64,000 bases of DNA from Atriophallophorus winterbourni (taxonomy: Eukaryota; Platyhelminthes; Trematoda; Plagiorchiida; Microphallidae). The DNA lies in the NCBI GenBank assembly GCA_013407085.1, contig JACCGJ010001865.1:1-64000 (forward strand), given 5' to 3'. The position numbers were made by a program, and so were the translations under genes. The notes beneath the pieces are model-generated. The model searched no databases. It had not been told where the DNA came from and saw nothing but the letters and a program-made list of their open reading frames with translations. Below are positions 1-64,000 of this stretch, one piece after another (positions within the stretch are counted from its first letter, which is position 1; each line of letters opens with the position of its first letter).

Positions 1-216
1 AACGAAAATTGTTTTCTAAACACTACCAGGTTTCACTGTATTTCGCATACCATCTGAAAGCTATTAACACAGATGTCAGCGACCACCTAGCTAGGTCGAT
101 TATCCGCGAATTGGGAATGAGAGTGATATGAAAAATTAGGTTGATAAACAGAATATTTTATTAATACACACAATCCAATTTTCTATTATTTAACCTAAAT
201 ATTGTACTGTGTGCAG

Positions 217-364
217 GTATCACAAAACATCATTTCTAATCTCCACAGCAATACATTTTCAAGCAAGCGAAAACGTTTGGTCTTACGAGTGGAGGCCGTG
301 CGCGATATTTGAAAAAGATTTCAAGGTCAATCATACAAATCGTGGTAATGAAAGTTTTGAATGG
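217..364 (+). CDS. Candidate exon of the large membrane-protein gene (leftmost in window)
   Basis: The stretch is open in one frame between an acceptor (…gtgtgcag at 216) and a strong donor (TGG followed by gtaaga at 365). It needs an incoming phase of 2 and leaves in phase 0, which is exactly what exon 3307-3479 requires. The peptide contains two possible N-glycosylation sites (NHT and NES), fitting an extracellular position. No start codon or signal peptide precedes it, so the gene should continue to the left of the window. An alternative acceptor at 248 would shorten it. It could still be a chance open stretch; the phase match to the next exon is the main support. Confidence 0.5.
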
Positions 365-1569
365 GTAAGACATGGCTGTCGCATAAGCTTCAAACATCAG
401 TATTTAATTAATTCATAAACTTCACATTGTTTCTAAGATGTAACCATTGAGAAAATAGTTACGTATTTCTCGTAGCTTTCGTGGCCACCTTCATTATTAA
501 CTGCATAATCTTCGAACCGTATTTATACTATACTCTGAGGCTTTTATTAAATTGACTCAATCCATTTTTAACGATGATCAAGTTAGTGTATCCGTCAAGT
601 TCTCCCACATATATCAAGGAAATCAATTTACAACCGACAGTAGAACTTGTAATTCATTCCTGAGGTTTGATTTGTCATATCTCGAGACAGTGGACATTTT
701 TCCCCGTCGGCAGATGAAAGTTATTATACACAATAAATTTTTACTGCAAGTCCCAGCCTCAAAATACTTTATCTTTAACGTCATGGATACATATGGTTTG
801 TAATAAAGTATTTTTTAAGTGTTTGTTTTATAAAAAGCTAATTTACATGCATTTCCGTCACGCAGACCCCACTAATTAATTCTAGTGACATGACCCAGGA
901 CACGAATATCAAGCTTTGCAATACGCGCATGAGAAATCTGAAACATGTACAATAAGAGCGATCGATATCAAGCATTAGACGACATTAATGCCATGTTTAA
1001 GTTGGTGTTGATTCTGGTCCTGTCAATAGGAGCTCACGAATCAATTCTGAACACATAAGCACACTCTTAATATCTTACTGGTTATTGCCACAACCGTCAT
1101 CGAGATGCTAAGTCTAAATCATTGGAATATTTTGCCGGAACAATTGTAAACCACATCCCCAGGTTTCACTCGGTGGTTTGAGACGACAAGGTGCGATTGA
1201 ATTGAACTATTCACGTTCGTTAAACATGTTTTCAAACATTCGGTTTTCCGTTTTAACGCATCGTACTAACAAGGTATCCCGCGCCACTTAACAAAATGTT
1301 TGATTTAAAATACCGGGCAGGATTTTGATGATGTCTTCTAATCACCTGGTAATGTTGTTGAATTCCCGCAAACACGCAATCTGGAACAGTTTGCCGTCAG
1401 ATGTTATTCATCCGTAATATCTCAGTCTATGATATGTCTAAGAGATTTCAAAAGTTCAATAGTTGCAAAGCATTCAGCTTTTGTTAATTTCCTGTGAACA
1501 TGATATAAATTACATTAGTAATATATGTATTAGGGGTTTCAGAGTATGTGCAGTAAAACCGGTGATTGT
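365..1569 (+). other. Intron sequence, no recognised gene or repeat
   Basis: No recognisable element. An open frame at 552-803 (84 codons, no repeat content) has no acceptor and donor pair that would fit the phases of the flanking exons. A 21-codon reading frame at 993-1058 starts with a hydrophobic stretch like a signal peptide but is probably chance. Confidence 0.5.
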
Positions 1570-2420
1570 TCTTTGAAGAAGAAGAATAAGAAAAATGGCT
1601 TTATTCAAATTTTCAGCGATAGTATTAATTTGAACACACGAAATATAATGTACATATAAAAAAGACATGTCAAATAATTTTGATCCCACTTCGGTTATTA
1701 TACTGTCAGTTTCTTCCTCACATCGAGAATAATTTTTGTTTGATCAACCAAATATCGAGCTAGGTAAGGAATAAAAGAGTTTTTGAATTTCTTAGTTCTT
1801 GCATACGGGACCATAGGCTGACTACGCGTAGCTGGGAACGATCTGCAAGCCATAGTGGACCTTACGCAGTGTGTGTTGATTATCAGACGATATGACTCTG
1901 ACCAATCTGTCACATTCACGAAAGTAGCGTTCGACGATCACATCACGAATTAACTCGTTAGAGGAAGAGCTCAATCTTGAAATTAATTCCATTCCTCTTC
2001 TGATCATCAAAAAATCCTTTTCAAAAAGACCAGGAAAAATTATCAGGGATGCGTAGATTAAAATAGTAACAAGGCAGGAAAAAACAAAACATCTAACTAC
2101 ATCAGGAGGAACAGCTAAAGAACGCAGACGTAAGGTGTTAAATGATAACCTTTTAACCTTCAACAACTGTGCAGTCACTTGATCGGTCCATTTGAGACTC
2201 TGTGATTAAATGACACCAAGATACTTGAAACATGCGCTTCTGCTGAAGTTCGAGCCATGTAAAGAAATCGTGGGAATTCCTTGAAGCAGAGTTTGACGAC
2301 GCTGACCAGCGATTACAGCAAACACTGGTGTTATTAGCCAGGTAAATTTTCAAACGCAATCTGATACCATTAAGTCGTCTCAGTTGCTTAGAAGGTTATC
2401 AGCGACATTCGTTCTGCTTT
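1570..2420 (-). mobile_element. 3' end of a degenerate CR1/Jockey-like LINE
   Basis: On the minus strand three overlapping frames give the end of a non-LTR reverse transcriptase ORF. A thumb-type stretch (KWTDQVTAQLLKVKRLSFNT, around 2100-2180, entered after a frame change) is followed by the typical C-terminal helical segment with FPGLFEKDFLMIRRGMELIS. The frame then shifts and the last part ends at 1698. Past the stop there is an AATAAA-type signal and a tail of repeated TTC units at about 1573-1590 (read on minus). A related 3' tail on plus is at 51760-51808. The 5' part, including the catalytic domain, is missing, as is normal for LINE copies truncated during insertion. The frameshifts show it is dead. 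Confidence 0.7.
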
Positions 2421-3306
2421 ACTGATTGAAATTGGCATATTTGACATCTGACGATATATGGTAACCATATTTTGGATATAAAGAATTATTGTTACGCGGG
2501 TTGTATTTGATTCAATAAAACAATTTTGAAATTATATGTCACTACCAATTATTATGATCTATTCACATATATGATTCCGAGAGCTGATTTTCTAAAACAC
2601 AACTTATGAATGTTAACGAATATACTTTTCAGTGCATGTGTGCTTCCTTTTTAGTAAGAGCTGTTCACAATCCAAAGAATTGCTACCATGAAGTTAAAGC
2701 CTATGAACCTGTCAATATTATTCATGTGATATCAAAATGTGTACTCAAAAATTCTTGATTTCAAGGGGGAATTCGTTTTGAGAAAATGTTTTCAATTGTG
2801 CAGTCTGTTCTGTCTTTGATACTAGGTCTCAGATAAAGCTGTGGTGACCATGTCTGTTTAATCGTATTTACGTTCGATTGATGAGTTACCCATACACGCG
2901 ATAACAGCTCTGAACTCCTAATATCAAGTTTCAGTGAGTTAAACGTAGATGGATCTAGAAACATAATTTACTTCAATGACTAGACTTAATCCACTGGATT
3001 TCTCGACTGGCAACAATAATGTCTTTTACTTCCGTTCTGTTGTTTACATTAAATTGATTTTCAGTTTTTTTCACATTTGTATAAGAAACCGAAAGCATTT
3101 TTTCAGAGATTCGAAATAGGACGGTTCAAGATAAATAACGCAATATGGTGTTAATAATCATTGTTCTATTATGTAGAAAAATGACAAATTATCTGTTAAA
3201 ATAATAGCTGTCATATTCCAAACTTCCCCGAGTTAAACAAATTTGCCTGATCTGAATGCATTTGAAACTAATAGAATTATTTGCTGTTTTCTCTCTGCAA
3301 TCGTAG
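2421..3306 (+). other. Intron sequence, nothing recognised
   Basis: AT-rich sequence without a recognisable repeat, RNA gene or credible exon. It ends in a polypyrimidine-rich acceptor (ttttctctctgcaatcgtag) for the exon at 3307. Confidence 0.5.
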
Positions 3307-3479
3307 TTCTTATCACCCGACCTTCGTCTTCAACTAGTTCTTCAAGATGTGCATCTATTTCCGGAATACGAAGCAGTTGACCGCGAAAGTGACAATGATC
3401 TCATTCTGAACGCTGAACCTGGAACCTACGCTCACAAACTTCGAGATCCAATGCTGGAAGTTATCAGGAATCATTGCAG
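3307..3479 (+). CDS. Exon of the large membrane-protein gene
   Basis: A very good acceptor (tract ttttctctctgcaatcgtag) precedes a stretch open only in phase 0, 57 codons, starting FLSPDLRLQLVLQD and ending in NHC. The alternating hydrophobic pattern suggests beta strands of an ectodomain. The obvious donor (TGCAG followed by gttgtg) leaves phase 2. The exon at 17954 needs phase 0, so at least one exon between them is missing, or a different donor is used (one at 3484/3485 would leave phase 1 and would fit the candidate exon at 8242). Incoming phase 0 fits the candidate exon ending at 364. Confidence 0.7.
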
Positions 3480-5679
3480 GTTGTGTGTTATCGCATTTCA
3501 TTTATCGCTGACCTAAGCTGAATTGGTAATTGTGTGCAATCACGTACAATGATATTTCATATTTGAAAAAAATGAAAAATTGAAACTGTTTAACATTTCA
3601 CTTCAAATGCTTGAAGTAAAGTCATCGGGACTGATCGAATCCACGCGTTTATATTCAAGAAATCATGAATGCGATTATCGTTGAATTTCAGTGAATTATA
3701 GATTGATGTCCACATGATATTTTTATAGTAGCATATATATATATATATATAGCAAGGGATGAGAGCACACATATGTTATATTTAGAAATATATTCCATGC
3801 ATAGAGAATGCTCCACTTCCAGATGCATTGATCTGACAAAATGGAGTTTAGAACTTTCGCATTTACTTCCACGCCTAATGGTGTACTCAAATGGCGCAAT
3901 CTTATAACGTATATTTGATCCTCAAATACTGGGTTCTTTCGATAGATGTTTATCGAATTATCTTTTGTGAGAACGATTTGCAAAGCCAACACTGATGAGT
4001 TAACTGCTCACAACATGTAAATCTGTGAACGTTTCCTATTACAGAATGTTGACTCTACATTTTATGGACAAGCTCCGGGCAGTGGACTTTAAGTCGTAGT
4101 TAATAGGCCTGCCAAGGTACAGTCGTCTCATTGTTTAAGAACATTGGATGTTGATCACATTATTGATGCTATTAATATCGAAATGCATTTTGCCGCTTGC
4201 GAGATAGTTTCATCAATGTTTGCCAGACAATATCCGAAAGAGATATTCAATGGCAAGGCAATTTATTAACTGTAAAATATTATTCCTCAAGTTTAATTAA
4301 GTGTATTCAGATAATGTACTTGTGAAAAAGATGTTCAGAAAAATAAGTGAAATGTCGGTAATATTGTTATTCAAGATAGTGTATATGCCTTCAGTTAAGT
4401 TTAGGTGAAACCTGAAAAGATTTCAATTAATTTAAAGTACTTCAATTTTAATTTATGAGCATGAAGCGGCCACATTGTGATTAAGCATTCGGTACTTCAC
4501 GTAAAATGAGCGACGTATGAACTCCGAAAGGATGCACATTTTGAAATAGTTTGTTTGAATATGCATGTCCATCATCCTAGTTGAGTCCTATCAGCTTATT
4601 TTTGAGTTGGATAGCGCCAGTGTTGTCGAAGCAGTTGGCAGGATGCATTCTGTCCCGATATTCAGAATATACGAATAAAACATTCGATTTTGATTATGCA
4701 CTAACAATTCTAACGCCACGTAGGAGATGTTTTTAATATCAAAACAGTTTTTAGGAGATCTGTAATGTCAAATGTCGAACAAAATTCTAACAATGTGACT
4801 TTCGTTAGAGTTGTTTCACCCATTCAATTCAGTATCGAAAACATTGGTAATATGATACCAAATCAGCCCTGTAGACGTTCAGAGTAACGACAAAAATTTT
4901 GCTCACTTGTTTTACTCAGAAAATTTCATTCATATAGCAACAATGCATTTTTTCGCACAGAAATTCCTATCTCATTTGTGTTTTTAAGTTACAAATCACT
5001 AGATCAGTGTTATCGTTTTGCGACCAGGTAAAAACAGCGCAAACCCGTGATTATTTAGTCTGTCTTCTTGTCCTTGCGTTTACCGGCATCATGATGTGAT
5101 AGGAAAAGTTTTTTTGTACCCATTTTAATCAAAAGTGGATTCGTAGCTAATTTTTCGATCACTACCTCTCCACCGACTAACCTATTAAATCACATAAGCC
5201 TACACACATGCAAATAATATTATACCCATGGTCTTGAACAAAGAACCGCATTTGCATTTATTTCTATCAGAAACGCGGTTGTGTTTTTGATGAAAAAAGG
5301 ATTTTGTATTAGGAACAACTTTAAAAATCATTAGTTTCATCATTATGGAAGGTCTTACGCAGAAAAGTACAACAAGAATGCAATACAATACAACTTCAGT
5401 GGTGCTTTTGTCTAGATTTCTGAGAAGCTAAATGGTTATGAATATATTTATTGTTGAAGTATAATTCGAGATTGATTGCGGTTAACTTGTGAATGAAACG
5501 CTCCCTCAAATGGATGATACATTCTACGCCAGATGTATAATTGTTGTTGTTCTTTCAATAATAAGTAACACACGGCAAACGAAATTAAGACGATAAATCG
5601 GGACAAAATTTGAAACCAGTAGAATTGTTGTCTATAGGAATCATCCACAATGAAATAGGTTTATTTTGAAACAGTTCCG
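3480..5679 (+). other. Intron sequence with one AT microsatellite
   Basis: No credible exon or known element. A short (AT)n run lies at 3733-3751. Several reading frames of 60-90 codons on the minus strand are AT-rich chance frames. Confidence 0.5.
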
Positions 5680-5830
5680 TATGTATGCCACTGTTGCATA
5701 AGGCCGGTATGACCAACCTGTTTACTCGTGCTCAAACAAATTCTCATTGAATGCATTTTCATCATGCACACCAAATGACCGGTTTCGTGCTGTTTGCACT
5801 CAACTAGGGGGTACAGTAAGATTAGAATCA
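5680..5830 (-). repeat. Retrozyme-like repeat copy with hammerhead-like core (GTC type)
   Basis: Read on minus, the core at about 5771-5808 has a damaged CTGATGA box (TAGTTGA), then an intact stem-loop (GTGC, AAACA, GCAC), GAAA, and ACCGGTC. Further along are the family flanks, including the TATGCAACAGTGGCAT block shared with the other copies. Stem II and the GTC cleavage triplet are intact, but the mutated box should abolish self-cleavage. Confidence 0.65.
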
Positions 5831-6324
5831 GCATGCTTGGAAAAAATAGAAGAAATGATACAAGTTGCGCTTAAATTTTATTGTTGGATAAGGTTTGTAC
5901 CTCAAACCTGTTTTATCACACGTGACAAACACATGAACACACATTCATGAACACAAATGCTCTTTGTTGCATACACGCTGAAAATAAAAGAGATTTTGTT
6001 CACTAGTACTTCATTATAACACGAATGTAAACAGTGATTTCAACACTTCGATTGCCGGATTCGTTTTGGCAGCAACCCACTCCCAAGTTGGTATTATGTG
6101 GCGGTGAGAATATACCGAGACCGTCCAACTCTGGCCCATCGACGATATTGTAATCGAGATGACCTTCCAACAGAGTGTAGCGAGTTGTCAGACGAACGAT
6201 CCACATTTTATGTACGCTCTATCAATGAACAATGCAGCGCAAACGTAAGTTTAATTTGTTACGTTTTATCAGTATGTTATCTCATTAACGTATAACACAA
6301 TAAACATGAAAAGTTTCAAGCATA

Positions 6325-6500
6325 ATAGTACTGTTGGGCAAGCTTCGTACGTCCAAACGGGTTAATCACATGCCAACACACATGCAAATGCTGTAAAACC
6401 CATTGTAAAGAACAAAAATCTTCATTTGCCTGTTTTACATCACACATACACCCCACTCCCATTTTCGTGCTGTTTGCAAGTTGATTTGATTGATTAGGTC
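6325..6500 (-). repeat. Retrozyme-like repeat copy, degraded core
   Basis: Minus-strand copy with the GCAAACAGCACGAAAA part of the hammerhead-like centre and the typical GTGGGGTGTATGTGTGATG stretch after it. The CTGATGA box and the ACCGGTC stem are mutated. Confidence 0.55.
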
Positions 6501-6514
6501 TCATGTTGTCGTCA

Positions 6515-6800
6515 AGTTAAGGTTTGAACATAGCAAAACTGTCTGCGTTTATCAAATCGCCAGGTAGGGTATTCCAAACAAAACACACTAACAGAATAAA
6601 AAACACCTGCAGCAGTTCCGTTTGGCGTTCGCTATTTTTAACTTGCAACCATGACCACGGATGTTGCTGGAAGTTTGAAGGTGGAATAATTTATCATGGG
6701 AGTGGGAAACAGTATAAAGGATTTTGTATGCATGGATAAGATCGTCTCGCTGTTTAATTTGTCCAAGGTGTGAGCATATGCGATGAAACATGATAGTAGT
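6515..6800 (-). mobile_element. Degenerate non-LTR retrotransposon, C-terminal fragment
   Basis: Minus frame contains QRDDLIHAYKIL, then SSNIRGHGCKLKI and a run with AKRNCCRCF. This order (RGDLI-x-YKIL, then RGH-x-x-KL, then RN-x-x-x-xFF) is the conserved tail of many flatworm CR1/RTE-type reverse transcriptase ORFs. The same tail can be seen at 62440-62650. The frame is broken afterwards. No catalytic part is present. Confidence 0.6.
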
Positions 6801-6810
6801 GACAACCTTA

Positions 6811-6955
6811 AGTGGCAGTGAATTATAAGTTTAACTTGTTCACCATTTCTCCCATGTTTTAATGCATGCGGATCCTGTTTGCCCTTTTCCTACCTGATGA
6901 ATGCAAACAGCCAGGTAACGAGAGTGAGGTGTGTGTGTGATGCAAATACATGCAG
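6811..6955 (+). repeat. Retrozyme-like repeat copy, plus strand
   Basis: Contains the CCTGATGAATGCAAACAGCC centre at about 6892-6911, followed by a mutated GAAA box (AGGTAA) and the GAGGTGTGTGTGTGATG flank. The 5' flank with GTTTAACTTGTTCACCATTT matches the other copies. Confidence 0.6.
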
Positions 6956-7499
6956 ATTAGAGTTATAAAAGTTATTTTATGGTCCATAATATGTATAGTT
7001 ACTCAGTCAAATATTGATTTGTGAACAGGTATAGTCATTAGTTAACATCGATAGGCTGTAATGTTTCAATTGTAACTTATATGTGACCATGAAGTGTCTG
7101 TTAGGTTCGTTGCTTATCTCTGGTTCCTTTAACACGAAGCCGTATATATAGCATGAGTTCAAAAACAGAACCAAAGTCGAGATTTCCGTGGTAATTTGAA
7201 CAACTAATGTGTGCACCAATGAATCAGAGTTTACGTACATTTATCAAAATGTGAAACCATGTTAGAACACATACTTTGACCGTCTTACTTCGTATTAGCA
7301 GTGTCACCACAACCAACCAGGGAAACAGGTGCGCGATAATAACCCGCATTGTTACTTTCGGTGTAAAACAATTCAAAATAATGCTTTCGTAAGCATATTT
7401 ATGAGCAGAATAAAACTGACGGCAATTCACTGCGGAATGAAAAGGAAATTTTAATTGAGAAACCTTATCAAAATTTACACTGTATAAATACGAAAAGAT

Positions 7500-7830
7500 T
7501 TTTACATTATTATTGAGAAAAACTAAGTTGCTGTTCGTCTTCCTCGTTTAATGTCGACTCTGGATGTTCATTGCAAGAAAACAAGACGCCTTCAAACCTA
7601 GCATCGTTAATATGACGGAGAATTTGATTTTGGAAGGATAAATCTCTTCCGCAAAGCTCGTCGCGATAGACAGTACTCGATACGCTGTTGGTGTAAGCTA
7701 CGTTCAGCAGTAACTGCTCATCCCCAGCTTGCAGATGACACTTTACACAGCCTTCATATCTCGTTGCCAACGTATTTATGCCGCATGCACACTTTGCCCA
7801 AAGGTCGAATTCCAGATTTCAACTAATGTT
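7500..7830 (-). mobile_element. RTE-type LINE C-terminal fragment
   Basis: On minus the stretch encodes a segment like the better preserved copy at 43177-43600: EGCVKCHLQAG in place of RRGVKCCQQAG, then a CGRDLSFQNQILRH segment in place of a C2H2-like finger (CGRxCxSRIGxFSH). It is one of several fragments of the same LINE family in this window. Short and broken. Confidence 0.5.
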
Positions 7831-8241
7831 AGAGTTCGTCTTTTAAAATACCACATTCTTCATGAATCGTCCAGCGTTAACAATGTAGATTTTAAAAATC
7901 GAAATATTGATGTTAAAACAAAATTAACCAAATGGAATTGAATGGAATCGATTTGTAGTTATATCCGCCTGAAAAGTTTTGTCAAGATGTCACAATTCTG
8001 ACGAATAGGTCTTTGGAGTTTTCTAAAGTTTTCGAATAAAGACCTGACGCGAGACAACATTTCTCGGAAAATAGATTGCACGTGATAAAGCGTTTGATGC
8101 ATATTTTTTAAAGGTTAACCGTTGTGATATAACAAAATAATTAAGCTGAGTCGCGACGAAACTAAACACTGGATAAACAACCCGGACTTGAATTGACCTC
8201 GTTCATCAAACGGGAGAATCGCTTACATCTTCATTCTGTAG
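7831..8241 (+). other. Intron sequence, nothing recognised
   Basis: AT-rich, no feature seen until the polypyrimidine tract before 8242. Confidence 0.45.
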
Positions 8242-8321
8242 GTGTTTCGACATATCGAAGAAATCTTAAGCTGTCATCTACGCCCGAGTATAATCTCTAC
8301 ATTGATCCTACCAGATGGGAA
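8242..8321 (+). CDS. Weak candidate exon of the large gene
   Basis: A good acceptor (cttacatcttcattctgtag) and a good donor (GGGAA followed by gtaaag) enclose 80 nt that are open in one frame, reading STYRRNLKLSSTPEYNLYID and on to RWE. It leaves in phase 0, as needed by the exon at 17954, but it requires an incoming phase of 1. The main donor of exon 3307-3479 leaves phase 2. It fits only if that exon uses a weak donor at 3485 or if another exon lies between. Could be chance. Confidence 0.4.
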
Positions 8322-10979
8322 GTAAAGGGCGTAAAAGATCACTCTGTGAAAATCATGTTAAGCGGTAAATTCCGACTTTTGACAGCTTAAACGGATATCA
8401 CTACGAAACAATGTTACTTAAAATTGAGCTATTTATGGCAATAAACGTGTTTAAAGAGATTTATAGTTTTGAATCGCGATTTGTCATCGTATGATATTTT
8501 GTGTATCATGAAGCCAACATATGCTGGGATATTTTGTTAATAACAGTCATTATAACACCAAAGAATATATGTAAGTCGAGTACAGAAAACACGCAAAAGC
8601 AACTGGAATCACAAATTCTAAAAATACAACTTTGATATGTTGTTGCCCCAGAAACGCGAGATGAGAACAAGAGGTAGGGGTTTATGGTGTGCAAGGCTAT
8701 TAAAAAATTAAAGGCGCTCGAACACTGCTTGATTTTGTCTGTAGTTGTTTTAAATAAAAATCGCAAACAATCTTTCTGTCTGATTAACTTAGAATAGAGC
8801 TAAAATTATTGATATATGATTTACATTGGTGGCAATCCGATAATGTTAACTTCAAGGGATTAGAGACTAATAATCTAAGTCCATTTAAAACGTTTCCAAT
8901 AAATTTACTCTAATTTGGAACAGGATTTCTTCCCATAAGGCAGTAGTAGCTTTCTAATCATTCACTGCAATGCCATCGACTGATAGCAATATTGAAAATG
9001 TTAAACTTTGATACACGGCCTACTCAGGATAGAATCTACAACAGCTTTTGAATGGTATAAATGACAGAACGGATTTTGTTTTTTCTCGGTAGGGTCTCTT
9101 TCACAAAAGGTTGAATATCACAAAAAGTTATAAAAAGCGTAAGGAATCGATAGTAATGCGTTTCATATAACGTCGGTAAAAATATGGAAAACTCGATTGA
9201 TCTGCACAAATTTACCGCTATTCCAATGCCTTCAATTCAACAACGAATATAGCCATTAACTCAGCTATAACATGCTCAAAATGTGAGACAGAAAAGTTTG
9301 TATAATTTCCATTGTATGGTCAAAGTCAATAAATCGTATATCGTAGTTTTAGCAGACTTTCAGCCTTAGAGAAAAACGACATTCTCTATGATACTCCCCG
9401 ACAGAACAGATCTTATGAGATATGACCGTTTACCACATTCTTCAAACGCAGATATTTTCGCTTCGATTATCTTGCCCATGCATGCTGTATTTTATTAATC
9501 TCTTGCAGAACACAAGTGACAAAATGGCATTGTCTGTCGGTCCGAGTATATACATCATTTTCTAGTCATCTGCAAGGCTACTACTGTGCTGGTTCAAATG
9601 ATCGATTTATTGTAAATTAATGTGTTTGGCAACCAGAACAACAGTAATGAGTTCAAAAAAAATTTATTGCAAACATTTATCAGTTTATTCGCTATAACAC
9701 TCTCTCCATTGTTACTTATTTCATGTTTTCCGAAAGTAAGAACAGATTAGTCTTACTCGGAATAGGATGAATGTTATTAATAATGCAAAACATGCAATTA
9801 TGCTGTTTCTAAACGATGGTAGATATCGCTTGATGTAAATTTCAAGTGCTTTCCCCTTAAGTCCCTTAGCAATTTAGTAGTAACAAGCTAGCAATCATTA
9901 TTTGCGGCGGTCTGCCTTATTTGTACAATCTAAATGTTCGCTTTCCGCTTTTAATAAATACTACTTCAATAGCTAACCCTCTCCACAAACATTTGGCAGA
10001 CACTTTAATTTCTCAATTGTTTACCGGTTCGTCCAACGGCTCATTAAATACATTGTGTTAATTTGATTGTTTGTACGGGTAGTCAAGATATTGCAAGAAT
10101 TAAATAATTGTGCTAATTTGAAGATGACTTGCATGACTCATTTCAAAGGTTGAAAAACCTATAATTTCATTTTCTTCTTGCTTTGTATCATTTCTAAATA
10201 ACCAATTTCAAATTTTAATTTTGCAGACTTGTTTCACTGTCTAAATTGTCGTTAATGCTCAGAATACGGAAAACCTATAACATTTTCTAGATGTTATACT
10301 GTCGAAATCTCATCATCGCATTCGTGAGATAAGTCACCGAACTAATGCTTCATTCTGAATGAATATTTGAAAGGAGATGTTGGCTGTGCCAACGAGCTCC
10401 GGGGATATATCAGAGAAAGTGTGATGAGAGTCGATGGTGTAGGGTTATAACATTGATATCTGTCCGACTTATCATGGATTCAAGAGAACCGAATGCCAAA
10501 GGAATATCTGAAATGCCTTACAGTGCGTCGAAGCGATGGTTTCTGTCAAATTGTAGAAAGCTACGTTTATGAATTGTGTGAAGACTAAAGTTTTCGAAAA
10601 GACGTGTTTTTGAACGTAGTTCACAAGGTATAAAATAGTTTTTTTTTATCAAGAAATTATAGTATCCCATCACAACATACGAACAATATGTTGTTATTTT
10701 CCATATGCGATACTCGCGATTTATCCAAAATAAGACGACTGACTATATTTGATTTTTTGTTACCGAACAAGAAGTAGATTTGTATATTCTGATAAACCGA
10801 ATTATAAATAACATTTTCTTGTGAGAATTTACCGCTAATGGTCAATTGAGCTGGTTTGATGTATACATAGTGACACAGACCGGTCGTGGAATTTGTGTGA
10901 TAGAAATGCACGCAAATATTAATTTTCGTCCATAGTTATCGGTTTAAATAAATCAACATGTGTTTGGGCTAATGTGATT
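8322..10979 (+). other. Intron sequence, nothing recognised
   Basis: About 2.6 kb of AT-rich DNA without a recognised repeat, RNA gene or exon. The minus-strand frames of 84-86 codons at 8506-8766 and 10657-10911 have no splice context or recognisable domain. Confidence 0.45.
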
Positions 10980-11110
10980 GAGCCCGGTGGTCGTTCCAAC
11001 GTTATCCAACAATGGCTCACAAGTGCAACTTGTTTACCATTTTACCCGGGTTTCAAGGCATGCGGAACCTGATAGTACTGACCCTGAATGATGAGTGCAA
11101 ACGGCACGAA
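10980..11110 (+). repeat. Retrozyme-like repeat copy, truncated inside the core
   Basis: The 5' flank (CTTGTTTACCATTTTACCC) and the box TGATGAGTGCAAACGGCACGAA are present. The copy stops just after GAA, and a short imperfect tandem of ATTCAAG units (about 11112-11133) follows. The GTGC/GCAC stem is preserved with one loop change. Confidence 0.6.
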
Positions 11111-11255
11111 TATTCAAGATTCAAGATTCAAGAATGTATGGTATAAAAAGAATGTAGCTGTACAACACAATAGGATATTCGTATAAGTAAAAAATATGAG
11201 ACGAAAATGCATGGATGACAAAATAACAGTTCATGAAAAAGAAATAACTCAGAAT

Positions 11256-12848
11256 CATGTAATGTCAGGTAGAGTGTAGTTGAATACTTCCAATGACTTA
11301 ATACGCAGGTTTAGTAAAATGACTTAGCAAAACAATACGATTCTAAATTTTGAACGAATGTTTTGCCGCCGGGAGTAGTAAAATAGTTTCGATGAGGGCA
11401 TTGTAAAGGAAACGGAAACGTTTTCTCTAACGTGAAAACAAATCAGCCTTTCCTCGAATATGATGAAGGTTTATGACGATGTCACACACTAATTTTTGCA
11501 AAGCAGTCTGGAGTTTGTGACAGCCCGCTTGGTAGAGAACAATTGTATCTAGCGTCATAAACATCTCATGACTCGGTAATGAAATTCACAACGGAGAGTT
11601 GCATTCCAATCGGCATGGAGTGATAAATTCGTCCGCTAACGGAGCGTTTCATATTCTGCGAATTCCATTTAAATAATGAAACTAATATGATGGTATAAAC
11701 GTGTGCACATGTAAGTATTCAAAATGTATCTCAGATTGATAAGTTAAGTGACTTGAGTGTATAATACAAATGTTAAATTTGGTGATGGTTTATTTACAGT
11801 ATTTTGATCAATGGCTTAAAATTCTAGGAACTACCAAAACCACTCATTCAAGCATTTTTATTCTACATCACATGGCTCTAACTCATCCGTTATAACTTTG
11901 GTTTTTTAGACGAAAATTTTATAGGTGATGAAAGCTCACTAGCTGCAGGGGTGCTAGAATGTTGTAGCTATACTTTTGATTATTACCAGCACACAAGCCA
12001 GGGTATGGTCGCAACATAGAGTAACTCTCTTAACAGATTTGAATAGGAAACAATTTTGCAAAAACAACACCAGGAATTGTATATAATTGTACCATTTCTT
12101 ATATATAATATATGAAAGTGCATTAGATACAAATTACAAAACACAATCCTGAAATTCGATTCGTTTGTTCCAAACATTGAAAGTAATTGGTGAAAAATTG
12201 AGATATGTGTTTTATTTAGGTGAAACTTTCCTTTCTATTCTCATGGCTGGTTCGCTGAAATTGTTGAATATTAGTTATCTCAAAAAGGTTCATTCTGATA
12301 GCGTTGGGATCGCAAACGTGGTTCTCCTTTGATCTATCTACGCACGTGGTACTTTTAACCTAATCATCGATTGGATCTTGATCTAGACATTCCAAATTAT
12401 TACATTAAGACATTTTGTACAAATACCTTAACACATTTTGGGATATGACCTCAAGATTATCGATCGAAATAAGCGCGTCATCAGCACTGTGACCCAATAA
12501 CTCACTTCCTAACTCAAGGTTTATTATAAGTCAGATTTAGGTTTAATGGCTGAAAAAACCTCCAAATTTGTCATTTCTAACAAATTGTTTTTCTGATTAA
12601 CATACACTCCTCAGCGGAAAACGTCAAGCAAGATTTGATTATATTTTTCATTATTTGATGGCAGACTCGAATTCTGATGCACAATGCAACCTTTATGCAA
12701 ACTGCATTGAACCAAAATTTCACAAGTGAATACGCACACAATACTGACTTTTAAACGAACTTGCCATTCTGACAACAAAGACACAAATTTATAGATCTTG
12801 CAGTAACCTTTGTATAAAGATTTATCGTTTGGCAAAAAGTTACGTTTG
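11256..12848 (+). repeat. Tandem duplication, copy 1 (1,593 bp)
   Basis: The block from CATGTAATGTCAGG at 11256 is repeated 1,593 bp further on, with many substitutions and small indels. Landmarks present in both copies: CCATTTAAATAATGAAACT, CTCACTAGCTGCAG, and AGCACACAAG followed by AGGGTATGGTCGCAACATA. On minus, both copies keep a frame containing LYKGYCK-x-YKFVS and LSEWQVRLKVS, which may be a relic of the repeated element. The function and element class are unknown. Confidence 0.8.
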
Positions 12849-14432
12849 CATGTAATATCACATATAGTGCAGTTCAATACTTACCATGACTTAATCCACA
12901 GATTTAGTAAAACGACTGTTGAAAAATACGATTCCATATTTTGAACGAATGTTTTGATGTTGGGAGCAGTAATATAGTTTCAATGAGGGAATTCCAAAGG
13001 AAACGGACCCGTGTTTTTCGAACATGAAAACAAATCAGCCATTCCATGAATATGATGAAGGTTTATGACGATGCCACTCGTTCATTTTTGCAGAGCAGAC
13101 TGGAATTTGTGACGGTCAGCTTGGTAGACATTGATGAAATCTCATGACTCTGTAAAGAAATGCGCAATGTAGAGTAACAATCCAATCGATATGGTGTGAG
13201 AAATTCGTCTGCTCAGGGAACATTTCAAATTCTACGAATTCCATTTAAATAATGAAACTTATATGGTGGTATCAAAGTGTGCTTATGTAGGTATTCAAAA
13301 TGTATCTCAGATCGATTTAGTGACTGACTTGAGTACATAATATAAATAGTATATTTGTTGTTGTTTTTCCATTTTGCTATCAATGACTTGAACTTCTAGG
13401 AACTATCAAAACCACACATTTAAGCATTTTCATTCTTCAACACAAGGTTTTATCTCATTCGACATAACATTGTTTTTTTTAAACAAAATTGTATAGATGA
13501 TATAAGCTCACTAGCTGCAGAGGTGCTAGAAAGATGTAGATATATTTGTGACTATTATCAGCACACAAGTCAGGGTATGGTCGCAACATAGAGTACCTGC
13601 AGTAAAATAACTCTCATTAACGGATTGGAATAGAAACAAAATTTGCAAAAACAACACAAGAAATCGTATTTCATTGTACAATTTCCTGTATGTAATTTAA
13701 TAAAGTGCATTCGTATATTTTTAAAAACACGAAACCAAAATGGGATTTGTTTGTTCCAAACATTGAACGTGATCGGTCAAAAAGTAAAACTTTTTTTATC
13801 TAGGTGGAACTTTCCTTTCGATTCCCATGGCTGGTTCGCTGAACTTGTTGAATATAAGTTATCTCAAAACGGTTCATTCTTATAGCGTTGGGATCGCAAA
13901 CATGATTCTCATTTGATCTTTCTACGCACGTGGTACTATTAACCTAATCATCGATTGGATCTCGATCTACACATTCCAAATTATGATTACAATAAGACAT
14001 TTTGTACAAATACCTTAAACATTTTGAGATTTGACCTCAAGATTATCGATCTAAATAAGCGCTTTTTCAGCAATGTGACCCAATAACTCAATTCCTAACT
14101 GAAGGTTTATTATAAGTCAGATTCAAGTTTAATGGCTGGAAAAACCTTCTAATTTGTCATTTCTAACAAATTATTCTTCCGATTAAAATCCAATCCTCAG
14201 CAGAAAACGTCTAGCAATATTTAATTATTTCTTCAGTCTTTGATGGCAGACTCGAATTCTGATGCACAATGCAACCTTTATGCAAACTTCATTGAACTAA
14301 AATTTCCCAACAGAATACGTACACTGACTTTTAAACGAACTTGCCATTCTGACAACTGAGACACAAATTTATAGGTCTTGCAGTAACCTTTATATAAAGC
14401 TTTATCGTTTGCCAAACAATAACGTTCACATA
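12849..14432 (+). repeat. Tandem duplication, copy 2
   Basis: Direct repeat of 11256-12848 in the same orientation, immediately adjacent. It ends near 14432, where TTTATCGTTTGCCAAAC matches the end of copy 1 (TTTATCGTTTGGCAAAA). By eye most positions agree, with scattered substitutions, so the duplication is old. Confidence 0.8.
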
Positions 14433-16109
14433 AAAATATACTCCGCCATTTCCCCAAGTTGCATTCAACGCAAGTGTGAATACACATCTTGCCTGGCTGT
14501 TCATTATTCAAATTCTACGACAGAATTACCATTTTGGCATTTGATGACCATATTGATTTTAAACGAGGGTTTGTGCTAAATATATAACGTTTGGAATTGA
14601 AATTAGGGCAATTAATAGAAAAACCACAGGTTCAGGGTAATCCCGAGGGAGTAATAAAGAAACGAAATGTTTTAATAAGAAGATTGAATTAAAAAATAAA
14701 AAAAAATTATTTTTTTCTGGGAAACCACGTAAAATTTTGAGGCACAAATTGTTGTTCTACACGGGCGTTATCAGGTGTAAATATTTGGCTAACCTAAACA
14801 AATCTATTGTACTAAAAATGATTTTGTGTCAAGCGCTTTTCATTAATGAATTATTAATTAATAACAAATAATATGCTGTTGCATAAATTCCCTCTGCTGG
14901 CCTTGTCTATCCGGCCGTTTTTTGTTGAATTGCCCCGTTGAATTGATTAAACTAAATTTTACAATATTTTCTCTACTCTTATGTTCTTTCCAAGCAATTC
15001 CCAGTGGATTAGACCTTCCTAATCCCGCAATACGCAAATCAATCTATCCAACAGGTACAGGTCTTTTTGGAATTTAGACGTAGACTTCTCTCCAAGACTC
15101 ATCCACTATTTCTTTTGCTTCATATTCATATGTAGACATCATTTCTCGTCTCAAGTAATGATCTTGCGTAAGAAACGTCGGCTTTGACTTTAAATTCTTT
15201 GGTTTCAAGCGAGATTTTGAGCATCAGTGGAATGCTGAACATCCTTCCTGTGAAAAACGGATTATTTAATCTTTTGGTTCTGAGAACAGGCTTTCTAACT
15301 GTATATATTGCATTGCGAAAGACAAAAAAACCCTTTGTACAACAAATATTTCATCTAAGGACGAGGAAACGTATGCAACAAACTAATATATTTGACTATT
15401 TCAGGTTGCTGAACAATTGAGTTGATTAGAATGAACGACACATTTTAGTTTCTGTCAATTCGAAGCAAATTTAGCAATTCATTCATGCGGCTGTAGTGTC
15501 ATGTGGTAATACAAAGCGCTGTTTGATGATCCGTTTTTTTTATCGATGCTATCATGTAGTGCAAGCGATCTGTTAGAGATGCATAAAGTTGAAATTGTCG
15601 TGACAGCAGTTGCATCGTACACACCTTTGTAAAGGTTGTGTGAGTAGAAATATGCGAACTAACCCTGATTTTTTTCTCAACTCCTACCCAAATATCCCAG
15701 TCATGATGTCCGTCTCATTTTATTCATGCGTATATATGTGTTGGTATCTATAATTCGGCACTGTATTTATAGTAGGGTTGATTGCTTTTTCGACCTTAAT
15801 TCTTAAATCTAGAATATGGGATCATGGGAGATTTCAGCATAGTGTAACAAATGGCGTTGCGTAGTGGAAACCCTAGGAACAAGCAAGATACATACGGCAA
15901 TAGAGAAGTAACAAAACTTCAGTGTGCATGGAACATATAACAGTCCACAACAGTTTAATGTTCAATGATCGATGTGTTTTCGTTTGGCCCGTAACGTGTG
16001 TTGTTATCCAACGTATAGTGATGAATGAGCTGAAATTTGAATTTGTCTCTCCTGAACTACACCTATAACAATGATATCACAGACTGAACAATATCGAAAA
16101 TTGATTGTT
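14433..16109 (+). other. Intron sequence, nothing recognised
   Basis: AT-rich. The plus frame at 15184-15420 has no clear splice sites and is not supported. No known repeat seen. Confidence 0.45.
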
Positions 16110-16225
16110 TTGGCGTACCCACGATGAACTGAACCTAATCTTACTGTCTCCACCTGATGATGTCATACAGCCAAAAACCGGTAGTGGTGTGTAATTTCGG
16201 GGGATGTGAGCACCACCAAACATTG
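16110..16225 (+). repeat. Retrozyme-like repeat, partial copy
   Basis: Carries CCACCTGATGA at about 16151-16161, a mutated stem II, AAAA in place of GAAA, then ACCGGTAGTGG and the TGGTGTGTAA flank. The flank ends with GGGGGATGTGAGCACC. Confidence 0.65.
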
Positions 16226-16899
16226 AAATATATGTTTAATAATTATACAAGTTGAATAAAATAGTAACAATGAAAAATATAAACCAAATTGGCATGGAAA
16301 GACGTAGCAATTGAGACCTATGTTCCTCATGATATATATAATCTGAACTAACCGGTGCTGAGAAAATTATTGAATTACTGTGGGGTGTTGCTTTGAGACA
16401 GTACATAATAATGCGATTATTGGCATACATTATAACTAACGCAAATGTCAATGAGAGATTTTAAGGCACCTTGTATTAATTTGCAAATAGAGCGTGATTC
16501 AAAGGATAGAACCCTCGCCTAAAAGGCGCGTGTTTTAAGCACTATGTATTCGAAGTCCTTTTAAAACAAATATTGCCTCTGATGCTTAGATCTAGAGAAG
16601 GTAATTTATGCTAAAATTGGGATAAAATAATGATTGGGAACAATCTGTCTGTGTGAAAGAAAAATCTCTTGAAAGATCTTAGAATTTAATATCCTCGAAT
16701 AAAAATCTCATCACGTGACACTCGCAAATTGATTGGAAAATTGAATAATCGGTACCGGGAGGATCTATTTAGAAACAATTGAAAACTACAGATGTGTAAC
16801 TAGCCCATTGTCTCCATAAACCTCGAAATTTAGAGATTTTGATGACCATTTTCGATTTTTATGGACCGCAAAAACAGGAAAATTAATTTGAAAAAACAA

Positions 16900-17300
16900 G
16901 AGTTACTGAAGCGATCTTAATGTCTCAACCTGATGAAGGCAAACAGCCAGAAACCGCTAGTTCCTTGTAAGGGATGGGGATGTGAACACCGCAATATAAA
17001 AAGTATTTAAATTATTTCACTGAACTACGTGATTCGTTTTAGAATTCTCCATCAAAGAAGCTTTACATTTCAACCATTTTTACCATTCATCCACTGTATT
17101 ACGTGTCACGTAAACTAAGCACTCTGTATCCAAAAGATGACGGAAGACATTCAGAAACCGGTTGCTATTTGTAAGTGCAGTGGATGTGAACAGCGCGACA
17201 ATTTAGCCTTTTACGAATACGATCAGTGCTTGGTCAATCACTTTATGATTTTATTTCTAAAAACAATGTTTCGTAGTACGAAACCTCTTCAACATTGTCT
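16900..17300 (+). repeat. Two adjacent retrozyme-like partial copies
   Basis: The first (16905-17000) has CCTGATGAAGGCAAACAGCC, then AGAAACCG. Stem II GGC/GCC is intact but the ACCGGT is changed to ACCGCT. The second (about 17080-17300) has a damaged first box (AGATGACGG), then CAGAAACCGGTTGC, and runs on into the 3' flank with the TTCGTAGTACGAAACC segment. Confidence 0.6.
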
Positions 17301-17504
17301 TAAAATCCTAACTTTGTTTACCACTTGCGATTTCGAGGATAAATCCTCATTTGCAAATTGAAATTTAGCTTTTTTTATATTTTTATATGGGGACTAATCT
17401 AAGTCCCACAGTTGGTGGAATGTAGCACCGGTAACTGTTTGAAATATTTTTGCAACATTCCAATAACAGCATGATGGTAGTATTTATTTAAAGGCAGATT
17501 TTTA

Positions 17505-17890
17505 CCACTTACCATTTTTTACCACTTATCCACTGATTCAAGGTTCACGAAAGCTAATCTTACTTTCTCCACCTGATGACAGCAAACAGCCAGAAACCGG
17601 TTGTGATGTGTTAGTGCGAGGGATGTGAGCAACACATTGCTTTATTCATCCATGTTCGACTTGATCGCTCGACCAAGAATGACTATGTGATTTCGTAGTT
17701 GAACATCGTTGTATTTCTTTTACGAACCCTATTTAACAGTAGCATTCAATTATAACTTTGTTTATCACTAATATACCGTTTCAAATCTCACTGGATCTCA
17801 TCTCAATTTCTTCACTCGATGATGGCAATCAATCAGAAACCAGCTGTGGTGTATATATACGTTGAGTCTCAGAACCACAATGCATTAATC
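17505..17890 (+). repeat. Tandem pair of retrozyme-like copies
   Basis: The first copy has the near-consensus core CCACCTGATGACAGC, AAACA, GCCAGAAACCGGTTGTG at 17569-17606. It is followed by the whole 3' flank and then directly by a second unit (from about 17745) with TCGATGATGGCAATCAATC, AGAAACCAGCTGTGG. The join at ATTCAATTATAACTTTGTTT shows head-to-tail arrangement. Confidence 0.7.
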
Positions 17891-17953
17891 ACCATTCATT
17901 TTTTGTGAAAAGCGCCTCCAAAAAACCCACAATATTTACAATTTCAATTATAG

Positions 17954-18155
17954 CGTGTGGCACAGCTTTCCGAAGATTCCAACAGCTTCTACTGCACCAA
18001 AGACACACCAATGGTTCGGCATTTAGCAGGAGTTGTCCTCAAAGAGCGTACAGTGGACGATATGGATGAACCCTGCTTCCGGTACAAAAACGCGTGCATC
18101 CAATGTCTCAGTCGTGTACATCGTTTCAAATCGGGATGTTCAATGAACGGTCAAG
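17954..18155 (+). CDS. Exon B of the large membrane-protein gene: Cys-rich
   Basis: Acceptor …caattatag, donor AAG followed by gtaatt. The exon is open in phase 0 and leaves in phase 1, which matches the next exon. The peptide of 67 residues is rich in Cys: SFYCTKD, then DEPCFRYKNACIQCL, then SGC. The spacing C-x6-C-x2-C looks like a small disulphide-bonded ectodomain module. I cannot assign the family. The incoming phase 0 is not supplied by exon 3307-3479 through its best donor. Confidence 0.85.
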
Positions 18156-20536
18156 GTAATTACAATAATCGATAAACGTATTTGAGGTAAGGTCTATGTA
18201 GTGTTCATTGTGTTTTGTGTGGCTAAATGAGCTGAGTTTTGAATAAATGGAAAATGAACATGAAACAGTGGTATTTTTGAGGTTTCCCGGGGTTCTTTTT
18301 CCAATACGATTTTAGTGGAATCTTCGCTGTAATTGTAAAAAAGCAAGCCGAAGAAATTACCTTATCATATCGTAAAAATTAATGTTGTTTGAAAACAGTA
18401 TCTTTCAATAAATGATCATATATCACGTGAGAGCTCGGTTCCTAGTAAAGTCGGAGTTAATAAAAGTTACAATATGATTTAAAGGCCTTATAGTTTAAAT
18501 CTATGGAACGGAAATACTCTATTTATGAAAGGAGATTTTCCTTGAGGACGAGGTTATACATCAACGTCGGTTCTATCCAAGTGGAAAGTTTATAAGTTTC
18601 TGATACGGAAAAGCCAATTCTTAAAGTAAACATTAAAATACTTGTTTGAGTGTCAATGCACTTTGTAGCATTGATTGTAAATATTAAACAATATTTAATC
18701 AGTCGCGTGAAAATCTATGTTTAATTCGAACTTGCAATATGCAACTTGGATGGTCTGGCATTGCTAGTAAAATGTAGAAGCAATGTATAAACGTAATTAT
18801 TTGAAAATTGAACACTTGTTTTATTTTTCTCACGAACGGTCAATAAATGGATTAAAAATTTTATAAAAAATCAATTAGAACATCATGAGTGAGCTTATAA
18901 TTTGTGAGTAACAGATTCAATCAATTTGTTCAGCAAACATATTTTACAAATCTACATATATTCGATCTTTATACTGACTTTGTAAATAATTTGAAAATTT
19001 TAAAGCCTAAAGGTGTTGGTGGTCTTACAATCGGTGAAATAAAAATATTACCCATATCAATGATAAATATCCCAATACCAAATCAAGATTTTCCAGTGAA
19101 CTTAATCTGAGACCACCATCAAAGTTCAAACGGTTGGTCTTGTTTGGAATCTTCCTGAGGTATCACGTTTGATCTGCCCATATTCTCAACGCATCCGGAT
19201 GCAAAATAGTTTCGGATAATTAGTTGGTAAAACTACTGAAACACTCTAGCACGTTTTCAGTTGTTTAAATAATATTCTGGAATAAGCATTTGCCATATTG
19301 GCCACTCAATCGAAAATGATCGTTTTTTAACCTTTAGTCATTTAATTTTTAAAACATTGTCATCTAAACTTCATGTTTTAATTACTTTAAAATCAAGGTA
19401 TTGAGAATTTTGTGAATTGTGGATACATGCATATGATAGTAGCTGCTCATCCTCCACTTCGCGACGCTGATTCATTTGTCGTTTTACTACAGTCGTCAAG
19501 GATTCGCGCAACATTTTATCAATCTTGATAAAAAATATATTTACAAATATGTTGTTTATCGATTCTAATCTAAAACAGATAATTACTTTAACACAAAGAT
19601 ATAATGTTCATACACAACAATAAGTCACGTATAGAGAATATGACAAACTTAAGTGTAAAAACAAAAAATGGTGAGTAAAAAGATAAACATCATTGGGTGT
19701 AACCATTATTCATGTTCAAATCTGTATATTGAGCAAATCAATAATGACTTGGTAAACACAATGTTTTATTGGGTGTTTTAAGACGAACTAGCTTGTACAC
19801 CTCTCATTAAAGTTCACGTGAATTTTCGCTAGAAAATATAAAACAATCTAATATTGCAAAACCTTTTCGGGGAATTGATTAGATTTTTTGGGAAAGGTTT
19901 TTAAAAAAACGAGGAAATGATACATTTGAATATTTTCATCCAGCAGTGCAATTTTTAATCACAATCACTTTTGTAATTACACCACTTTCAAAATATCAAG
20001 AGATAATATCCTAATTTTTGTATTTATGTTAGCAAACATAAAAAATCCAGTTAAAGAGTGTACAGTAAAAAGTAAGGAGATATTAAAATCATTTGCAGAT
20101 AATTGCAACTATGTAGTGATCAATATGCTTCATTCATCCTGGTTTAATCAAGATGGAAAGATTTTAGAATTGAAGAATATTTTCGAAAACATCAAAAATT
20201 GTAAGGGATGGGGATGTGAGCAACACATTACTTTGGTCAAAAATTGTCTCTTTGAAAAGCACTTTGATAAAAATGCATTTATTGAAACACACTTATAATT
20301 CGAGGAATACATGAAAAGGGAAGTCGAGCGATTATTTTACCGAATTAGCATGATATTTTATTGCTAAAATAGATTACTACATCAAACCTAGAATCTGGGC
20401 CCATAGACAAACGATATTTAAGCGTTTTTATTCATTTTGGCAAGAAAAGGCGAAAATTAGATGTTTCATTAAGCAAATAACCATAAATTAAAAGTTTCTT
20501 TTTCAACGTATTTTCATATTTGCCAAAACTTCACAG
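18156..20536 (+). other. Intron sequence with one short retrozyme-like scrap
   Basis: Mostly unrecognised AT-rich DNA. At 20196-20245 there is a fragment of the repeat 3' flank (GGGATGTGAGCAACACATTA type), lying inside an open frame at 20026-20298. That overlap argues against the frame being a gene. Confidence 0.5.
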
Positions 20537-20665
20537 ATTTGAACATCAATGTCTCCGCATGCTGCACTCTCGATTGTTATAACACTCCATTTTGTATGGA
20601 GCAGTATACATCTCAGTGTGAGACAATACTTCAATCTGGCCATCAAGAACAAGTTTGTATAGAAG
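20537..20665 (+). CDS. Exon C of the large membrane-protein gene: Cys-rich
   Basis: Acceptor …aacttcacag, donor GAAG followed by gtaaaa. Phase 1 in and phase 1 out, agreeing with both neighbours. The 43 residues include an NVS glycosylation site and seven Cys (SACCTLDCYNTPFC, then QC and VC), continuing the Cys-rich module of the previous exon. The CC-x2-DC pattern is not one I can assign. Confidence 0.87.
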
Positions 20666-20729
20666 GTAAAAGAAATTGATATACGTTCTACTTATAATTT
20701 AGCAGTAGTCTAATTATTGATAATTGATA

Positions 20730-21050
20730 AATAGTCTATATAATATGAAAGCTCGTGTGATTGACCCCCGAGATGGGGAAAAATTGCTCTTAACCGCTCA
20801 AATTGGATTGGCATTGTTTAAATCGTCTCCTGCATGCTTGAGGAGGAGCAGACACATCTTGGGTGCTGAACGCAGATCGCGCCACCGGCGTGAAACTGAC
20901 GCCGATCGGCTGAGTACTGTCTATCGATGCGGGAGAGATTGTTCCTCCCAATTCAGACTGTTTAATTATTCGAAATGCTGTGGAACGGGAAGCAAATTAT
21001 GTACATCCACGGGCGTCATCGACCGAAGCAGGCCAACAATAGTTTAAATA
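20730..21050 (+). mobile_element. RTE-type LINE fragment with zinc-finger-like motif
   Basis: The plus frame contains YRCGRDCSSQFRLFNYSKC, a damaged form of the finger CGRxCxSRIGLFSHxxxC, then CTSTGVIDRSRP at the end, which corresponds to VDI-x-RRRP in better copies. This is the far C-terminal end of an RTE-like reverse transcriptase ORF. An upstream segment (GAERRSRHRRE, possibly frame-shifted) may also belong. It lies just inside the intron after exon C. Confidence 0.6.
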
Positions 21051-22204
21051 ATAAAATTTAATAGAATATTTTCTACTTTCGGGGAAATTTGAATCATTTA
21101 TTTATATATTTGCTGTATGGAAGATCAGTTACCAGTTAATCTATATGAATGATTTTGCAATGATAAGAGAATTAATCTATTTATTCATCAAGAAATTTGT
21201 CTTCGTATTATACCAGTATAATTTCAAAAAATGTATACACATTCATTTATGTATCTATTTATAAATGTTGTCATTAACATATTGACGCGATTATAACCTC
21301 ACACTTCAAATAATTTAATCCCACTAAAAGATACTTTGATACGTTTTTCAGCCCTTTTATGTTTTCTCTGGAATCACTTATGTTATAAATACATTCCATT
21401 GTACTCTCCGTGTGGAATGATGTTCAAAAACAGTTACCACCTTTAATATTGAAGATTGCTTTGTTGGCACCAGATTACTGAAGCAATTTCTTCAGTTTAC
21501 GGTTAAGTGAAGCTTGCCTAAAGCACATAAGCAAATAACTATATACTGTTTAGCTTGCTAACAATAAATTGATTACTGACTCAATGCCAATTAAAAGGAT
21601 ATAGATATGTTGTTGCCTTTTGATGCAGTACATTAGGTACGTTGTCAACCTAACCAATATAACAACTTGCGCTCGGATGCCACTGTTAGGTAAAGTTGGT
21701 ACGATTAACCTGTTCGATCACATGAGCCCATACTTTCGTAGACTGGGTTTGAACTCATTACCATGAACAAAAAGGCTGGTGATTAAGCAAATTTGCTTCG
21801 CATGGTTGAGTGTTGTGTGCATGGTGGTTGAACAGAGTTTTTCTGCAAGATTGCTAAACTAATCTTTTTTGAAAACGGAGCGGTTGCACCTTTTGGGAAA
21901 CGTGTTCATTTGTATTCAGCAATATTCACTTATCAATAAAAATAGTAATTCGCTGTCACTCGCTAAGAAAGGGTAAAAAGAACATTGAAATCTTTTGCTT
22001 ACATCCCACGGAATACCATCTACCACCGGTTTCTGATTCACCGCTTTCATCGAGTAAAGACAGTGAAGATTATGTTCAGTGATCCCGAAAAAGTGCGAAA
22101 GTAGTAAACAAGATTTTGAAATATTCACGTGCAGCTTGAAGCCATAGAAAAATTTTGTGGAATGCGGTTTTGACGTACAAATCAATTGCCAGACGTAAGT
22201 AGGC
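21051..22204 (+). other. Intron sequence, nothing firm recognised
   Basis: AT-rich. A faint stretch around 21690-21765 (AACCTGTTCGATCAC … GGGTTTGAACTC) has some likeness to a tRNA-type B box but is too weak to call. Confidence 0.4.
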
Positions 22205-22612
22205 GGGCAAGGGATTAATCGAACCATCTAGGATCTGCTTTCATTTTAAACTCCCTTCGAATAGCTAGAGTTTCGTGAACTGAACAGTTCTATCTAGTAA
22301 AACATATGACTAGAAACCTCGGTGGTGAAACAGCCCAAGCCTATTCTCACAATTTAAATGAGTGATAATCTCTGCTCGACTAAACTAAGCTGGGCATCAA
22401 ATGTGCGTGCCTAGTGAGCCGGGCGCTGTAAAATGAACACAAACGTGTACACAAGCTACCTAACTCGACGCTCAGGAAACACCGCAAAAGAGGTTAGTTT
22501 GTTAAGACAGCACTACGGTGGCCATGGCAGCTGGAATCCGTTATTGAGTGTGTAACAACTCACCGGCCAAATCAATCTATCCTGAAAATGGATGGCGCTG
22601 GAGCGTCGGTCC
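22205..22612 (+). pseudogene. 28S rRNA pseudogene fragment
   Basis: Sequence recognised as large-subunit rRNA. It starts with ATTAATCGAACCATCTAG (rRNA: ACTAATCGAACCATCTAG). It goes on through AGTTCTATCTAGTAAA and AGCCTATTCTCA, with TTTAAATGAGT after it, and then CTCGACGCTCA. It ends with ACGGTGGCCATGG, GAGTGTGTAACAACTCACC, CTGAAAATGGATGGCGCTGG and AGCGTCGG. The order is that of the middle of nuclear 28S rRNA. Many substitutions and deletions relative to the conserved core show that it is a pseudogene, probably a retro- or repair-inserted piece. It lies in the intron between exons C and D, same strand as the gene. Confidence 0.88.
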
Positions 22613-23670
22613 TACACTGAATATTCACCGGTAAAATATGATTCGCGGACAAATCACCAGACTCATTTAGAAAGGTATAAGTGGTGCACATATCCTCAAA
22701 TTTTACACCCCCAAAACTGGTTTCTAGCTAATTGCTGTTATCAGATGAAAATAGTAAAGATAAGGTTCAATGAGCGTCAAAAATATGGAAAATTGGAAAA
22801 AAGTTCAGAGTTTGAAGTCCATGATGAATGAGTGTTGATACAAATCACGGAGTTATTTTGGGACAAATAAATATCATATTAATTACAATTACCAACTTAT
22901 TTTCATAAACATCATTTAAGAACGTAACTCATGCAGTTATTAAGCACATGTTTCTGACTAGGATGTTAATTCATGACAAGTGTATTTTTTTATAATATTG
23001 GAAATACTTAGAGCTATCCTAGAAGTAACTGCGCACACAATAAATATCAAAATCAGTAACCCCATGTTTCATGGAAAATGTGTCCCCACGTAAATTACAT
23101 TTTGATAACCAGTATCTTCCTAATTCAATAGGTGGCTAATAGTTTCGAGGTCACTTTAATTATATATTTGCTAGTGTACGTTGTCATTTGAATCAATGTT
23201 TCTTCTCGTCAGAAACGCATCATTTGTCTCTCTAAAAGAAATCAATGTAATGTTACGCTTGTAATAAATACACCAACATATCAAAACCCGTTTTCACCTT
23301 CTTTTAGTCATCTACAAGCATACTTCCAGTCAACCCTTTTAGGCACGTACACATTTGCACTCAAAAACTACTTCCAAATTGGATTTCCTACAATTAACTG
23401 CAGTGTTCGCATACAAAATCACAAAGCGATTTCTTAATTGCCTTTTTTCACTACCGCAAATATTCTAGTTCGCTATACATATGTCATGAGGTGACATTAA
23501 CTCCGAATGGCAAACCTTCAAAGTCATCGACTGTATCTTGTCAATTTTTTTACGATTGAAGCCAGATTCATTTCGATTCGCCCACGATTATTGAAAAAAT
23601 TGATTATTCTCATATTAATCGCTTCCCGATTTCGAATCAGGCGACACTGTCAAGTTCACATTCACTCCAG
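22613..23670 (+). other. Intron sequence with one minus-strand retrozyme-like scrap
   Basis: At 22683-22748 on minus lies a degraded core (CATCTGATAACAGC … AGAAACCAGTTTTGGGGGTG). The rest is unrecognised. The 3' end is the pyrimidine-rich acceptor of exon D (ttcacattcactccag). Confidence 0.5.
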
Positions 23671-23952
23671 AATACGGGTTCACAAATAACACATTCAAAT
23701 GTCACGTTCGTCGTAGCAAACTGTCGCCTCGATTTCGTCTGCAATACACACTGGTCCATCTGGCTGGCATTTTCCCAACATATCAAAATACATACGGCCA
23801 CGTGTATGATTCACGAAGCGTCTACGGGATCCGCGCGATTCTGGGTGCACTGGCAGTTTCAATAGGGAAAAAAGCGGGAAATCGATCTGATATCGATCCG
23901 AGATTGGTTGATGAAGGGATATTGATTGGCCACAAGGCGGATGGAAATTCTG
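23671..23952 (+). CDS. Exon D of the large membrane-protein gene
   Basis: Acceptor …ttcactccag, donor TTCTG followed by gtaagt (strong). Phase 1 in and out, matching exons C and E. The 94 residues include NNTF (a glycosylation site), a segment RFRLQYTLVHLAG and NRSDIDPRLVDEGILIGH. There is a moderately hydrophobic stretch (YGIRAILGALAVSIG) but it is short and followed by KKAG, so I do not call it a membrane segment. A minus-strand frame overlaps but has no splice support. Confidence 0.9.
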
Positions 23953-24380
23953 GTAAGTTTTATGTATTTCGTTCAACCTTAGCGCTTCAAGCGTGCTCAG
24001 CTAAAGATCAAACAGGAATTAACGTTAATAAATTAATTCAGTGTATTTTAATGTCAGGAAATCAAAATATAAGAAATAAACAAAAATTTGAGCCAAAATT
24101 AAAGACGTGAAACCGTTGTTGATCTCACCGCGTGTGGTTAGATTAAACATAATGTTACAACAGCAGAATTATTATTAATGAACTCATTCGTAATTGTACG
24201 TTGTATGAGCACAAAGCTTCAAGGCTTCCTTTGATGATTACCTTTTCACTGTTTCATGTGGCAGCTGAACTGAGAAAATTGTCCTCATAATAGTAGGTCA
24301 AACAACCAGAAACATGTTAGCGAATTTAAGTTTGGACTGAGCAAATTATTTGAATATATTCGAGACCGATCGGGAGTCCA
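23953..24380 (+). other. Short intron segment, nothing recognised
   Basis: AT-rich intron sequence between exon D and the inverted repeat; no element seen. Confidence 0.45.
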
Positions 24381-24759
24381 TAATCATGAAAATAGATTTT
24401 GCAATGAATCGGTTATAGTATGTTTTTGGTAACGTTTCGCTTCTGAACACAGAAGCTTCGACAGACCAAGGGTGTCGGTACGAACAGTGTTCAGGTATAA
24501 ATGGCATTCTCTTGACCAATCCTGAGTTCACTAAGCTACACAGGGGAGATCAAGAGAGGTGTGATAAATTATCTTGATCAATTATCTTGATCTCCCCTGT
24601 GTAGCTTAGTGAACTCAGGATTGGTCAAGAGAATGCCATTTATACCTGAACACTGTTCGTACCGACACCCTTGGTCTGACGAAGCTCCTGTGTTCAGAAG
24701 CGAAACGTTACCAAAAACTTACTATAACCGATTCATTGCAAACTCTATTTTCATGATTA
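24381..24759. repeat. Large inverted repeat: two 175-bp arms, 29-bp spacer
   Basis: Arm 24381-24555 is the near-perfect reverse complement of 24585-24759; only a few substitutions can be seen. Both arms therefore encode nearly the same frame outwards-in (GLVKRMPFIPEHCSYRHPW, then RSETLPKTYYNRF). The outer ends read TAATCATG and CATGATTA, and the inner ends CAGGGGAGATCAAGA and its complement. The RNA of this intron should form a very stable hairpin. The repeat unit is unclassified; the word GAAACGTTACCAAAAAC also occurs at about 37471. Confidence 0.93.
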
Positions 24760-24762
24760 AGT

Positions 24763-24890
24763 GCGGACTGTTTAGTCATTCAAAAAGCTGTAGAACATGA
24801 AAATTCATGCGATTGTGATGTACATCCATGGTCGACATCGAACGAAGGAGGCCAACAACAACCACTATATATTGGTTCCGTTTAAGCTTC
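24763..24890 (+). mobile_element. RTE-type LINE fragment with zinc-finger-like motif
   Basis: Directly after the inverted repeat, plus frame CGLFSHSKSCRT matches the second half of the finger (IGLFSHxxxC). After a frame change CTSMVDIERRRPTTTT matches the C-terminus seen on minus at 43177-43230. Confidence 0.55.
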
Positions 24891-25003
24891 TGGAGCACTT
24901 GAAAGCAGAATTCTGTGATTATTTATTTAAACATCTTGACTCTTTATACAAACCCTAATTTACGAAGGCCTTCAAACATATCTTTACTTTATTCCTGTGG
25001 CAG

Positions 25004-25321
25004 ATTACAAATTCTTACTTGAGCCACTTCCATTGGTACACGCAAACCCGTCAAATCTCACTCCAGAGGACGCACCTTCCAAATCGCTCCTTGGCACTGA
25101 CACCGTATTTCGGAAAGTTCAAACAACACGCCCACAATACTACACAGTTGAACGATTTCGACACCATGGCTGTCATCTAAATATGTCCGATGTACTTACT
25201 ACAGAGCAGTCTGAAATGGCTTGGCGAGATCAGTCGGTTACTCTAGGACAGAGCGAACCAAATCGGTTTTTCTTTCGGAACGGAAATGATGCGCCGGTCT
25301 TCATGACTGTTTCTTTATCAC
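25004..25321 (+). CDS. Exon E of the large membrane-protein gene
   Basis: Acceptor …attcctgtggcag, donor TCAC followed by gtatgt. Phase 1 in and out. The 106 residues are probably beta-rich ectodomain: FRHHGCHLNMSDVLT contains an NMS glycosylation site, and RFFFRNGNDAPVFMTVSLS looks like consecutive beta strands. Another possible site is NLT near the start of the exon. No recognised domain. Confidence 0.9.
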
Positions 25322-25769
25322 GTATGTTAATTTGATAGGACTTATTCTGTCATGATGTTTTAGGTGTTTATTTAAATCGCTCACTATGCAAATGAGTTTA
25401 TTATACAATTTCGTAAGCCACATCAAATGTGAGGAACTCTAATGTTTATCCACCAAAGATTTTGAACGCTGCATCAGACTCTAGGGATTTTTGCATAAGG
25501 AATCATGTTGACAATCATTATCACAAAGTTTTGAAATCACGACATGGTTTCGAAAATGTGTGTGAAGCTTCTTCGGGTAATATTCTCACCATTTTGGTAC
25601 CAATTTATCAAGTGCGTTGAAAGCAATTGATAAAATTGAGCACTACACATAATTCCAAGTAATAAAGTCAAAACACTAATATACTGTTTTAATTTCGTCA
25701 GCTTGTTGCCAGACTCTGTTTAGCATTAGATGAGAAAGCTCTACATTCAAAATTATATGCAACAGTGTC
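25322..25769 (+). other. Intron sequence, nothing recognised
   Basis: A 64-codon open frame at 25429-25620 lacks convincing splice sites. No repeat seen. Confidence 0.4.
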
Positions 25770-26015
25770 AATCAAATATAACTTTGTTTACACTTATCAA
25801 CTGTTTCAAGTCTCACTGAACTCAATCTTACTGTCTGCACATGATGACGGCAAACAGCCAGAAACCGGTACTGGGGTGTAAGTGTGGAGAATGTGAGCAA
25901 CACAATACTTTGGTCATCCATAAGCGCCTTGAGATCTTGACCGTAAATCACGATGAAATTTTGTGTTTGAACAACGTGGTTCGTTGTATGAACCCTATGT
26001 AACAGCGGCATTCAA
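25770..26015 (+). repeat. Full-length retrozyme-like repeat unit
   Basis: A complete unit of about 240 bp, from ATATAACTTTGTTTACACTT to the start of the next ATTCAAGTATAGC, so both ends show the head-to-tail joint. The core at 25838-25874 reads CATGATGACGGC, AAACA, GCCAGAAACCGGTACTGGG: one change in the CTGATGA box, stem GGC/GCC, GAAA intact, ACCGGT intact. Confidence 0.75.
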
Positions 26016-26029
26016 GTATAGCGGATTTT

Positions 26030-26365
26030 TGTTCGCCTCCTTCGATCGATGACTACCATGGATGTACATCTGAAGCCAATGACTAAGGAGTTTGTTTGGG
26101 GTGGAACAATCTCTCCATCAGCTCTCACCGCGACAAGCAGAACTCAGAGATACGACCTCAGCTGCACGCCGACGGCTTGATCTACTATTAGTGGCTCAGA
26201 ATAATATTTGCTCCTCTCTGGATTGCAGACAACGCATTTCGCAATGCCTCCGAAGTAAGCGGTTAAGAGCAAGTATTTCTCGTCAATTTCAAGAGCTTTC
26301 ATATCATTTTGCAAACGTCTTCGTACCTCAATTTCGGTCAGCCCAATGGTCGACTTACTGACTTC
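26030..26365 (-). mobile_element. RTE-type LINE C-terminal fragment
   Basis: The minus strand shows the pattern REILALNRLLRRHCEMRC, corresponding to WEELALDRSLWRRGVKCC at 43400-43450, and then the finger region and a terminus antisense to GCCTCCTTCGATCGATGAC. It directly follows the retrozyme-like unit at 25770-26015. Broken by stops. Confidence 0.55.
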
Positions 26366-27449
26366 AGCTAACCAATCAGAATAATAAAATTAATGACAGT
26401 TAAATATTGAAATGAAAGGTCCACTTAAATGAATTGGTTGAACTTCTTTGTACGTCGCTTGCTTTTAAGCATAAGTTCAGCTGGGATAGTTTCCCATCCT
26501 GTAGAATTGTAATGCCGATAAAACATAAATGTTGAGTAATCTTCAATCTATTTCGTATGTGTGGCCTAAAATGGAAATTTTCCTCTTTTCCAAATCTCAA
26601 TAGAACACAATTTGGCTGTATACAATATATTTTATTGTCCTATACGAAGTGCTCAAATCGTCACATGATTTAGCTGGTTATTTCACACGACTACAAAGGC
26701 AAAGTATTCTATGCCGAAATTGCACCAATCATGAGATTGTTGGCATTTTATTATTAACCAATGAAATTACAACAATATTAGCCAATGAGAAACACCAGAC
26801 ACCGGATCCTTCCTATCATTGGTAAAAGTTAACCACCAGGACAGAAGGTTATTGTGCTTTAACAATTGGGTTATTTGTGGTAAGCATATATTTGCTCATT
26901 TAATCTTCGTGATGGTAGCATATATTATTATCGTTTAGTGAATTGAATTGATTGGATAGAAAAAAATACGCTTAATTTAAAGTTTCAATTTCTAAACAGA
27001 CAAAAAGAAACTCTCACAATATCTAGAAACGCATATTCTTTATTCCGATGAAAATATACTCAACTTCAGGTTTTTAATCGATATAATCTAAATTATCTTA
27101 ATTCTAATAATGTTTCATCAAAAATTACATATGAAATAAGTGTCTGCGAAATTGGTATCAATTCTATTGTCAGCAACAGTTTCATTTTATGATGGTTTGT
27201 TTTAAGTTCTACCCAAAGTTTTAATAATACTCGGTTGCTATAGCTACAACCCGGTGAAAACTTTAAAGTGAAAACTTTCAATATCAACATTATATCGATC
27301 CATTCTGGTAAATATATTTTTCCTCAACAGAAAATGCCCAAACATTATTCAGTTTATAAAAATGTTAGACTTTGAAAACACTTTTTCTAGGACTCGCTGT
27401 TCAAAAACAGAATCACGAAGTAATTCCTTGTTGACCGCTCAAGGCGCTT
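26366..27449 (+). other. Intron sequence, nothing recognised
   Basis: AT-rich; no exon, RNA gene or repeat identified. Confidence 0.4.
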
Positions 27450-27625
27450 ATGGATGATCAAAGTAACGTGTTGCTCACATTCTCCGCACTTACACACCCC
27501 AACTGGTTTCTTGCTGTTGCCCTCATCAGGTTAAGACGGTAAGATTAGGTTCACTGAGCCTTGTAACAGTTGAAAAGTTGTAAACAAAGTTAGACTGTGA
27601 ACCCACTTTGGTACGTACAACGAAC
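27450..27625 (-). repeat. Retrozyme-like repeat copy, minus strand
   Basis: Core on minus at about 27496-27532: ACCTGATGAGGGC, AACA, GCAAGAAACCAGTTGGGG. The first box and GAAA are intact, stem II is weakened and ACCGGT is changed to ACCAGT. Flanks match the family. Confidence 0.65.
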
Positions 27626-28407
27626 CACGGTGATTTCATTAATTTATTATAGAAATTATTGTTCAAAAAGCACTTAAACTGACCACTCGAAACTATCCAT
27701 ATTTCGGTGAATATGACAGCACAACAATCTTCAACTTATCAGTTTTTGTAAGTTGAAATCATTCTATATTTTTCAGTTTATTTCTTGGCTAGATAAAACG
27801 TTCAGTTTCCAGCAATCGTTAATATTCGTTGTTTTATCATCGTTAACCACGCAGAATCTTTAAAAATAATTCTGATTTATAAAACGCATCAATCCTTCAA
27901 GTTAAATACATGTCTTTCGGGTCACATGCGCACACCAGATCGAGGCACTTGTTGGCAAGTAAAATAATATGTTCACTTGTAATTTGGCTGAAGAAAATTG
28001 CCTCCATTCTATGAGTTCTTTTTTCCAACATTCTCGTAAAAGTGTTCAAAATATTCGTCGCTGAATTTACGACACGAAATTCCACCCAATTATTTCAGTT
28101 TAATTACATCCGTTCAAACATATAACAGAATCTGAACAAAAATGAAAAATACCCGATCTTATGTGTATCCTCCCCAATTTAGTACGTTTATTTTCGATTG
28201 AAAAACTATTTGTTCAAATTTGATAACATTGCTCAAAACCTCAACGGTTTGCAACGATACCATCAAAAATTGATTTTTATATTTGACCATCTGTTGAATG
28301 ATTTTAAACTTGAAAAATAAATTTCAAAATTCGCGCTCATAAAATCTGTCCCGAGTTAACTCGAAAAAAGCATTACTGCACGATTCGCTCACATGCAATC
28401 AGACGAG
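27626..28407 (+). other. Intron sequence, nothing recognised
   Basis: AT-rich, no repeat identified. It ends with two alternative acceptors, 28402 and 28407, for exon F. Confidence 0.4.
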
Positions 28408-28626
28408 AATGTTTATTTGTGTGGATGAAAACCCGCTCAGCTGTACGTCAAGAGACACGCAACTCGAACTTGTTCCCCGGGGAAGAATCGATGATTCCCG
28501 GAATTCATTCGATGAGGAGTAATCCTCAAGTATGGTCCAGAGTCTGGTTCGATTTCAAAACCCAGACATTGCTCCCGTCAGCGGGAGGTCGACGCGTGTG
28601 CGTACGTGCGTACGTGTGTCGTGAGG
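28408..28626 (+). CDS. Exon F of the large membrane-protein gene
   Basis: Phase decides the acceptor. Using AG at 28402 would put a TGA at 28426 in frame, while AG at 28407 gives phase 1 in and an open frame. The donor GAGG followed by gtaaag leaves phase 1, which fits exon G. The 73 residues start with CLFVWMKTRSAVRQET, carry NPQVWSRVWFDFKTQTLLP, and end RRVCVRAYVCREG. The nucleotide run of alternating GTAC/GTGC near 28592-28618 is simple but stays in frame. Family unknown. Confidence 0.75.
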
Positions 28627-29874
28627 GTAAAGATGTCGGAGTTTTTGGCGGCGGACAAGTAACAATAGAGGTCGTGTGCCATCACCGGAAATTACGAAGA
28701 ATCAATGTTGACTACAGAAGGTTGGGATTTAGTATTCTACGGGATTCAATCTGAATGTGGTTTATGTATTTAACTTTGCAAATAATCACACGTTTATATT
28801 TTACACTTTGATCTTCAAGTGTGTGTTACTAACAGGAATTCTGAAAATTTTACTCATGGAGTGTGATTGATCAAGTTATGAGACCACTTTGATTCAAATC
28901 ATTCATGAATATATATCGGAATTTTAGTTGCTCATTCAGATAATTTTAATCCCCATATTATTTTATTTGGCAATCCACTACATATCTATTCATCTCATTG
29001 CAGTGAATAACTAATTTTCAATCTGATAAAAATTGTTCATATTGCGTATTCGCACAAGTAAAACAAGTGCGATATTTACAGATGGTATAACTGTTGGAAT
29101 ATTGAATTCCTAATGAGACCAATGCCAATTGAATATCCGAACCAGATATATTGTTGTCATTCCTAAATTCTGCATATGTATAACTCTCGAAAGGTTACTA
29201 TGGAGAGAGATTTGACAGGTTTAATCAATGGTGAACAAATGCTGATAATGCTTCGATGACAGCTGATTAGACAATACAAGAATACGGTATTGAATGAACA
29301 GGTACTGTAATTATTGATCGGGGTTAGGTTAGAACTTGTAACTCTTCTATCTGGAAGGCAAGCGTGTCCTGTCGTGTTCGATGATATTGGACCCCTGCAC
29401 TTTTGGTCACACTTTAAAAATCGTGGGTGTGAATCTTGGTGTTTATCGAAAAATGTATCGAATCAATTTGTGCAAACCATCCAAAAGATCATTGCGTGAC
29501 CCAAAGTTGCAGTTAATGTTCAGTAGGTCTTAAAACCAAATTACAATTTCACTTTTACTTGCATCCGAAACAATCAAAGAAGTTGAAGGCACATCCATCA
29601 CGCTTTGTGTTTTTGCACAAGATCAGGTTCTACTGAATCGGCTGAAGTTTGGAAAATATTAGCGTGCAATCAAGAATAACTTGTTCTAACCCCATCAACT
29701 TATACGCATTCGAAAAAGGGATTGCAAACAGGTTCTTCCAGCTTATCCCGAAAGTGGTGTCAATTTTTAAGCGTTGACAATCAACTAAATAGGGCGAAAC
29801 GTTGACGCATTTCATCCAACGTCACGTTATTGACAAATCATACAAGTTATAAGGACGTGAACAGATGAAATTCT
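28627..29874 (+). other. Intron sequence, nothing recognised
   Basis: AT-rich, with a short frame continuing past the exon F donor to about 28754 (unspliced read-through). No repeat identified. Confidence 0.4.
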
Positions 29875-29990
29875 AATATTCGTATTTGCATGCATGTCCA
29901 TCATACAGACCTCACGGCGAGTTTCGTGCTGTTTTCACCCAGCATTTACGGACAGTATAATCAAGAACCGCTTTATGCAGTTTTCAGTTA
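29875..29990 (-). repeat. Retrozyme-like repeat copy, degraded core
   Basis: Minus strand GGTGAAAACAGCACGAAAC keeps the GCACGAAA half of the core; the CTGATGA box is lost. The following CATGCATGCAAATACG flank is as in the GTC-type copies. Confidence 0.5.
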
Positions 29991-30344
29991 GCGGGGATAC
30001 GCTAGACTGAAATTGGACATTGGCTTTACTGTAAATTTCGCCGATTCTAATAATTATCCAATTCCATTCAAAGGTAGCTCAAAATTATGGTTATAAATGG
30101 ATCGAACTTTCTCTGCATACTTCGTATCTGAAAGCCTTCGCTCGATTGTTATTACCAGCTAATTTTCACTGGTTGTTCAGGAATTTAATCTTCACATGGA
30201 TGTCACATCCTTTGATGGGACCAAATGTTGTAGGTTGCTGAAAATTCACTTGTCTTTTAAACCACATTCGATTTATTTTTCATCTGTGGCCTACTTTGGT
30301 GCCAATCCCTTAGTGATAATTTCGTGTTAGTCAGTGTGAACAAT

Positions 30345-30490
30345 GCAGGAGAAATTGTTTCTTCCACCAATCGGACTGTTAAGTCACATGAAATGGTGTT
30401 TAGAATAAAGCCGAAATGCGCTTGTGATGTAAATCCATGTTCGATACTGACCGAAGGAGGACAAAAGAAACAACAATATTTGTATGGGTT
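30345..30490 (+). mobile_element. RTE-type LINE fragment
   Basis: Nucleotide match to the plus-strand fragments at 20925-21045 and 24763-24890: TCGGACTGTTAAGTCA, later GATGTAAATCCATG, then GACCGAAGGAGGACAA. Encodes a wrecked zinc-finger-like end of the LINE ORF. Confidence 0.5.
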
Positions 30491-31339
30491 GTTGAATGTT
30501 CATTAATGCTTTCTGGTGCCTCTCCGCAGAACGTCCCTCCTACGATGATCGTTATATAAGTAGAACATTTTAAATTTTATGTGAACTGATCACGGAATAT
30601 CGAGATTAGGCGATTTCGCTCACTACTTGAAACAGTTGAACTGTCGCGAAGTCGACATACTGTTTCTCCGAATGCAAACAACTCGGCCATATGATAACAT
30701 AAACATCAATTAACAGTTCAAAGCTGTGACTCATAGTCATTAATCTCGATACATTCTTATCGATTTGGGGTCTAATCAGTCTGGTTCTGATGACATCATT
30801 AAACTTGTTGATGGAAAGCCCAGAGTAACCAATGGGAGTTCAGAAAAATTCATCTAAACTAACTCCACGAAGCTTCGAATATTTATTTGCCCTATCCAAA
30901 CGAATGACCATAATTTTGAATAAGAAAAACCAGAGTGAAATTGACATTTCGATGCGAACTACATCACGAAATATGATTAAAATTTATAGTCAGCATAGCT
31001 CATAGAATTTTCCATCTGTTTGCTCGATCATAACGAGAAATTTTGTAAATTGCTTCGTACTTTAAATTCTACAATTTTTTAACATTGCTAGATGTAATTT
31101 GGCGCACAAAGGCTTAAACTCTTTAAGTAGAAAAAGATGATGATGTATGATTGTAGTTTTGTTTAAAAAGAAAAATGTCCGGCAAGTTTTCAATATTCAG
31201 CGAGAACAACAATGTCCGTCAGAAACAAATGGGTGGAAAATTTCAGGTTTGTTGGAAAAAACAAGAAGACCAATGAATTGATAGACAGCCTGTTTTGTGC
31301 TGCATATTGTCGTAGCTCGTTTTCCGTCAATATCATGTT
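30491..31339 (+). other. Intron sequence, nothing recognised
   Basis: No repeat or exon identified. Confidence 0.4.
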
Positions 31340-31640
31340 TTCAGAAAAAGGTTGTATTGACGGGAAACAGCCGGAAAGCGGTAGTGATATGCAAGGAATG
31401 TGGATGTGAGCACTACAATATATTCATCTTTTATAAACGCCTCGATCGCTTGACCAGGAGGTAAGTTGTGATTCCGTATTTGAGCATCGTTGTTCTTTGT
31501 AAGAATCCAATAAAACAGTAACTTTGTTTACTACTTTACCACTGTTCCAAGGCTCACTGAAACGGATCACCTGATGACGGCAATAAGCTATAAAACGGTA
31601 GTGGAGTGTAAGGGATGGGGATGTGAGCACGACAATATAA
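31340..31640 (+). repeat. Two joined retrozyme-like units
   Basis: The first is partial (GACGGGAAACAGCCGGAAAG … GGTAGTGATATG). The second carries CACCTGATGACGGC at about 31568-31581, a mutated loop, and TAAAACGGTAGTGG, so its GAAA box is destroyed. The two are linked head to tail through the ACAGTAACTTTGTTTACTAC joint. Confidence 0.65.
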
Positions 31641-32049
31641 TTTAAAAAGATTGATTACGTAAATAGTTCACAGAATGGAGAATAAAATAGTGTGCTCAAT
31701 CGCACTTCATAAGAGAAATTACTAAGTCAAAATTGCTAGAGATTGACTTGATCTAACAAATGAGGAAACTGAAACATTGATTTTCAATCAATTTGTCAAA
31801 TTAGATGTACACACAAAAGTTTCCCGTTTTCTGCTGTCTCTTATCTTTTAGCGAGGACAAAACTCCGGTTAAGCAAACACGAAAACAATTGATAAATGAA
31901 AAAATGATTTTGAAGCTTTTATCATTAAGATGATTTGGATTCCGAGAGTGATTAATTCGTAAACATAATTGTCCGTTTGTAAAATATTTCATTGGAAATT
32001 TCGTTGATTCAATTTTCATTGTTTTCAAACACGTTAATTTTTCACAATG
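31641..32049 (+). other. Intron sequence, nothing recognised
   Basis: No repeat or exon identified. Confidence 0.4.
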
Positions 32050-32760
32050 GAATTCAAGTTTAACTGTTTAGCAATCTATCACTGTTTCAAGGCTCAATGA
32101 ACCTAATCTTACTTCATCGAGTGCTTCACTAAGAATCACTATGTGATTCCGTGTTTGAAAATCGTGGTTCGTTGTACGGATCAAATGTAACAGTGGCATT
32201 CAAGTATAACTTTGTTTACCACTTATCCACTGTCTCAAGGCTCACTGAACCTAATCTTACTGTCTCCACCTGATGACGGCAAACAGCCAGAAACCGTTAG
32301 TGGTATGTAATTTCGGGGGATGTAAGCAACACAATACTTCGGTCATCCATTAGCGCTTAACTAGGAATCACTAAATGATTCTGTATTTGAATACCGTGGT
32401 TCGTTGCATGAACCCTATTTAACAGTGTGTTCAATGAAAAACAGTTTATAGACGGTATAACTTTCAAGCATTTTCAGTTTAGAAACCGGTTGTCGTCTAT
32501 AAGTCTGGGGATTCAAATCACACATTACTTTGATCATCCACGGGCGATTTCAGTGCTTGAAAAGGAATTACTTTTTGATTCTATTTGAACATGGTGTTTC
32601 GTTATACGAAATGGCATTTAAGTTTAACTTTGATTGCCGCTATTCCACTGCTTCAAGGCTCACTTATCCTAATCTCAGCATCTCCACTTGAAACACCATA
32701 AACCGATTGTGGTGTGTAAGTGGAGGAGGAGGATGTGGGCAACACAATAATTGTACGATA
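32050..32760 (+). repeat. Tandem array of at least three retrozyme-like units
   Basis: Unit 1 (32050-32192) lacks the middle, including the core: TAATCTTACT runs straight into CATCGAGTGCTTCAC. Unit 2 (32193-32420, about 229 bp) has CCACCTGATGACGGC, AAACA, GCCAGAAACCGTTAGTGG at 32266-32304. Unit 3 (32421-32755) is diverged, with the AGAAACCGGTTGTCG part kept and a second partial unit fused behind it. The array shows that the repeat amplifies as head-to-tail multimers. Confidence 0.75.
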
Positions 32761-33297
32761 ATTCTAAATTTATTGTATTCTTTATATTGAATTATACACT
32801 GAAAATATTGATTGATTCTAAAAGTGCATTTATTTTGTTCATTTGTTGCAAAAGAGCAATAAGTTAACATTTAAAATAAAACGTTTATTATTAAAATTTA
32901 GTAAAACTAAATAGATTTAACAAAACATTATGAGATTAACATTTTAATACAATAAAACTTAGTTTCAAAATGTTTAATTTTTTAGAAACACAGGTAAAAC
33001 TTTTCCGGGTCACATTCAAATACTAAAATTCTGTTCAGCTAAATATTCTAAATCTTAATTTCCCAATTGTTGAATACAAAATATCCTAATTGTTTTCTGA
33101 GATTGGGACATATTCAACAAGGATTTCTCGATTTTACATTGTTCCTTTTTGTTTAAATAAACGTCAGCATTTTCTCCAACAAAACAACGTTACATATTTA
33201 CGCGATTTCCCGTGTGTATGTGCGTGCGTTTTCTCAAAATGCAGACAGTAAATAATTTCGGACATCCCACGACATATAGTTTTTTCGTTCACCATAG
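32761..33297 (+). other. Intron sequence, nothing recognised
   Basis: AT-rich. It ends with the pyrimidine-rich acceptor of exon G (tttttcgttcaccatag). Confidence 0.45.
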
Positions 33298-33544
33298 GAC
33301 GCGAAATTCCAAAGCTGTCAAACTTGGACATTTTCGCCACTGGTTCCTACGTTTTCGGCGAAAATTTCATTACTTGTACGCACATCTACCGCGATGGGAG
33401 AGAACAGACTATCCCGGGAGATTTTGTGGGGGGAAAATGTTGTTCGAGTATAACCAACTTCAAAGCTAGTCTGCTTGGCGTTGAAAAGTTCAAATCAATC
33501 ATTCTTGGTTCTCGTTTGGCTACGCTGTTTGTTTCAACAAAGAG
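33298..33544 (+). CDS. Exon G of the large membrane-protein gene
   Basis: The acceptor at 33297 gives phase 1 in, matching exon F. The 82 residues read REIPKLSNLDIFATGSYVFG, then CTHIYRDGREQTIPGDFVGG, then KCCSS: a probable beta-sheet ectodomain with a Cys pair. The best donor (AAGAG followed by gttgtg) leaves phase 2, but the following exon needs phase 1. Weaker donors at 33448, 33508 and 33514 would leave phase 1, so the true 3' end is uncertain. The longer frame starting at 33212 in another phase is not used. Confidence 0.75.
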
Positions 33545-33625
33545 GTTGTGAATTGACAAAAATTATTTTGTCGTTTGAAAAACATACATACTGGACATTC
33601 TTGTTCAAATATGAATAAAATTTAG

Positions 33626-33843
33626 GTTGTGGCGTAGTTTGTGATAAAAAATCACATATATTGTGGAATAAAGTAACAGGAACTCATACCTTCCATTTTC
33701 GAGAGATGTTCGACCTTGATGTGTTTCCGTGTACCAGCGGAAAAGTTAAAAGTATAAAAGCGCCGCGAATAAAATGTAACTATGCGAACACAATTCAAAT
33801 CAAATGCCAACATGAGGCACTCAAGACAGAGAAGAAGTCATAT
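33626..33843 (+). CDS. Exon H of the large membrane-protein gene
   Basis: Acceptor aaatttag at 33625 (alternative at 33679), donor TCATAT followed by gtaaga. Leaves phase 0. The residues CGVVCDKKSHILWNK, then FHFREMFDLDVFPC, then RIKCNYANTIQIKCQHEAL show regularly spaced Cys typical of secreted or extracellular modules. The incoming phase 1 does not fit the strongest donor of exon G, so either a weaker donor or an undetected small exon is involved. Confidence 0.65.
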
Positions 33844-35562
33844 GTAAGATAGAATGCAGTTCACGTATAGAATTTTAACACTACAATTGGAATATACATG
33901 CCTTGAAACAGTGGAGAAATGATAAGCAAGATGCATGAACCTGGTGGAACTTGAAGCAATAAAATAATTCAATCGTTAGAATTTCTTATACTGCAATAGG
34001 TACTAATACATTTTCTTTATACATGATTTTACCCAGTACATCATAAAAGTCATGTAATGAAAAGTCAAAGTTTGGATTGTAGTTACAATTGAATCGAACT
34101 TGTGGGGTGTCATTCTTTTTAATTAGAATAAAATCAATAAATAAACGCGAACATATGTAGACCAATGAATAGCACTGCTGATCTGAAATTTATTCAAAAC
34201 GAAAACCCAGACATTCCCAAAACTGGTGAAAAATCTATCATATGATAAAATCCTAATGCCATTTATCCTACTAAGCTTTGCATAGAGATTAGAATTAAAT
34301 TAGCCTCAATCTTTCAACGCAGATAGTATAATTGATACGCGATTCCAAATGGTTATCAAACGAATGGAAAAAATTAAAATCGAGTCTCATGTTGATAAAC
34401 AAAATCGAGCAATAACGGCAACTACCAAAATTATCTGAATGAACTTTTCCTTGAATATTCATTTCCTTCATACATGATTCCCCATAACCTATGTTTGCTA
34501 AATTGAGCCAGTGGTTTTCTCCATTCTTGATTTACATCAAACAGAAACCACAAAACTTTCCAGTGGTTCGTAACACATTCGTAAAAATTCTGGTTTATTT
34601 TATCCAACTCTCATCAGTTCATTCTCAACTCAATGCTATCGCGCGCACCTATTTAACAATATACATCTAGCATGCTATCTGTTCATAAATGTATAGTTGT
34701 ATATGTATTGGTGTCCATTTTTGGGAATTTCTTCCAGAGTTCCATGCTGGAACTTGTGCTTACGATGAAAAGGTCTCGCGTGTGTAACCTACATGTTCGA
34801 TAAATACAAAATACATTTACAAATACATTTTGTTGCTAATGTACCAGACAGTCAAGTTATGAGCATATGGTCTTGCGAAATATTGTTACTTCAAGCTCAA
34901 ATTTCATGTAAATTGTAGATCATGCCATAGCGATTTAAAAAGGGGTTATTTTTGTTCCGCAAATATTAATTTGTAATATCATATGACATCATCGCGCTTC
35001 ACCAATGTTCGCAGGAAAATAATTTATTATATAGCAAGTCGTTATTTAATATATTAAAATACCTTTGACTTTAGTATCAAATTGCCGTCTTTATTTCAGT
35101 AATATTTCAAATATATCAGCAGATTTAAACACCGTGTCTATTTAAATGATAATCTAACTTTAGAGTGACTGCAAATTTTATGTCCGAGTACTAAGTTTCC
35201 ACAATTTATAGGCTGAAAGCAATTAATCTTACAATATTAATCTAATTGTGATAAAGAGAAAACATCCAGTGGTACGCCTATGGTATCTATGAGAAATGCA
35301 GAAAATTAAGATCCAGATAGATCTATTAAAAGACGTCTGTGGTTTTATACCATGAGGAATCGTACTTATTTTTAATGAGAAGAATGATTTTTCTCGGTAA
35401 TCCACTTAGAAATATCAACTTATGTCTCTCTCAAATCTCGGAAACAAGTAGCAGCAATATTCCAAAACACTGTGTATGAATACCAATTACATTATGTAGC
35501 ATTTTTCCCAGGAACTTTGATCAATATCTTTCAATGTGTTATTAACTTTTAATCGTTTTCAG
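33844..35562 (+). other. Intron sequence with one possible small exon
   Basis: No repeats recognised. A possible small exon lies at 34738-34783 (separate entry). Confidence 0.45.
34738..34783 (+). CDS. Possible 46-nt exon of the large gene
   Basis: A strong tract (ccatttttgggaatttcttccag) precedes it. Using the weak donor TGT followed by gtaacc, its length is 1 mod 3 and it would convert phase 0 (exon H) to phase 1 (exon I), which is exactly what is missing. It would encode SSMLELVLTMKRSRV. The stronger donor at 34772 would give the wrong phase. Supported only by phase logic. Confidence 0.35.
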
Positions 35563-35757
35563 CAAATAGTTCAGTTATTCGAGAAGCACTTTGCGAAAAT
35601 CCCAAACTTTCTACTCCAAACCGTATAGAAGTTACGCGGTCGAACCAAGTCGTAAATCGGGTATCTTCGCGCGACATTTGGCAGCCCAACATCCAAATCT
35701 CACCGCGCAAATTAGCATACGTCAATCGAACGGTTCAACTGATCCTCGTGCTCAACG
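35563..35757 (+). CDS. Exon I of the large membrane-protein gene
   Basis: Acceptor …ttaatcgttttcag, donor AACG followed by gtgagt (strong). The 65 residues contain NSSVIREALC and VNRTVQLILVLNG, each with a glycosylation site. Phase 1 out joins exactly to exon J more than 5 kb downstream. Last part of the ectodomain before the membrane domain. Confidence 0.87.
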
Positions 35758-37179
35758 GTGAGTAGGATTTAATCAATAATGTTGGGAGCAATCAACTCGG
35801 TGAGAATAGGGAGGTAATTAGATTTCGTCGTGTGTTAACCGAACCTTGATAAAGTCGGTTCGGAGGAAATTAATTTGATCGGTGCCCGGAAGGAAATTGG
35901 TACGCTGTTTTCGGGAAAACGAGACCGTTCAAGTAACAAGCAAGAACGCCTTTCGTTATTAGACGTGTGGATAAATTTCTCATTCATATTGTGGGAATCA
36001 ATTCTGGAATATTTCAAAATAAAATTGTATGGTAATCTATAGGTAATTTTTAAATATTGAGGTGAGAAGCGAGTAGCTGGATAATTGAAAATTCAGTGAT
36101 AACACAAAATTAGATACTTCAGCTCCGAAATGGTCACATTTGTTTTAATGAAAAACCAATTATTGAACAAGCTCTAATCGGCCACTTTCAATTATTCAAC
36201 AACAAACGTCTTACATTCATTTGAAAATTTGTTACCGTCGAACAGTTCGTTTTCAATTTTGCTACAGCAAAATCCAAACTTTTCTTAAGAGTCACCTTTG
36301 CTTATGTTTACTGTAGATTGATCATTTCTGCTTTAGTAATTGGTATAAAATCTGCCCGTTTCAGAGCAATGAGACCTGTTTCCTCATCTTGTGTTTGCAT
36401 ACAGTTTATAAATTTTTGTCAAGATAATAAAAGCGTTTAATATGGCTATGTGAAGGACTTTAATCAGATGATTCGAATAACAAATGAAGTTGAGACTTGT
36501 ACAAGGGAATCTCAAGTTTAACATGTTCTCTTTACACATGATGATGTTTGCGTACATATTACTATCAATCAAACAATTGACTTGTGTGCGGCTTCTTGTG
36601 TGGCAAATCTACTCACAAAACACTTTTGTTTAGATCCATAGAGAGATTACTCATATTCCTGTAAGGCTTATCTCATAACAAGCCACGAGAAAGAATGAAA
36701 ACATTCAACTTTCTGATCATCTTTGAATCTTGATCAAATTGCAATAAATCCCTGGGAGAATATTATTAATAATGAGAGTGAGAAATTCTTGTGAGCTCTA
36801 AAGTATTAACCGTAACGAAGGAGGCACGTAATATTAAGTAATATCGAGTACATTTGCGATTAAACGAACATATTTAAACTACATAGGCAATTACTTAATA
36901 CATTAGATTATATAACGAGTTAAAATTATAAAATAAAAGGCATATATTTTTCAGGGTATTTTAACGATACATTTTCAGATAAATCAGCACGGCAACCCAA
37001 AACATAAGAAACGTATCTTTCAGATCTCGAAAAACGATAAGCCCATGTGGATCCCAATCCTACTGGCCCTAGCTAATGACCTTCAGTGTGCACGCAGTAG
37101 GAAAACATGCGTGAATGTTCAGATGGTTTGACGTCAACCGCACTTGTAAACTTCACATCTCAGTTACGTCGTACAGGCA
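35758..37179 (+). other. Intron sequence, nothing recognised
   Basis: AT-rich, no repeat identified. Confidence 0.4.
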
Positions 37180-37330
37180 CGAACGAAAATGCTCATTTGC
37201 GTGCATTTCCACCGCATACACTCTACGACCGGTTTCATGTTGTTTCAACTCATCATGTTGGGACAGTAGGATCAGGATCCGCATGACCTGAATCACTGGC
37301 ATACCAGCGCAAATCTTGTCAACGTGTCTC
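37180..37330 (-). repeat. Retrozyme-like repeat copy (GTC type)
   Basis: Minus core at about 37221-37262: CATGATGAGTTG, AAA, CAACATGAAACCGGTCGTAG. The first box has one change (ATGATGA), stem II is a perfect GTTG/CAAC, and GAAA plus ACCGGTC are intact. Flank TGCACGCAAATGAGC as in the other copies. Confidence 0.65.
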
Positions 37331-38497
37331 ATTGATAATGGCCTTGTCTATCCAGAAACAACTAAAGTGTATACAGTAATCTACAAATGATCCTACTCTG
37401 CATTGGTTGGCAAATCTAGCGTTCTTACTTCCTCGGTATCATGTGGTCTGGGAAATCTACTTTGTCAGGTGAGAAACGTTACCAAAAACACCCTAAGAAA
37501 CTATCTCATGCATGCGTTTCCATACATGCACGCAAATGAGGATGTTATATTCATGTCCATTGGCTTAACCCCATCCACGAGTGTGTGGGCAAGTGATTGA
37601 TCAGGTTGGTCGTAAGAACGTAACCGTTGTATAACTTCTAACAAATTTACTCCAAGCAATTTCAGCATAGTGATGGCAACGATTCGCTTCCAAAGCTTTA
37701 GCTTTGATGATGTCATCCAATGGTTATTGTTAATGCTTAATGCTTAATGCTTTTTCTACCATAAAATTTCCTGAGTTCTGAGTTCTGATGTTCTCTTGGT
37801 ATTTTTCCACATGAGTTAAGTTTGATAAGAGCAGAAAGAATCATCTGAAATCTCGCATATAACTGGGTCGCTTAAGGCAGTGCTAAATAGCGCACTACCA
37901 CCACCTTGAAATCGCCACTTTTTGACACATTTGCAGCTGTCGTGTAAGGTATTCTCAGTCCTTTTTGCGCACGTGTTATTATATCACGCACTCACAATAT
38001 CACTGTTACAGCGTTTATTATTCTTTCTTATTCGTTCTTACTTCGCTTGATCCTAGTTGAATCGACGTTAATCCTGATCTTTTCGCATGATAGCACACCG
38101 TGTTATGCAGCTAATTTATCATTTTTTATTCAAGTGCATATTTTGCCCCCAGATTAGAGCTTGCTTTTCAGTAGAAATTGCGCATATATACCAATATCTT
38201 CCGGACACATATGTAGGCACCCTTCATAGTCAGTTAAATTGAACACAACAGTTACGCCTAGCTTGACTAGTCTAACTTCATACTGACATGCAGCCCTCTC
38301 GACTGTCAAAGTTGGACGAAAACCTATCAAGACTGCATTTTAACCGGGAAAATCCCAATCAATAATCGTGACATATCGTTTGACATGTTTTGCGAAACCA
38401 AATGGGGTAGATAATTTGCTGTTCCGGATAGAATTATTGATTGATGACGTGGAAACTACTACTCGGATAAAATTTAAATTTTCCTATATGATATTGA
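37331..38497 (+). other. Intron sequence; short match to the 24.4-kb inverted repeat
   Basis: At about 37471 the 17-nt word GAAACGTTACCAAAAAC is identical to part of the inverted-repeat arms, with weaker similarity on both sides. Otherwise nothing recognised. Confidence 0.4.
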
Positions 38498-38725
38498 CCT
38501 TTTATGATCAGTTGGAGATAAATTATACCGGAAATTGTACAGTGATTGCTTCAATGTTTCAACCAGAAATATCTGCGCCCAGACACCCAAAGTATTGTAA
38601 CAGAAATTATTGATTTTTCATGATCAGTAGGAAATAAATTATCCCGGAAATTTGACCAGTTGTTGCATCTATGTTTCAGCCAGAAATATTTGCGCCCAGA
38701 CACCCGACGAATTGTAACAGACGGG
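38498..38725 (+). repeat. Tandem duplication, unit about 116 bp
   Basis: The unit from TTTTATGATCAGT to TTGTAACAGA occurs twice head to tail, shifted by 116 bp. Shared landmarks are TGATCAGT and CAGAAATAT, followed by TGCGCCCAGACACCC. Differences at about one in eight positions show that it is not recent. Confidence 0.8.
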
Positions 38726-39518
38726 AAACAGATATTACAGGGATAATGAGAAATTCAACTAGAATACACCAATCCCTTGTTGTGTTCCGTCTATAATTTG
38801 GCGATATCTTTTTTTAAATAAAATATTCAGCGTGCTAGGCAGGAAATTGTTTTACTGAACGAAGATTGTCTAGGCGTACGGATGAATATATACTTAAGCT
38901 AACAAATAAGATAATAATGATTTTGCTACTGGTTAAGAATGATCTATTTATCCAAAAAATCTCATCACTTAGACCTAGAGATTACAGCGACAATTCTGAA
39001 AAATTCGCCTAAGCACGTTATATATGTCGAGTGTTTGCTCCTATACCGACAACGCAATATATAACGCTGGAGGCAATCTACAATAGACTATGGTGAAAAA
39101 AGCTGATATAATATTGGCGATAAAGAAATTACTAATCGCCACGCTGATGTAGCAAAATCTTTTATGTGGATGTAGTTAATGTGACTGCGAATAAGCTCTC
39201 GTGCGCATGGTTGCTATAAATCAAAATACTTTCGAAGCTGGGAAAATATCGTGAAACTTTATGGTGTAAATAGCGTGAACGTGATATCTGACCACTTGAG
39301 AATTAAAGAGGTTGATATCTCAAGGAAACATTTATTAGATGACATCGATTGATGATGCGAGATTGTGGAAAATTGTGGAATGAATGGAAAATAGGAACAA
39401 TGAACATCTTATTAGCTGTCAACCATTTTTACGAAAGTACTTTCAGAATTCCACGAAGAGTTTTTTTAAAAAAATATACGATTTTCAAATAGTACTTTTA
39501 CACTGATTAACATCAGAG

Positions 39519-39920
39519 TTAGCTTACACGGTATCTGATGGGAAGACCTGACAAATAGATCAAATCGATTGGACGACCAGAACAGATGTTGCTGGCTCCT
39601 TCTCGACTGGTTAGCTATTTGACGGTACTCCGATGTGCCAGTCTGGAGAAACATTCATAAACGCTTAATTGCGATCGGTCAAATGGGGACGGTAGCTCTG
39701 GCCGTAAGACGTGATACTACAATAGTTATGGTCCTGGGTTTGAATTCAACCCGAGACAGGATATGCACTGCTGATGAGCTCAAATAAAAGTAAAACTCGA
39801 ATTCAGTGCTTCCAATGTAGACCGTCGTGATAAACATTGTGCATATTTCGAAGGACTTGGTACTGATGAGTAGCCGCAAAGCATATTGTTTACCATCTCT
39901 TTTGAAATGTGACGCCGGAG
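39519..39920 (+). mobile_element. tRNA-derived SINE-like repeat, copy 1
   Basis: Same sequence as 46793-47170. It contains a tRNA-like polymerase III promoter: an A-box-like GGTAGCTCTGG at 39691-39701 and a B-box-like GGTTTGAATTC at 39737-39747, each degenerate compared with copy 2. The 3' part (GTAGACCGTCGTGATAAAC … CGAAGGACTTGG) is the unrelated SINE body. No terminal A-run or clear target duplication seen. Confidence 0.7.
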
Positions 39921-40449
39921 AAAGTGGCAATAACTGCTATGTAGTTTGGGTTTGCGAGACAGTTGTGCCAGGTGATCAACCAGATCAACTAGACGAGAGA
40001 CGAAGCCCACCGAGACAGAGAACAGAACAACACAGGATGGATATGAAATGACCAAGCCGAGACTCAGGACACAGGTTCGCAGGTCCTAGAGCTGGACAAG
40101 GCCAGTGTTTATATAAAGAACACAACGGGGTGTGCGAATTAAGCGGTAAGGACATTGAAGCGTAAGGTTAGCACGTGTCACAGCATGCATCCGCAATGTT
40201 AGGATAATGACATTACCAAGGTCGCACGTGTCATGGGTGAGGACGCCTCACCCAACAATAACAAACCCGGTAAAGCGTACCACTGTTTCATTTGAATAGT
40301 TCTTATCTGTTGTGTGTAATAATACTCAGAGAACACAGCATCATATTGATTGAATGAGCTGAATATAATTGAAAACTCAACCAAATCTACTATGGATGAT
40401 TCGAGTTATTCTGTGAATGAGTCAATTTATCTTTATGATGGAAACAGAA
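39921..40449 (+). other. Unclassified intron sequence behind the SINE
   Basis: Less AT-rich than its surroundings from 39921 to about 40290 (for example CGAAGCCCACCGAGACAG and GTGAGGACGCCTCACCC). It could be another repeat, but no domain or second copy was found in this window. Confidence 0.35.
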
Positions 40450-40840
40450 AATATGTTGAAAATGCTCAATTGCACGCATTTCAGTCTCACGCACGAAACC
40501 CACGACCGGTTGCGTCGTGTTTTCACTCATCAGCATCTATATGAGCGTAGTAGTGGAGTGTAAGTTCGAGGGATGTGAACAACACATCACTTTGGTCATC
40601 CATAAGCGCCTTGAGTGCTTGACCACGAATCACTTTGTGATTCTGTGTTTGAACATTGTGGTTCGTTGTACGAACCCTATGCAACAGTGGCATTCAAGTA
40701 TCACCTTGTTTACCACTTATCCACTGTTTCAAGGCTCAATGAAATTAATCTTACTGTCTGCACCGGATGACGGCAAACAGCCAGAAATCGGTGGTGGTGT
40801 GTAAGTGCGGGGAATGTGAGCAACACATTACTTAAATCAA
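40450..40840 (+). repeat. Composite of a minus- and a plus-strand retrozyme-like unit
   Basis: On minus (40450-40535): CTGATGAGTG, AAAA, CACGACGCAACCGGTCGTGG, so box and stem are intact while GAAA is replaced. On plus (40535-40840): the unit begins inside the core region (GTAGTAGTGGAGTGTAAG), runs through the complete flank, and ends with CGGATGACGGCAAACAGCC, AGAAATCGG at about 40765-40791. The two orientations abut near 40535. Confidence 0.65.
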
Positions 40841-41062
40841 TTATTCTGTTTTAATTTGCTTTAAATACGAATTTTAATTTATAGCCCACAAACCCTCGTT
40901 GTGGTCGAACGGTTTTGCTTTAACGTGATATCCTGGTTTGAATTAAATCCATGTCCAAATCTAGCAGAATAATAATTTTATTTTTTAAAATATTCACTGA
41001 TTTTTTCTCTACTATTCGCATCATATTTGATCGTTTGAATAACTATCAATTTGATTGAACAG

Positions 41063-42590
41063 GGCGTGTAACTGGCACTCCGGCATACTTGAATACGCGA
41101 TTAATCGATCCGGTCACGTCGACATTATTGATCCATCATGACCACGTTGTCTATGGAAGGAATGATTCACCACCGCCCGTTCAAAGATTCACGTTCGAAT
41201 ATCGATTAAACTATTTCAAGCAAACTATTGGAGAATACCGACAATTTGTTTGTAATTTGCATCTAATCTTAACCGACTGCTTCGAAACACGATTATTCAA
41301 CATTGCTTGGAAAGAAAATTTGAGCGAATTAAACGATCATTCAATGAACATGATTTCAAATGTAGTATCCAACGAAACCACTGAACAATTGGACCCGTCA
41401 ATGTATACGATACTTTTGATTGTTTCTCCTTGCATTGGAACCGTTTACCTGTTCGCCTTTCTAACACATTTGTTAATCAGATTTTGTAAAAGCAGCTCAA
41501 ACAGTAACGCCCTACGAGTAAGCTCAGAGATGGAGCTTTCCCATGGAAACAAATCCCATTATTCCGTTCAACTGCATCCACAGACTTTCGATTTGCTCAA
41601 ACATGAAATACCGCTGTATGGGGTGGGAAGTTCCGTGAAAGCTGCTCAATATCGTATTTACTACCACCCAACACAAACGATATCTTCCAATTTGAAATCA
41701 TTTCGTTCCATACGTCTATCCGTTCAACAAGGCAGCCGATCGATCAAATGCAGGAAGATGTTACTCTTCGCTTACCTGTCCTTCCGAGTATTTTACACGT
41801 TTTTATTCACATTTAGTGTGGCCGTTGCACTAATTTTCAGCATACAACCGACATCAACATCTGTCCCACAGCCGCCATTTATTAGCCGCCAAAACATGAA
41901 TCATTCACACGCAAGAATATTGACCAACTCACCATTTGTACAAAATAACGCGTTAAACCAACGAGCGTACAGTTCAATCAATTACTTTCAACGAAACTTT
42001 CTCGTATGGGAAGCATTATTGAACCAGGAACTGCGAAGACAATGGGATTATGCGGAGCGTATCCAATCAGCTTGTCAGCATGCCGTCTCGGTGGAAATCG
42101 GTGAAGCTTTGGGCGAAATGACAAAGCTGATCAAACATAAATCCACCCTCAGCGTAGATAGCGCGCTGGCTCAAACGAACAGGGCGACAGTGAGCTTGGA
42201 CAATTTAATGTCTTTGAGTCTGCAATGTGTCAAACGTCAAAACCAAATGCAACATGATATTGTTGAGAATTATTCGAGGAGTGTTGCGAAGCAGTACGAA
42301 ATGAGACACACGGATGCGTACACCACACTTCGCGCATTACTTCAAAGGACATATGTCTCGAATTGGCTGAACTATGTACAGAAAATGATGAAACAACAAT
42401 TCTCAGAGGGAAATATGCCTTCGAATCCATATTCCGGGTTTGGGGACGGTATGGGAAATCAAATGAACAGCGGCTACTTGTTAGCGCAACAATCTTCCGG
42501 TTTGGATCATAAACACATAGAATTTATGGCTTTCATGGGACTTGTACAGTTTGAAACCCTTCACGTGTTGCCGAGGCAATTATTGAACGA
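41063..42590 (+). CDS. Exon J: transmembrane segments 1 and 2 and outer loop
   Basis: The longest exon, 1,528 nt. The acceptor …ttgattgaacag gives phase 1 in, and the donor GAACGA followed by gtaagt leaves phase 2. N-terminal residues are ectodomain with sites NET and NLS. The first membrane segment (YTILLIVSPCIGTVYLFAFL…, nt 41404-41484) is followed by a basic loop of about 90 residues and the second segment (MLLFAYLSFRVFYTFLFTFS…, nt 41758-41844). Then come about 250 mostly helical residues with few Cys (QSACQHAVS and SLQCVKRQ), presumably outside. The exon ends at LPRQLLN. No enzyme motif seen. The minus-strand frame at 42230-42430 is a shadow. Confidence 0.95.
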
Positions 42591-43169
42591 GTAAGTTTCG
42601 AAATTGTAATGTATTCTGTGAGATGTTTGAATTGATATCAGAGATTTTGGGTTGGTGTTGATGATCGATTATTCGTAGAGCTGATTCAACGTTAAATCAA
42701 ACGAGAATATTGAGATTTTGTTTTAAATATCATGAACTGATCAAGATTGTACTTTGTTCATTAGTTTTTATATATCTTATCCCATATCTATATATATATA
42801 TATATATAGTAGACATATATATAATGCTTTGGCTTTCCTCCAATAACACGCTGTTCTGGTAGAATGCATAGGTTGAGGTAGGTTAAAATGTTCCAGCATA
42901 AATTATAAACAATTTTTGTTAAATTTACTGATAAAATATCGTTCGGTTTTTGGTCAGGTAAGATAAATTTTTGTGTGCAGATGGCTGCGCATTATATTCT
43001 TTTGTTCTGACTTGATTTTCCTGTTATCTCTGACACTTTCTACGTATGCGACTCGAAAAGATCGCCGTACCATCCCCATGCAACAATGACCTAAAAGTCC
43101 AAACATTTTAACCATTTTCACACTGTTACAAGGCAGGCGGATCCTGATCGTAGTCTCTACTTGATCGGT
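42591..43169 (+). other. Intron sequence with AT microsatellite
   Basis: (AT)n at about 42787-42825. Otherwise nothing recognised. Confidence 0.5.
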
Positions 43170-43600
43170 GTTCTTTTTTGTTGTTGTTATTGGCCTCCTT
43201 CGATCGATATCGACCGTTGATGTACATAACAAGCGAATAACGTTTCCATGTTCCACGGCTGCAAGAATGACTAAAATGTCCGATTCGGGAGTAATATTCT
43301 CTCCCGCAGCGATATGAAATACTCACGATCGGCGACAGTTATACGCTGACTGCATTAATTACGATTAGCTCTTCCCAGCTTGCTGACAACACTTTACACC
43401 ACGCCTCCAAAGTGAGCGGTCAAGTGCGAGTTCTTCCCAACTCGTAGGCTTAATGTTAAGAACATTCATATCTATTTTTCGAACGTCTATGTACCACAAC
43501 GGTGCAACGGCCCAATGGACGACTTTTTGATTGCAACTCACCATAGAGTAGATCTTTCGGAATACGCCCATCTCCATTCTATAGACGTGGTCAACCTACC
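43170..43600 (-). mobile_element. RTE-type LINE C-terminus with zinc-finger-like motif
   Basis: Best copy of this family here. Minus frames read SWEELALDRSLWRRGVKCCQ, then after a frame change YRCGREYYSRIGHFSHSC, a C2H2-like finger lacking its second Cys, and CTSTVDIDRRRP at the end. This DRxxWR-then-finger order is typical of the C-terminus of RTE-like reverse transcriptase ORFs that are often mis-annotated as host genes. Frameshifted, so dead. Confidence 0.65.
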
Positions 43601-43659
43601 GTAGGATTGCTGTTTTGGTATGGTGCCAGCTTTAGAACAGCATGTGCCATTAAATGTTG

Positions 43660-44100
43660 TTTTTCATGTTCAACGATGACATTCAACTACGTCAACAGTG
43701 ATGATCTTCTTATAGTCTGCCCAAAAGATTGACAAAAGTCGTTATTCTATTTTACTCTGGATGAAAGGCTCAGTCCATTTTAACCGTGTCAGTTCAAAAG
43801 TCGAGGCTTCAAACAAGGGTATGTTCTTGCTCCCATGCTGTTCGGCATTCTTTGCTCTGCTGCTGAATCACACTTTTATGACGTGAACAGAAGGCATTTA
43901 CCTACGCACGTAAAATGATGCCACGCTTTTCAACCTGAACTGGTTGAAAGCACAAACCAATGCACTGGATGTGCTAATCCGTAGCCTGCTGTTTACTGAC
44001 GATGCATCCGTTATTGCTCACTCCCAAGAACACCGCCATTCGCCAATAGGCTATTCATTCCGCATGCAAAGACCTAGTGAGTGTTAACAGCACGAAAACG
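43660..44100 (+). mobile_element. RTE-type LINE reverse transcriptase fragment
   Basis: Plus strand. KQGYVLAPMLFGILCSAA (about 43808-43861) corresponds to the RT motif GVKQGCVLAPxLF. After a frame change TNALDVLIRSLLFTDDASVI, followed by AHSQE (about 43954-44028), is the active-site region, with FTDD where FADD is usual. The orientation is opposite to the neighbouring zinc-finger fragment, so these are separate insertions or a rearranged copy. Confidence 0.7.
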
Positions 44101-44534
44101 GACGTACAGCGTGTGTGATCGATCCATGAAAAAATGATATTTTTTATCCCTGGGTAAAACGTCATCTAAATTTACATCATACTTACTCGATGGGATGAAA
44201 AGTATGGTTATACTAATCAGAACCATGTGCCCTTTATCATTTTCCTAACGTTTCAAGACATACATCCCCAGATCGTACTGTCCAAAATAAATAAGCTCAA
44301 AAACATTCAAACGGTTAATCATGGTATTGGTGCTAATAAACATTTTGCTTAGTAAATAACCGGATTATGAGATATAAACGTTAGCATACATGATACAAAA
44401 ATAACAAAGTTGAACTAATATCAATTTCCTTTGTATTATCGATCACAGTCGTATAAAATTTCAATTTAATAATCCCAGATCAACTCAATCTATTTATACT
44501 TGAATAAATCATCAGTATTTTTCATCGTCCACAG

Positions 44535-45075
44535 GTTCAAACGTCTAACCTCCACCAGCCAATTTCATTCACAACTAAACCGTCTGGCGATTCACAGTCT
44601 TTCACCACCGAAATCCACTCAACTCACGAAAGATTCAATTGACAATCTTCGTGGTTTGCGCATAGAGAGAAACTTCTTCAGCACCAGTGATCGCGACTAC
44701 TTTCACGGCAATGTCAATCAAAAAACGCAAGTCGTCACTAGCGACACAGCTAAAGAGACAACCAAAGCGCTGTCTCTAATTCCATTGTCACTGACGGAAA
44801 TCCGTTTGATCTTTCTGATAATCGACTGTTTCATTGTCATCGGTCGATTTTCGCATACTTATTTAACCCTGAAATATATATGGTTCGGACAATCAATCTA
44901 TGTGGATGCATTCAGTGTTTTGTCGAATTTGTACAACCGCGGTGTTCCAAAATCGGCCAGTAGTGATTTGTTGAACCGAGCGAGCGAACACTCATGTTCC
45001 GGAAGATCGTCAACAACGCAAAACAATTATTCGGAAAATCAATACAAGTGTTCACATGACATAATGGAAAACAAG
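44535..45075 (+). CDS. Exon K: transmembrane segment 3
   Basis: The acceptor …atcgtccacag with one leading G completes the split codon of exon J (GA plus G). The donor AACAAG followed by gttagc leaves phase 0. About 85 polar residues finish the outer loop begun in exon J (with FKRLTSTSQFHSQLNRL at the start). Then follows LTEIRLIFLIIDCFIVIGRF (nt about 44797-44856) as third membrane segment and a polar, presumably cytoplasmic stretch rich in Ser. The open frame begins slightly earlier, but the splice site sets the start. Confidence 0.9.
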
Positions 45076-45758
45076 GTTAGCATTTCTGTCGCGTTTTGAA
45101 GGCTTCGAAATGGTTGGCATGTATAAAATTGATAGTATGCCCAGTATTAATAATTTTGTTCAAGAAATACCAAAGATATTATATGATTTCGCATTCTGAC
45201 GTTTCTAAACGTGCAGTGGTGTGCAATCGTACAGTACTTTTGTGCTGTGTGGCTAACACCGTGCTACATTGATTGGCCAGAGGAAGTGAGCTGCATGCTG
45301 AAGCAGGCTTGAGTTTCACTACCATTTCTATTTTCTTTCTCATATCTGTCTAGGACTGGGCAACCTGACAGTATCATATCCCATGTGCAGTCTCTCACTG
45401 TACGGCACTTTGCCTGGATCAGGCTTGTGCTTTCATACATACATACATACTTTCCTAAGTAGTATATTGCCTTGGTAAGCTAGTATTGTCTCATCAGTAT
45501 TTATTGTAGTAGTATTAGTAGTAGGTAGTTACCACAGCGATGTTAAAAGATACATGAACTGCCTAATTTTTTAAACCTAATTTACATTTTAATATAGAAC
45601 TATGACGTGTTTCAAACCTATATTGTAACTGATTATTGTGTTGCAACCCCTAATTCCAACCATCATGCCGACGTAGCGACTTCACTTCAAATATTTTCCG
45701 ATTATTAGTTACTAAAATATTGAAAGTAGTTTTCTCTTCAAATTAAACCACATTTCAG
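45076..45758 (+). other. Intron with a dispersed repeat also found behind the CR1 LINEs
   Basis: 45236-45460 shares its second half (CATATCTGTCTAGGACTGGG, then TGCAGTCTCTCACTG, TTTGCCTGGATCAGGCTTG) with 58705-58805. Its first part (GGCTAACACCGTGCTACATT) is shared with the window's right end (63944-64000). It is probably the 3' region of a LINE. Short CATA repeat at about 45437-45453. Confidence 0.55.
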
Positions 45759-46418
45759 AGTAATATGGTTTTGTTTGAAATATACCAAATTATCGACAGT
45801 CAGTATGAATATCAACTACCATTTATAACTCCATCAATATATTCCTATAAAGTTATGTATAACCTATATTCGAGACATCTTCTAAAGCCCTTCGTTTATA
45901 CAATTTCGCTACAGCTCCCAACTTCCAACTTCCACAATTCAACTACAAATCAGCGTACACAAAATCGAGATTTGAAAATACGTGATGAGGGTCCAATCAA
46001 TACAAGCCACGTGACTCTCAGTAAAATGTTTCGACCAATCCTGTTCTTTCCACCACCACCAGTGTTCTCTTTAGAACAAGAATTAGGGTGCCTTGTTGGA
46101 GTGCGTAATACTTGTTGTCGAAGCTCGCACTACATTTCCGCTGTCATTGGACTCAGTGTGTTGCTCATGTGCTTCGGAATATTGGTGATGCAGGAACAAC
46201 GTTTTCACGTTTCTACAACTCAACAGACGGCAACCCAGCGTTCACCATCTTCTGCCAATGATTTACCCGTGAGTCCGAACTTCTCAGTCAAATACAACAG
46301 AATGGCCAGACAGCACGCGAATCGACTGAATCAACAGTGGTTGAGTTGGACGCAGAATATGGAGATCAATAAAAGGAGGAACTTTTTAACGTTTGCCGCG
46401 AGATATAAACATGAAACG
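45759..46418 (+). CDS. Exon L: cytoplasmic loop and transmembrane segment 4
   Basis: Phase 0 in (AGT AAT ATG after …ccacatttcag) and phase 0 out (GAAACG followed by gtaatg). About 120 residues of polar loop, including the Pro run FFPPPPV and a Cys pair NTCCRSS just before the fourth membrane segment HYISAVIGLSVLLMCFGILV (nt about 46128-46190). After it comes another helical, basic stretch (NRMARQHANRLNQQWLSWTQ, then NKRRNF). The Cys pair next to the membrane might be a palmitoylation site (inference). Confidence 0.87.
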
Positions 46419-46792
46419 GTAATGATTATATTACTTATGTATATATGATGTATGTCATGCTATTTAATATTGATAATTGTTAAATATCTCTTAGTATCGT
46501 ATAAATATTGAACGCTAGTTCTTTTCAAGAACGTGAAGTATTTTCACGACCGGATGTACCTGAATTATTTCCACTACGGTCCCACAATGTATTCCTTCTT
46601 TAGTTTCAATTATTAATATGTTCACAGCATTTTTCACATTGCCAGTTCCCGACAATGCAAAAGCCTCGAAGATTATAGGCTCAGAGATTTGTAAACAACA
46701 CAAATAAGTTTTGAAAATTCAGCTTAACCATCATGTGACTAATCTAACTATATTATGTTTACGGTGGAATGCTGAGGGAGTATGTAATCGGT
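46419..46792 (+). other. Intron sequence, nothing recognised
   Basis: No repeat identified. Confidence 0.4.
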
Positions 46793-47170
46793 GTTAGTTT
46801 ACACTGTAGCTGATAGGATGACCTGACAAAGAGATCAGATCGGTTGGATGACCACAACAGATGTTGCTGGCTCCTTCTCGACTGGTCGGGCATATGACGC
46901 TACTCAAATGTGCTAGTCTGGATAAACATTCATGAAGGCTTAATCGCGATCGGTCAAACGGTGGACGGTAGCTCTGGCCGTAAGGCATGAGACTACAATC
47001 GTGAAGGTCCTGGGTTCGAATCTGACCCGACACAGGATATGCACTGCTGATGAGTTCAAATAAGAGCGAAACTCGAGTCCAGTGCTTCCGATTTGGACCG
47101 TCGTGATAAACTTTGTGAATATTTCGAAGGACTTGATGCTAATGAGTAATCGCCAAAACATAATGAACCA
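46793..47170 (+). mobile_element. tRNA-derived SINE-like repeat, copy 2
   Basis: Matches 39519-39920 over its length. The tRNA-like head is clearer here: A-box-like GTAGCTCTGGCC at 46968-46979, B box GGTTCGAATCT at 47013-47023, one base from the consensus, spaced 33 nt apart as in a tRNA gene. The head could fold only partly as a tRNA. The body contains TTTGGACCGTCGTGATAAAC. Confidence 0.75.
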
Positions 47171-47224
47171 ACTCTCCCAACACTCTAAAAACATGTGTGA
47201 TGGTTCTGAAATCAAGCGTTACGT

Positions 47225-47470
47225 GATATTAGTATTGGCATGTTTTACATTGAGCACGCACACACCCCACGACCCGTTTCATGTTGTTTGCACTCATCAG
47301 TAGAGTAAGGGTAATCAGTATTAGGATCCCCATGACTAGACACAATGAAGACATCATTCCCAAGGTTCAAACAATTTACATTTCCTTGAATTTGCATCAC
47401 ACTTCACCCCACGATCAGTTTCGTGCGGTTTGTGCTCATCCCAGAAGGACTGTACAATCAGAACAATGTC
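47225..47470 (-). repeat. Two minus-strand retrozyme-like copies, one with a nearly complete hammerhead core
   Basis: The copy at 47225-47340 has the best GTC-type core (47265-47304 on minus): CTGATGA intact, stem II GTGC/ACAT with loop AAACA (G-U, U-A and G-C pairs), GAAA intact, then ACGGGTC and GTGGGG, so the cleavage triplet would be GTC between 47271 and 47270. The copy at 47390-47470 has GGGATGAGCAC, AAACC, GCACGAAACTGATCGTGGGG and is more damaged. Confidence 0.7.
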
Positions 47471-47489
47471 AACCTTGTCAAACAGTGGT

Positions 47490-47700
47490 TTAAAAGTTAA
47501 AACCGTGTTCACCATTTTTTTTCTGTTTCAAGCGCATGCAGATCGGGATGGTACTGCACCAACCTAATGAGTGTGCAAACAGCACAATACCGGTCGTGGG
47601 GTGTGTCTGTATGTGCGATGGAAATGCGTGCAAATAAGGATTATTGTTCCAGATGTGTGGTACATGTGATTAAACGGTTTGGTCGTGCCACTTTGTTTAT
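47490..47700 (+). repeat. Plus-strand retrozyme-like copy (GTC type)
   Basis: 5' flank CACCATTTTTTTTCTGTTTC, core CCTAATGAGTGTGC, AAACA, GCACAATACCGGTCGTGGGG at about 47571-47606. The box and GAAA each carry a change; stem II and ACCGGTC are intact. The flank continues as ATGCGTGCAAATAAGGA and GGTTTGGTCGTGCCACTTTG. Confidence 0.65.
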
Positions 47701-48104
47701 TTTACAACTTTTCACATTTTATCTTTGGGATCAACCCGTCAGTCATTCTGTGGAGTAAACCTAACCATTGATTCCTAAATTTGTGGAATGCTTGAAATTT
47801 GAGTTCATTCTTACTGATTTTCGCACAATCGGGAGACCAGGACAGGTAATCTATAAAACATGAATCACATCTTTAAGGATGCTTCAGTCTGATCGGTTAC
47901 GCAAAATTGAATGGAACGAAGAAAACTTGCCCAGAACGTAAGTTTTATCGTAAGCTCGATTTTTTTATGTTTCATGTGTTTTTGTGTTCATCACACAAAA
48001 TCCTAAACATTGTAGCCTCATTAGTCAACAGTTTCCCTGCATCTATAACGCCTTTTGTATACTGGACTGTGGTTTATCAAATTTTATCTCATTTCCTTAC
48101 ACAG
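47701..48104 (+). other. Intron sequence, nothing recognised
   Basis: The open frame from 47907 runs into exon M only because the intron end is in frame; the acceptor at 48104 marks the real start. No repeat seen. Confidence 0.45.
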
Positions 48105-48303
48105 CGGTATATAATGAAGCAATTGAGCAGTGAAATGGAAGCTGTTGTAAAACTGCTCGAAGCCTTGAACGTTCCAACGGTAAATTTAAGCAAGCACCCA
48201 GAAACGATTCATCTGAATTCCGAAGTTCTTTTTCGGCAGCCAATTTGCCACTTTCTTCCAGTCGTTCCTACAAAACTGAGTCCTGAAATTGGTATATTAA
48301 AGG
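48105..48303 (+). CDS. Exon M of the large membrane-protein gene
   Basis: Phase 0 in (acceptor …tttccttacacag), donor AAGG followed by gtgagt leaves phase 1, as exon N needs. The 66 residues form part of the second outer loop: [20 protein letters not shown] (helical), an NLS glycosylation site, one Cys (RQPICHFLP). No known motif. Confidence 0.87.
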
Positions 48304-48311
48304 GTGAGTAA

Positions 48312-48560
48312 ATGCCAAATCCATCCATCCAATCATTTATCCACCATCCATTCATTCTCCATCCATCCATCCACCCATCCATCCATCCATCCATCCACCC
48401 ATCCGTGATCCATCCATCCATCAATCTACCTAACCTTCATTTCATCCATCCATTCATTCATTCGTCCTCTCACATATCCATTTTACAATCATTCCAACCA
48501 TCCATCCGTCAATCTATTCGCCGTTCCATTCATCCATTCATTTTTTATATCTCTCATATC
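48312..48560 (+). repeat. ATCC/CATC microsatellite and derivatives
   Basis: Imperfect (ATCC)n, starting within 10 nt of the exon M donor and decaying after about 48440. It creates frames full of HPSIHPS on plus and WMDGWMD on minus, which are not genes. Confidence 0.95.
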
Positions 48561-49079
48561 GTCACAGCACTCCATTCGATCTTTTATACTTCTATTTGCA
48601 TTTTTCAATCTAGTCAGCAAGCCAACCCACCAGTCATGCACGCTTGTAAACATTTATCCAAACATTTCTCTATTCTTTTTAATCTATACATCGATATTAT
48701 CGTCTAAATGAGTTCGAAAATTCATGGAGCTGATCACATGATCAGTAATCTCTCTGAAAACGCACACATGATTATGAATAACTTTTAGTACCAATTTATT
48801 CGGTTCGGAAGCAAAACCAGGATCATCACATATGTAATCACACGCCTTACGGATTGAGCAACTGATCACCATTTCAACGATAGTGTTTAACCACGCATGA
48901 ACGTTTCTCCGAAATGGAACATTTTGTGTAGCATTGTACTCCCTAGCAGACGACAAGGAGCCAGCAATTTCTTTGGTGTCCGTCCCACCTATCCGATCCT
49001 GATGTCGGATGTTCCCATCAGATATAGTGTAGGCTTTTATAAAAACTCCTAGAAAAACTTACAAGTGAATAAAGGCTTA
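48561..49079 (+). other. Intron sequence, nothing recognised
   Basis: No repeat or exon identified. Confidence 0.4.
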
Positions 49080-49480
49080 AACAAGTTTATACTTGAATGC
49101 CGGTGTTACTTAGGGTTTGTACAACGAACCAAGGTTTAGAATCTCAGAGCGGATGAACAAAGTGGTGTTGGTCACATCCCCCGCACTTACACTCCACTAC
49201 CGGTTTCTGGCTGTTTGCCGTCATCAGGTGGAGACAGTGAGATTAGGTTCAGTGAGCCTTGAAACAGTGGATAAATGGTAACCGAGTGTATACTTGAATG
49301 CCACTGTTGCATAGGGTTCGTACAACGAACCACAATGTTAAAATACAGAATCACATAGTGATTCCTAATCAAGCACTCGAGACGCTCATTGATGACCAAA
49401 GTGATATGTTGCTCACAAAGAGACAGAAACCGGTAGTGGTTTGTAAGTGAGGAGATGTGAGCAACAGTTTACTTTGATTA
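49080..49480 (-). repeat. Head-to-tail retrozyme-like units, one with consensus core
   Basis: Minus strand. The core at 49194-49231 is the family consensus: CCAC, CTGATGA, CGGC-AAACA-GCCA, GAAA, ACCGGTA, GTGG. The outer CCAC and GTGG can pair as stem I; stem II has GGC/GCC with a C-A mismatch at the bottom; the would-be cleavage triplet is GTA. Two ends with ACTTGAATGCC (49091 and 49293) show the tandem joint. A short plus-strand piece (AGAAACCGGTAGTGG) follows at about 49424-49438. Confidence 0.8.
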
Positions 49481-49767
49481 AAAGAGTGCGTTCTGAAAAC
49501 CAGCGAAAATTAACTTATGTACAACTTATGTCACCTCGTTTTGTTTGTTATGCTTAAAAAGCTGCTAGTTTTATAAATTTATAACTAAGAATAAGGAAAC
49601 AAAAACAAAAAGTGTTTGCTAAATAAACCGCAAGTGCACATCGGGCAAGAAAGGTCATGGCTTATACTTATTCGTAGCTACTCATAAGCAACAAACCTTC
49701 GAAATAATCACAAAACATGATCAGTTCTGCCCCAAATATTTATCAAATACTTATTTCTTCTTTGTAG

Positions 49768-50270
49768 AGAATATTATGAACAACGACAGTCCGCGGTCAA
49801 ATCTCCAAGCTCCAAGTATCAGAGGCATTTTATGGGTCGCCTTGATCAACAACGCGGTGGATGCGACCTGGAACAATTTCCATCACGTCCGGCATTTGAC
49901 TGTCACCACAATTGTTGTCGTTCTAGTCATGTTCGGCTGTGTGGGGTTAGTAGATATCGTGGGTTGGATATGTCGCTCATTCACTGCAATCTCTATCAAC
50001 ACCGAAATGGGAAATGATACCATCAAGCAAGAAAAACTCGTTTTGTTGTCCACGCAGCCACCGCCGTTAATTCCAGTATTTGCTACGAAGACAGATGCCG
50101 ATTTTCGAGAATATACTGATGCACGCCATACGTATACCATTCCGCATTGGTGTCATGTATCTTCAATGGATCGTGTTCAAATCAGCTCGGTTTCGTCAAC
50201 CGTAACCCCGCCGTCGCAAAGGAACAAGGGCAGATCATTTTCAAATTGGCTTCCACCAGAAAGTACCTGA
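49768..50270 (+). CDS. Exon N: transmembrane segment 5, cytoplasmic tail and stop
   Basis: The acceptor …cttctttgtag brings in phase 1 (G plus AG makes Glu). About 43 residues complete the second outer loop (SPRSNLQAPSIRGILW, then VDATWNNFHH). The fifth membrane segment is LTVTTIVVVLVMFGCVGLVD (nt 49896-49967 with its extension). It is followed by about 100 mostly polar residues with a Pro-rich part (STQPPPLIPVF) and many Ser/Thr, ending in TGA at 50268-50270. The tail is inferred to be cytoplasmic. No PDZ-binding end or kinase motif evident. Confidence 0.93.
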
Positions 50271-50494
50271 TTATCGAAAGAGTGTTCGAGTGTGTTTGCG
50301 CGAATTTGCTAGAAACATTCCTGTTTTTTCTTCCTGAAGAGATCTCATTTGTACAAAATTAACTTTTTCAAATGAAAACAATTGTTGAGCATTTTTGGAA
50401 TTGCAAATAATTTAAGCTCAGGCCATTTGTGATCATATCCTCCTTCCTCGATAAACCCAAACAACAAGAAAGATTTTCTGAGGTAAAGGAGCAC
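50271..50494 (+). other. 3' flank of the large gene
   Basis: Presumed 3' UTR. No AATAAA in this stretch; the first one downstream (near 50713) lies behind a LINE fragment. Confidence 0.4.
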
Positions 50495-50700
50495 AAATAG
50501 GCAGTTTTTTTAGGATGCCAGCTGCTCTCTTAATTAGATTGTCGATCTGCGTGTCTAGCGAATGGTTATCCACAATGTTTGAACTAAGATATGTGAAATG
50601 ATGTAGTCATATACCATATTCAAAATACGTAGTCATGTTTGTATATTCTCCTGAAAGCACAAAATTCGAGAAACCGACTTCCATCAAATATATTCGGTTA
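50495..50700 (-). mobile_element. RTE/I-type LINE fragment
   Basis: Minus frame HHFTYLSSNIVDNHSLDTQI, then DNLIKRAAGILKKL, corresponds to the conserved post-RT segment FxYLGSxI-x-DGSLxxEIxxRIxKAxxxFxxL of RTE-like elements. One in-frame stop precedes it. It lies just beyond the large gene in the opposite orientation. Confidence 0.7.
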
Positions 50701-50999
50701 TTGAACTATTGCATAAATAAAACCATGATCGCAAGACAGATCAGTAGAGCAGCTGCCATCTTGTCAAGTTTGAACTCTCGTACCTGCAACAACCACAAAC
50801 TGACCTTCTAAAAGAACCATGGAATCTCGTGACTTGACCACACAAGTTAGGAAAAACTTGCTCAGGTATTTTGGTGACGCTATTTAAAGCATCATCTCAT
50901 ATCTAGGAAAGAGCAGATAATTCTCCAAGCTTCTGAACAAAGACCAAGCCACCAGCTATTGCCTGTCAGACGAACAGCTCCTATCGCTACAAACACTGC

Positions 51000-51115
51000 A
51001 GAATATATTTCTCCTCTCGAATTGGACTGTTTAATCGTTTTGAACACTGGAGCCCCAAATTTTCAGTGGTAGATATTGACCGAGTGTAGCCAGCAACAAC
51101 ATTCGCGTATTGTCT
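51000..51115 (+). mobile_element. RTE-type LINE fragment (finger region)
   Basis: Nucleotide similarity to the plus fragments at 20925 and 30345: CTCGAATTGGACTGTTTAAT, later GACCGAGTGTAGCCAG, then CAACAAC. Confidence 0.5.
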
Positions 51116-51420
51116 AACTTATGCTCGTCAATGAATGTTTGAAATCACGGTCCAGAATAGTTTCAATCGTGATCTGACGTATCGGATTCAAAAAGATGAG
51201 CAAATTTAATTACTTTATATCAGCCCGGATCAATCTAGTTTACATAAAACACCAATAGTTTAAATAAATGTGGGTTGATTACCTTGGGTTTCATATTAGT
51301 AGTTTGGTGAAAATAAACGCCAACTTTCAGTCTTCCAGTAAACAATTTTGTAGTGGATAGTGAGGAATGAATCGATGTGTTGCGTGTTTTTTTATATACG
51401 CATAAAACATTGAATCCGAT

Positions 51421-51808
51421 CAACCAGTGAAGAACGAAGAACGCGTGGAGAAGGAGTATATTGTTATAATTGTGTGTTGCGGGGCCTTCAAATCGGCCGT
51501 GCATACAATTAATTTCTCCAAGGGTAAAATGCATCAAATATTTTCGGATCAACTGAGGTCAAAGTTGGGCGTGCACTTTAGAACGAAGTACGAGATACCG
51601 GGACTTGCAGTGAAACGTTTGACCCAAAAACTTTTGCTAGTAAACTGGATCGTATGTCAATCAATTAAGACGGACAAGAAAAATCGTTCAGTCGGCAAAT
51701 TGTAACTCGATGTTGGGACATGTTTATTATTTTTTAAATTTGTGGTGAAATTATTGTAACAGCTGAAAATTCGTGTGTACGAATAAAGTCAATTTCTTCT
51801 TCTTCTTC
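51421..51808 (+). mobile_element. Possible 3' end of a LINE with (TTC)n tail
   Basis: A frame of 93 codons (51427-51705) with KVGV-like and VNWIVCQSIK segments ends shortly before GCTGAAAATTCG, AATAAAGTC and (TTC)n at about 51791-51808. The order matches the minus-strand LINE 3' end at 1570-1640. The protein part is not confidently recognised; it might belong to another element. Confidence 0.45.
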
Positions 51809-52094
51809 GACTATGTACAAATTGTATTTAACAGATGAATAATGTTAACTGAGTTAACGAACAGAAAATCAATGAAATGAGATTGGTAACGATACAAAGA
51901 AATCAATCGATTAATAAGGGGCTATAGGTAATCGAAATGAAACGATATAATCTAAGTTAACAAATTAAGATGATAAAAAACATGAGACTATACAAATCAC
52001 TACAGAACTCACCCTAGATATTCGGAAGGTTATACAGACGCTCGAGGTCAGCTGAAGTAGTAAGAAAGTGTTTCCAGGTCGGTGGACAGTTCGG
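51809..52094 (+). other. Unrecognised repeat-flanking sequence
   Basis: AT-rich; nothing identified. It might contain the 3' non-coding part of the neighbouring gypsy element. Confidence 0.35.
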
Positions 52095-52945
52095 TTAAAA
52101 CATGTGTATGAATAGAGACAGGGACATTTCAAGCACGACAATAGAATGGGTCAGCTGGTAAAATAGTCCGTAAGACCATTTGACTCGACGGCTTAAGCGG
52201 GTTTGTTTGGATGAAGGGGAATTAGCAGAGAATGATTGTGATTGTTCTGACGACTGAGTCGGTTGAGGTGACTGTAGAAAAACATTAAAGGGAAAAGTTG
52301 AAACACGGTGTTTCGGGTCTTTATAATTTGAGAGACATACAAGTGTTTTGGACAAAAGGACAGATTCGACAAATTCAGCTTTTAATCGGACAATGATAAC
52401 TGTATCTTGCACACCCGATGACTAAATATTTCAGTTATCTGAAAATCACCTTGAATAGTCAAGTGTATAGACGTTGGAGGGGTTTGCACCTGTTGACGTC
52501 AACAGTTGCATTGGAGGAAGCTATGAGTTCACCGAAAAAACTAAGCGTGGTGCCCTAACCCAACTGTGCTGTTGAACACCCGAAATCTTTGTTTATAGTT
52601 GTACTAATACCGAGAAGAATCAAGGATAAGTGTTCCGGTGCTCTGTCTGTCCGTTTGAGATTAAGGTCGCTTACAGTTGACAATGAAATCTATCAAAAAG
52701 AAGGTTACAGCAAATGTGACACGCAGTAGTCTGAATATGGCAACTTATTCAATTCACGAAATAATTTGGATTGAAATTGCGAGCCGTGATCCGTTGTTAT
52801 GGTAGTTGGGCCACCATAATTGCCAATCCATTTTTGCAGGAAAGCTCTAGCGACAGTGTACCCTGTGATATCGGGAATGGGAAAAGCAATGGACCAGCGG
52901 TTGAAACGGTTAATGCAGGTGGCAATATATCTGGTTGCCTAGAAT
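52095..52945 (-). mobile_element. Degenerate Ty3/gypsy element: integrase core to C-terminus
   Basis: Minus strand. INRFNRWSIAFPIPDITGYT followed by VARAFLQKWIGNYGGPTTIT and TDHGSQFQSKLFRE (about 52941-52745) is the integrase catalytic core, with the second catalytic Asp in TDHGSQF. Then after frameshifts TTLSFFGELI (typical YGTTLRLPGE) and finally a stretch with VRLKAEFVES … SRRVKWS (52412-52180) as the polyprotein C-terminus. Most of the polyprotein is missing and frames are broken. No LTR recognised. Confidence 0.75.
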
Positions 52946-53099
52946 TCAATGTTGCGTGAAGATATAACAGGAACACACGTAGACTAATGATTCATTGCTC
53001 ACTATACATTACAAATTGGTGAGCCAGAACACGCATTCGATTCAATTCCAGCTATGCGATACACGCAATAAACAATAATGCAAATAATGTGAACAAGAA

Positions 53100-54945
53100 G
53101 GATTATGAACTTATAAATCATGTTACCTTACTTTTCATCGACACGACAATTCTACGCCTCAGGTTTGCAATAATCGAAGCTCTAATCGAGTCATCCCGTA
53201 TCCAACGCAGCCCACACGCTATAACCGCGTTGTTGGAATGCTTCCAACCTCAATTGCCGGAGAATTTGCTGATTTAATTAACGATCAAACCGCCAGAGAT
53301 CCTTACGGTCAGCTCAAATCTTCAATTACCTTTCGAATTGGTACCAATTTTATAACTAATTTTATACAGCGCTAAGCTAGGTAATCGTACACCTTCACAA
53401 CATTTACGCCATTTTGATACAGTTAAGGCGACACATAAGTGTGATGCGCGATGGCTAAGACAGGTCTGGTCGTAGAATTTGTCAAATGGTTTGCACAAAC
53501 AGTAACCTAGCCAAGCTTGCTAACTCTGCAGATAAAGTCTATAACATCTCTCGTACCACACCAATCCGCACAGTTAACCAAACGCTTTCCACTTATTGTA
53601 CTTTCTGAAACGAGATATACACAATAATACACTTTAATTTTTCAGTCAACATGAGTTCAAGAAAACTCATAGACAATGTCATAATGATTAACACTATCGG
53701 ACATTTGTGCAATTCACATATCCAAACTATTCGAGTCCTAACTCCCGGTGCTGCACCGAACTACGCTTCTCCCACGAGGAAATTTTGGAATATCTTCAAA
53801 CTCTGTGTATACTACAACCTATGATGTCTGACATCAAACACCACATTTTAACCCGTAGATCCTCGGTTTGTAGTAGGCTACGCAGGCTGGCACATAACAA
53901 ACTCGAAGCCGCCAAACAAGAATTAGAGCATATGATGGAACTCGGAATAATATCTCCATCAAATCCACCTTGGGCCACACCTCTTTATATGGTTGGAAAG
54001 AACGAACCGGACTCCTGATGTCCACTTTGATGATTATCGTGTTTTTAATCGTGCCACGATCCTAGATCGATATCCTATCCGCACATGCATGACTTCGCAC
54101 TGTCTCTCAATGGAAAATCTTTTATCGAAGTTGGATATAGTGCACGCATATCATCAAATTTCCGTGGCTTACAAAGATATTCCGAAACTGCCATCACCGC
54201 TCCATTAAGACTGTTAGAATTTCCCATGTTGCCATTTGGTCTACGCAATGCTGCATAGACTTTCCAGAGATTCATGGTCCAAGTTTTATTCGGTCTATCT
54301 TTCATCTGGGTGTACATTTATGAACTCCTAATCGCTAGTGCATATCCCACTGAAGATCTTGAACAACTTCGTGAAGTATTTCAATGTCAATCTCACTACG
54401 ACATTGTGGTTAATCTTAATAGATGTCTGTTTGGAGTGATTTCTGTCGAAATGCTTGGAAAAAATGATACTACCGGTATAAAACGTTATCTAAGATCTAT
54501 CAGCTATTATATATTAACCATGCCCTAACTGTATACCCCAAGTCTGACGTTTTTATATGGTCAAATATTATAGACACTCCATTCCACAATGTGCTACAAT
54601 TTCACATCCATTGACTTACTTGTGATGCGGGAAAAAACGAGAATTTTAAATGACTGTCGAAGCCATCAAATCATTCGAGCAACTAAAAAATGCTCTAAAC
54701 AATGTTAATTTGCTGACTTACCTACCAACCCCAATACTCGGTTGTCGCTCGCTACTGACGCATCACTAGAAGCAGTTGACATGGTCCATCAACAAGAAGT
54801 AGGCGATATCACCAAGCCAATCGTTTTCATTTCTTGTCGAGTTCAACCATCTCAAACATGATACACTACGTTCGTTTATGAGTAACTGACTATCGATTAT
54901 GCGATAGAACATTTCCGATATTTGCTGGAATGCCATCGCTAAAAT
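53100..54945 (+). mobile_element. Degenerate Ty3/gypsy element: Gag piece and reverse transcriptase
   Basis: Plus strand, opposite to the integrase piece on its left. Gag-like VVGMLPTSIAGEFADLINDQ and PYGQLKSSI at about 53230-53330. From 53707 the start of the RT domain: SRLRRLAHNKLEAAKQELEH, IISPSNPPWATPLYMV, then with frame changes DRYPIRT, KLDIVHAYHQISV (the motif-A Asp kept), LPFGLRNAA, and VYIYELLIAS where YIDDLLIAS is expected. At 54740-54940 remains of the RNase H region. Active site destroyed, many frameshifts. Confidence 0.78.
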
Positions 54946-55759
54946 GATAAAAGTAAAAGGTAATCGGTAATTTTTACATAAATTCGATATGTGAGGTGTT
55001 ATTGTACGGAATAAAGTAATTGGACGAGGGGAAAATGTCCCGAAGAATATTGAATTTCGACAGACGATCATCGAAAATGTGAAGATCTCGAAGATGCTGA
55101 ACCTTTAAAATTTTCAGCTGTGATTTTTTAAAATAAGTGTCTGTCGCGAATGGACAACGTGTTTCTCATGGGTATTCGTAGAAGAATCGGGGAGGCAATG
55201 TAGTTTCGTCTACGGGCCAGTTTTATTAACGTAGATGTAAATGTGGTAATCCAGAAGATAAATACTATGGCGAAGTGAATGTTCATTATGAAAGTTGCAA
55301 AACTAATTTATTGTTATTATCCAGGAATGCCATGATTATATAGTTCGTATAGTGCGATATCGAGGTTGAAGAGTTTTGTTAATCTTTCGACTGTGAAGAA
55401 TGAATCGAGATGTAATTTAAATTCACGTGTTGAGGCAAAAAGTCTTATGTATTTCGGAATAAGATTAATGGAAATCGTTCAAAAACGCCCGTGGCCGGCT
55501 TGAAAACTCCCGTCATCGAGACGTACTCCAAAATGGCCCGCAAGTAGAATACAATTGCGTTGAAAACTCGTTGACAAGCGAACGCCTTCCAAAACCTCGG
55601 AGCACTTATTCAGAATATAAGCAAGATTCCCTTTTCAGTCGGCTCCTGAACGAGTAATATCTACGTAAAACTGCCATTAGTTCGGTACAAGCTCGTTCAC
55701 AAGCTCAGTTAAACCAGTTACCTACTGCATCGGTCTCAAAAGACGGGGTCTCATGGAGG
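54946..55759 (+). other. Unrecognised sequence between retroelements
   Basis: No domain recognised. It is slightly richer in G and C at 55480-55600, possibly the 5' region of the following CR1-like LINE. Confidence 0.35.
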
Positions 55760-58680
55760 GTGCTCCGATCCCGAGTAAAATTGGATTAAAATGTGTGCAG
55801 CATAGAAATACCCTTGTACTATACACGAATGCTTGAAGTTTACGTAATAAGTGGGGAGAGCTGCAGCTTGCTGCACTGGAAAACCAGGTTGACATAATTG
55901 CCATCTCGGAATCATGGTTGAAACCAGATGATCAAGTTCCGTCATTTGTATCAACTAAGTACCCAATCTATCGTCAGGATAGGGATACTGGTGCTACGGG
56001 AGGGAAGTGGCAATTATGATAAACAAAGATCTTACTCACAGTAAGACATTGATAAAGATTGCTTCTCACTCAATCCAACTAACATAGGTATTTCTTGCTG
56101 TCGATAGGAGGAGACTAGCACTTATATGTGCTTATAGAAGCCCGACTGCTTCATCATTAGAAGATCAAATACTGATAGACACATTGGAAGTACTAAAAGG
56201 GCAATGAAACGCATTACTAATTGTTGGAGAATTCAATCTACCGGGCATTGATTGGCGTATTGAAATTTCTTCACCAGAGTCAGCTGAGTGGCAATATCTA
56301 AACAGGTTTCATGTTGGGGCCTCTTAACAACATGTAAGGGAACCTACACGGTTTAGGTCAGGACACACTCCGCCCACTTCAGATATGGTTTTATCGTCCC
56401 ATAAAAGAGATATTTACGGGATCGAATACCTTTCGCCACCAGTCATGAGTGACCACGCCGTAATTCTTTTTGATTGGACTTTAGTGCACCATAGTCACCA
56501 AATAAAGATGCCCCGCAACTTTTGTTGAATGGAAATCGTCCAAATACAAACTCGATCAACGAATCTAATTTGGGAAACAGACAAATTAGAACCTAGTTTA
56601 AAAATCAGGTGGACTATTATTATAGGGCACCTTTTAAAACTACAGTAAAGTTTTGCTCCTCTACAACCAGTGAGAATGCGAGGAAACCACCCCTGGTGAA
56701 GCGCGTCTATTGGCAAGGCTATTAGATAGCGTGACCGTAGCGGTAGGGCTTACAAATTCTCTAGAACTCACAGATCTAGACTACTGTATATACAGACCAG
56801 AAAGTTTGCTGTTGTGCTGTGCGTTTAAAAGGGACTCCGATTCCAGACTAACCAAAAACGCAAAGATTATTATGAAAGCTTTTTATGTCTATGTTCAGTC
56901 CAAACGATCTTTAAGAAAAGAAATAGGTACGTTAGTGCAGGATGATGGTAATACGGCTTCGAATGCACGGGAAAAAGCCGATGCTTTGTATTTATCCTTC
57001 TGCTTTGTTCATTGACTTGATTCAGGTAACCGTTTAGAAACTCTGGAGCGCAGAATACCTCTCTTTAGTTCTGTGGAGGTTAATTAGGAAATGGTCGCCA
57101 CAGTTCTGTCGCAGCTGTATGAAACTAAGTCGGCTGGCCCAGACGATATACATCCGGCTATTTTTCAACCGCTTGTGAATATAGTTAGCCTTGCAATCAG
57201 CAATTTCTTAGCAGCTAACTTACTTTAGGTATACTACCGAAAGATTGGAAAGGAGCAGCGGTAATAGGCATATACATGAAGGGTCCCATTTCGGATGTAC
57301 GCAACTATATGCCAGTAAGTTTGACTAGCATTCTTTGCAAGTGCTTGGAAAAAATCATTCGGCACCAGATATGTAAGGATTTCACAGCCAATTCCTTACT
57401 ATCCGATGCCCAGCACGGATTCTGGAAAGGAAGGTCCTGCCTAACCAATTTTCTAAGCTTTCTTGATAAAGTGACATTGCGGCTTGATGAAATAAGAGTA
57501 GCCAATGTAGGCTAACTTGATTTTCAAAAGGCATTTGACTCAATGAAACATAGGTACCTCGTGAACAAACTGAGTATGTGTGACGTCACATAGGAACAAC
57601 ATCGATGGTTAGACAGCTTCCTACCCATTCGCACTAACTATGCTAGAATTGCAGGGTGTGCTCGGAGTAATCAGTGATACTCAGTGAAATGCCAAAGGCT
57701 CAGTGCTTGCTCCACTACTTTTTCTTATTTTTGTAAACGAATGAAAAATTTCTTTGTACGTGTGACCTTGAAAATTTAATAACCATTTTTGGCTTTGTGT
57801 ACACAAACAACTTGATAATTATTGATGATACTTAGCATGCCTTGGTGATTCAAGAATAAAATTTATTTATTTATTGAAACGACCTGGCAGGCTGCTTGAG
57901 TTCACGTTGCTTCCCGTTTGCTGATGATTTCAAGATCCTAAGAACCGACAGTAGAGATACGCTTATCGCTGATTTAGAAAAAGTAATCAAGTGGAAAAAA
58001 ACATGCTACTTGCCACTCAACTTAGGGACGAGCTGAGTTCTGACGACTTATTTAGCGACAATCCAACTAGAAGTCGGCGAAGGAACTATCAGAATAGCTG
58101 CTGCTTAGAAAGTGAAGGATCTCGGTATTACTATAACAGGCGGTTTCAAGTGGGATAGTCAATGTGCCGATGCTGCAAGCAAGGCTCGCAGATAATTGTT
58201 GAGACTGCGCTCAGCGTTGTCATGCCAAAAACTTCTATTTTCATTCCGTTAAACAAAGTAGTCGCGCGGCCTCAATTTGAATACTGCGTTCAATCTCGGA
58301 CACCGTACTTTAAAAAATATATTACATATCTCAAAAGGGTCCAGTGTCCTGTAACTAGGATCCTTGATGATCAGACAGGTGAAGTCCTCACTAAAGAGAC
58401 GGCGGCTGCAATGCAACCTAATAGAAGCCTTTAGGATTATAAAGGGTCTCACATGTGATAATATTACTGAACTCCTTAAACTTGCCCCTAAAGCATCTAC
58501 AAGGGGTAATTCTATGATATTTCTCAGGAGTAGGCCCTAGTTGCAAGTACGTGAGCACTTGTTCAGCAAGCGTGTGATCAACTCCCACATTGTATAGTAA
58601 ACCTCCCAAATGTATCGAGCTTTAAAAGGAAATTAGACGCTACATGGCACATTGTCTAATAAAAAAGCTTTAAAAACAAC
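55760..58680 (+). mobile_element. CR1-like LINE copy 1, degenerate
   Basis: Endonuclease start LYTNA-stop-SLRNKWGELQL, then VDIIAISESWLKPDDQ (about 55820-55935), later SGHTPPTSDMVLSS. The linker and RT follow: QSKRSLRKEIGTLVQDDG (56895-56950), SAGPDDIHPAIFQPL, SDVRNYMPVSLTSILCKCLE, HGFWKGRSCLTNFL, LDFQKAFDSMKH (motif A Asp kept), and after an inserted 136 bp FADDFKIL at about 57920 (motif C intact). It ends with the KLAPKASTRGNS-type tail at about 58480-58510. Many stops and frameshifts. A full element of this type is about 3-4 kb, so most of it is present. Confidence 0.85.
57741..57876 (+). mobile_element. 136-bp insertion in CR1 copy 1 with 6-bp target duplication
   Basis: The host frame LFLIFVND is cut after AAACGA (57735-57740). 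The same AAACGA returns at 57877-57882, where the frame continues with DLAG-like sequence. The insert ends in AAGAATAAAATTTATTTATT, an AATAAA signal followed by a TTTA-repeat tail, as expected for a short LINE 3' fragment or SINE inserted on the plus strand. Confidence 0.8.
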
Positions 58681-58689
58681 AAAAAACCT

Positions 58690-59050
58690 ATTGTAACATT
58701 TTTTATCTCATATCCGTCTACGCCCAGGCAATCTGACAGCATCTCAGTCCACATGCAGTCTAAGATTGTTTAAATTTGCCTCGACTAGGCTAGTGATTTC
58801 ACACATCATATATTTTCACGCATATTATTGCATTTTTTCTGAATAGCTGACCTCTCACCGAACTGGTGAAGAGAAAGTTTACCTCACTTTCCAGATATTC
58901 GGGAACAAGCACGTTTGAAAAGTACGAACTTTATACTCGATATCGAAGTGCCGGGTGCTCAACCGCATACCGTCGAAGGAAATCTGGGCGCGTGATTGGA
59001 TTTTAGCCACCTTCAGCCTTGTGCAACTCGAACTTGAACTTGAAATTTAT
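58690..59050 (+). repeat. Repeat block behind CR1 copy 1
   Basis: 58705-58805 resembles 45335-45455. From 58848 (TAGCTGACCTCTCACCG … TGGTGAAGAGAAA) it resembles 62855-63050 behind CR1 copy 2, including CCGCATACCGTCGAAGGA versus CATCGCATACGACGAGGA. Probably the 3' non-coding region of the CR1-like element, or part of a segmental duplication. Confidence 0.55.
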
Positions 59051-59595
59051 TGCGTCCAGCAGACCTCAAACCGAATCTACATATAGTTCGGGTACACAGA
59101 ATCGGTCTGTATAAGAAAGGAAACCAAGCAAGGCTAATCTTGGTGTAATTCCGAAACCAGAGAGACAGAGACCTGTTTCTCTCCAAAGACGACCAAATAC
59201 ATACCAATAAGAATGGTTTGTATTGATTTGTGCCAGATAGCCCCCCAGTTTCAGCAAATTAATTTGCGTTACAGCGTTCGGGTAGCAAGGTAGCAAAACC
59301 GAAGGGCAACCCTGATAAGCACCGATGGAATAACTCCGCAACAGCGGATATTTCAATCAAGAACGCTCAAGTGCTGGTAGAAAATATAGGCGACGAATCT
59401 TGGCTAAGTTGTGATGCAGCAAACGAAAGTCTCGCTTCGTATGCGCTCAACGCTTCTGCATTAAAAACCTCTACGCCACAACCTTCCAGCGACGTAGATT
59501 CTCCACACATCACTAATTTGGACATACCAAAAAACATGGTAATACTTCTGGTTTTGTGCCCGAGGGTTCTCCGAAATTATGCGGGGTATATCGAA
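59051..59595 (+). other. Probable 5' region of CR1 copy 2, unrecognised
   Basis: Open frames on both strands but no recognised domain. The last 100 bases lead into the endonuclease of copy 2, so this is probably its 5' UTR or first ORF. Confidence 0.35.
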
Positions 59596-59643
59596 ATGCT
59601 GTGAGCATACTATACACAAATGCTTGCAGCGTGCGTAGTAAAT

Positions 59644-60050
59644 TTCATTCATTCATTTCAGTCCTCTCCGTGCCGGGTGGTACATGAGGCGAAGACAACT
59701 TCACGCCAGTGGTTCCGGTCTGTGCCTGCTTCCGTTGCCGTCTGCACCGTGAATCCTTGTGCATGTAGTTCGCGTTCGAGAGTTTTGCGCCAAGTTTCCT
59801 TGGGCCGTCCCCTTTTTCGTTTACCTTGCGGATGCCAGTGCATGGCTACCTTCGTATGCGAACTGGGATCCATCCTGCAAACATGACCGAACCACGAATC
59901 TGTTGTCATCGTTTCCGTAGCAATGTAGGTTTTACGGGATAGGGTTGCTAGCCCTAAACCCAACCCTCCTCCTTTCTCAGACGGGCTTGGGACTGTCCTT
60001 GGCGGAGTTGTGCGTAGTAGTTGGCTGGAATTATTGCAGAAAAACTCCAA
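59644..60050 (-). mobile_element. Antisense RTE-type LINE 3' fragment inserted in CR1 copy 2
   Basis: Minus frame GHVCRMDPSSHTKVAMHW, then GKRKRGRPKETWRKTLEREL, then DRNHWREVVFASCTTRHGED is the well-known C-terminus of RTE/BovB-type reverse transcriptase ORFs. Its 3' end lies on the left with a tail of TGAA repeats (TTTCATTCATTCATT on plus). The target duplication TAGTAAAT is present at 59636-59643 and 60051-60058. A frame of 130 codons (59658-60050) is still open on minus, suggesting a relatively young insertion. Confidence 0.92.
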
Positions 60051-61140
60051 TAGTAAATCTAGGGTCGTGGGTATATCAGAGACCTGGCTTTAAGATACAG
60101 ACATTATTCCAGTTGATCTGCTTTCGACATATACAGCCATCAAATCGGATAGACCAAATGGTAGACGCGGAGGAGGAGCTATAATACTACTACAGCATGG
60201 TATTAAATACCAAGACTCTGACATCAAAATGGCCACCTTTGGCATCCAGCTGGTCTCGACAATCGTCACTGGCAGTAAGCTCTCTTTTGCGTTAGGCTGC
60301 TTATACAGGCACCCGGCGCTTCTGAGGAGGAGGACCAGGAACTTAGGGAACCTCTTACCAGGTTGGTCGAAACTGCCCCACGAGTCTATTTAATAGGTGA
60401 CTCCAACCTACCGGGTATTGACTGGGACACGCAGACGACCTCTGATAGAATTTCTTAGGTATATCTCAATTGGATGCACTCCAGTGTGCTTCATTTGCAC
60501 GTAAGTGAGAAAACTAGGTACAAAGATGGACATTCACCATCTACACTAAACCTACTTTTGTCTGAAGGTCCTAAAGATGTCCAAAACCTATCTTACGAAT
60601 CACTTTTAGGGAAAGCAACTATTTCACCATAATATTGCAGGTAATTTTCTTTTTTTGATAAGCCACCAGTCAAATACAGGCGTAATCTAAATCGAGTTGA
60701 CTGGAATGCCGTACGGCTTTCCGCTTTACGATGTGACTGGTTCTCTGAAACCAATGACATCGAAAGTAAATGGTCGGTTATCAAGCGCAATATTTTAAGT
60801 TTTCAAAACCTTTACTTTCCTTTTCGGCCTACACGGCTAAAGATCAAGCCACCTTGGTGAACTCCTGCGGTGCCGCGCAACATTATTAGCCACGACAGAT
60901 ACTGGCGGAGATATACAGCCTTACCAACCTATAGAAATTTGTCTTGCTATAAGGCTTCGAAAAACAGCACAGAAAAGCTACAACGGAAGCTTAAGCGAGG
61001 CTACGAAACTTACCTGGCGAAAGAACCGTAAGAAGTACTTTAGTTATGTTCAGTCTAAGGGTAAGACAAGGGAGCACATAGGTACACTGATATCAGAAAA
61101 TGGCAAGAAAGCCAATTCTGACCCCGAAAAGGCAGCAGCT

Positions 61141-62310
61141 TTGCTGGATTATATGGATGGCGGCGATGAGATTCACTCAGTCCCACTTCTTAGTACGGAA
61201 ATGGGTGCCTCACTAAGCAAAGTAGTTTTTTGCAAGGATGATGTCGCGCGTGTCCTTAAGAATCTAGACGGAAATAAATCCGCCGGACCTAACGATGTGC
61301 ATCCTAAAATTGTAAAGAAAATATCTAACGTACTAATAGAGCCTCTATGTGAGTTATACAACGAATCGCTCTGTAAAGGCATCCTACCAGATGACTGGAA
61401 GAAAGCTATTGTCGTACGCATTCCAAAGGGAGGTTGCGCAAACATAGTTAAGAATTTCCAAAAGGTAAGCTTGACTAGTGTTTTATGTGAAACCTTTGAG
61501 AGACTTATCAGGGATCGGATGTGCAGCCACCTCGTGCACAATTCTTCATTAAGCACGGTTCAACATGGCTTTCTTAAAAGAAGGTTGTGTCTCTCGGATC
61601 TTCTATGCTTTTTAGATAGAGTTTCTAAGACACTGGATGAAGGCAGACGGGTAGAGGTCTGTTACTTAGAGTTTAGTAAGTCGTTCGACTCAGTTAGTCA
61701 CAGGTTCCTAGCGATGAAGCTCGCGGCCAAACGCATATCTGGTAAGCTTCACGACTGGATAACCAGTTTTCTTCGTGATAGATTCTTCCAGGCCCGTGTA
61801 CCCGATACTACTTCTGAATTTGCAACAGTTACCAGTGGAGTCCAACAAGGTTCAGTATTAGGCCGAATACTCTTTCTGATCTTCATCGATGATCTGGCAT
61901 CGCAGTTGTCATGTCCCTGCTACATGTTTGCTAATAATATCAAATTCACCGGATCCAGTGATCACGGTGATTTGTTGAGAGATATTGTAAAGATCATTAA
62001 ATGGTCGCAGGAATGGGGTCTTCCTCTGAACTATGGTAAATGTCATCTATTGTCTGCAGCAGACGACAGAATTACAGTAACACCGAATAACGGTAGGATC
62101 GACTTTCAATCTATTCAGAGGGTTAAGGATTTGGGTATATTCGTAACAGCGGACTTCAAATGGGCTGCGCAATGTGCCACAGCTGCACAACGACGTAGAA
62201 GAGAACTCTCTTGGCTTGAATCCGTTCTGACATGTAGAACGCCGGAAGTGTTTATCCCTTTATATACGGCGATTGTCAGACCGCATTTAGAATACTGCGT
62301 GCATGCCTAG
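61141..62310 (+). CDS. Reverse transcriptase domain of CR1 copy 2, long ORF but catalytically dead
   Basis: An uninterrupted frame of 389 codons inside an otherwise broken element. Order: linker VARVLKNLDGNKSAGPNDVH; DDWKKAIVVRIPKGG; VSLTSVLCETFERLI; VQHGFLKRRLCLSDLLCFLD; YLEFSKSFDSVSH (the motif A Asp is Glu); GVQQGSVLGRILFLIFIDDL (usual GVPQGSVLGPLLF); YMFANNIKF, where the two catalytic Asp of FADD are both Asn; VKDLGIFVTADFKWAAQC; VRPHLEYCVHA. A TAG follows, but the same frame carries on with LINE tail sequence. Without the Asp residues it cannot polymerise. It is part of the mobile element, not a host gene. Confidence 0.85.
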   Translation: MLDYMDGGDEIHSVPLLSTEMGASLSKVVFCKDDVARVLKNLDGNKSAGPNDVHPKIVKKISNVLIEPLCELYNESLCKGILPDDWKKAIVVRIPKGGCANIVKNFQKVSLTSVLCETFERLIRDRMCSHLVHNSSLSTVQHGFLKRRLCLSDLLCFLDRVSKTLDEGRRVEVCYLEFSKSFDSVSHRFLAMKLAAKRISGKLHDWITSFLRDRFFQARVPDTTSEFATVTSGVQQGSVLGRILFLIFIDDLASQLSCPCYMFANNIKFTGSSDHGDLLRDIVKIIKWSQEWGLPLNYGKCHLLSAADDRITVTPNNGRIDFQSIQRVKDLGIFVTADFKWAAQCATAAQRRRRELSWLESVLTCRTPEVFIPLYTAIVRPHLEYCVHA

Positions 62311-62849
62311 AGCCCCTTCTTTCAAAAAGACATATTACTATTAGAAAGAGTCCAACGACTGGCGACCAAAATTGTTGAAGGTACGTTTGGGAAACCCCAC
62401 GAAGAACTTCTAATTTCTTTAGGTCTCTACTCCCTTTGGCGTCAGCGTCTGCGGGGTTACCTCAAATAAACTTTCAAAATCCTGAAAGGCTTAGGAGACG
62501 AGGGTTGTCAAAACCTGTTCTCTCGAGCGATCAACCCCTCAACTAGAGGACATACATTGAAGCTCGCGAAAAAACAGCCGTCTGAATATTAGGCAGCACT
62601 TTTCCAGTGAAAGAGTGGTAAGCTTCTGGAAAATGCTGCCTGAGGAACAAATAGCTTGCATTCAAAAGGGGTTTAGATGCCTTGTGGCATGGGCTTTTCC
62701 CAGACTTTTTCCCGTGAATATGCAGGTTGTCTGTTGACAGAATAGTCCATTTTTCGTTCATTTTGAATGTTTATGGTCTTGACCACGATTTCAAAAATCC
62801 TGTTATATAATGCCTCGTTTTAAATGTCATGTTTTAAATGTACGCACCA

Positions 62850-63060
62850 ATTTTCGATAGCTAACCTCTCACCGGCTTGGTGAAGAGAAACACTTTCCGC
62901 TTTTTCTCAGTCGCAGCTACAAATTCTAGGACCAAAGGACGGCTTGGAAAACACCGGACGTACCATCGCATACGACGAGGATACCGGAGAAAAATGAACC
63001 AACGTTGGCATCATGTGTCAACTGAACTGAACTTATCCCTTGGCGTCGCGATCGTCGAGG
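62850..63060 (+). repeat. Repeat block behind CR1 copy 2
   Basis: TAGCTAACCTCTCACCGGCT … TGGTGAAGAGAAA matches the block at 58848 behind CR1 copy 1, with a second match around 62966-63035. The shared position behind both LINEs suggests that it belongs to the element or to a duplication including it. Confidence 0.55.
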
Positions 63061-63175
63061 ATATCCAAATCACAATGAGAAAAAAACGCTTTGTCAGTGG
63101 TGGTTGCTTCCAGCTTTCCATCGAAAAAAATTCTGGCCGCTCGATTGGCTCGTTAGCTATTTACTGTCCCGTACA

Positions 63176-63205
63176 ACTGAACTGAACTGAACTGAACTTG
63201 AATCG
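63176..63205 (+). repeat. Short CTGAA tandem repeat
   Basis: Four or five units of CTGAA, followed by CTTGAATCGAAC. A related stretch of CTTGAA occurs at about 59031-59046 behind the first repeat block. Confidence 0.75.
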
Positions 63206-64000
63206 AACTTTTGATTTGATTTTTTCAGGTTAACTGGAGGCGCACTTTTTAAAAGCCTGTTGCGCGATAAATTGATTTGGCTTGGCTTTGCATATGTATG
63301 TTAGGATTGTTTACATTCTTATTAAAAACGGGAATTTTCTACCATAAAGCAGCTCATGAAATCCTCCAACTGTGCTAATTTCCAGTTAAATTTTTATTAT
63401 AATCTGATTTAATATTTCGAAATCGAAAAGTTTCAATTTCGGTTTATTTTCAGGATGTTCCCGGATGAAGTTTCCACATTAGGGTTTAATGCAAGAATGA
63501 TAAACTACAGAATTCATTAACTCGTCGTTTGCTCTTTTCCTTCGGTGTTTTCTCGTGGATAGAATGTAGAATATCTCGTATCCCGTTTCGTCACTTTTCG
63601 GACTTGTATAATCGTAGACTGACTAGCAAAGCAAGAGATTAGAACACCACTGAAAGAAATTTTGGAGCCCGTATTGACTCCCCAGTCATTTACAGTTTTG
63701 TGCTAACTAAACATGAAATAGTCTGCTCTGACGTTCAAGTCCCAACTTCTGCACAGGTGCTGATTCAACATGCTGTTTAATGGATGTTCTAACTTTAGAT
63801 TCCTGAGCTTTATCTGTAGCGTGCCCAAATTGATCAACCTTTTTTACTAAGCTCAAGCTACTTAAATTTCTGTAGGGTCTGTTCTGGTTATTGACTCACA
63901 AGTCTGAATGACCGGAATGTGCAACGCTTCCGTAATGTTCAGCTAACACCGTGCGAAATAAATTTGCTAACAGTAACAAGCTACATGCGGAAACGCTGGA
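63206..64000 (+). other. Unrecognised sequence; repeat scrap at the right edge
   Basis: No gene seen. From about 63944 (GCTAACACCGTGCGAAATAA … GCTACATGCGGAAACGC) the sequence resembles the repeat at 45255-45310 and continues past the window. Confidence 0.4.

What the first reader, a model, noticed from the sequence alone, without database searches (positions are those of the whole stretch)
49194..49231. Repeat family with a hammerhead-ribozyme-like core: candidate retrozymes
About 20 copies of a roughly 230-bp unit on both strands share a central block. The consensus order is CCAC, CTGATGA, a short GGC/GCC (or GTGC/GCAC) stem with loop AAACA, GAAA, ACCGGT, A or C, GTGG. This is the order of the hammerhead: stem I, CUGAUGA, stem II, GAAA, stem III, NUH cleavage site, stem I. 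The conservation of exactly these boxes, while flanks drift, argues for function in the founder element. Hammerheads of this sort are known from schistosome repeats, newt satellites, Penelope-like elements and animal retrozymes. That this exact family is described is unknown to me.
Basis: partly seen in the sequence, partly recalled or inferred. Interest (0 to 1): 0.88.

Follow-up and report, generated by a model that had tools for sequence, protein, structure and literature searches.

The report
Hammerhead repeats of a Penelope-like element
A 241-base repeat found at 29 places in this stretch of (likely flatworm) DNA has at its centre the layout of a hammerhead, a self-cutting RNA; it is likely an old non-coding relative of Penelope-like jumping elements, and its RNA is predicted to have cut itself in pairs, which makes it a new example of a known kind.

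Summary
A 241-bp unit recurs as 40 segments in 29 loci on both strands; 25 segments, in 21 loci, span the core. Subfamily B has a canonical minimal type I hammerhead; subfamily A, which includes 49194-49231, mostly has a C.A mismatch at 10.1/11.1. The A and B consensuses differ at 43 of 155 comparable positions but at 0 of 11 catalytic ones, and 11 changes among 36 stem bases leave 16 (A) and 18 (B) of 18 pairs standard. Rfam support is sub-threshold. Stem III is the palindrome ACCGGT, so cleavage would need two paired copies. Descent from a hammerhead is near certain; activity is untested. 'Retrozyme' is half right: the dimer-type core, head-to-head copies, and A copies that stop 33-46 nt past the cut (7 of 14 breaks) resemble Penelope pseudo-LTRs with a 'tail' better, though no Penelope gene was found in the ORFs tested. 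The window's only Rfam-grade hammerhead (47041-47085) belongs to another, SINE-like repeat. The rest of the genome could not be searched (the server did not complete).

The parts
49194..49231 (-). reported core, subfamily A: stem I CCAC (49228-49231) / GTGG (49194-49197); CTGATGA 49221-49227; stem II GGC 49217-49219 / GCC 49209-49211 with loop AAACA 49212-49216; C.A mismatch 49220/49208; GAA 49205-49207; palindrome ACCGGT 49199-49204; H17 = A at 49198; predicted cut between 49198 and 49197
49186..49241 (-). distal stem I of the same copy: CTCAC 49237-49241 with GTAAG 49186-49190 (4 of 5 pairs standard in this copy)
49064..49417 (-). A locus, head-to-tail, more than one unit (one search gives 49088-49417, 1.37 units; one search gives 49064-49417)
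49406..49496 (+). A half-copy (5' half of the core missing), head-to-head with the previous one
40550..40845 (+). A locus, 1.2 units; core 40764-40793; homology ends about 40 nt past the cut
40448..40533 (-). B half-copy starting at CTGATGA, head-to-head with the previous A copy; core 40504-40533
32041..32752 (+). A locus, about 2.9 units long with internal deletions; cores 32270-32299 and 32688-32708
31358..31639 (+). A locus, 1.2 units; core 31571-31600; homology ends about 37 nt past the cut
25753..26020 (+). A locus, 1.1 units; core 25841-25870
27393..27629 (-). A locus, 1 unit; core 27501-27529
17515..17898 (+). A locus, 1.6 units in phase; cores 17573-17602 and 17816-17845
16897..17310 (+). 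A copies; cores 16930-16959 and 17134-17163
16128..16225 (+). A copy; core 16154-16183; homology ends about 33 nt past the cut
20199..20266 (+). A fragment that begins just past the cut; homology ends about 46 nt past the cut
21668..21734 (-). fragment of the unit
21942..22115 (-). A copy, core 22024-22053; on one side of a 28S-like fragment
22586..22846 (-). A copy, core 22715-22744; on the other side of the 28S-like fragment (its last part overlaps the rRNA match and is doubtful)
23381..23434 (-). fragment of the unit
24195..24348 (+). degenerate copy; core 24289-24318
24861..24980 (+). fragment of the unit without core
31823..31909 (-). fragment of the unit
33878..33932 (-). fragment of the unit
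5676..5909 (-). B copy; core 5777-5806
6330..6478 (-). B copy, 5' half of core missing
6792..6959 (+). B-like copy; core 6894-6923
10856..11110 (+). B locus, 1.06 units in phase; core 10856-10885
29842..29966 (-). B copy; core 29916-29945
37182..37301 (-). B copy; core 37227-37256
43060..43165 (+). B copy truncated in the core
47245..47557 (-). B copies; cores 47271-47300 and 47413-47442
47467..47660 (+). B copy; core 47564-47595, head-to-head with the previous ones

Best explanation
The 29 loci are copies of a 241-bp repeat whose centre has the layout of a minimal type I hammerhead; it is most likely a non-coding derivative of a Penelope-like retroelement (its pseudo-LTR plus 'tail'), and its RNA is predicted to have cut itself with two neighbouring hammerheads acting as a pair. 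Shown: the repeat, its two subfamilies, head-to-tail joins in phase, the core, and preserved pairing between the subfamily consensuses. Inferred: transcripts with two or more units pair through the palindrome ACCGGU (stem III) and cut after GGU-A or GGU-U (A) or GGU-C (B), giving 241-nt units; a Penelope-type enzyme encoded elsewhere then reverse transcribes uncut multimers, or re-closed circles, starting about 35-45 nt past the cut near the hairpin-like stretch TGTGAGCAACACA, and inserts the DNA in AT-rich sites, often 5'-truncated or with an inverted piece. The copies seen here are decayed fossils. Subfamily A, with a mismatch (mostly C.A) at the base of stem II, would cut more slowly than B unless a protein or the pairing of two copies helps.
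For: Chance: 0.00 expected for the core patterns. Selection on the source lineage: A and B consensuses differ at 43 of 155 comparable positions, at 0 of 11 catalytic ones (P 0.02). Eleven of 36 stem bases differ, yet 16 of 18 (A) and 18 of 18 (B) pairs are standard, P 0.0018 starting from B and 0.00001 starting from A. With only the 16 pairs standard in both, 7 changes leave all intact, P 0.0002-0.0013 (dropping two pairs conditions on the outcome). Pair 10.2/11.2 is G-C in A and T-A in B; distal pair 6/61 is T-A in A and G-T in B. On all 25 cores 66.6% of cells pair, against 62.6% in shuffles (2 of 500 as high) and 31.8-41.7% in slid versions. Rfam: for slice 49150-49270 Hammerhead_HH9 is the only match up to E 10, 20.1 bits, E 0.0051. 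Fold: two copies of the 49198 core fold as the double hammerhead with a 6-bp ACCGGU/ACCGGU stem III. Tandem: 4 loci have joins exactly in phase (17515-17898, 10856-11110, 40550-40845, 49417-49088) and 32041-32752 holds one such join. Penelope likeness: 7 of 14 breaks of homology downstream of A cores (20 cores or 3' halves examined) fall at +33 to +46, P 0.006 for a 33-nt window chosen after the fact, with 40-nt flanks 60-82% AT, five of the seven 75% or more, window 62.5%; with uniform scoring the 3' ends of 6 of 19 A loci lie at +37 to +62; three head-to-head places. Published parallels: a 31-bp tail reaching codon 22 and head-to-head pLTRs (PMC3846280, passages), AT-rich target cleavage and internal start of reverse transcription (PMC11167929, passages).
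Against: In the whole-window scan the family reaches no Rfam threshold and is absent even at E up to 5. Five short slices held seven cores; three cores match a hammerhead family, two of them only at E about 1, and slices 32240-32340 and 17545-17640 give no hammerhead match; all are below gathering scores. On the 25 cores the covariation score, the number of pairs changed on both sides and the number of pair types do not beat shuffles (87, 299 and 307 of 500 reach them; cells changed on both sides 30 of 500). Only 1 of 4 dimers tested folds as the double hammerhead by minimum energy, and none of six monomer cores, the Rfam-grade one included, folds as a full hammerhead. The circular unit is not unusually stable (z -1.15, 32 of 200 shuffles as low). 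Of 14 A cores with both bases, 10.1/11.1 is C.A in 8, U-A in 2, A.A in 2 and G.A in 2; H17 is T in 7 and G in 2 of 16 (counted by eye). A model of the 25 cores does not match the Rfam-grade hammerhead at 47041. No Penelope protein turned up, but the look was partial: 20 of the 112 stop-to-stop ORFs of 75 aa or more went to Pfam (1 RVT_1 of non-LTR type, 1 sub-threshold DUF3435), and one narrow GIY-YIG regex found nothing. One candidate target-site duplication in 8 loci, low-complexity. In one search, 5' starts bunch at +99 to +108 (7 of 29) and +149 to +156 (5 of 29), which this model does not explain.
Confidence: 0.57

Rival explanations
1. A non-LTR retrozyme in the strict sense: the 241-nt unit would circulate as a self-cut, ligated RNA circle with no structural tie to a Penelope pseudo-LTR.
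For: Unit size, low GC, lack of a long reading frame and head-to-tail copies fit the description of animal retrozymes (150-450 bp tandem repeats; 220-245 bp in a coral; section read). Stem I has an internal loop and a distal helix, so loop-loop contacts are conceivable.
Against: Stem III has no room for a monomer hairpin of more than one pair; half of the 3' breaks lie just past the cut; head-to-head copies; the circular fold is not clearly more stable than shuffles.
Confidence: 0.27
2. The hammerhead mattered only in subfamily B; A spread after losing it, with the ribozyme as a passenger.
For: Mostly C.A at 10.1/11.1, and A, T or G at H17, among A copies; HHR cleavage was not needed for insertion in vitro in an anole Penelope element (passages).
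Against: All 11 catalytic bases and ACCGGT are intact in the A consensus, and within A the catalytic columns deviate less than the rest (27 of 199 against 935 of 3855 cells). Axolotl hammerheads with a U.U mismatch at the base of helix II do cleave, better as dimers (section read).
Confidence: 0.3
3. A SINE-like element with a polymerase III promoter and a hammerhead, like SMalpha, mobilised by a LINE.
For: SMalpha-type elements with type I hammerheads are known in schistosomes, and this window holds a repeat of that look 2 kb away.
Against: By eye no full B box in the A unit (only GGTTCG), no simple tail at the 3' breaks, tandem units.
Confidence: 0.08
4. Chance resemblance in an ordinary repeat that was never a ribozyme.
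For: Sub-threshold Rfam scores and ordinary covariation scores on single copies.
Against: Two subfamilies about 28% apart keep every catalytic base and the pairing in their consensuses.
Confidence: 0.04

Closest known systems
Minimal type I hammerheads in pseudo-LTRs of Penelope-like elements (Cervera and de la Pena 2014 and Lunse 2017 are cited in papers seen, not held; anole PAc, PMC11167929, passages; rotifer Penelope, PMC3846280, passages)
   Same: short palindromic stem III that suits dimer cleavage, position in a roughly 200-bp repeat unit, many 3' ends tens of nt past the cut, head-to-head and partial tandem copies, mostly AT-rich flanks
   Different: no reverse transcriptase/GIY-YIG gene seen; units join to each other directly; stem II of subfamily A mostly lacks the 10.1-11.1 pair
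Metazoan non-LTR retrozymes (PMC7229834, two sections and passages)
   Same: tandem 241-bp non-coding units, GC below 50%, type I hammerhead
   Different: minimal stem III; circular RNA not tested; preferred 3' break past the cut
Axolotl HHR_Amex2 (PMC7229834, section read)
   Same: mismatch at the base of helix II in a highly amplified family
   Different: U.U there, mostly C.A here; stem III there has two pairs with a tetraloop
SMalpha / W-elements of Schistosoma (PMC8490949, one section and passages)
   Same: flatworm repeats with type I hammerheads
   Different: those are SINE-like or W-chromosome satellites; the SINE-like counterpart in this window is the separate repeat at 47041

Membership tests
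Hammerhead ribozyme, type I | invariant core CUGANGA...GAAA with U16.1 and H17 (not G) | tested here: met
   all 11 catalytic bases in both consensuses; H17 is A/T in 14 and G in 2 of 16 A cores, C in 8 and A in 1 of 9 B cores
Hammerhead ribozyme, type I | three helices, open end at stem I | tested here: met
   B 18 of 18 and A 16 of 18 standard pairs in the consensus; A lacks 10.1-11.1; single copies are more broken (66.6% of cells)
Hammerhead ribozyme, type I | Rfam model match at gathering score | tested here: not met
   best 20.1 bits against 52; whole window none for this family
Hammerhead ribozyme, type I | self-cleavage | not testable with these tools
   needs in vitro transcription
Penelope-like element | ORF with reverse transcriptase and GIY-YIG endonuclease | tested here: not met
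   none among 20 of 112 ORFs sent to Pfam nor by motif regexes; a non-autonomous copy need not carry it; the genome could not be searched
Penelope-like element | pseudo-LTR with minimal hammerhead, short or absent helix III | tested here: met
   palindrome ACCGGT without loop; that the unit is a pseudo-LTR is inferred
Penelope-like element | 3' tail past the start of the ORF / hammerhead | tested here: inconclusive
   7 of 14 breaks at +33 to +46 after the cut, window chosen after the fact
Penelope-like element | head-to-head inverted or partial tandem copies | tested here: met
   three head-to-head places; four loci plus one join inside 32041-32752 with exact in-phase tandem joins
Penelope-like element | 8-10 bp target-site duplication (as seen in rotifer copies) | tested here: inconclusive
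   one low-complexity candidate in 8 loci
Non-LTR retrozyme | tandem non-coding 150-450 bp unit, GC below 50% | tested here: met
   241 bp; GC at most 0.424 in the 4-kb blocks of the window
Non-LTR retrozyme | canonical hammerhead with loop 1-loop 2 contacts | tested here: inconclusive
   internal loop and distal stem present; contacts cannot be seen
Non-LTR retrozyme | circular RNA in vivo | not testable with these tools
   no RNA data
SMalpha-type SINE | tRNA-like internal promoter | tested here: inconclusive
   only GGTTCG by eye in the A unit; motif recalled

The most novel reading that the evidence does not exclude
These repeats are the physical link between retrozymes and Penelope elements: a 241-nt hammerhead RNA circle or concatemer that a Penelope enzyme copies by starting inside the unit, 35-45 nt past the ribozyme cut, so that the ribozyme makes and re-closes the template while the site of initiation sets the 3' end. 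Subfamily A would be a hammerhead that gave up the 10.1-11.1 pair and works only as a pair or with the protein.
Probability: 0.25. Interest if true: 0.7.

Novelty: new member of a known kind. Interest (0 to 1): 0.45.

Why it matters
Animal retrozymes are non-autonomous, and a review names Penelope elements only as likely helpers and calls the role of their minimal hammerheads a mystery (PMC7761336, passages). A family that combines a retrozyme-sized tandem unit with Penelope-like ends gives a concrete set of sequences on which to test who moves whom, and subfamily A tests how much of stem II a hammerhead can lose. It also puts two hammerhead repeats without evident sequence kinship, plus a possible twister, within about 13 kb of one (probably flatworm) genome.

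Tried and rejected
Cleavage-site ends: copy 40550 begins at GTA|GTGG, which suggested that inserts start at the cut; over 29 loci only this one 5' end lies within 3 nt of the cut, so dropped. The 5' starts bunch instead at +99 to +108 (7 of 29) and +149 to +156 (5 of 29); not explained. Copy ends from the mixed A/B profile (15 of 29 3' ends at +26 to +69) partly reflect weak conservation there (locus 5909-5676 runs on past its apparent end), so only A copies with a change-point test were used. By eye copies 32688 and 49406 also stop near +38 to +44, but the change-point put them at +134 and +115, and they are not counted; copy 17816 broke at +10.

Open frame from the ATG inside CTGATGA (52 codons in the A consensus): ATG is forced by the hammerhead core, A/B changes are not biased to third codon positions (by eye), and a search with the frame of copy 25841 found no homologue (it could only see proteins of similar length). 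Not used as evidence.

Other collections: the core pattern has no exact match in viral contigs or genome contigs. Model R1, built from the 25 cores, finds all 25 again by construction plus 8 more up to E 10, three of them below 0.01: 11070-11142 and 6443-6506 (overlapping loci already counted) and 50430-50491 (E 0.0031), which lacks CTGATGA and is not counted; it does not find the hammerhead at 47041. Papers: the listings show no description of this family (14, 54, 69 and 78 list only part of their hits); key Penelope/hammerhead papers are not held.

Rows placed or dropped by hand: the A/B split was made by me from the core letters; segment 24861-24980 has no core and was put with B by hand; pairs 28-40 and 14-55 were left out only. 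The organism was not identified: other named hits carry bacterial MAG labels and a bird, and only the best 120 of 795 were listed.

Full report
What is there. The window is AT-rich DNA (GC 0.34-0.42 in 4-kb blocks) with a eukaryotic 28S-like fragment. A 489-aa reverse transcriptase ORF at 60841-62310 has a Dicrocoelium dendriticum (fluke) protein as its best relative with an organism name, 44% identical (other named hits carry bacterial MAG labels and a bird), so a flatworm is likely but not shown. Core patterns occur 2 and 12 times, against 0.00 expected in shuffles. Iterated nhmmer from the 49 kb copy found 40 segments of a 241-bp unit, chained into 29 loci, 15 plus and 14 minus; 25 segments, in 21 loci, span the core, 16 of which I placed in subfamily A and 9 in B.

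Two subfamilies. Consensus A is CTTACTGTCTCCAC-CTGATGA-CGGC-AAACA-GCCA-GAAACCGGT-A-GTGGTGTGTAAG. Consensus B has GTGC/GCAC, C before the cut, and CCCTAC/GTGGGG around it. In hammerhead numbering B is canonical. A has G-C where B has U-A at 10.2/11.2, and C.A where B has G-C at 10.1/11.1; by copy, the A cores have C.A in 8, U-A in 2, A.A in 2 and G.A in 2 of the 14 with both bases, and H17 is A in 7, T in 7, G in 2 of 16 (by eye), so the 'A' of the consensus is a tie. Stem I continues past an internal loop into a second helix, CTTAC/GTAAG in A, which in B still pairs throughout, with three wobble pairs. Stem III is ACC/GGT without a loop, so a monomer could form one pair with a CCGG loop at most, while two copies would form six pairs.

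Is it a hammerhead? The strongest test compares the two subfamily consensuses, because single copies are decayed. They differ at 43 of 155 comparable positions, at 0 of 11 catalytic ones (P 0.02). Of 36 paired bases 11 differ, yet 16 and 18 of 18 pairs remain standard; random placement of 11 changes reaches this in 0.18% (from B) or 0.001% (from A) of trials. The 16-pair version gives 0.02-0.13%. Among single copies the signal is weak: on all 25 cores 66.6% of cells pair, against 62.6% in shuffles (2 of 500 as high) and 32-42% in slid versions, but the covariation score and two counts of changed pairs are ordinary (87, 299 and 307 of 500). Catalytic columns deviate in 16.1% of cells, neighbours in 22.5%. 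Rfam finds no hit for this family in the whole window, even at E up to 5. In five short slices holding seven cores, three cores match a hammerhead family: HH9 at 20.1 bits, E 0.0051, as the only match for the reported copy, Hammerhead_1 at 15.2 and 13.7 bits, E about 1, for two B copies; two A slices return none. Two copies of the reported core co-fold exactly as a double hammerhead; dimers of cores 17573, 47564 and 37227 do not, nor does any of six monomer cores fold as a full hammerhead. Descent from a hammerhead is near certain in my view; present activity of these copies is doubtful and untested.

What moved it? Units are joined head to tail exactly in phase in four loci (17515-17898, 10856-11110, 40550-40845, 49417-49088), and 32041-32752 is about 2.9 units long with one exact join, so the templates were likely multimers or circles. 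Downstream of the cut, 14 of 20 A cores or half-cores lose homology within 185 nt, and 7 of these 14 do so at +33 to +46, at or just behind the stretch TGTG-AGCAA-CACA (a hairpin by eye); the next 40 nt are 60-82% AT, five of seven being 75% or more. The other cores run on into the next unit or break elsewhere. Three places are head-to-head: 40533-/40550+, 49417-/49406+ and 47557-47245-/47467+. In the rotifer Penelope elements of PMC3846280 (passages), pseudo-LTRs of about 180-220 bp carry a 31-bp tail that brings the included coding stretch to 22 codons, head-to-head copies are common, and foreign DNA is captured between pseudo-LTRs. Here the 3' breaks lie 60-73 nt from the ATG inside CTGATGA (the cut is 27 nt from its A), that is 20-24 codons, and a 28S-like fragment lies between two same-strand pieces of the unit. 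In the anole element PAc reverse transcription starts inside the RNA, ends of genomic copies match that start, the enzyme prefers AT-rich DNA, and the hammerhead is not needed for insertion in vitro and cleaves only with the protein (PMC11167929, passages). These parallels favour a Penelope-type origin, but no Penelope gene was seen in a partial look, and the whole genome could not be searched.

Known or new. Hammerheads in flatworm repeats, in Penelope pseudo-LTRs and in retrozymes are known. I saw no description of this family in the listings, but the library lacks main papers of the field. The mismatched base of stem II has a published parallel in axolotl HHR_Amex2 (U.U). So this is a new member of a known kind, with features that bear on how retrozymes and Penelope elements are linked.

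A neighbour. The only hammerhead that passes Rfam's gathering score, 47041-47085 (38.5 bits), lies in another repeat (46787-47175 and 39512-39900, 84% identical, and a weaker copy at 48800-49031) with a tRNA B-box-like GGTTCGAATC upstream (motif recalled). It looks like an SMalpha-type SINE and should not be confused with the family described here.

Noticed in passing
47041-47085 (+); repeat 46787-47175, 39512-39900, 48800-49031 (-): Rfam-grade type I hammerhead (38.5 bits) in a separate SINE-like repeat with a tRNA B-box-like stretch; the second copy's core is mutated.
   Followed up: partly
22088-22704: Divergent 28S rRNA-like fragment (168 bits) lying between two same-strand pieces of the hammerhead unit, as if captured between them.
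   Followed up: partly
59960-60014 (-): Sub-threshold twister-P1 match (34.4 bits, gathering 67.2, E 0.0011) inside ORF 59658-60089 (-), which looks by eye like the 3' end of a non-LTR reverse transcriptase (no Pfam match).
   Followed up: no
24381-24759: 175-nt inverted repeat, 98% complementary, 29-nt spacer; also gives sub-threshold microRNA-precursor matches on both strands.
   Followed up: no
60841-62310 (+): 489-aa non-LTR reverse transcriptase ORF (RVT_1), 44-45% identical to its two best relatives.
   Followed up: partly
11563-14233: Direct duplication of about 1.1 kb, spaced about 1.58 kb, 81-92% identical in blocks.
   Followed up: no
41059-42594 (+): 511-aa ORF with membrane-like stretches (by eye); one unnamed relative (32% identity, 586 aa), no Pfam match.
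   Followed up: partly
29 loci of the repeat: 5' starts of copies bunch at +99 to +108 (7 of 29) and +149 to +156 (5 of 29) from the cut; unexplained, may partly be an alignment effect.
   Followed up: no
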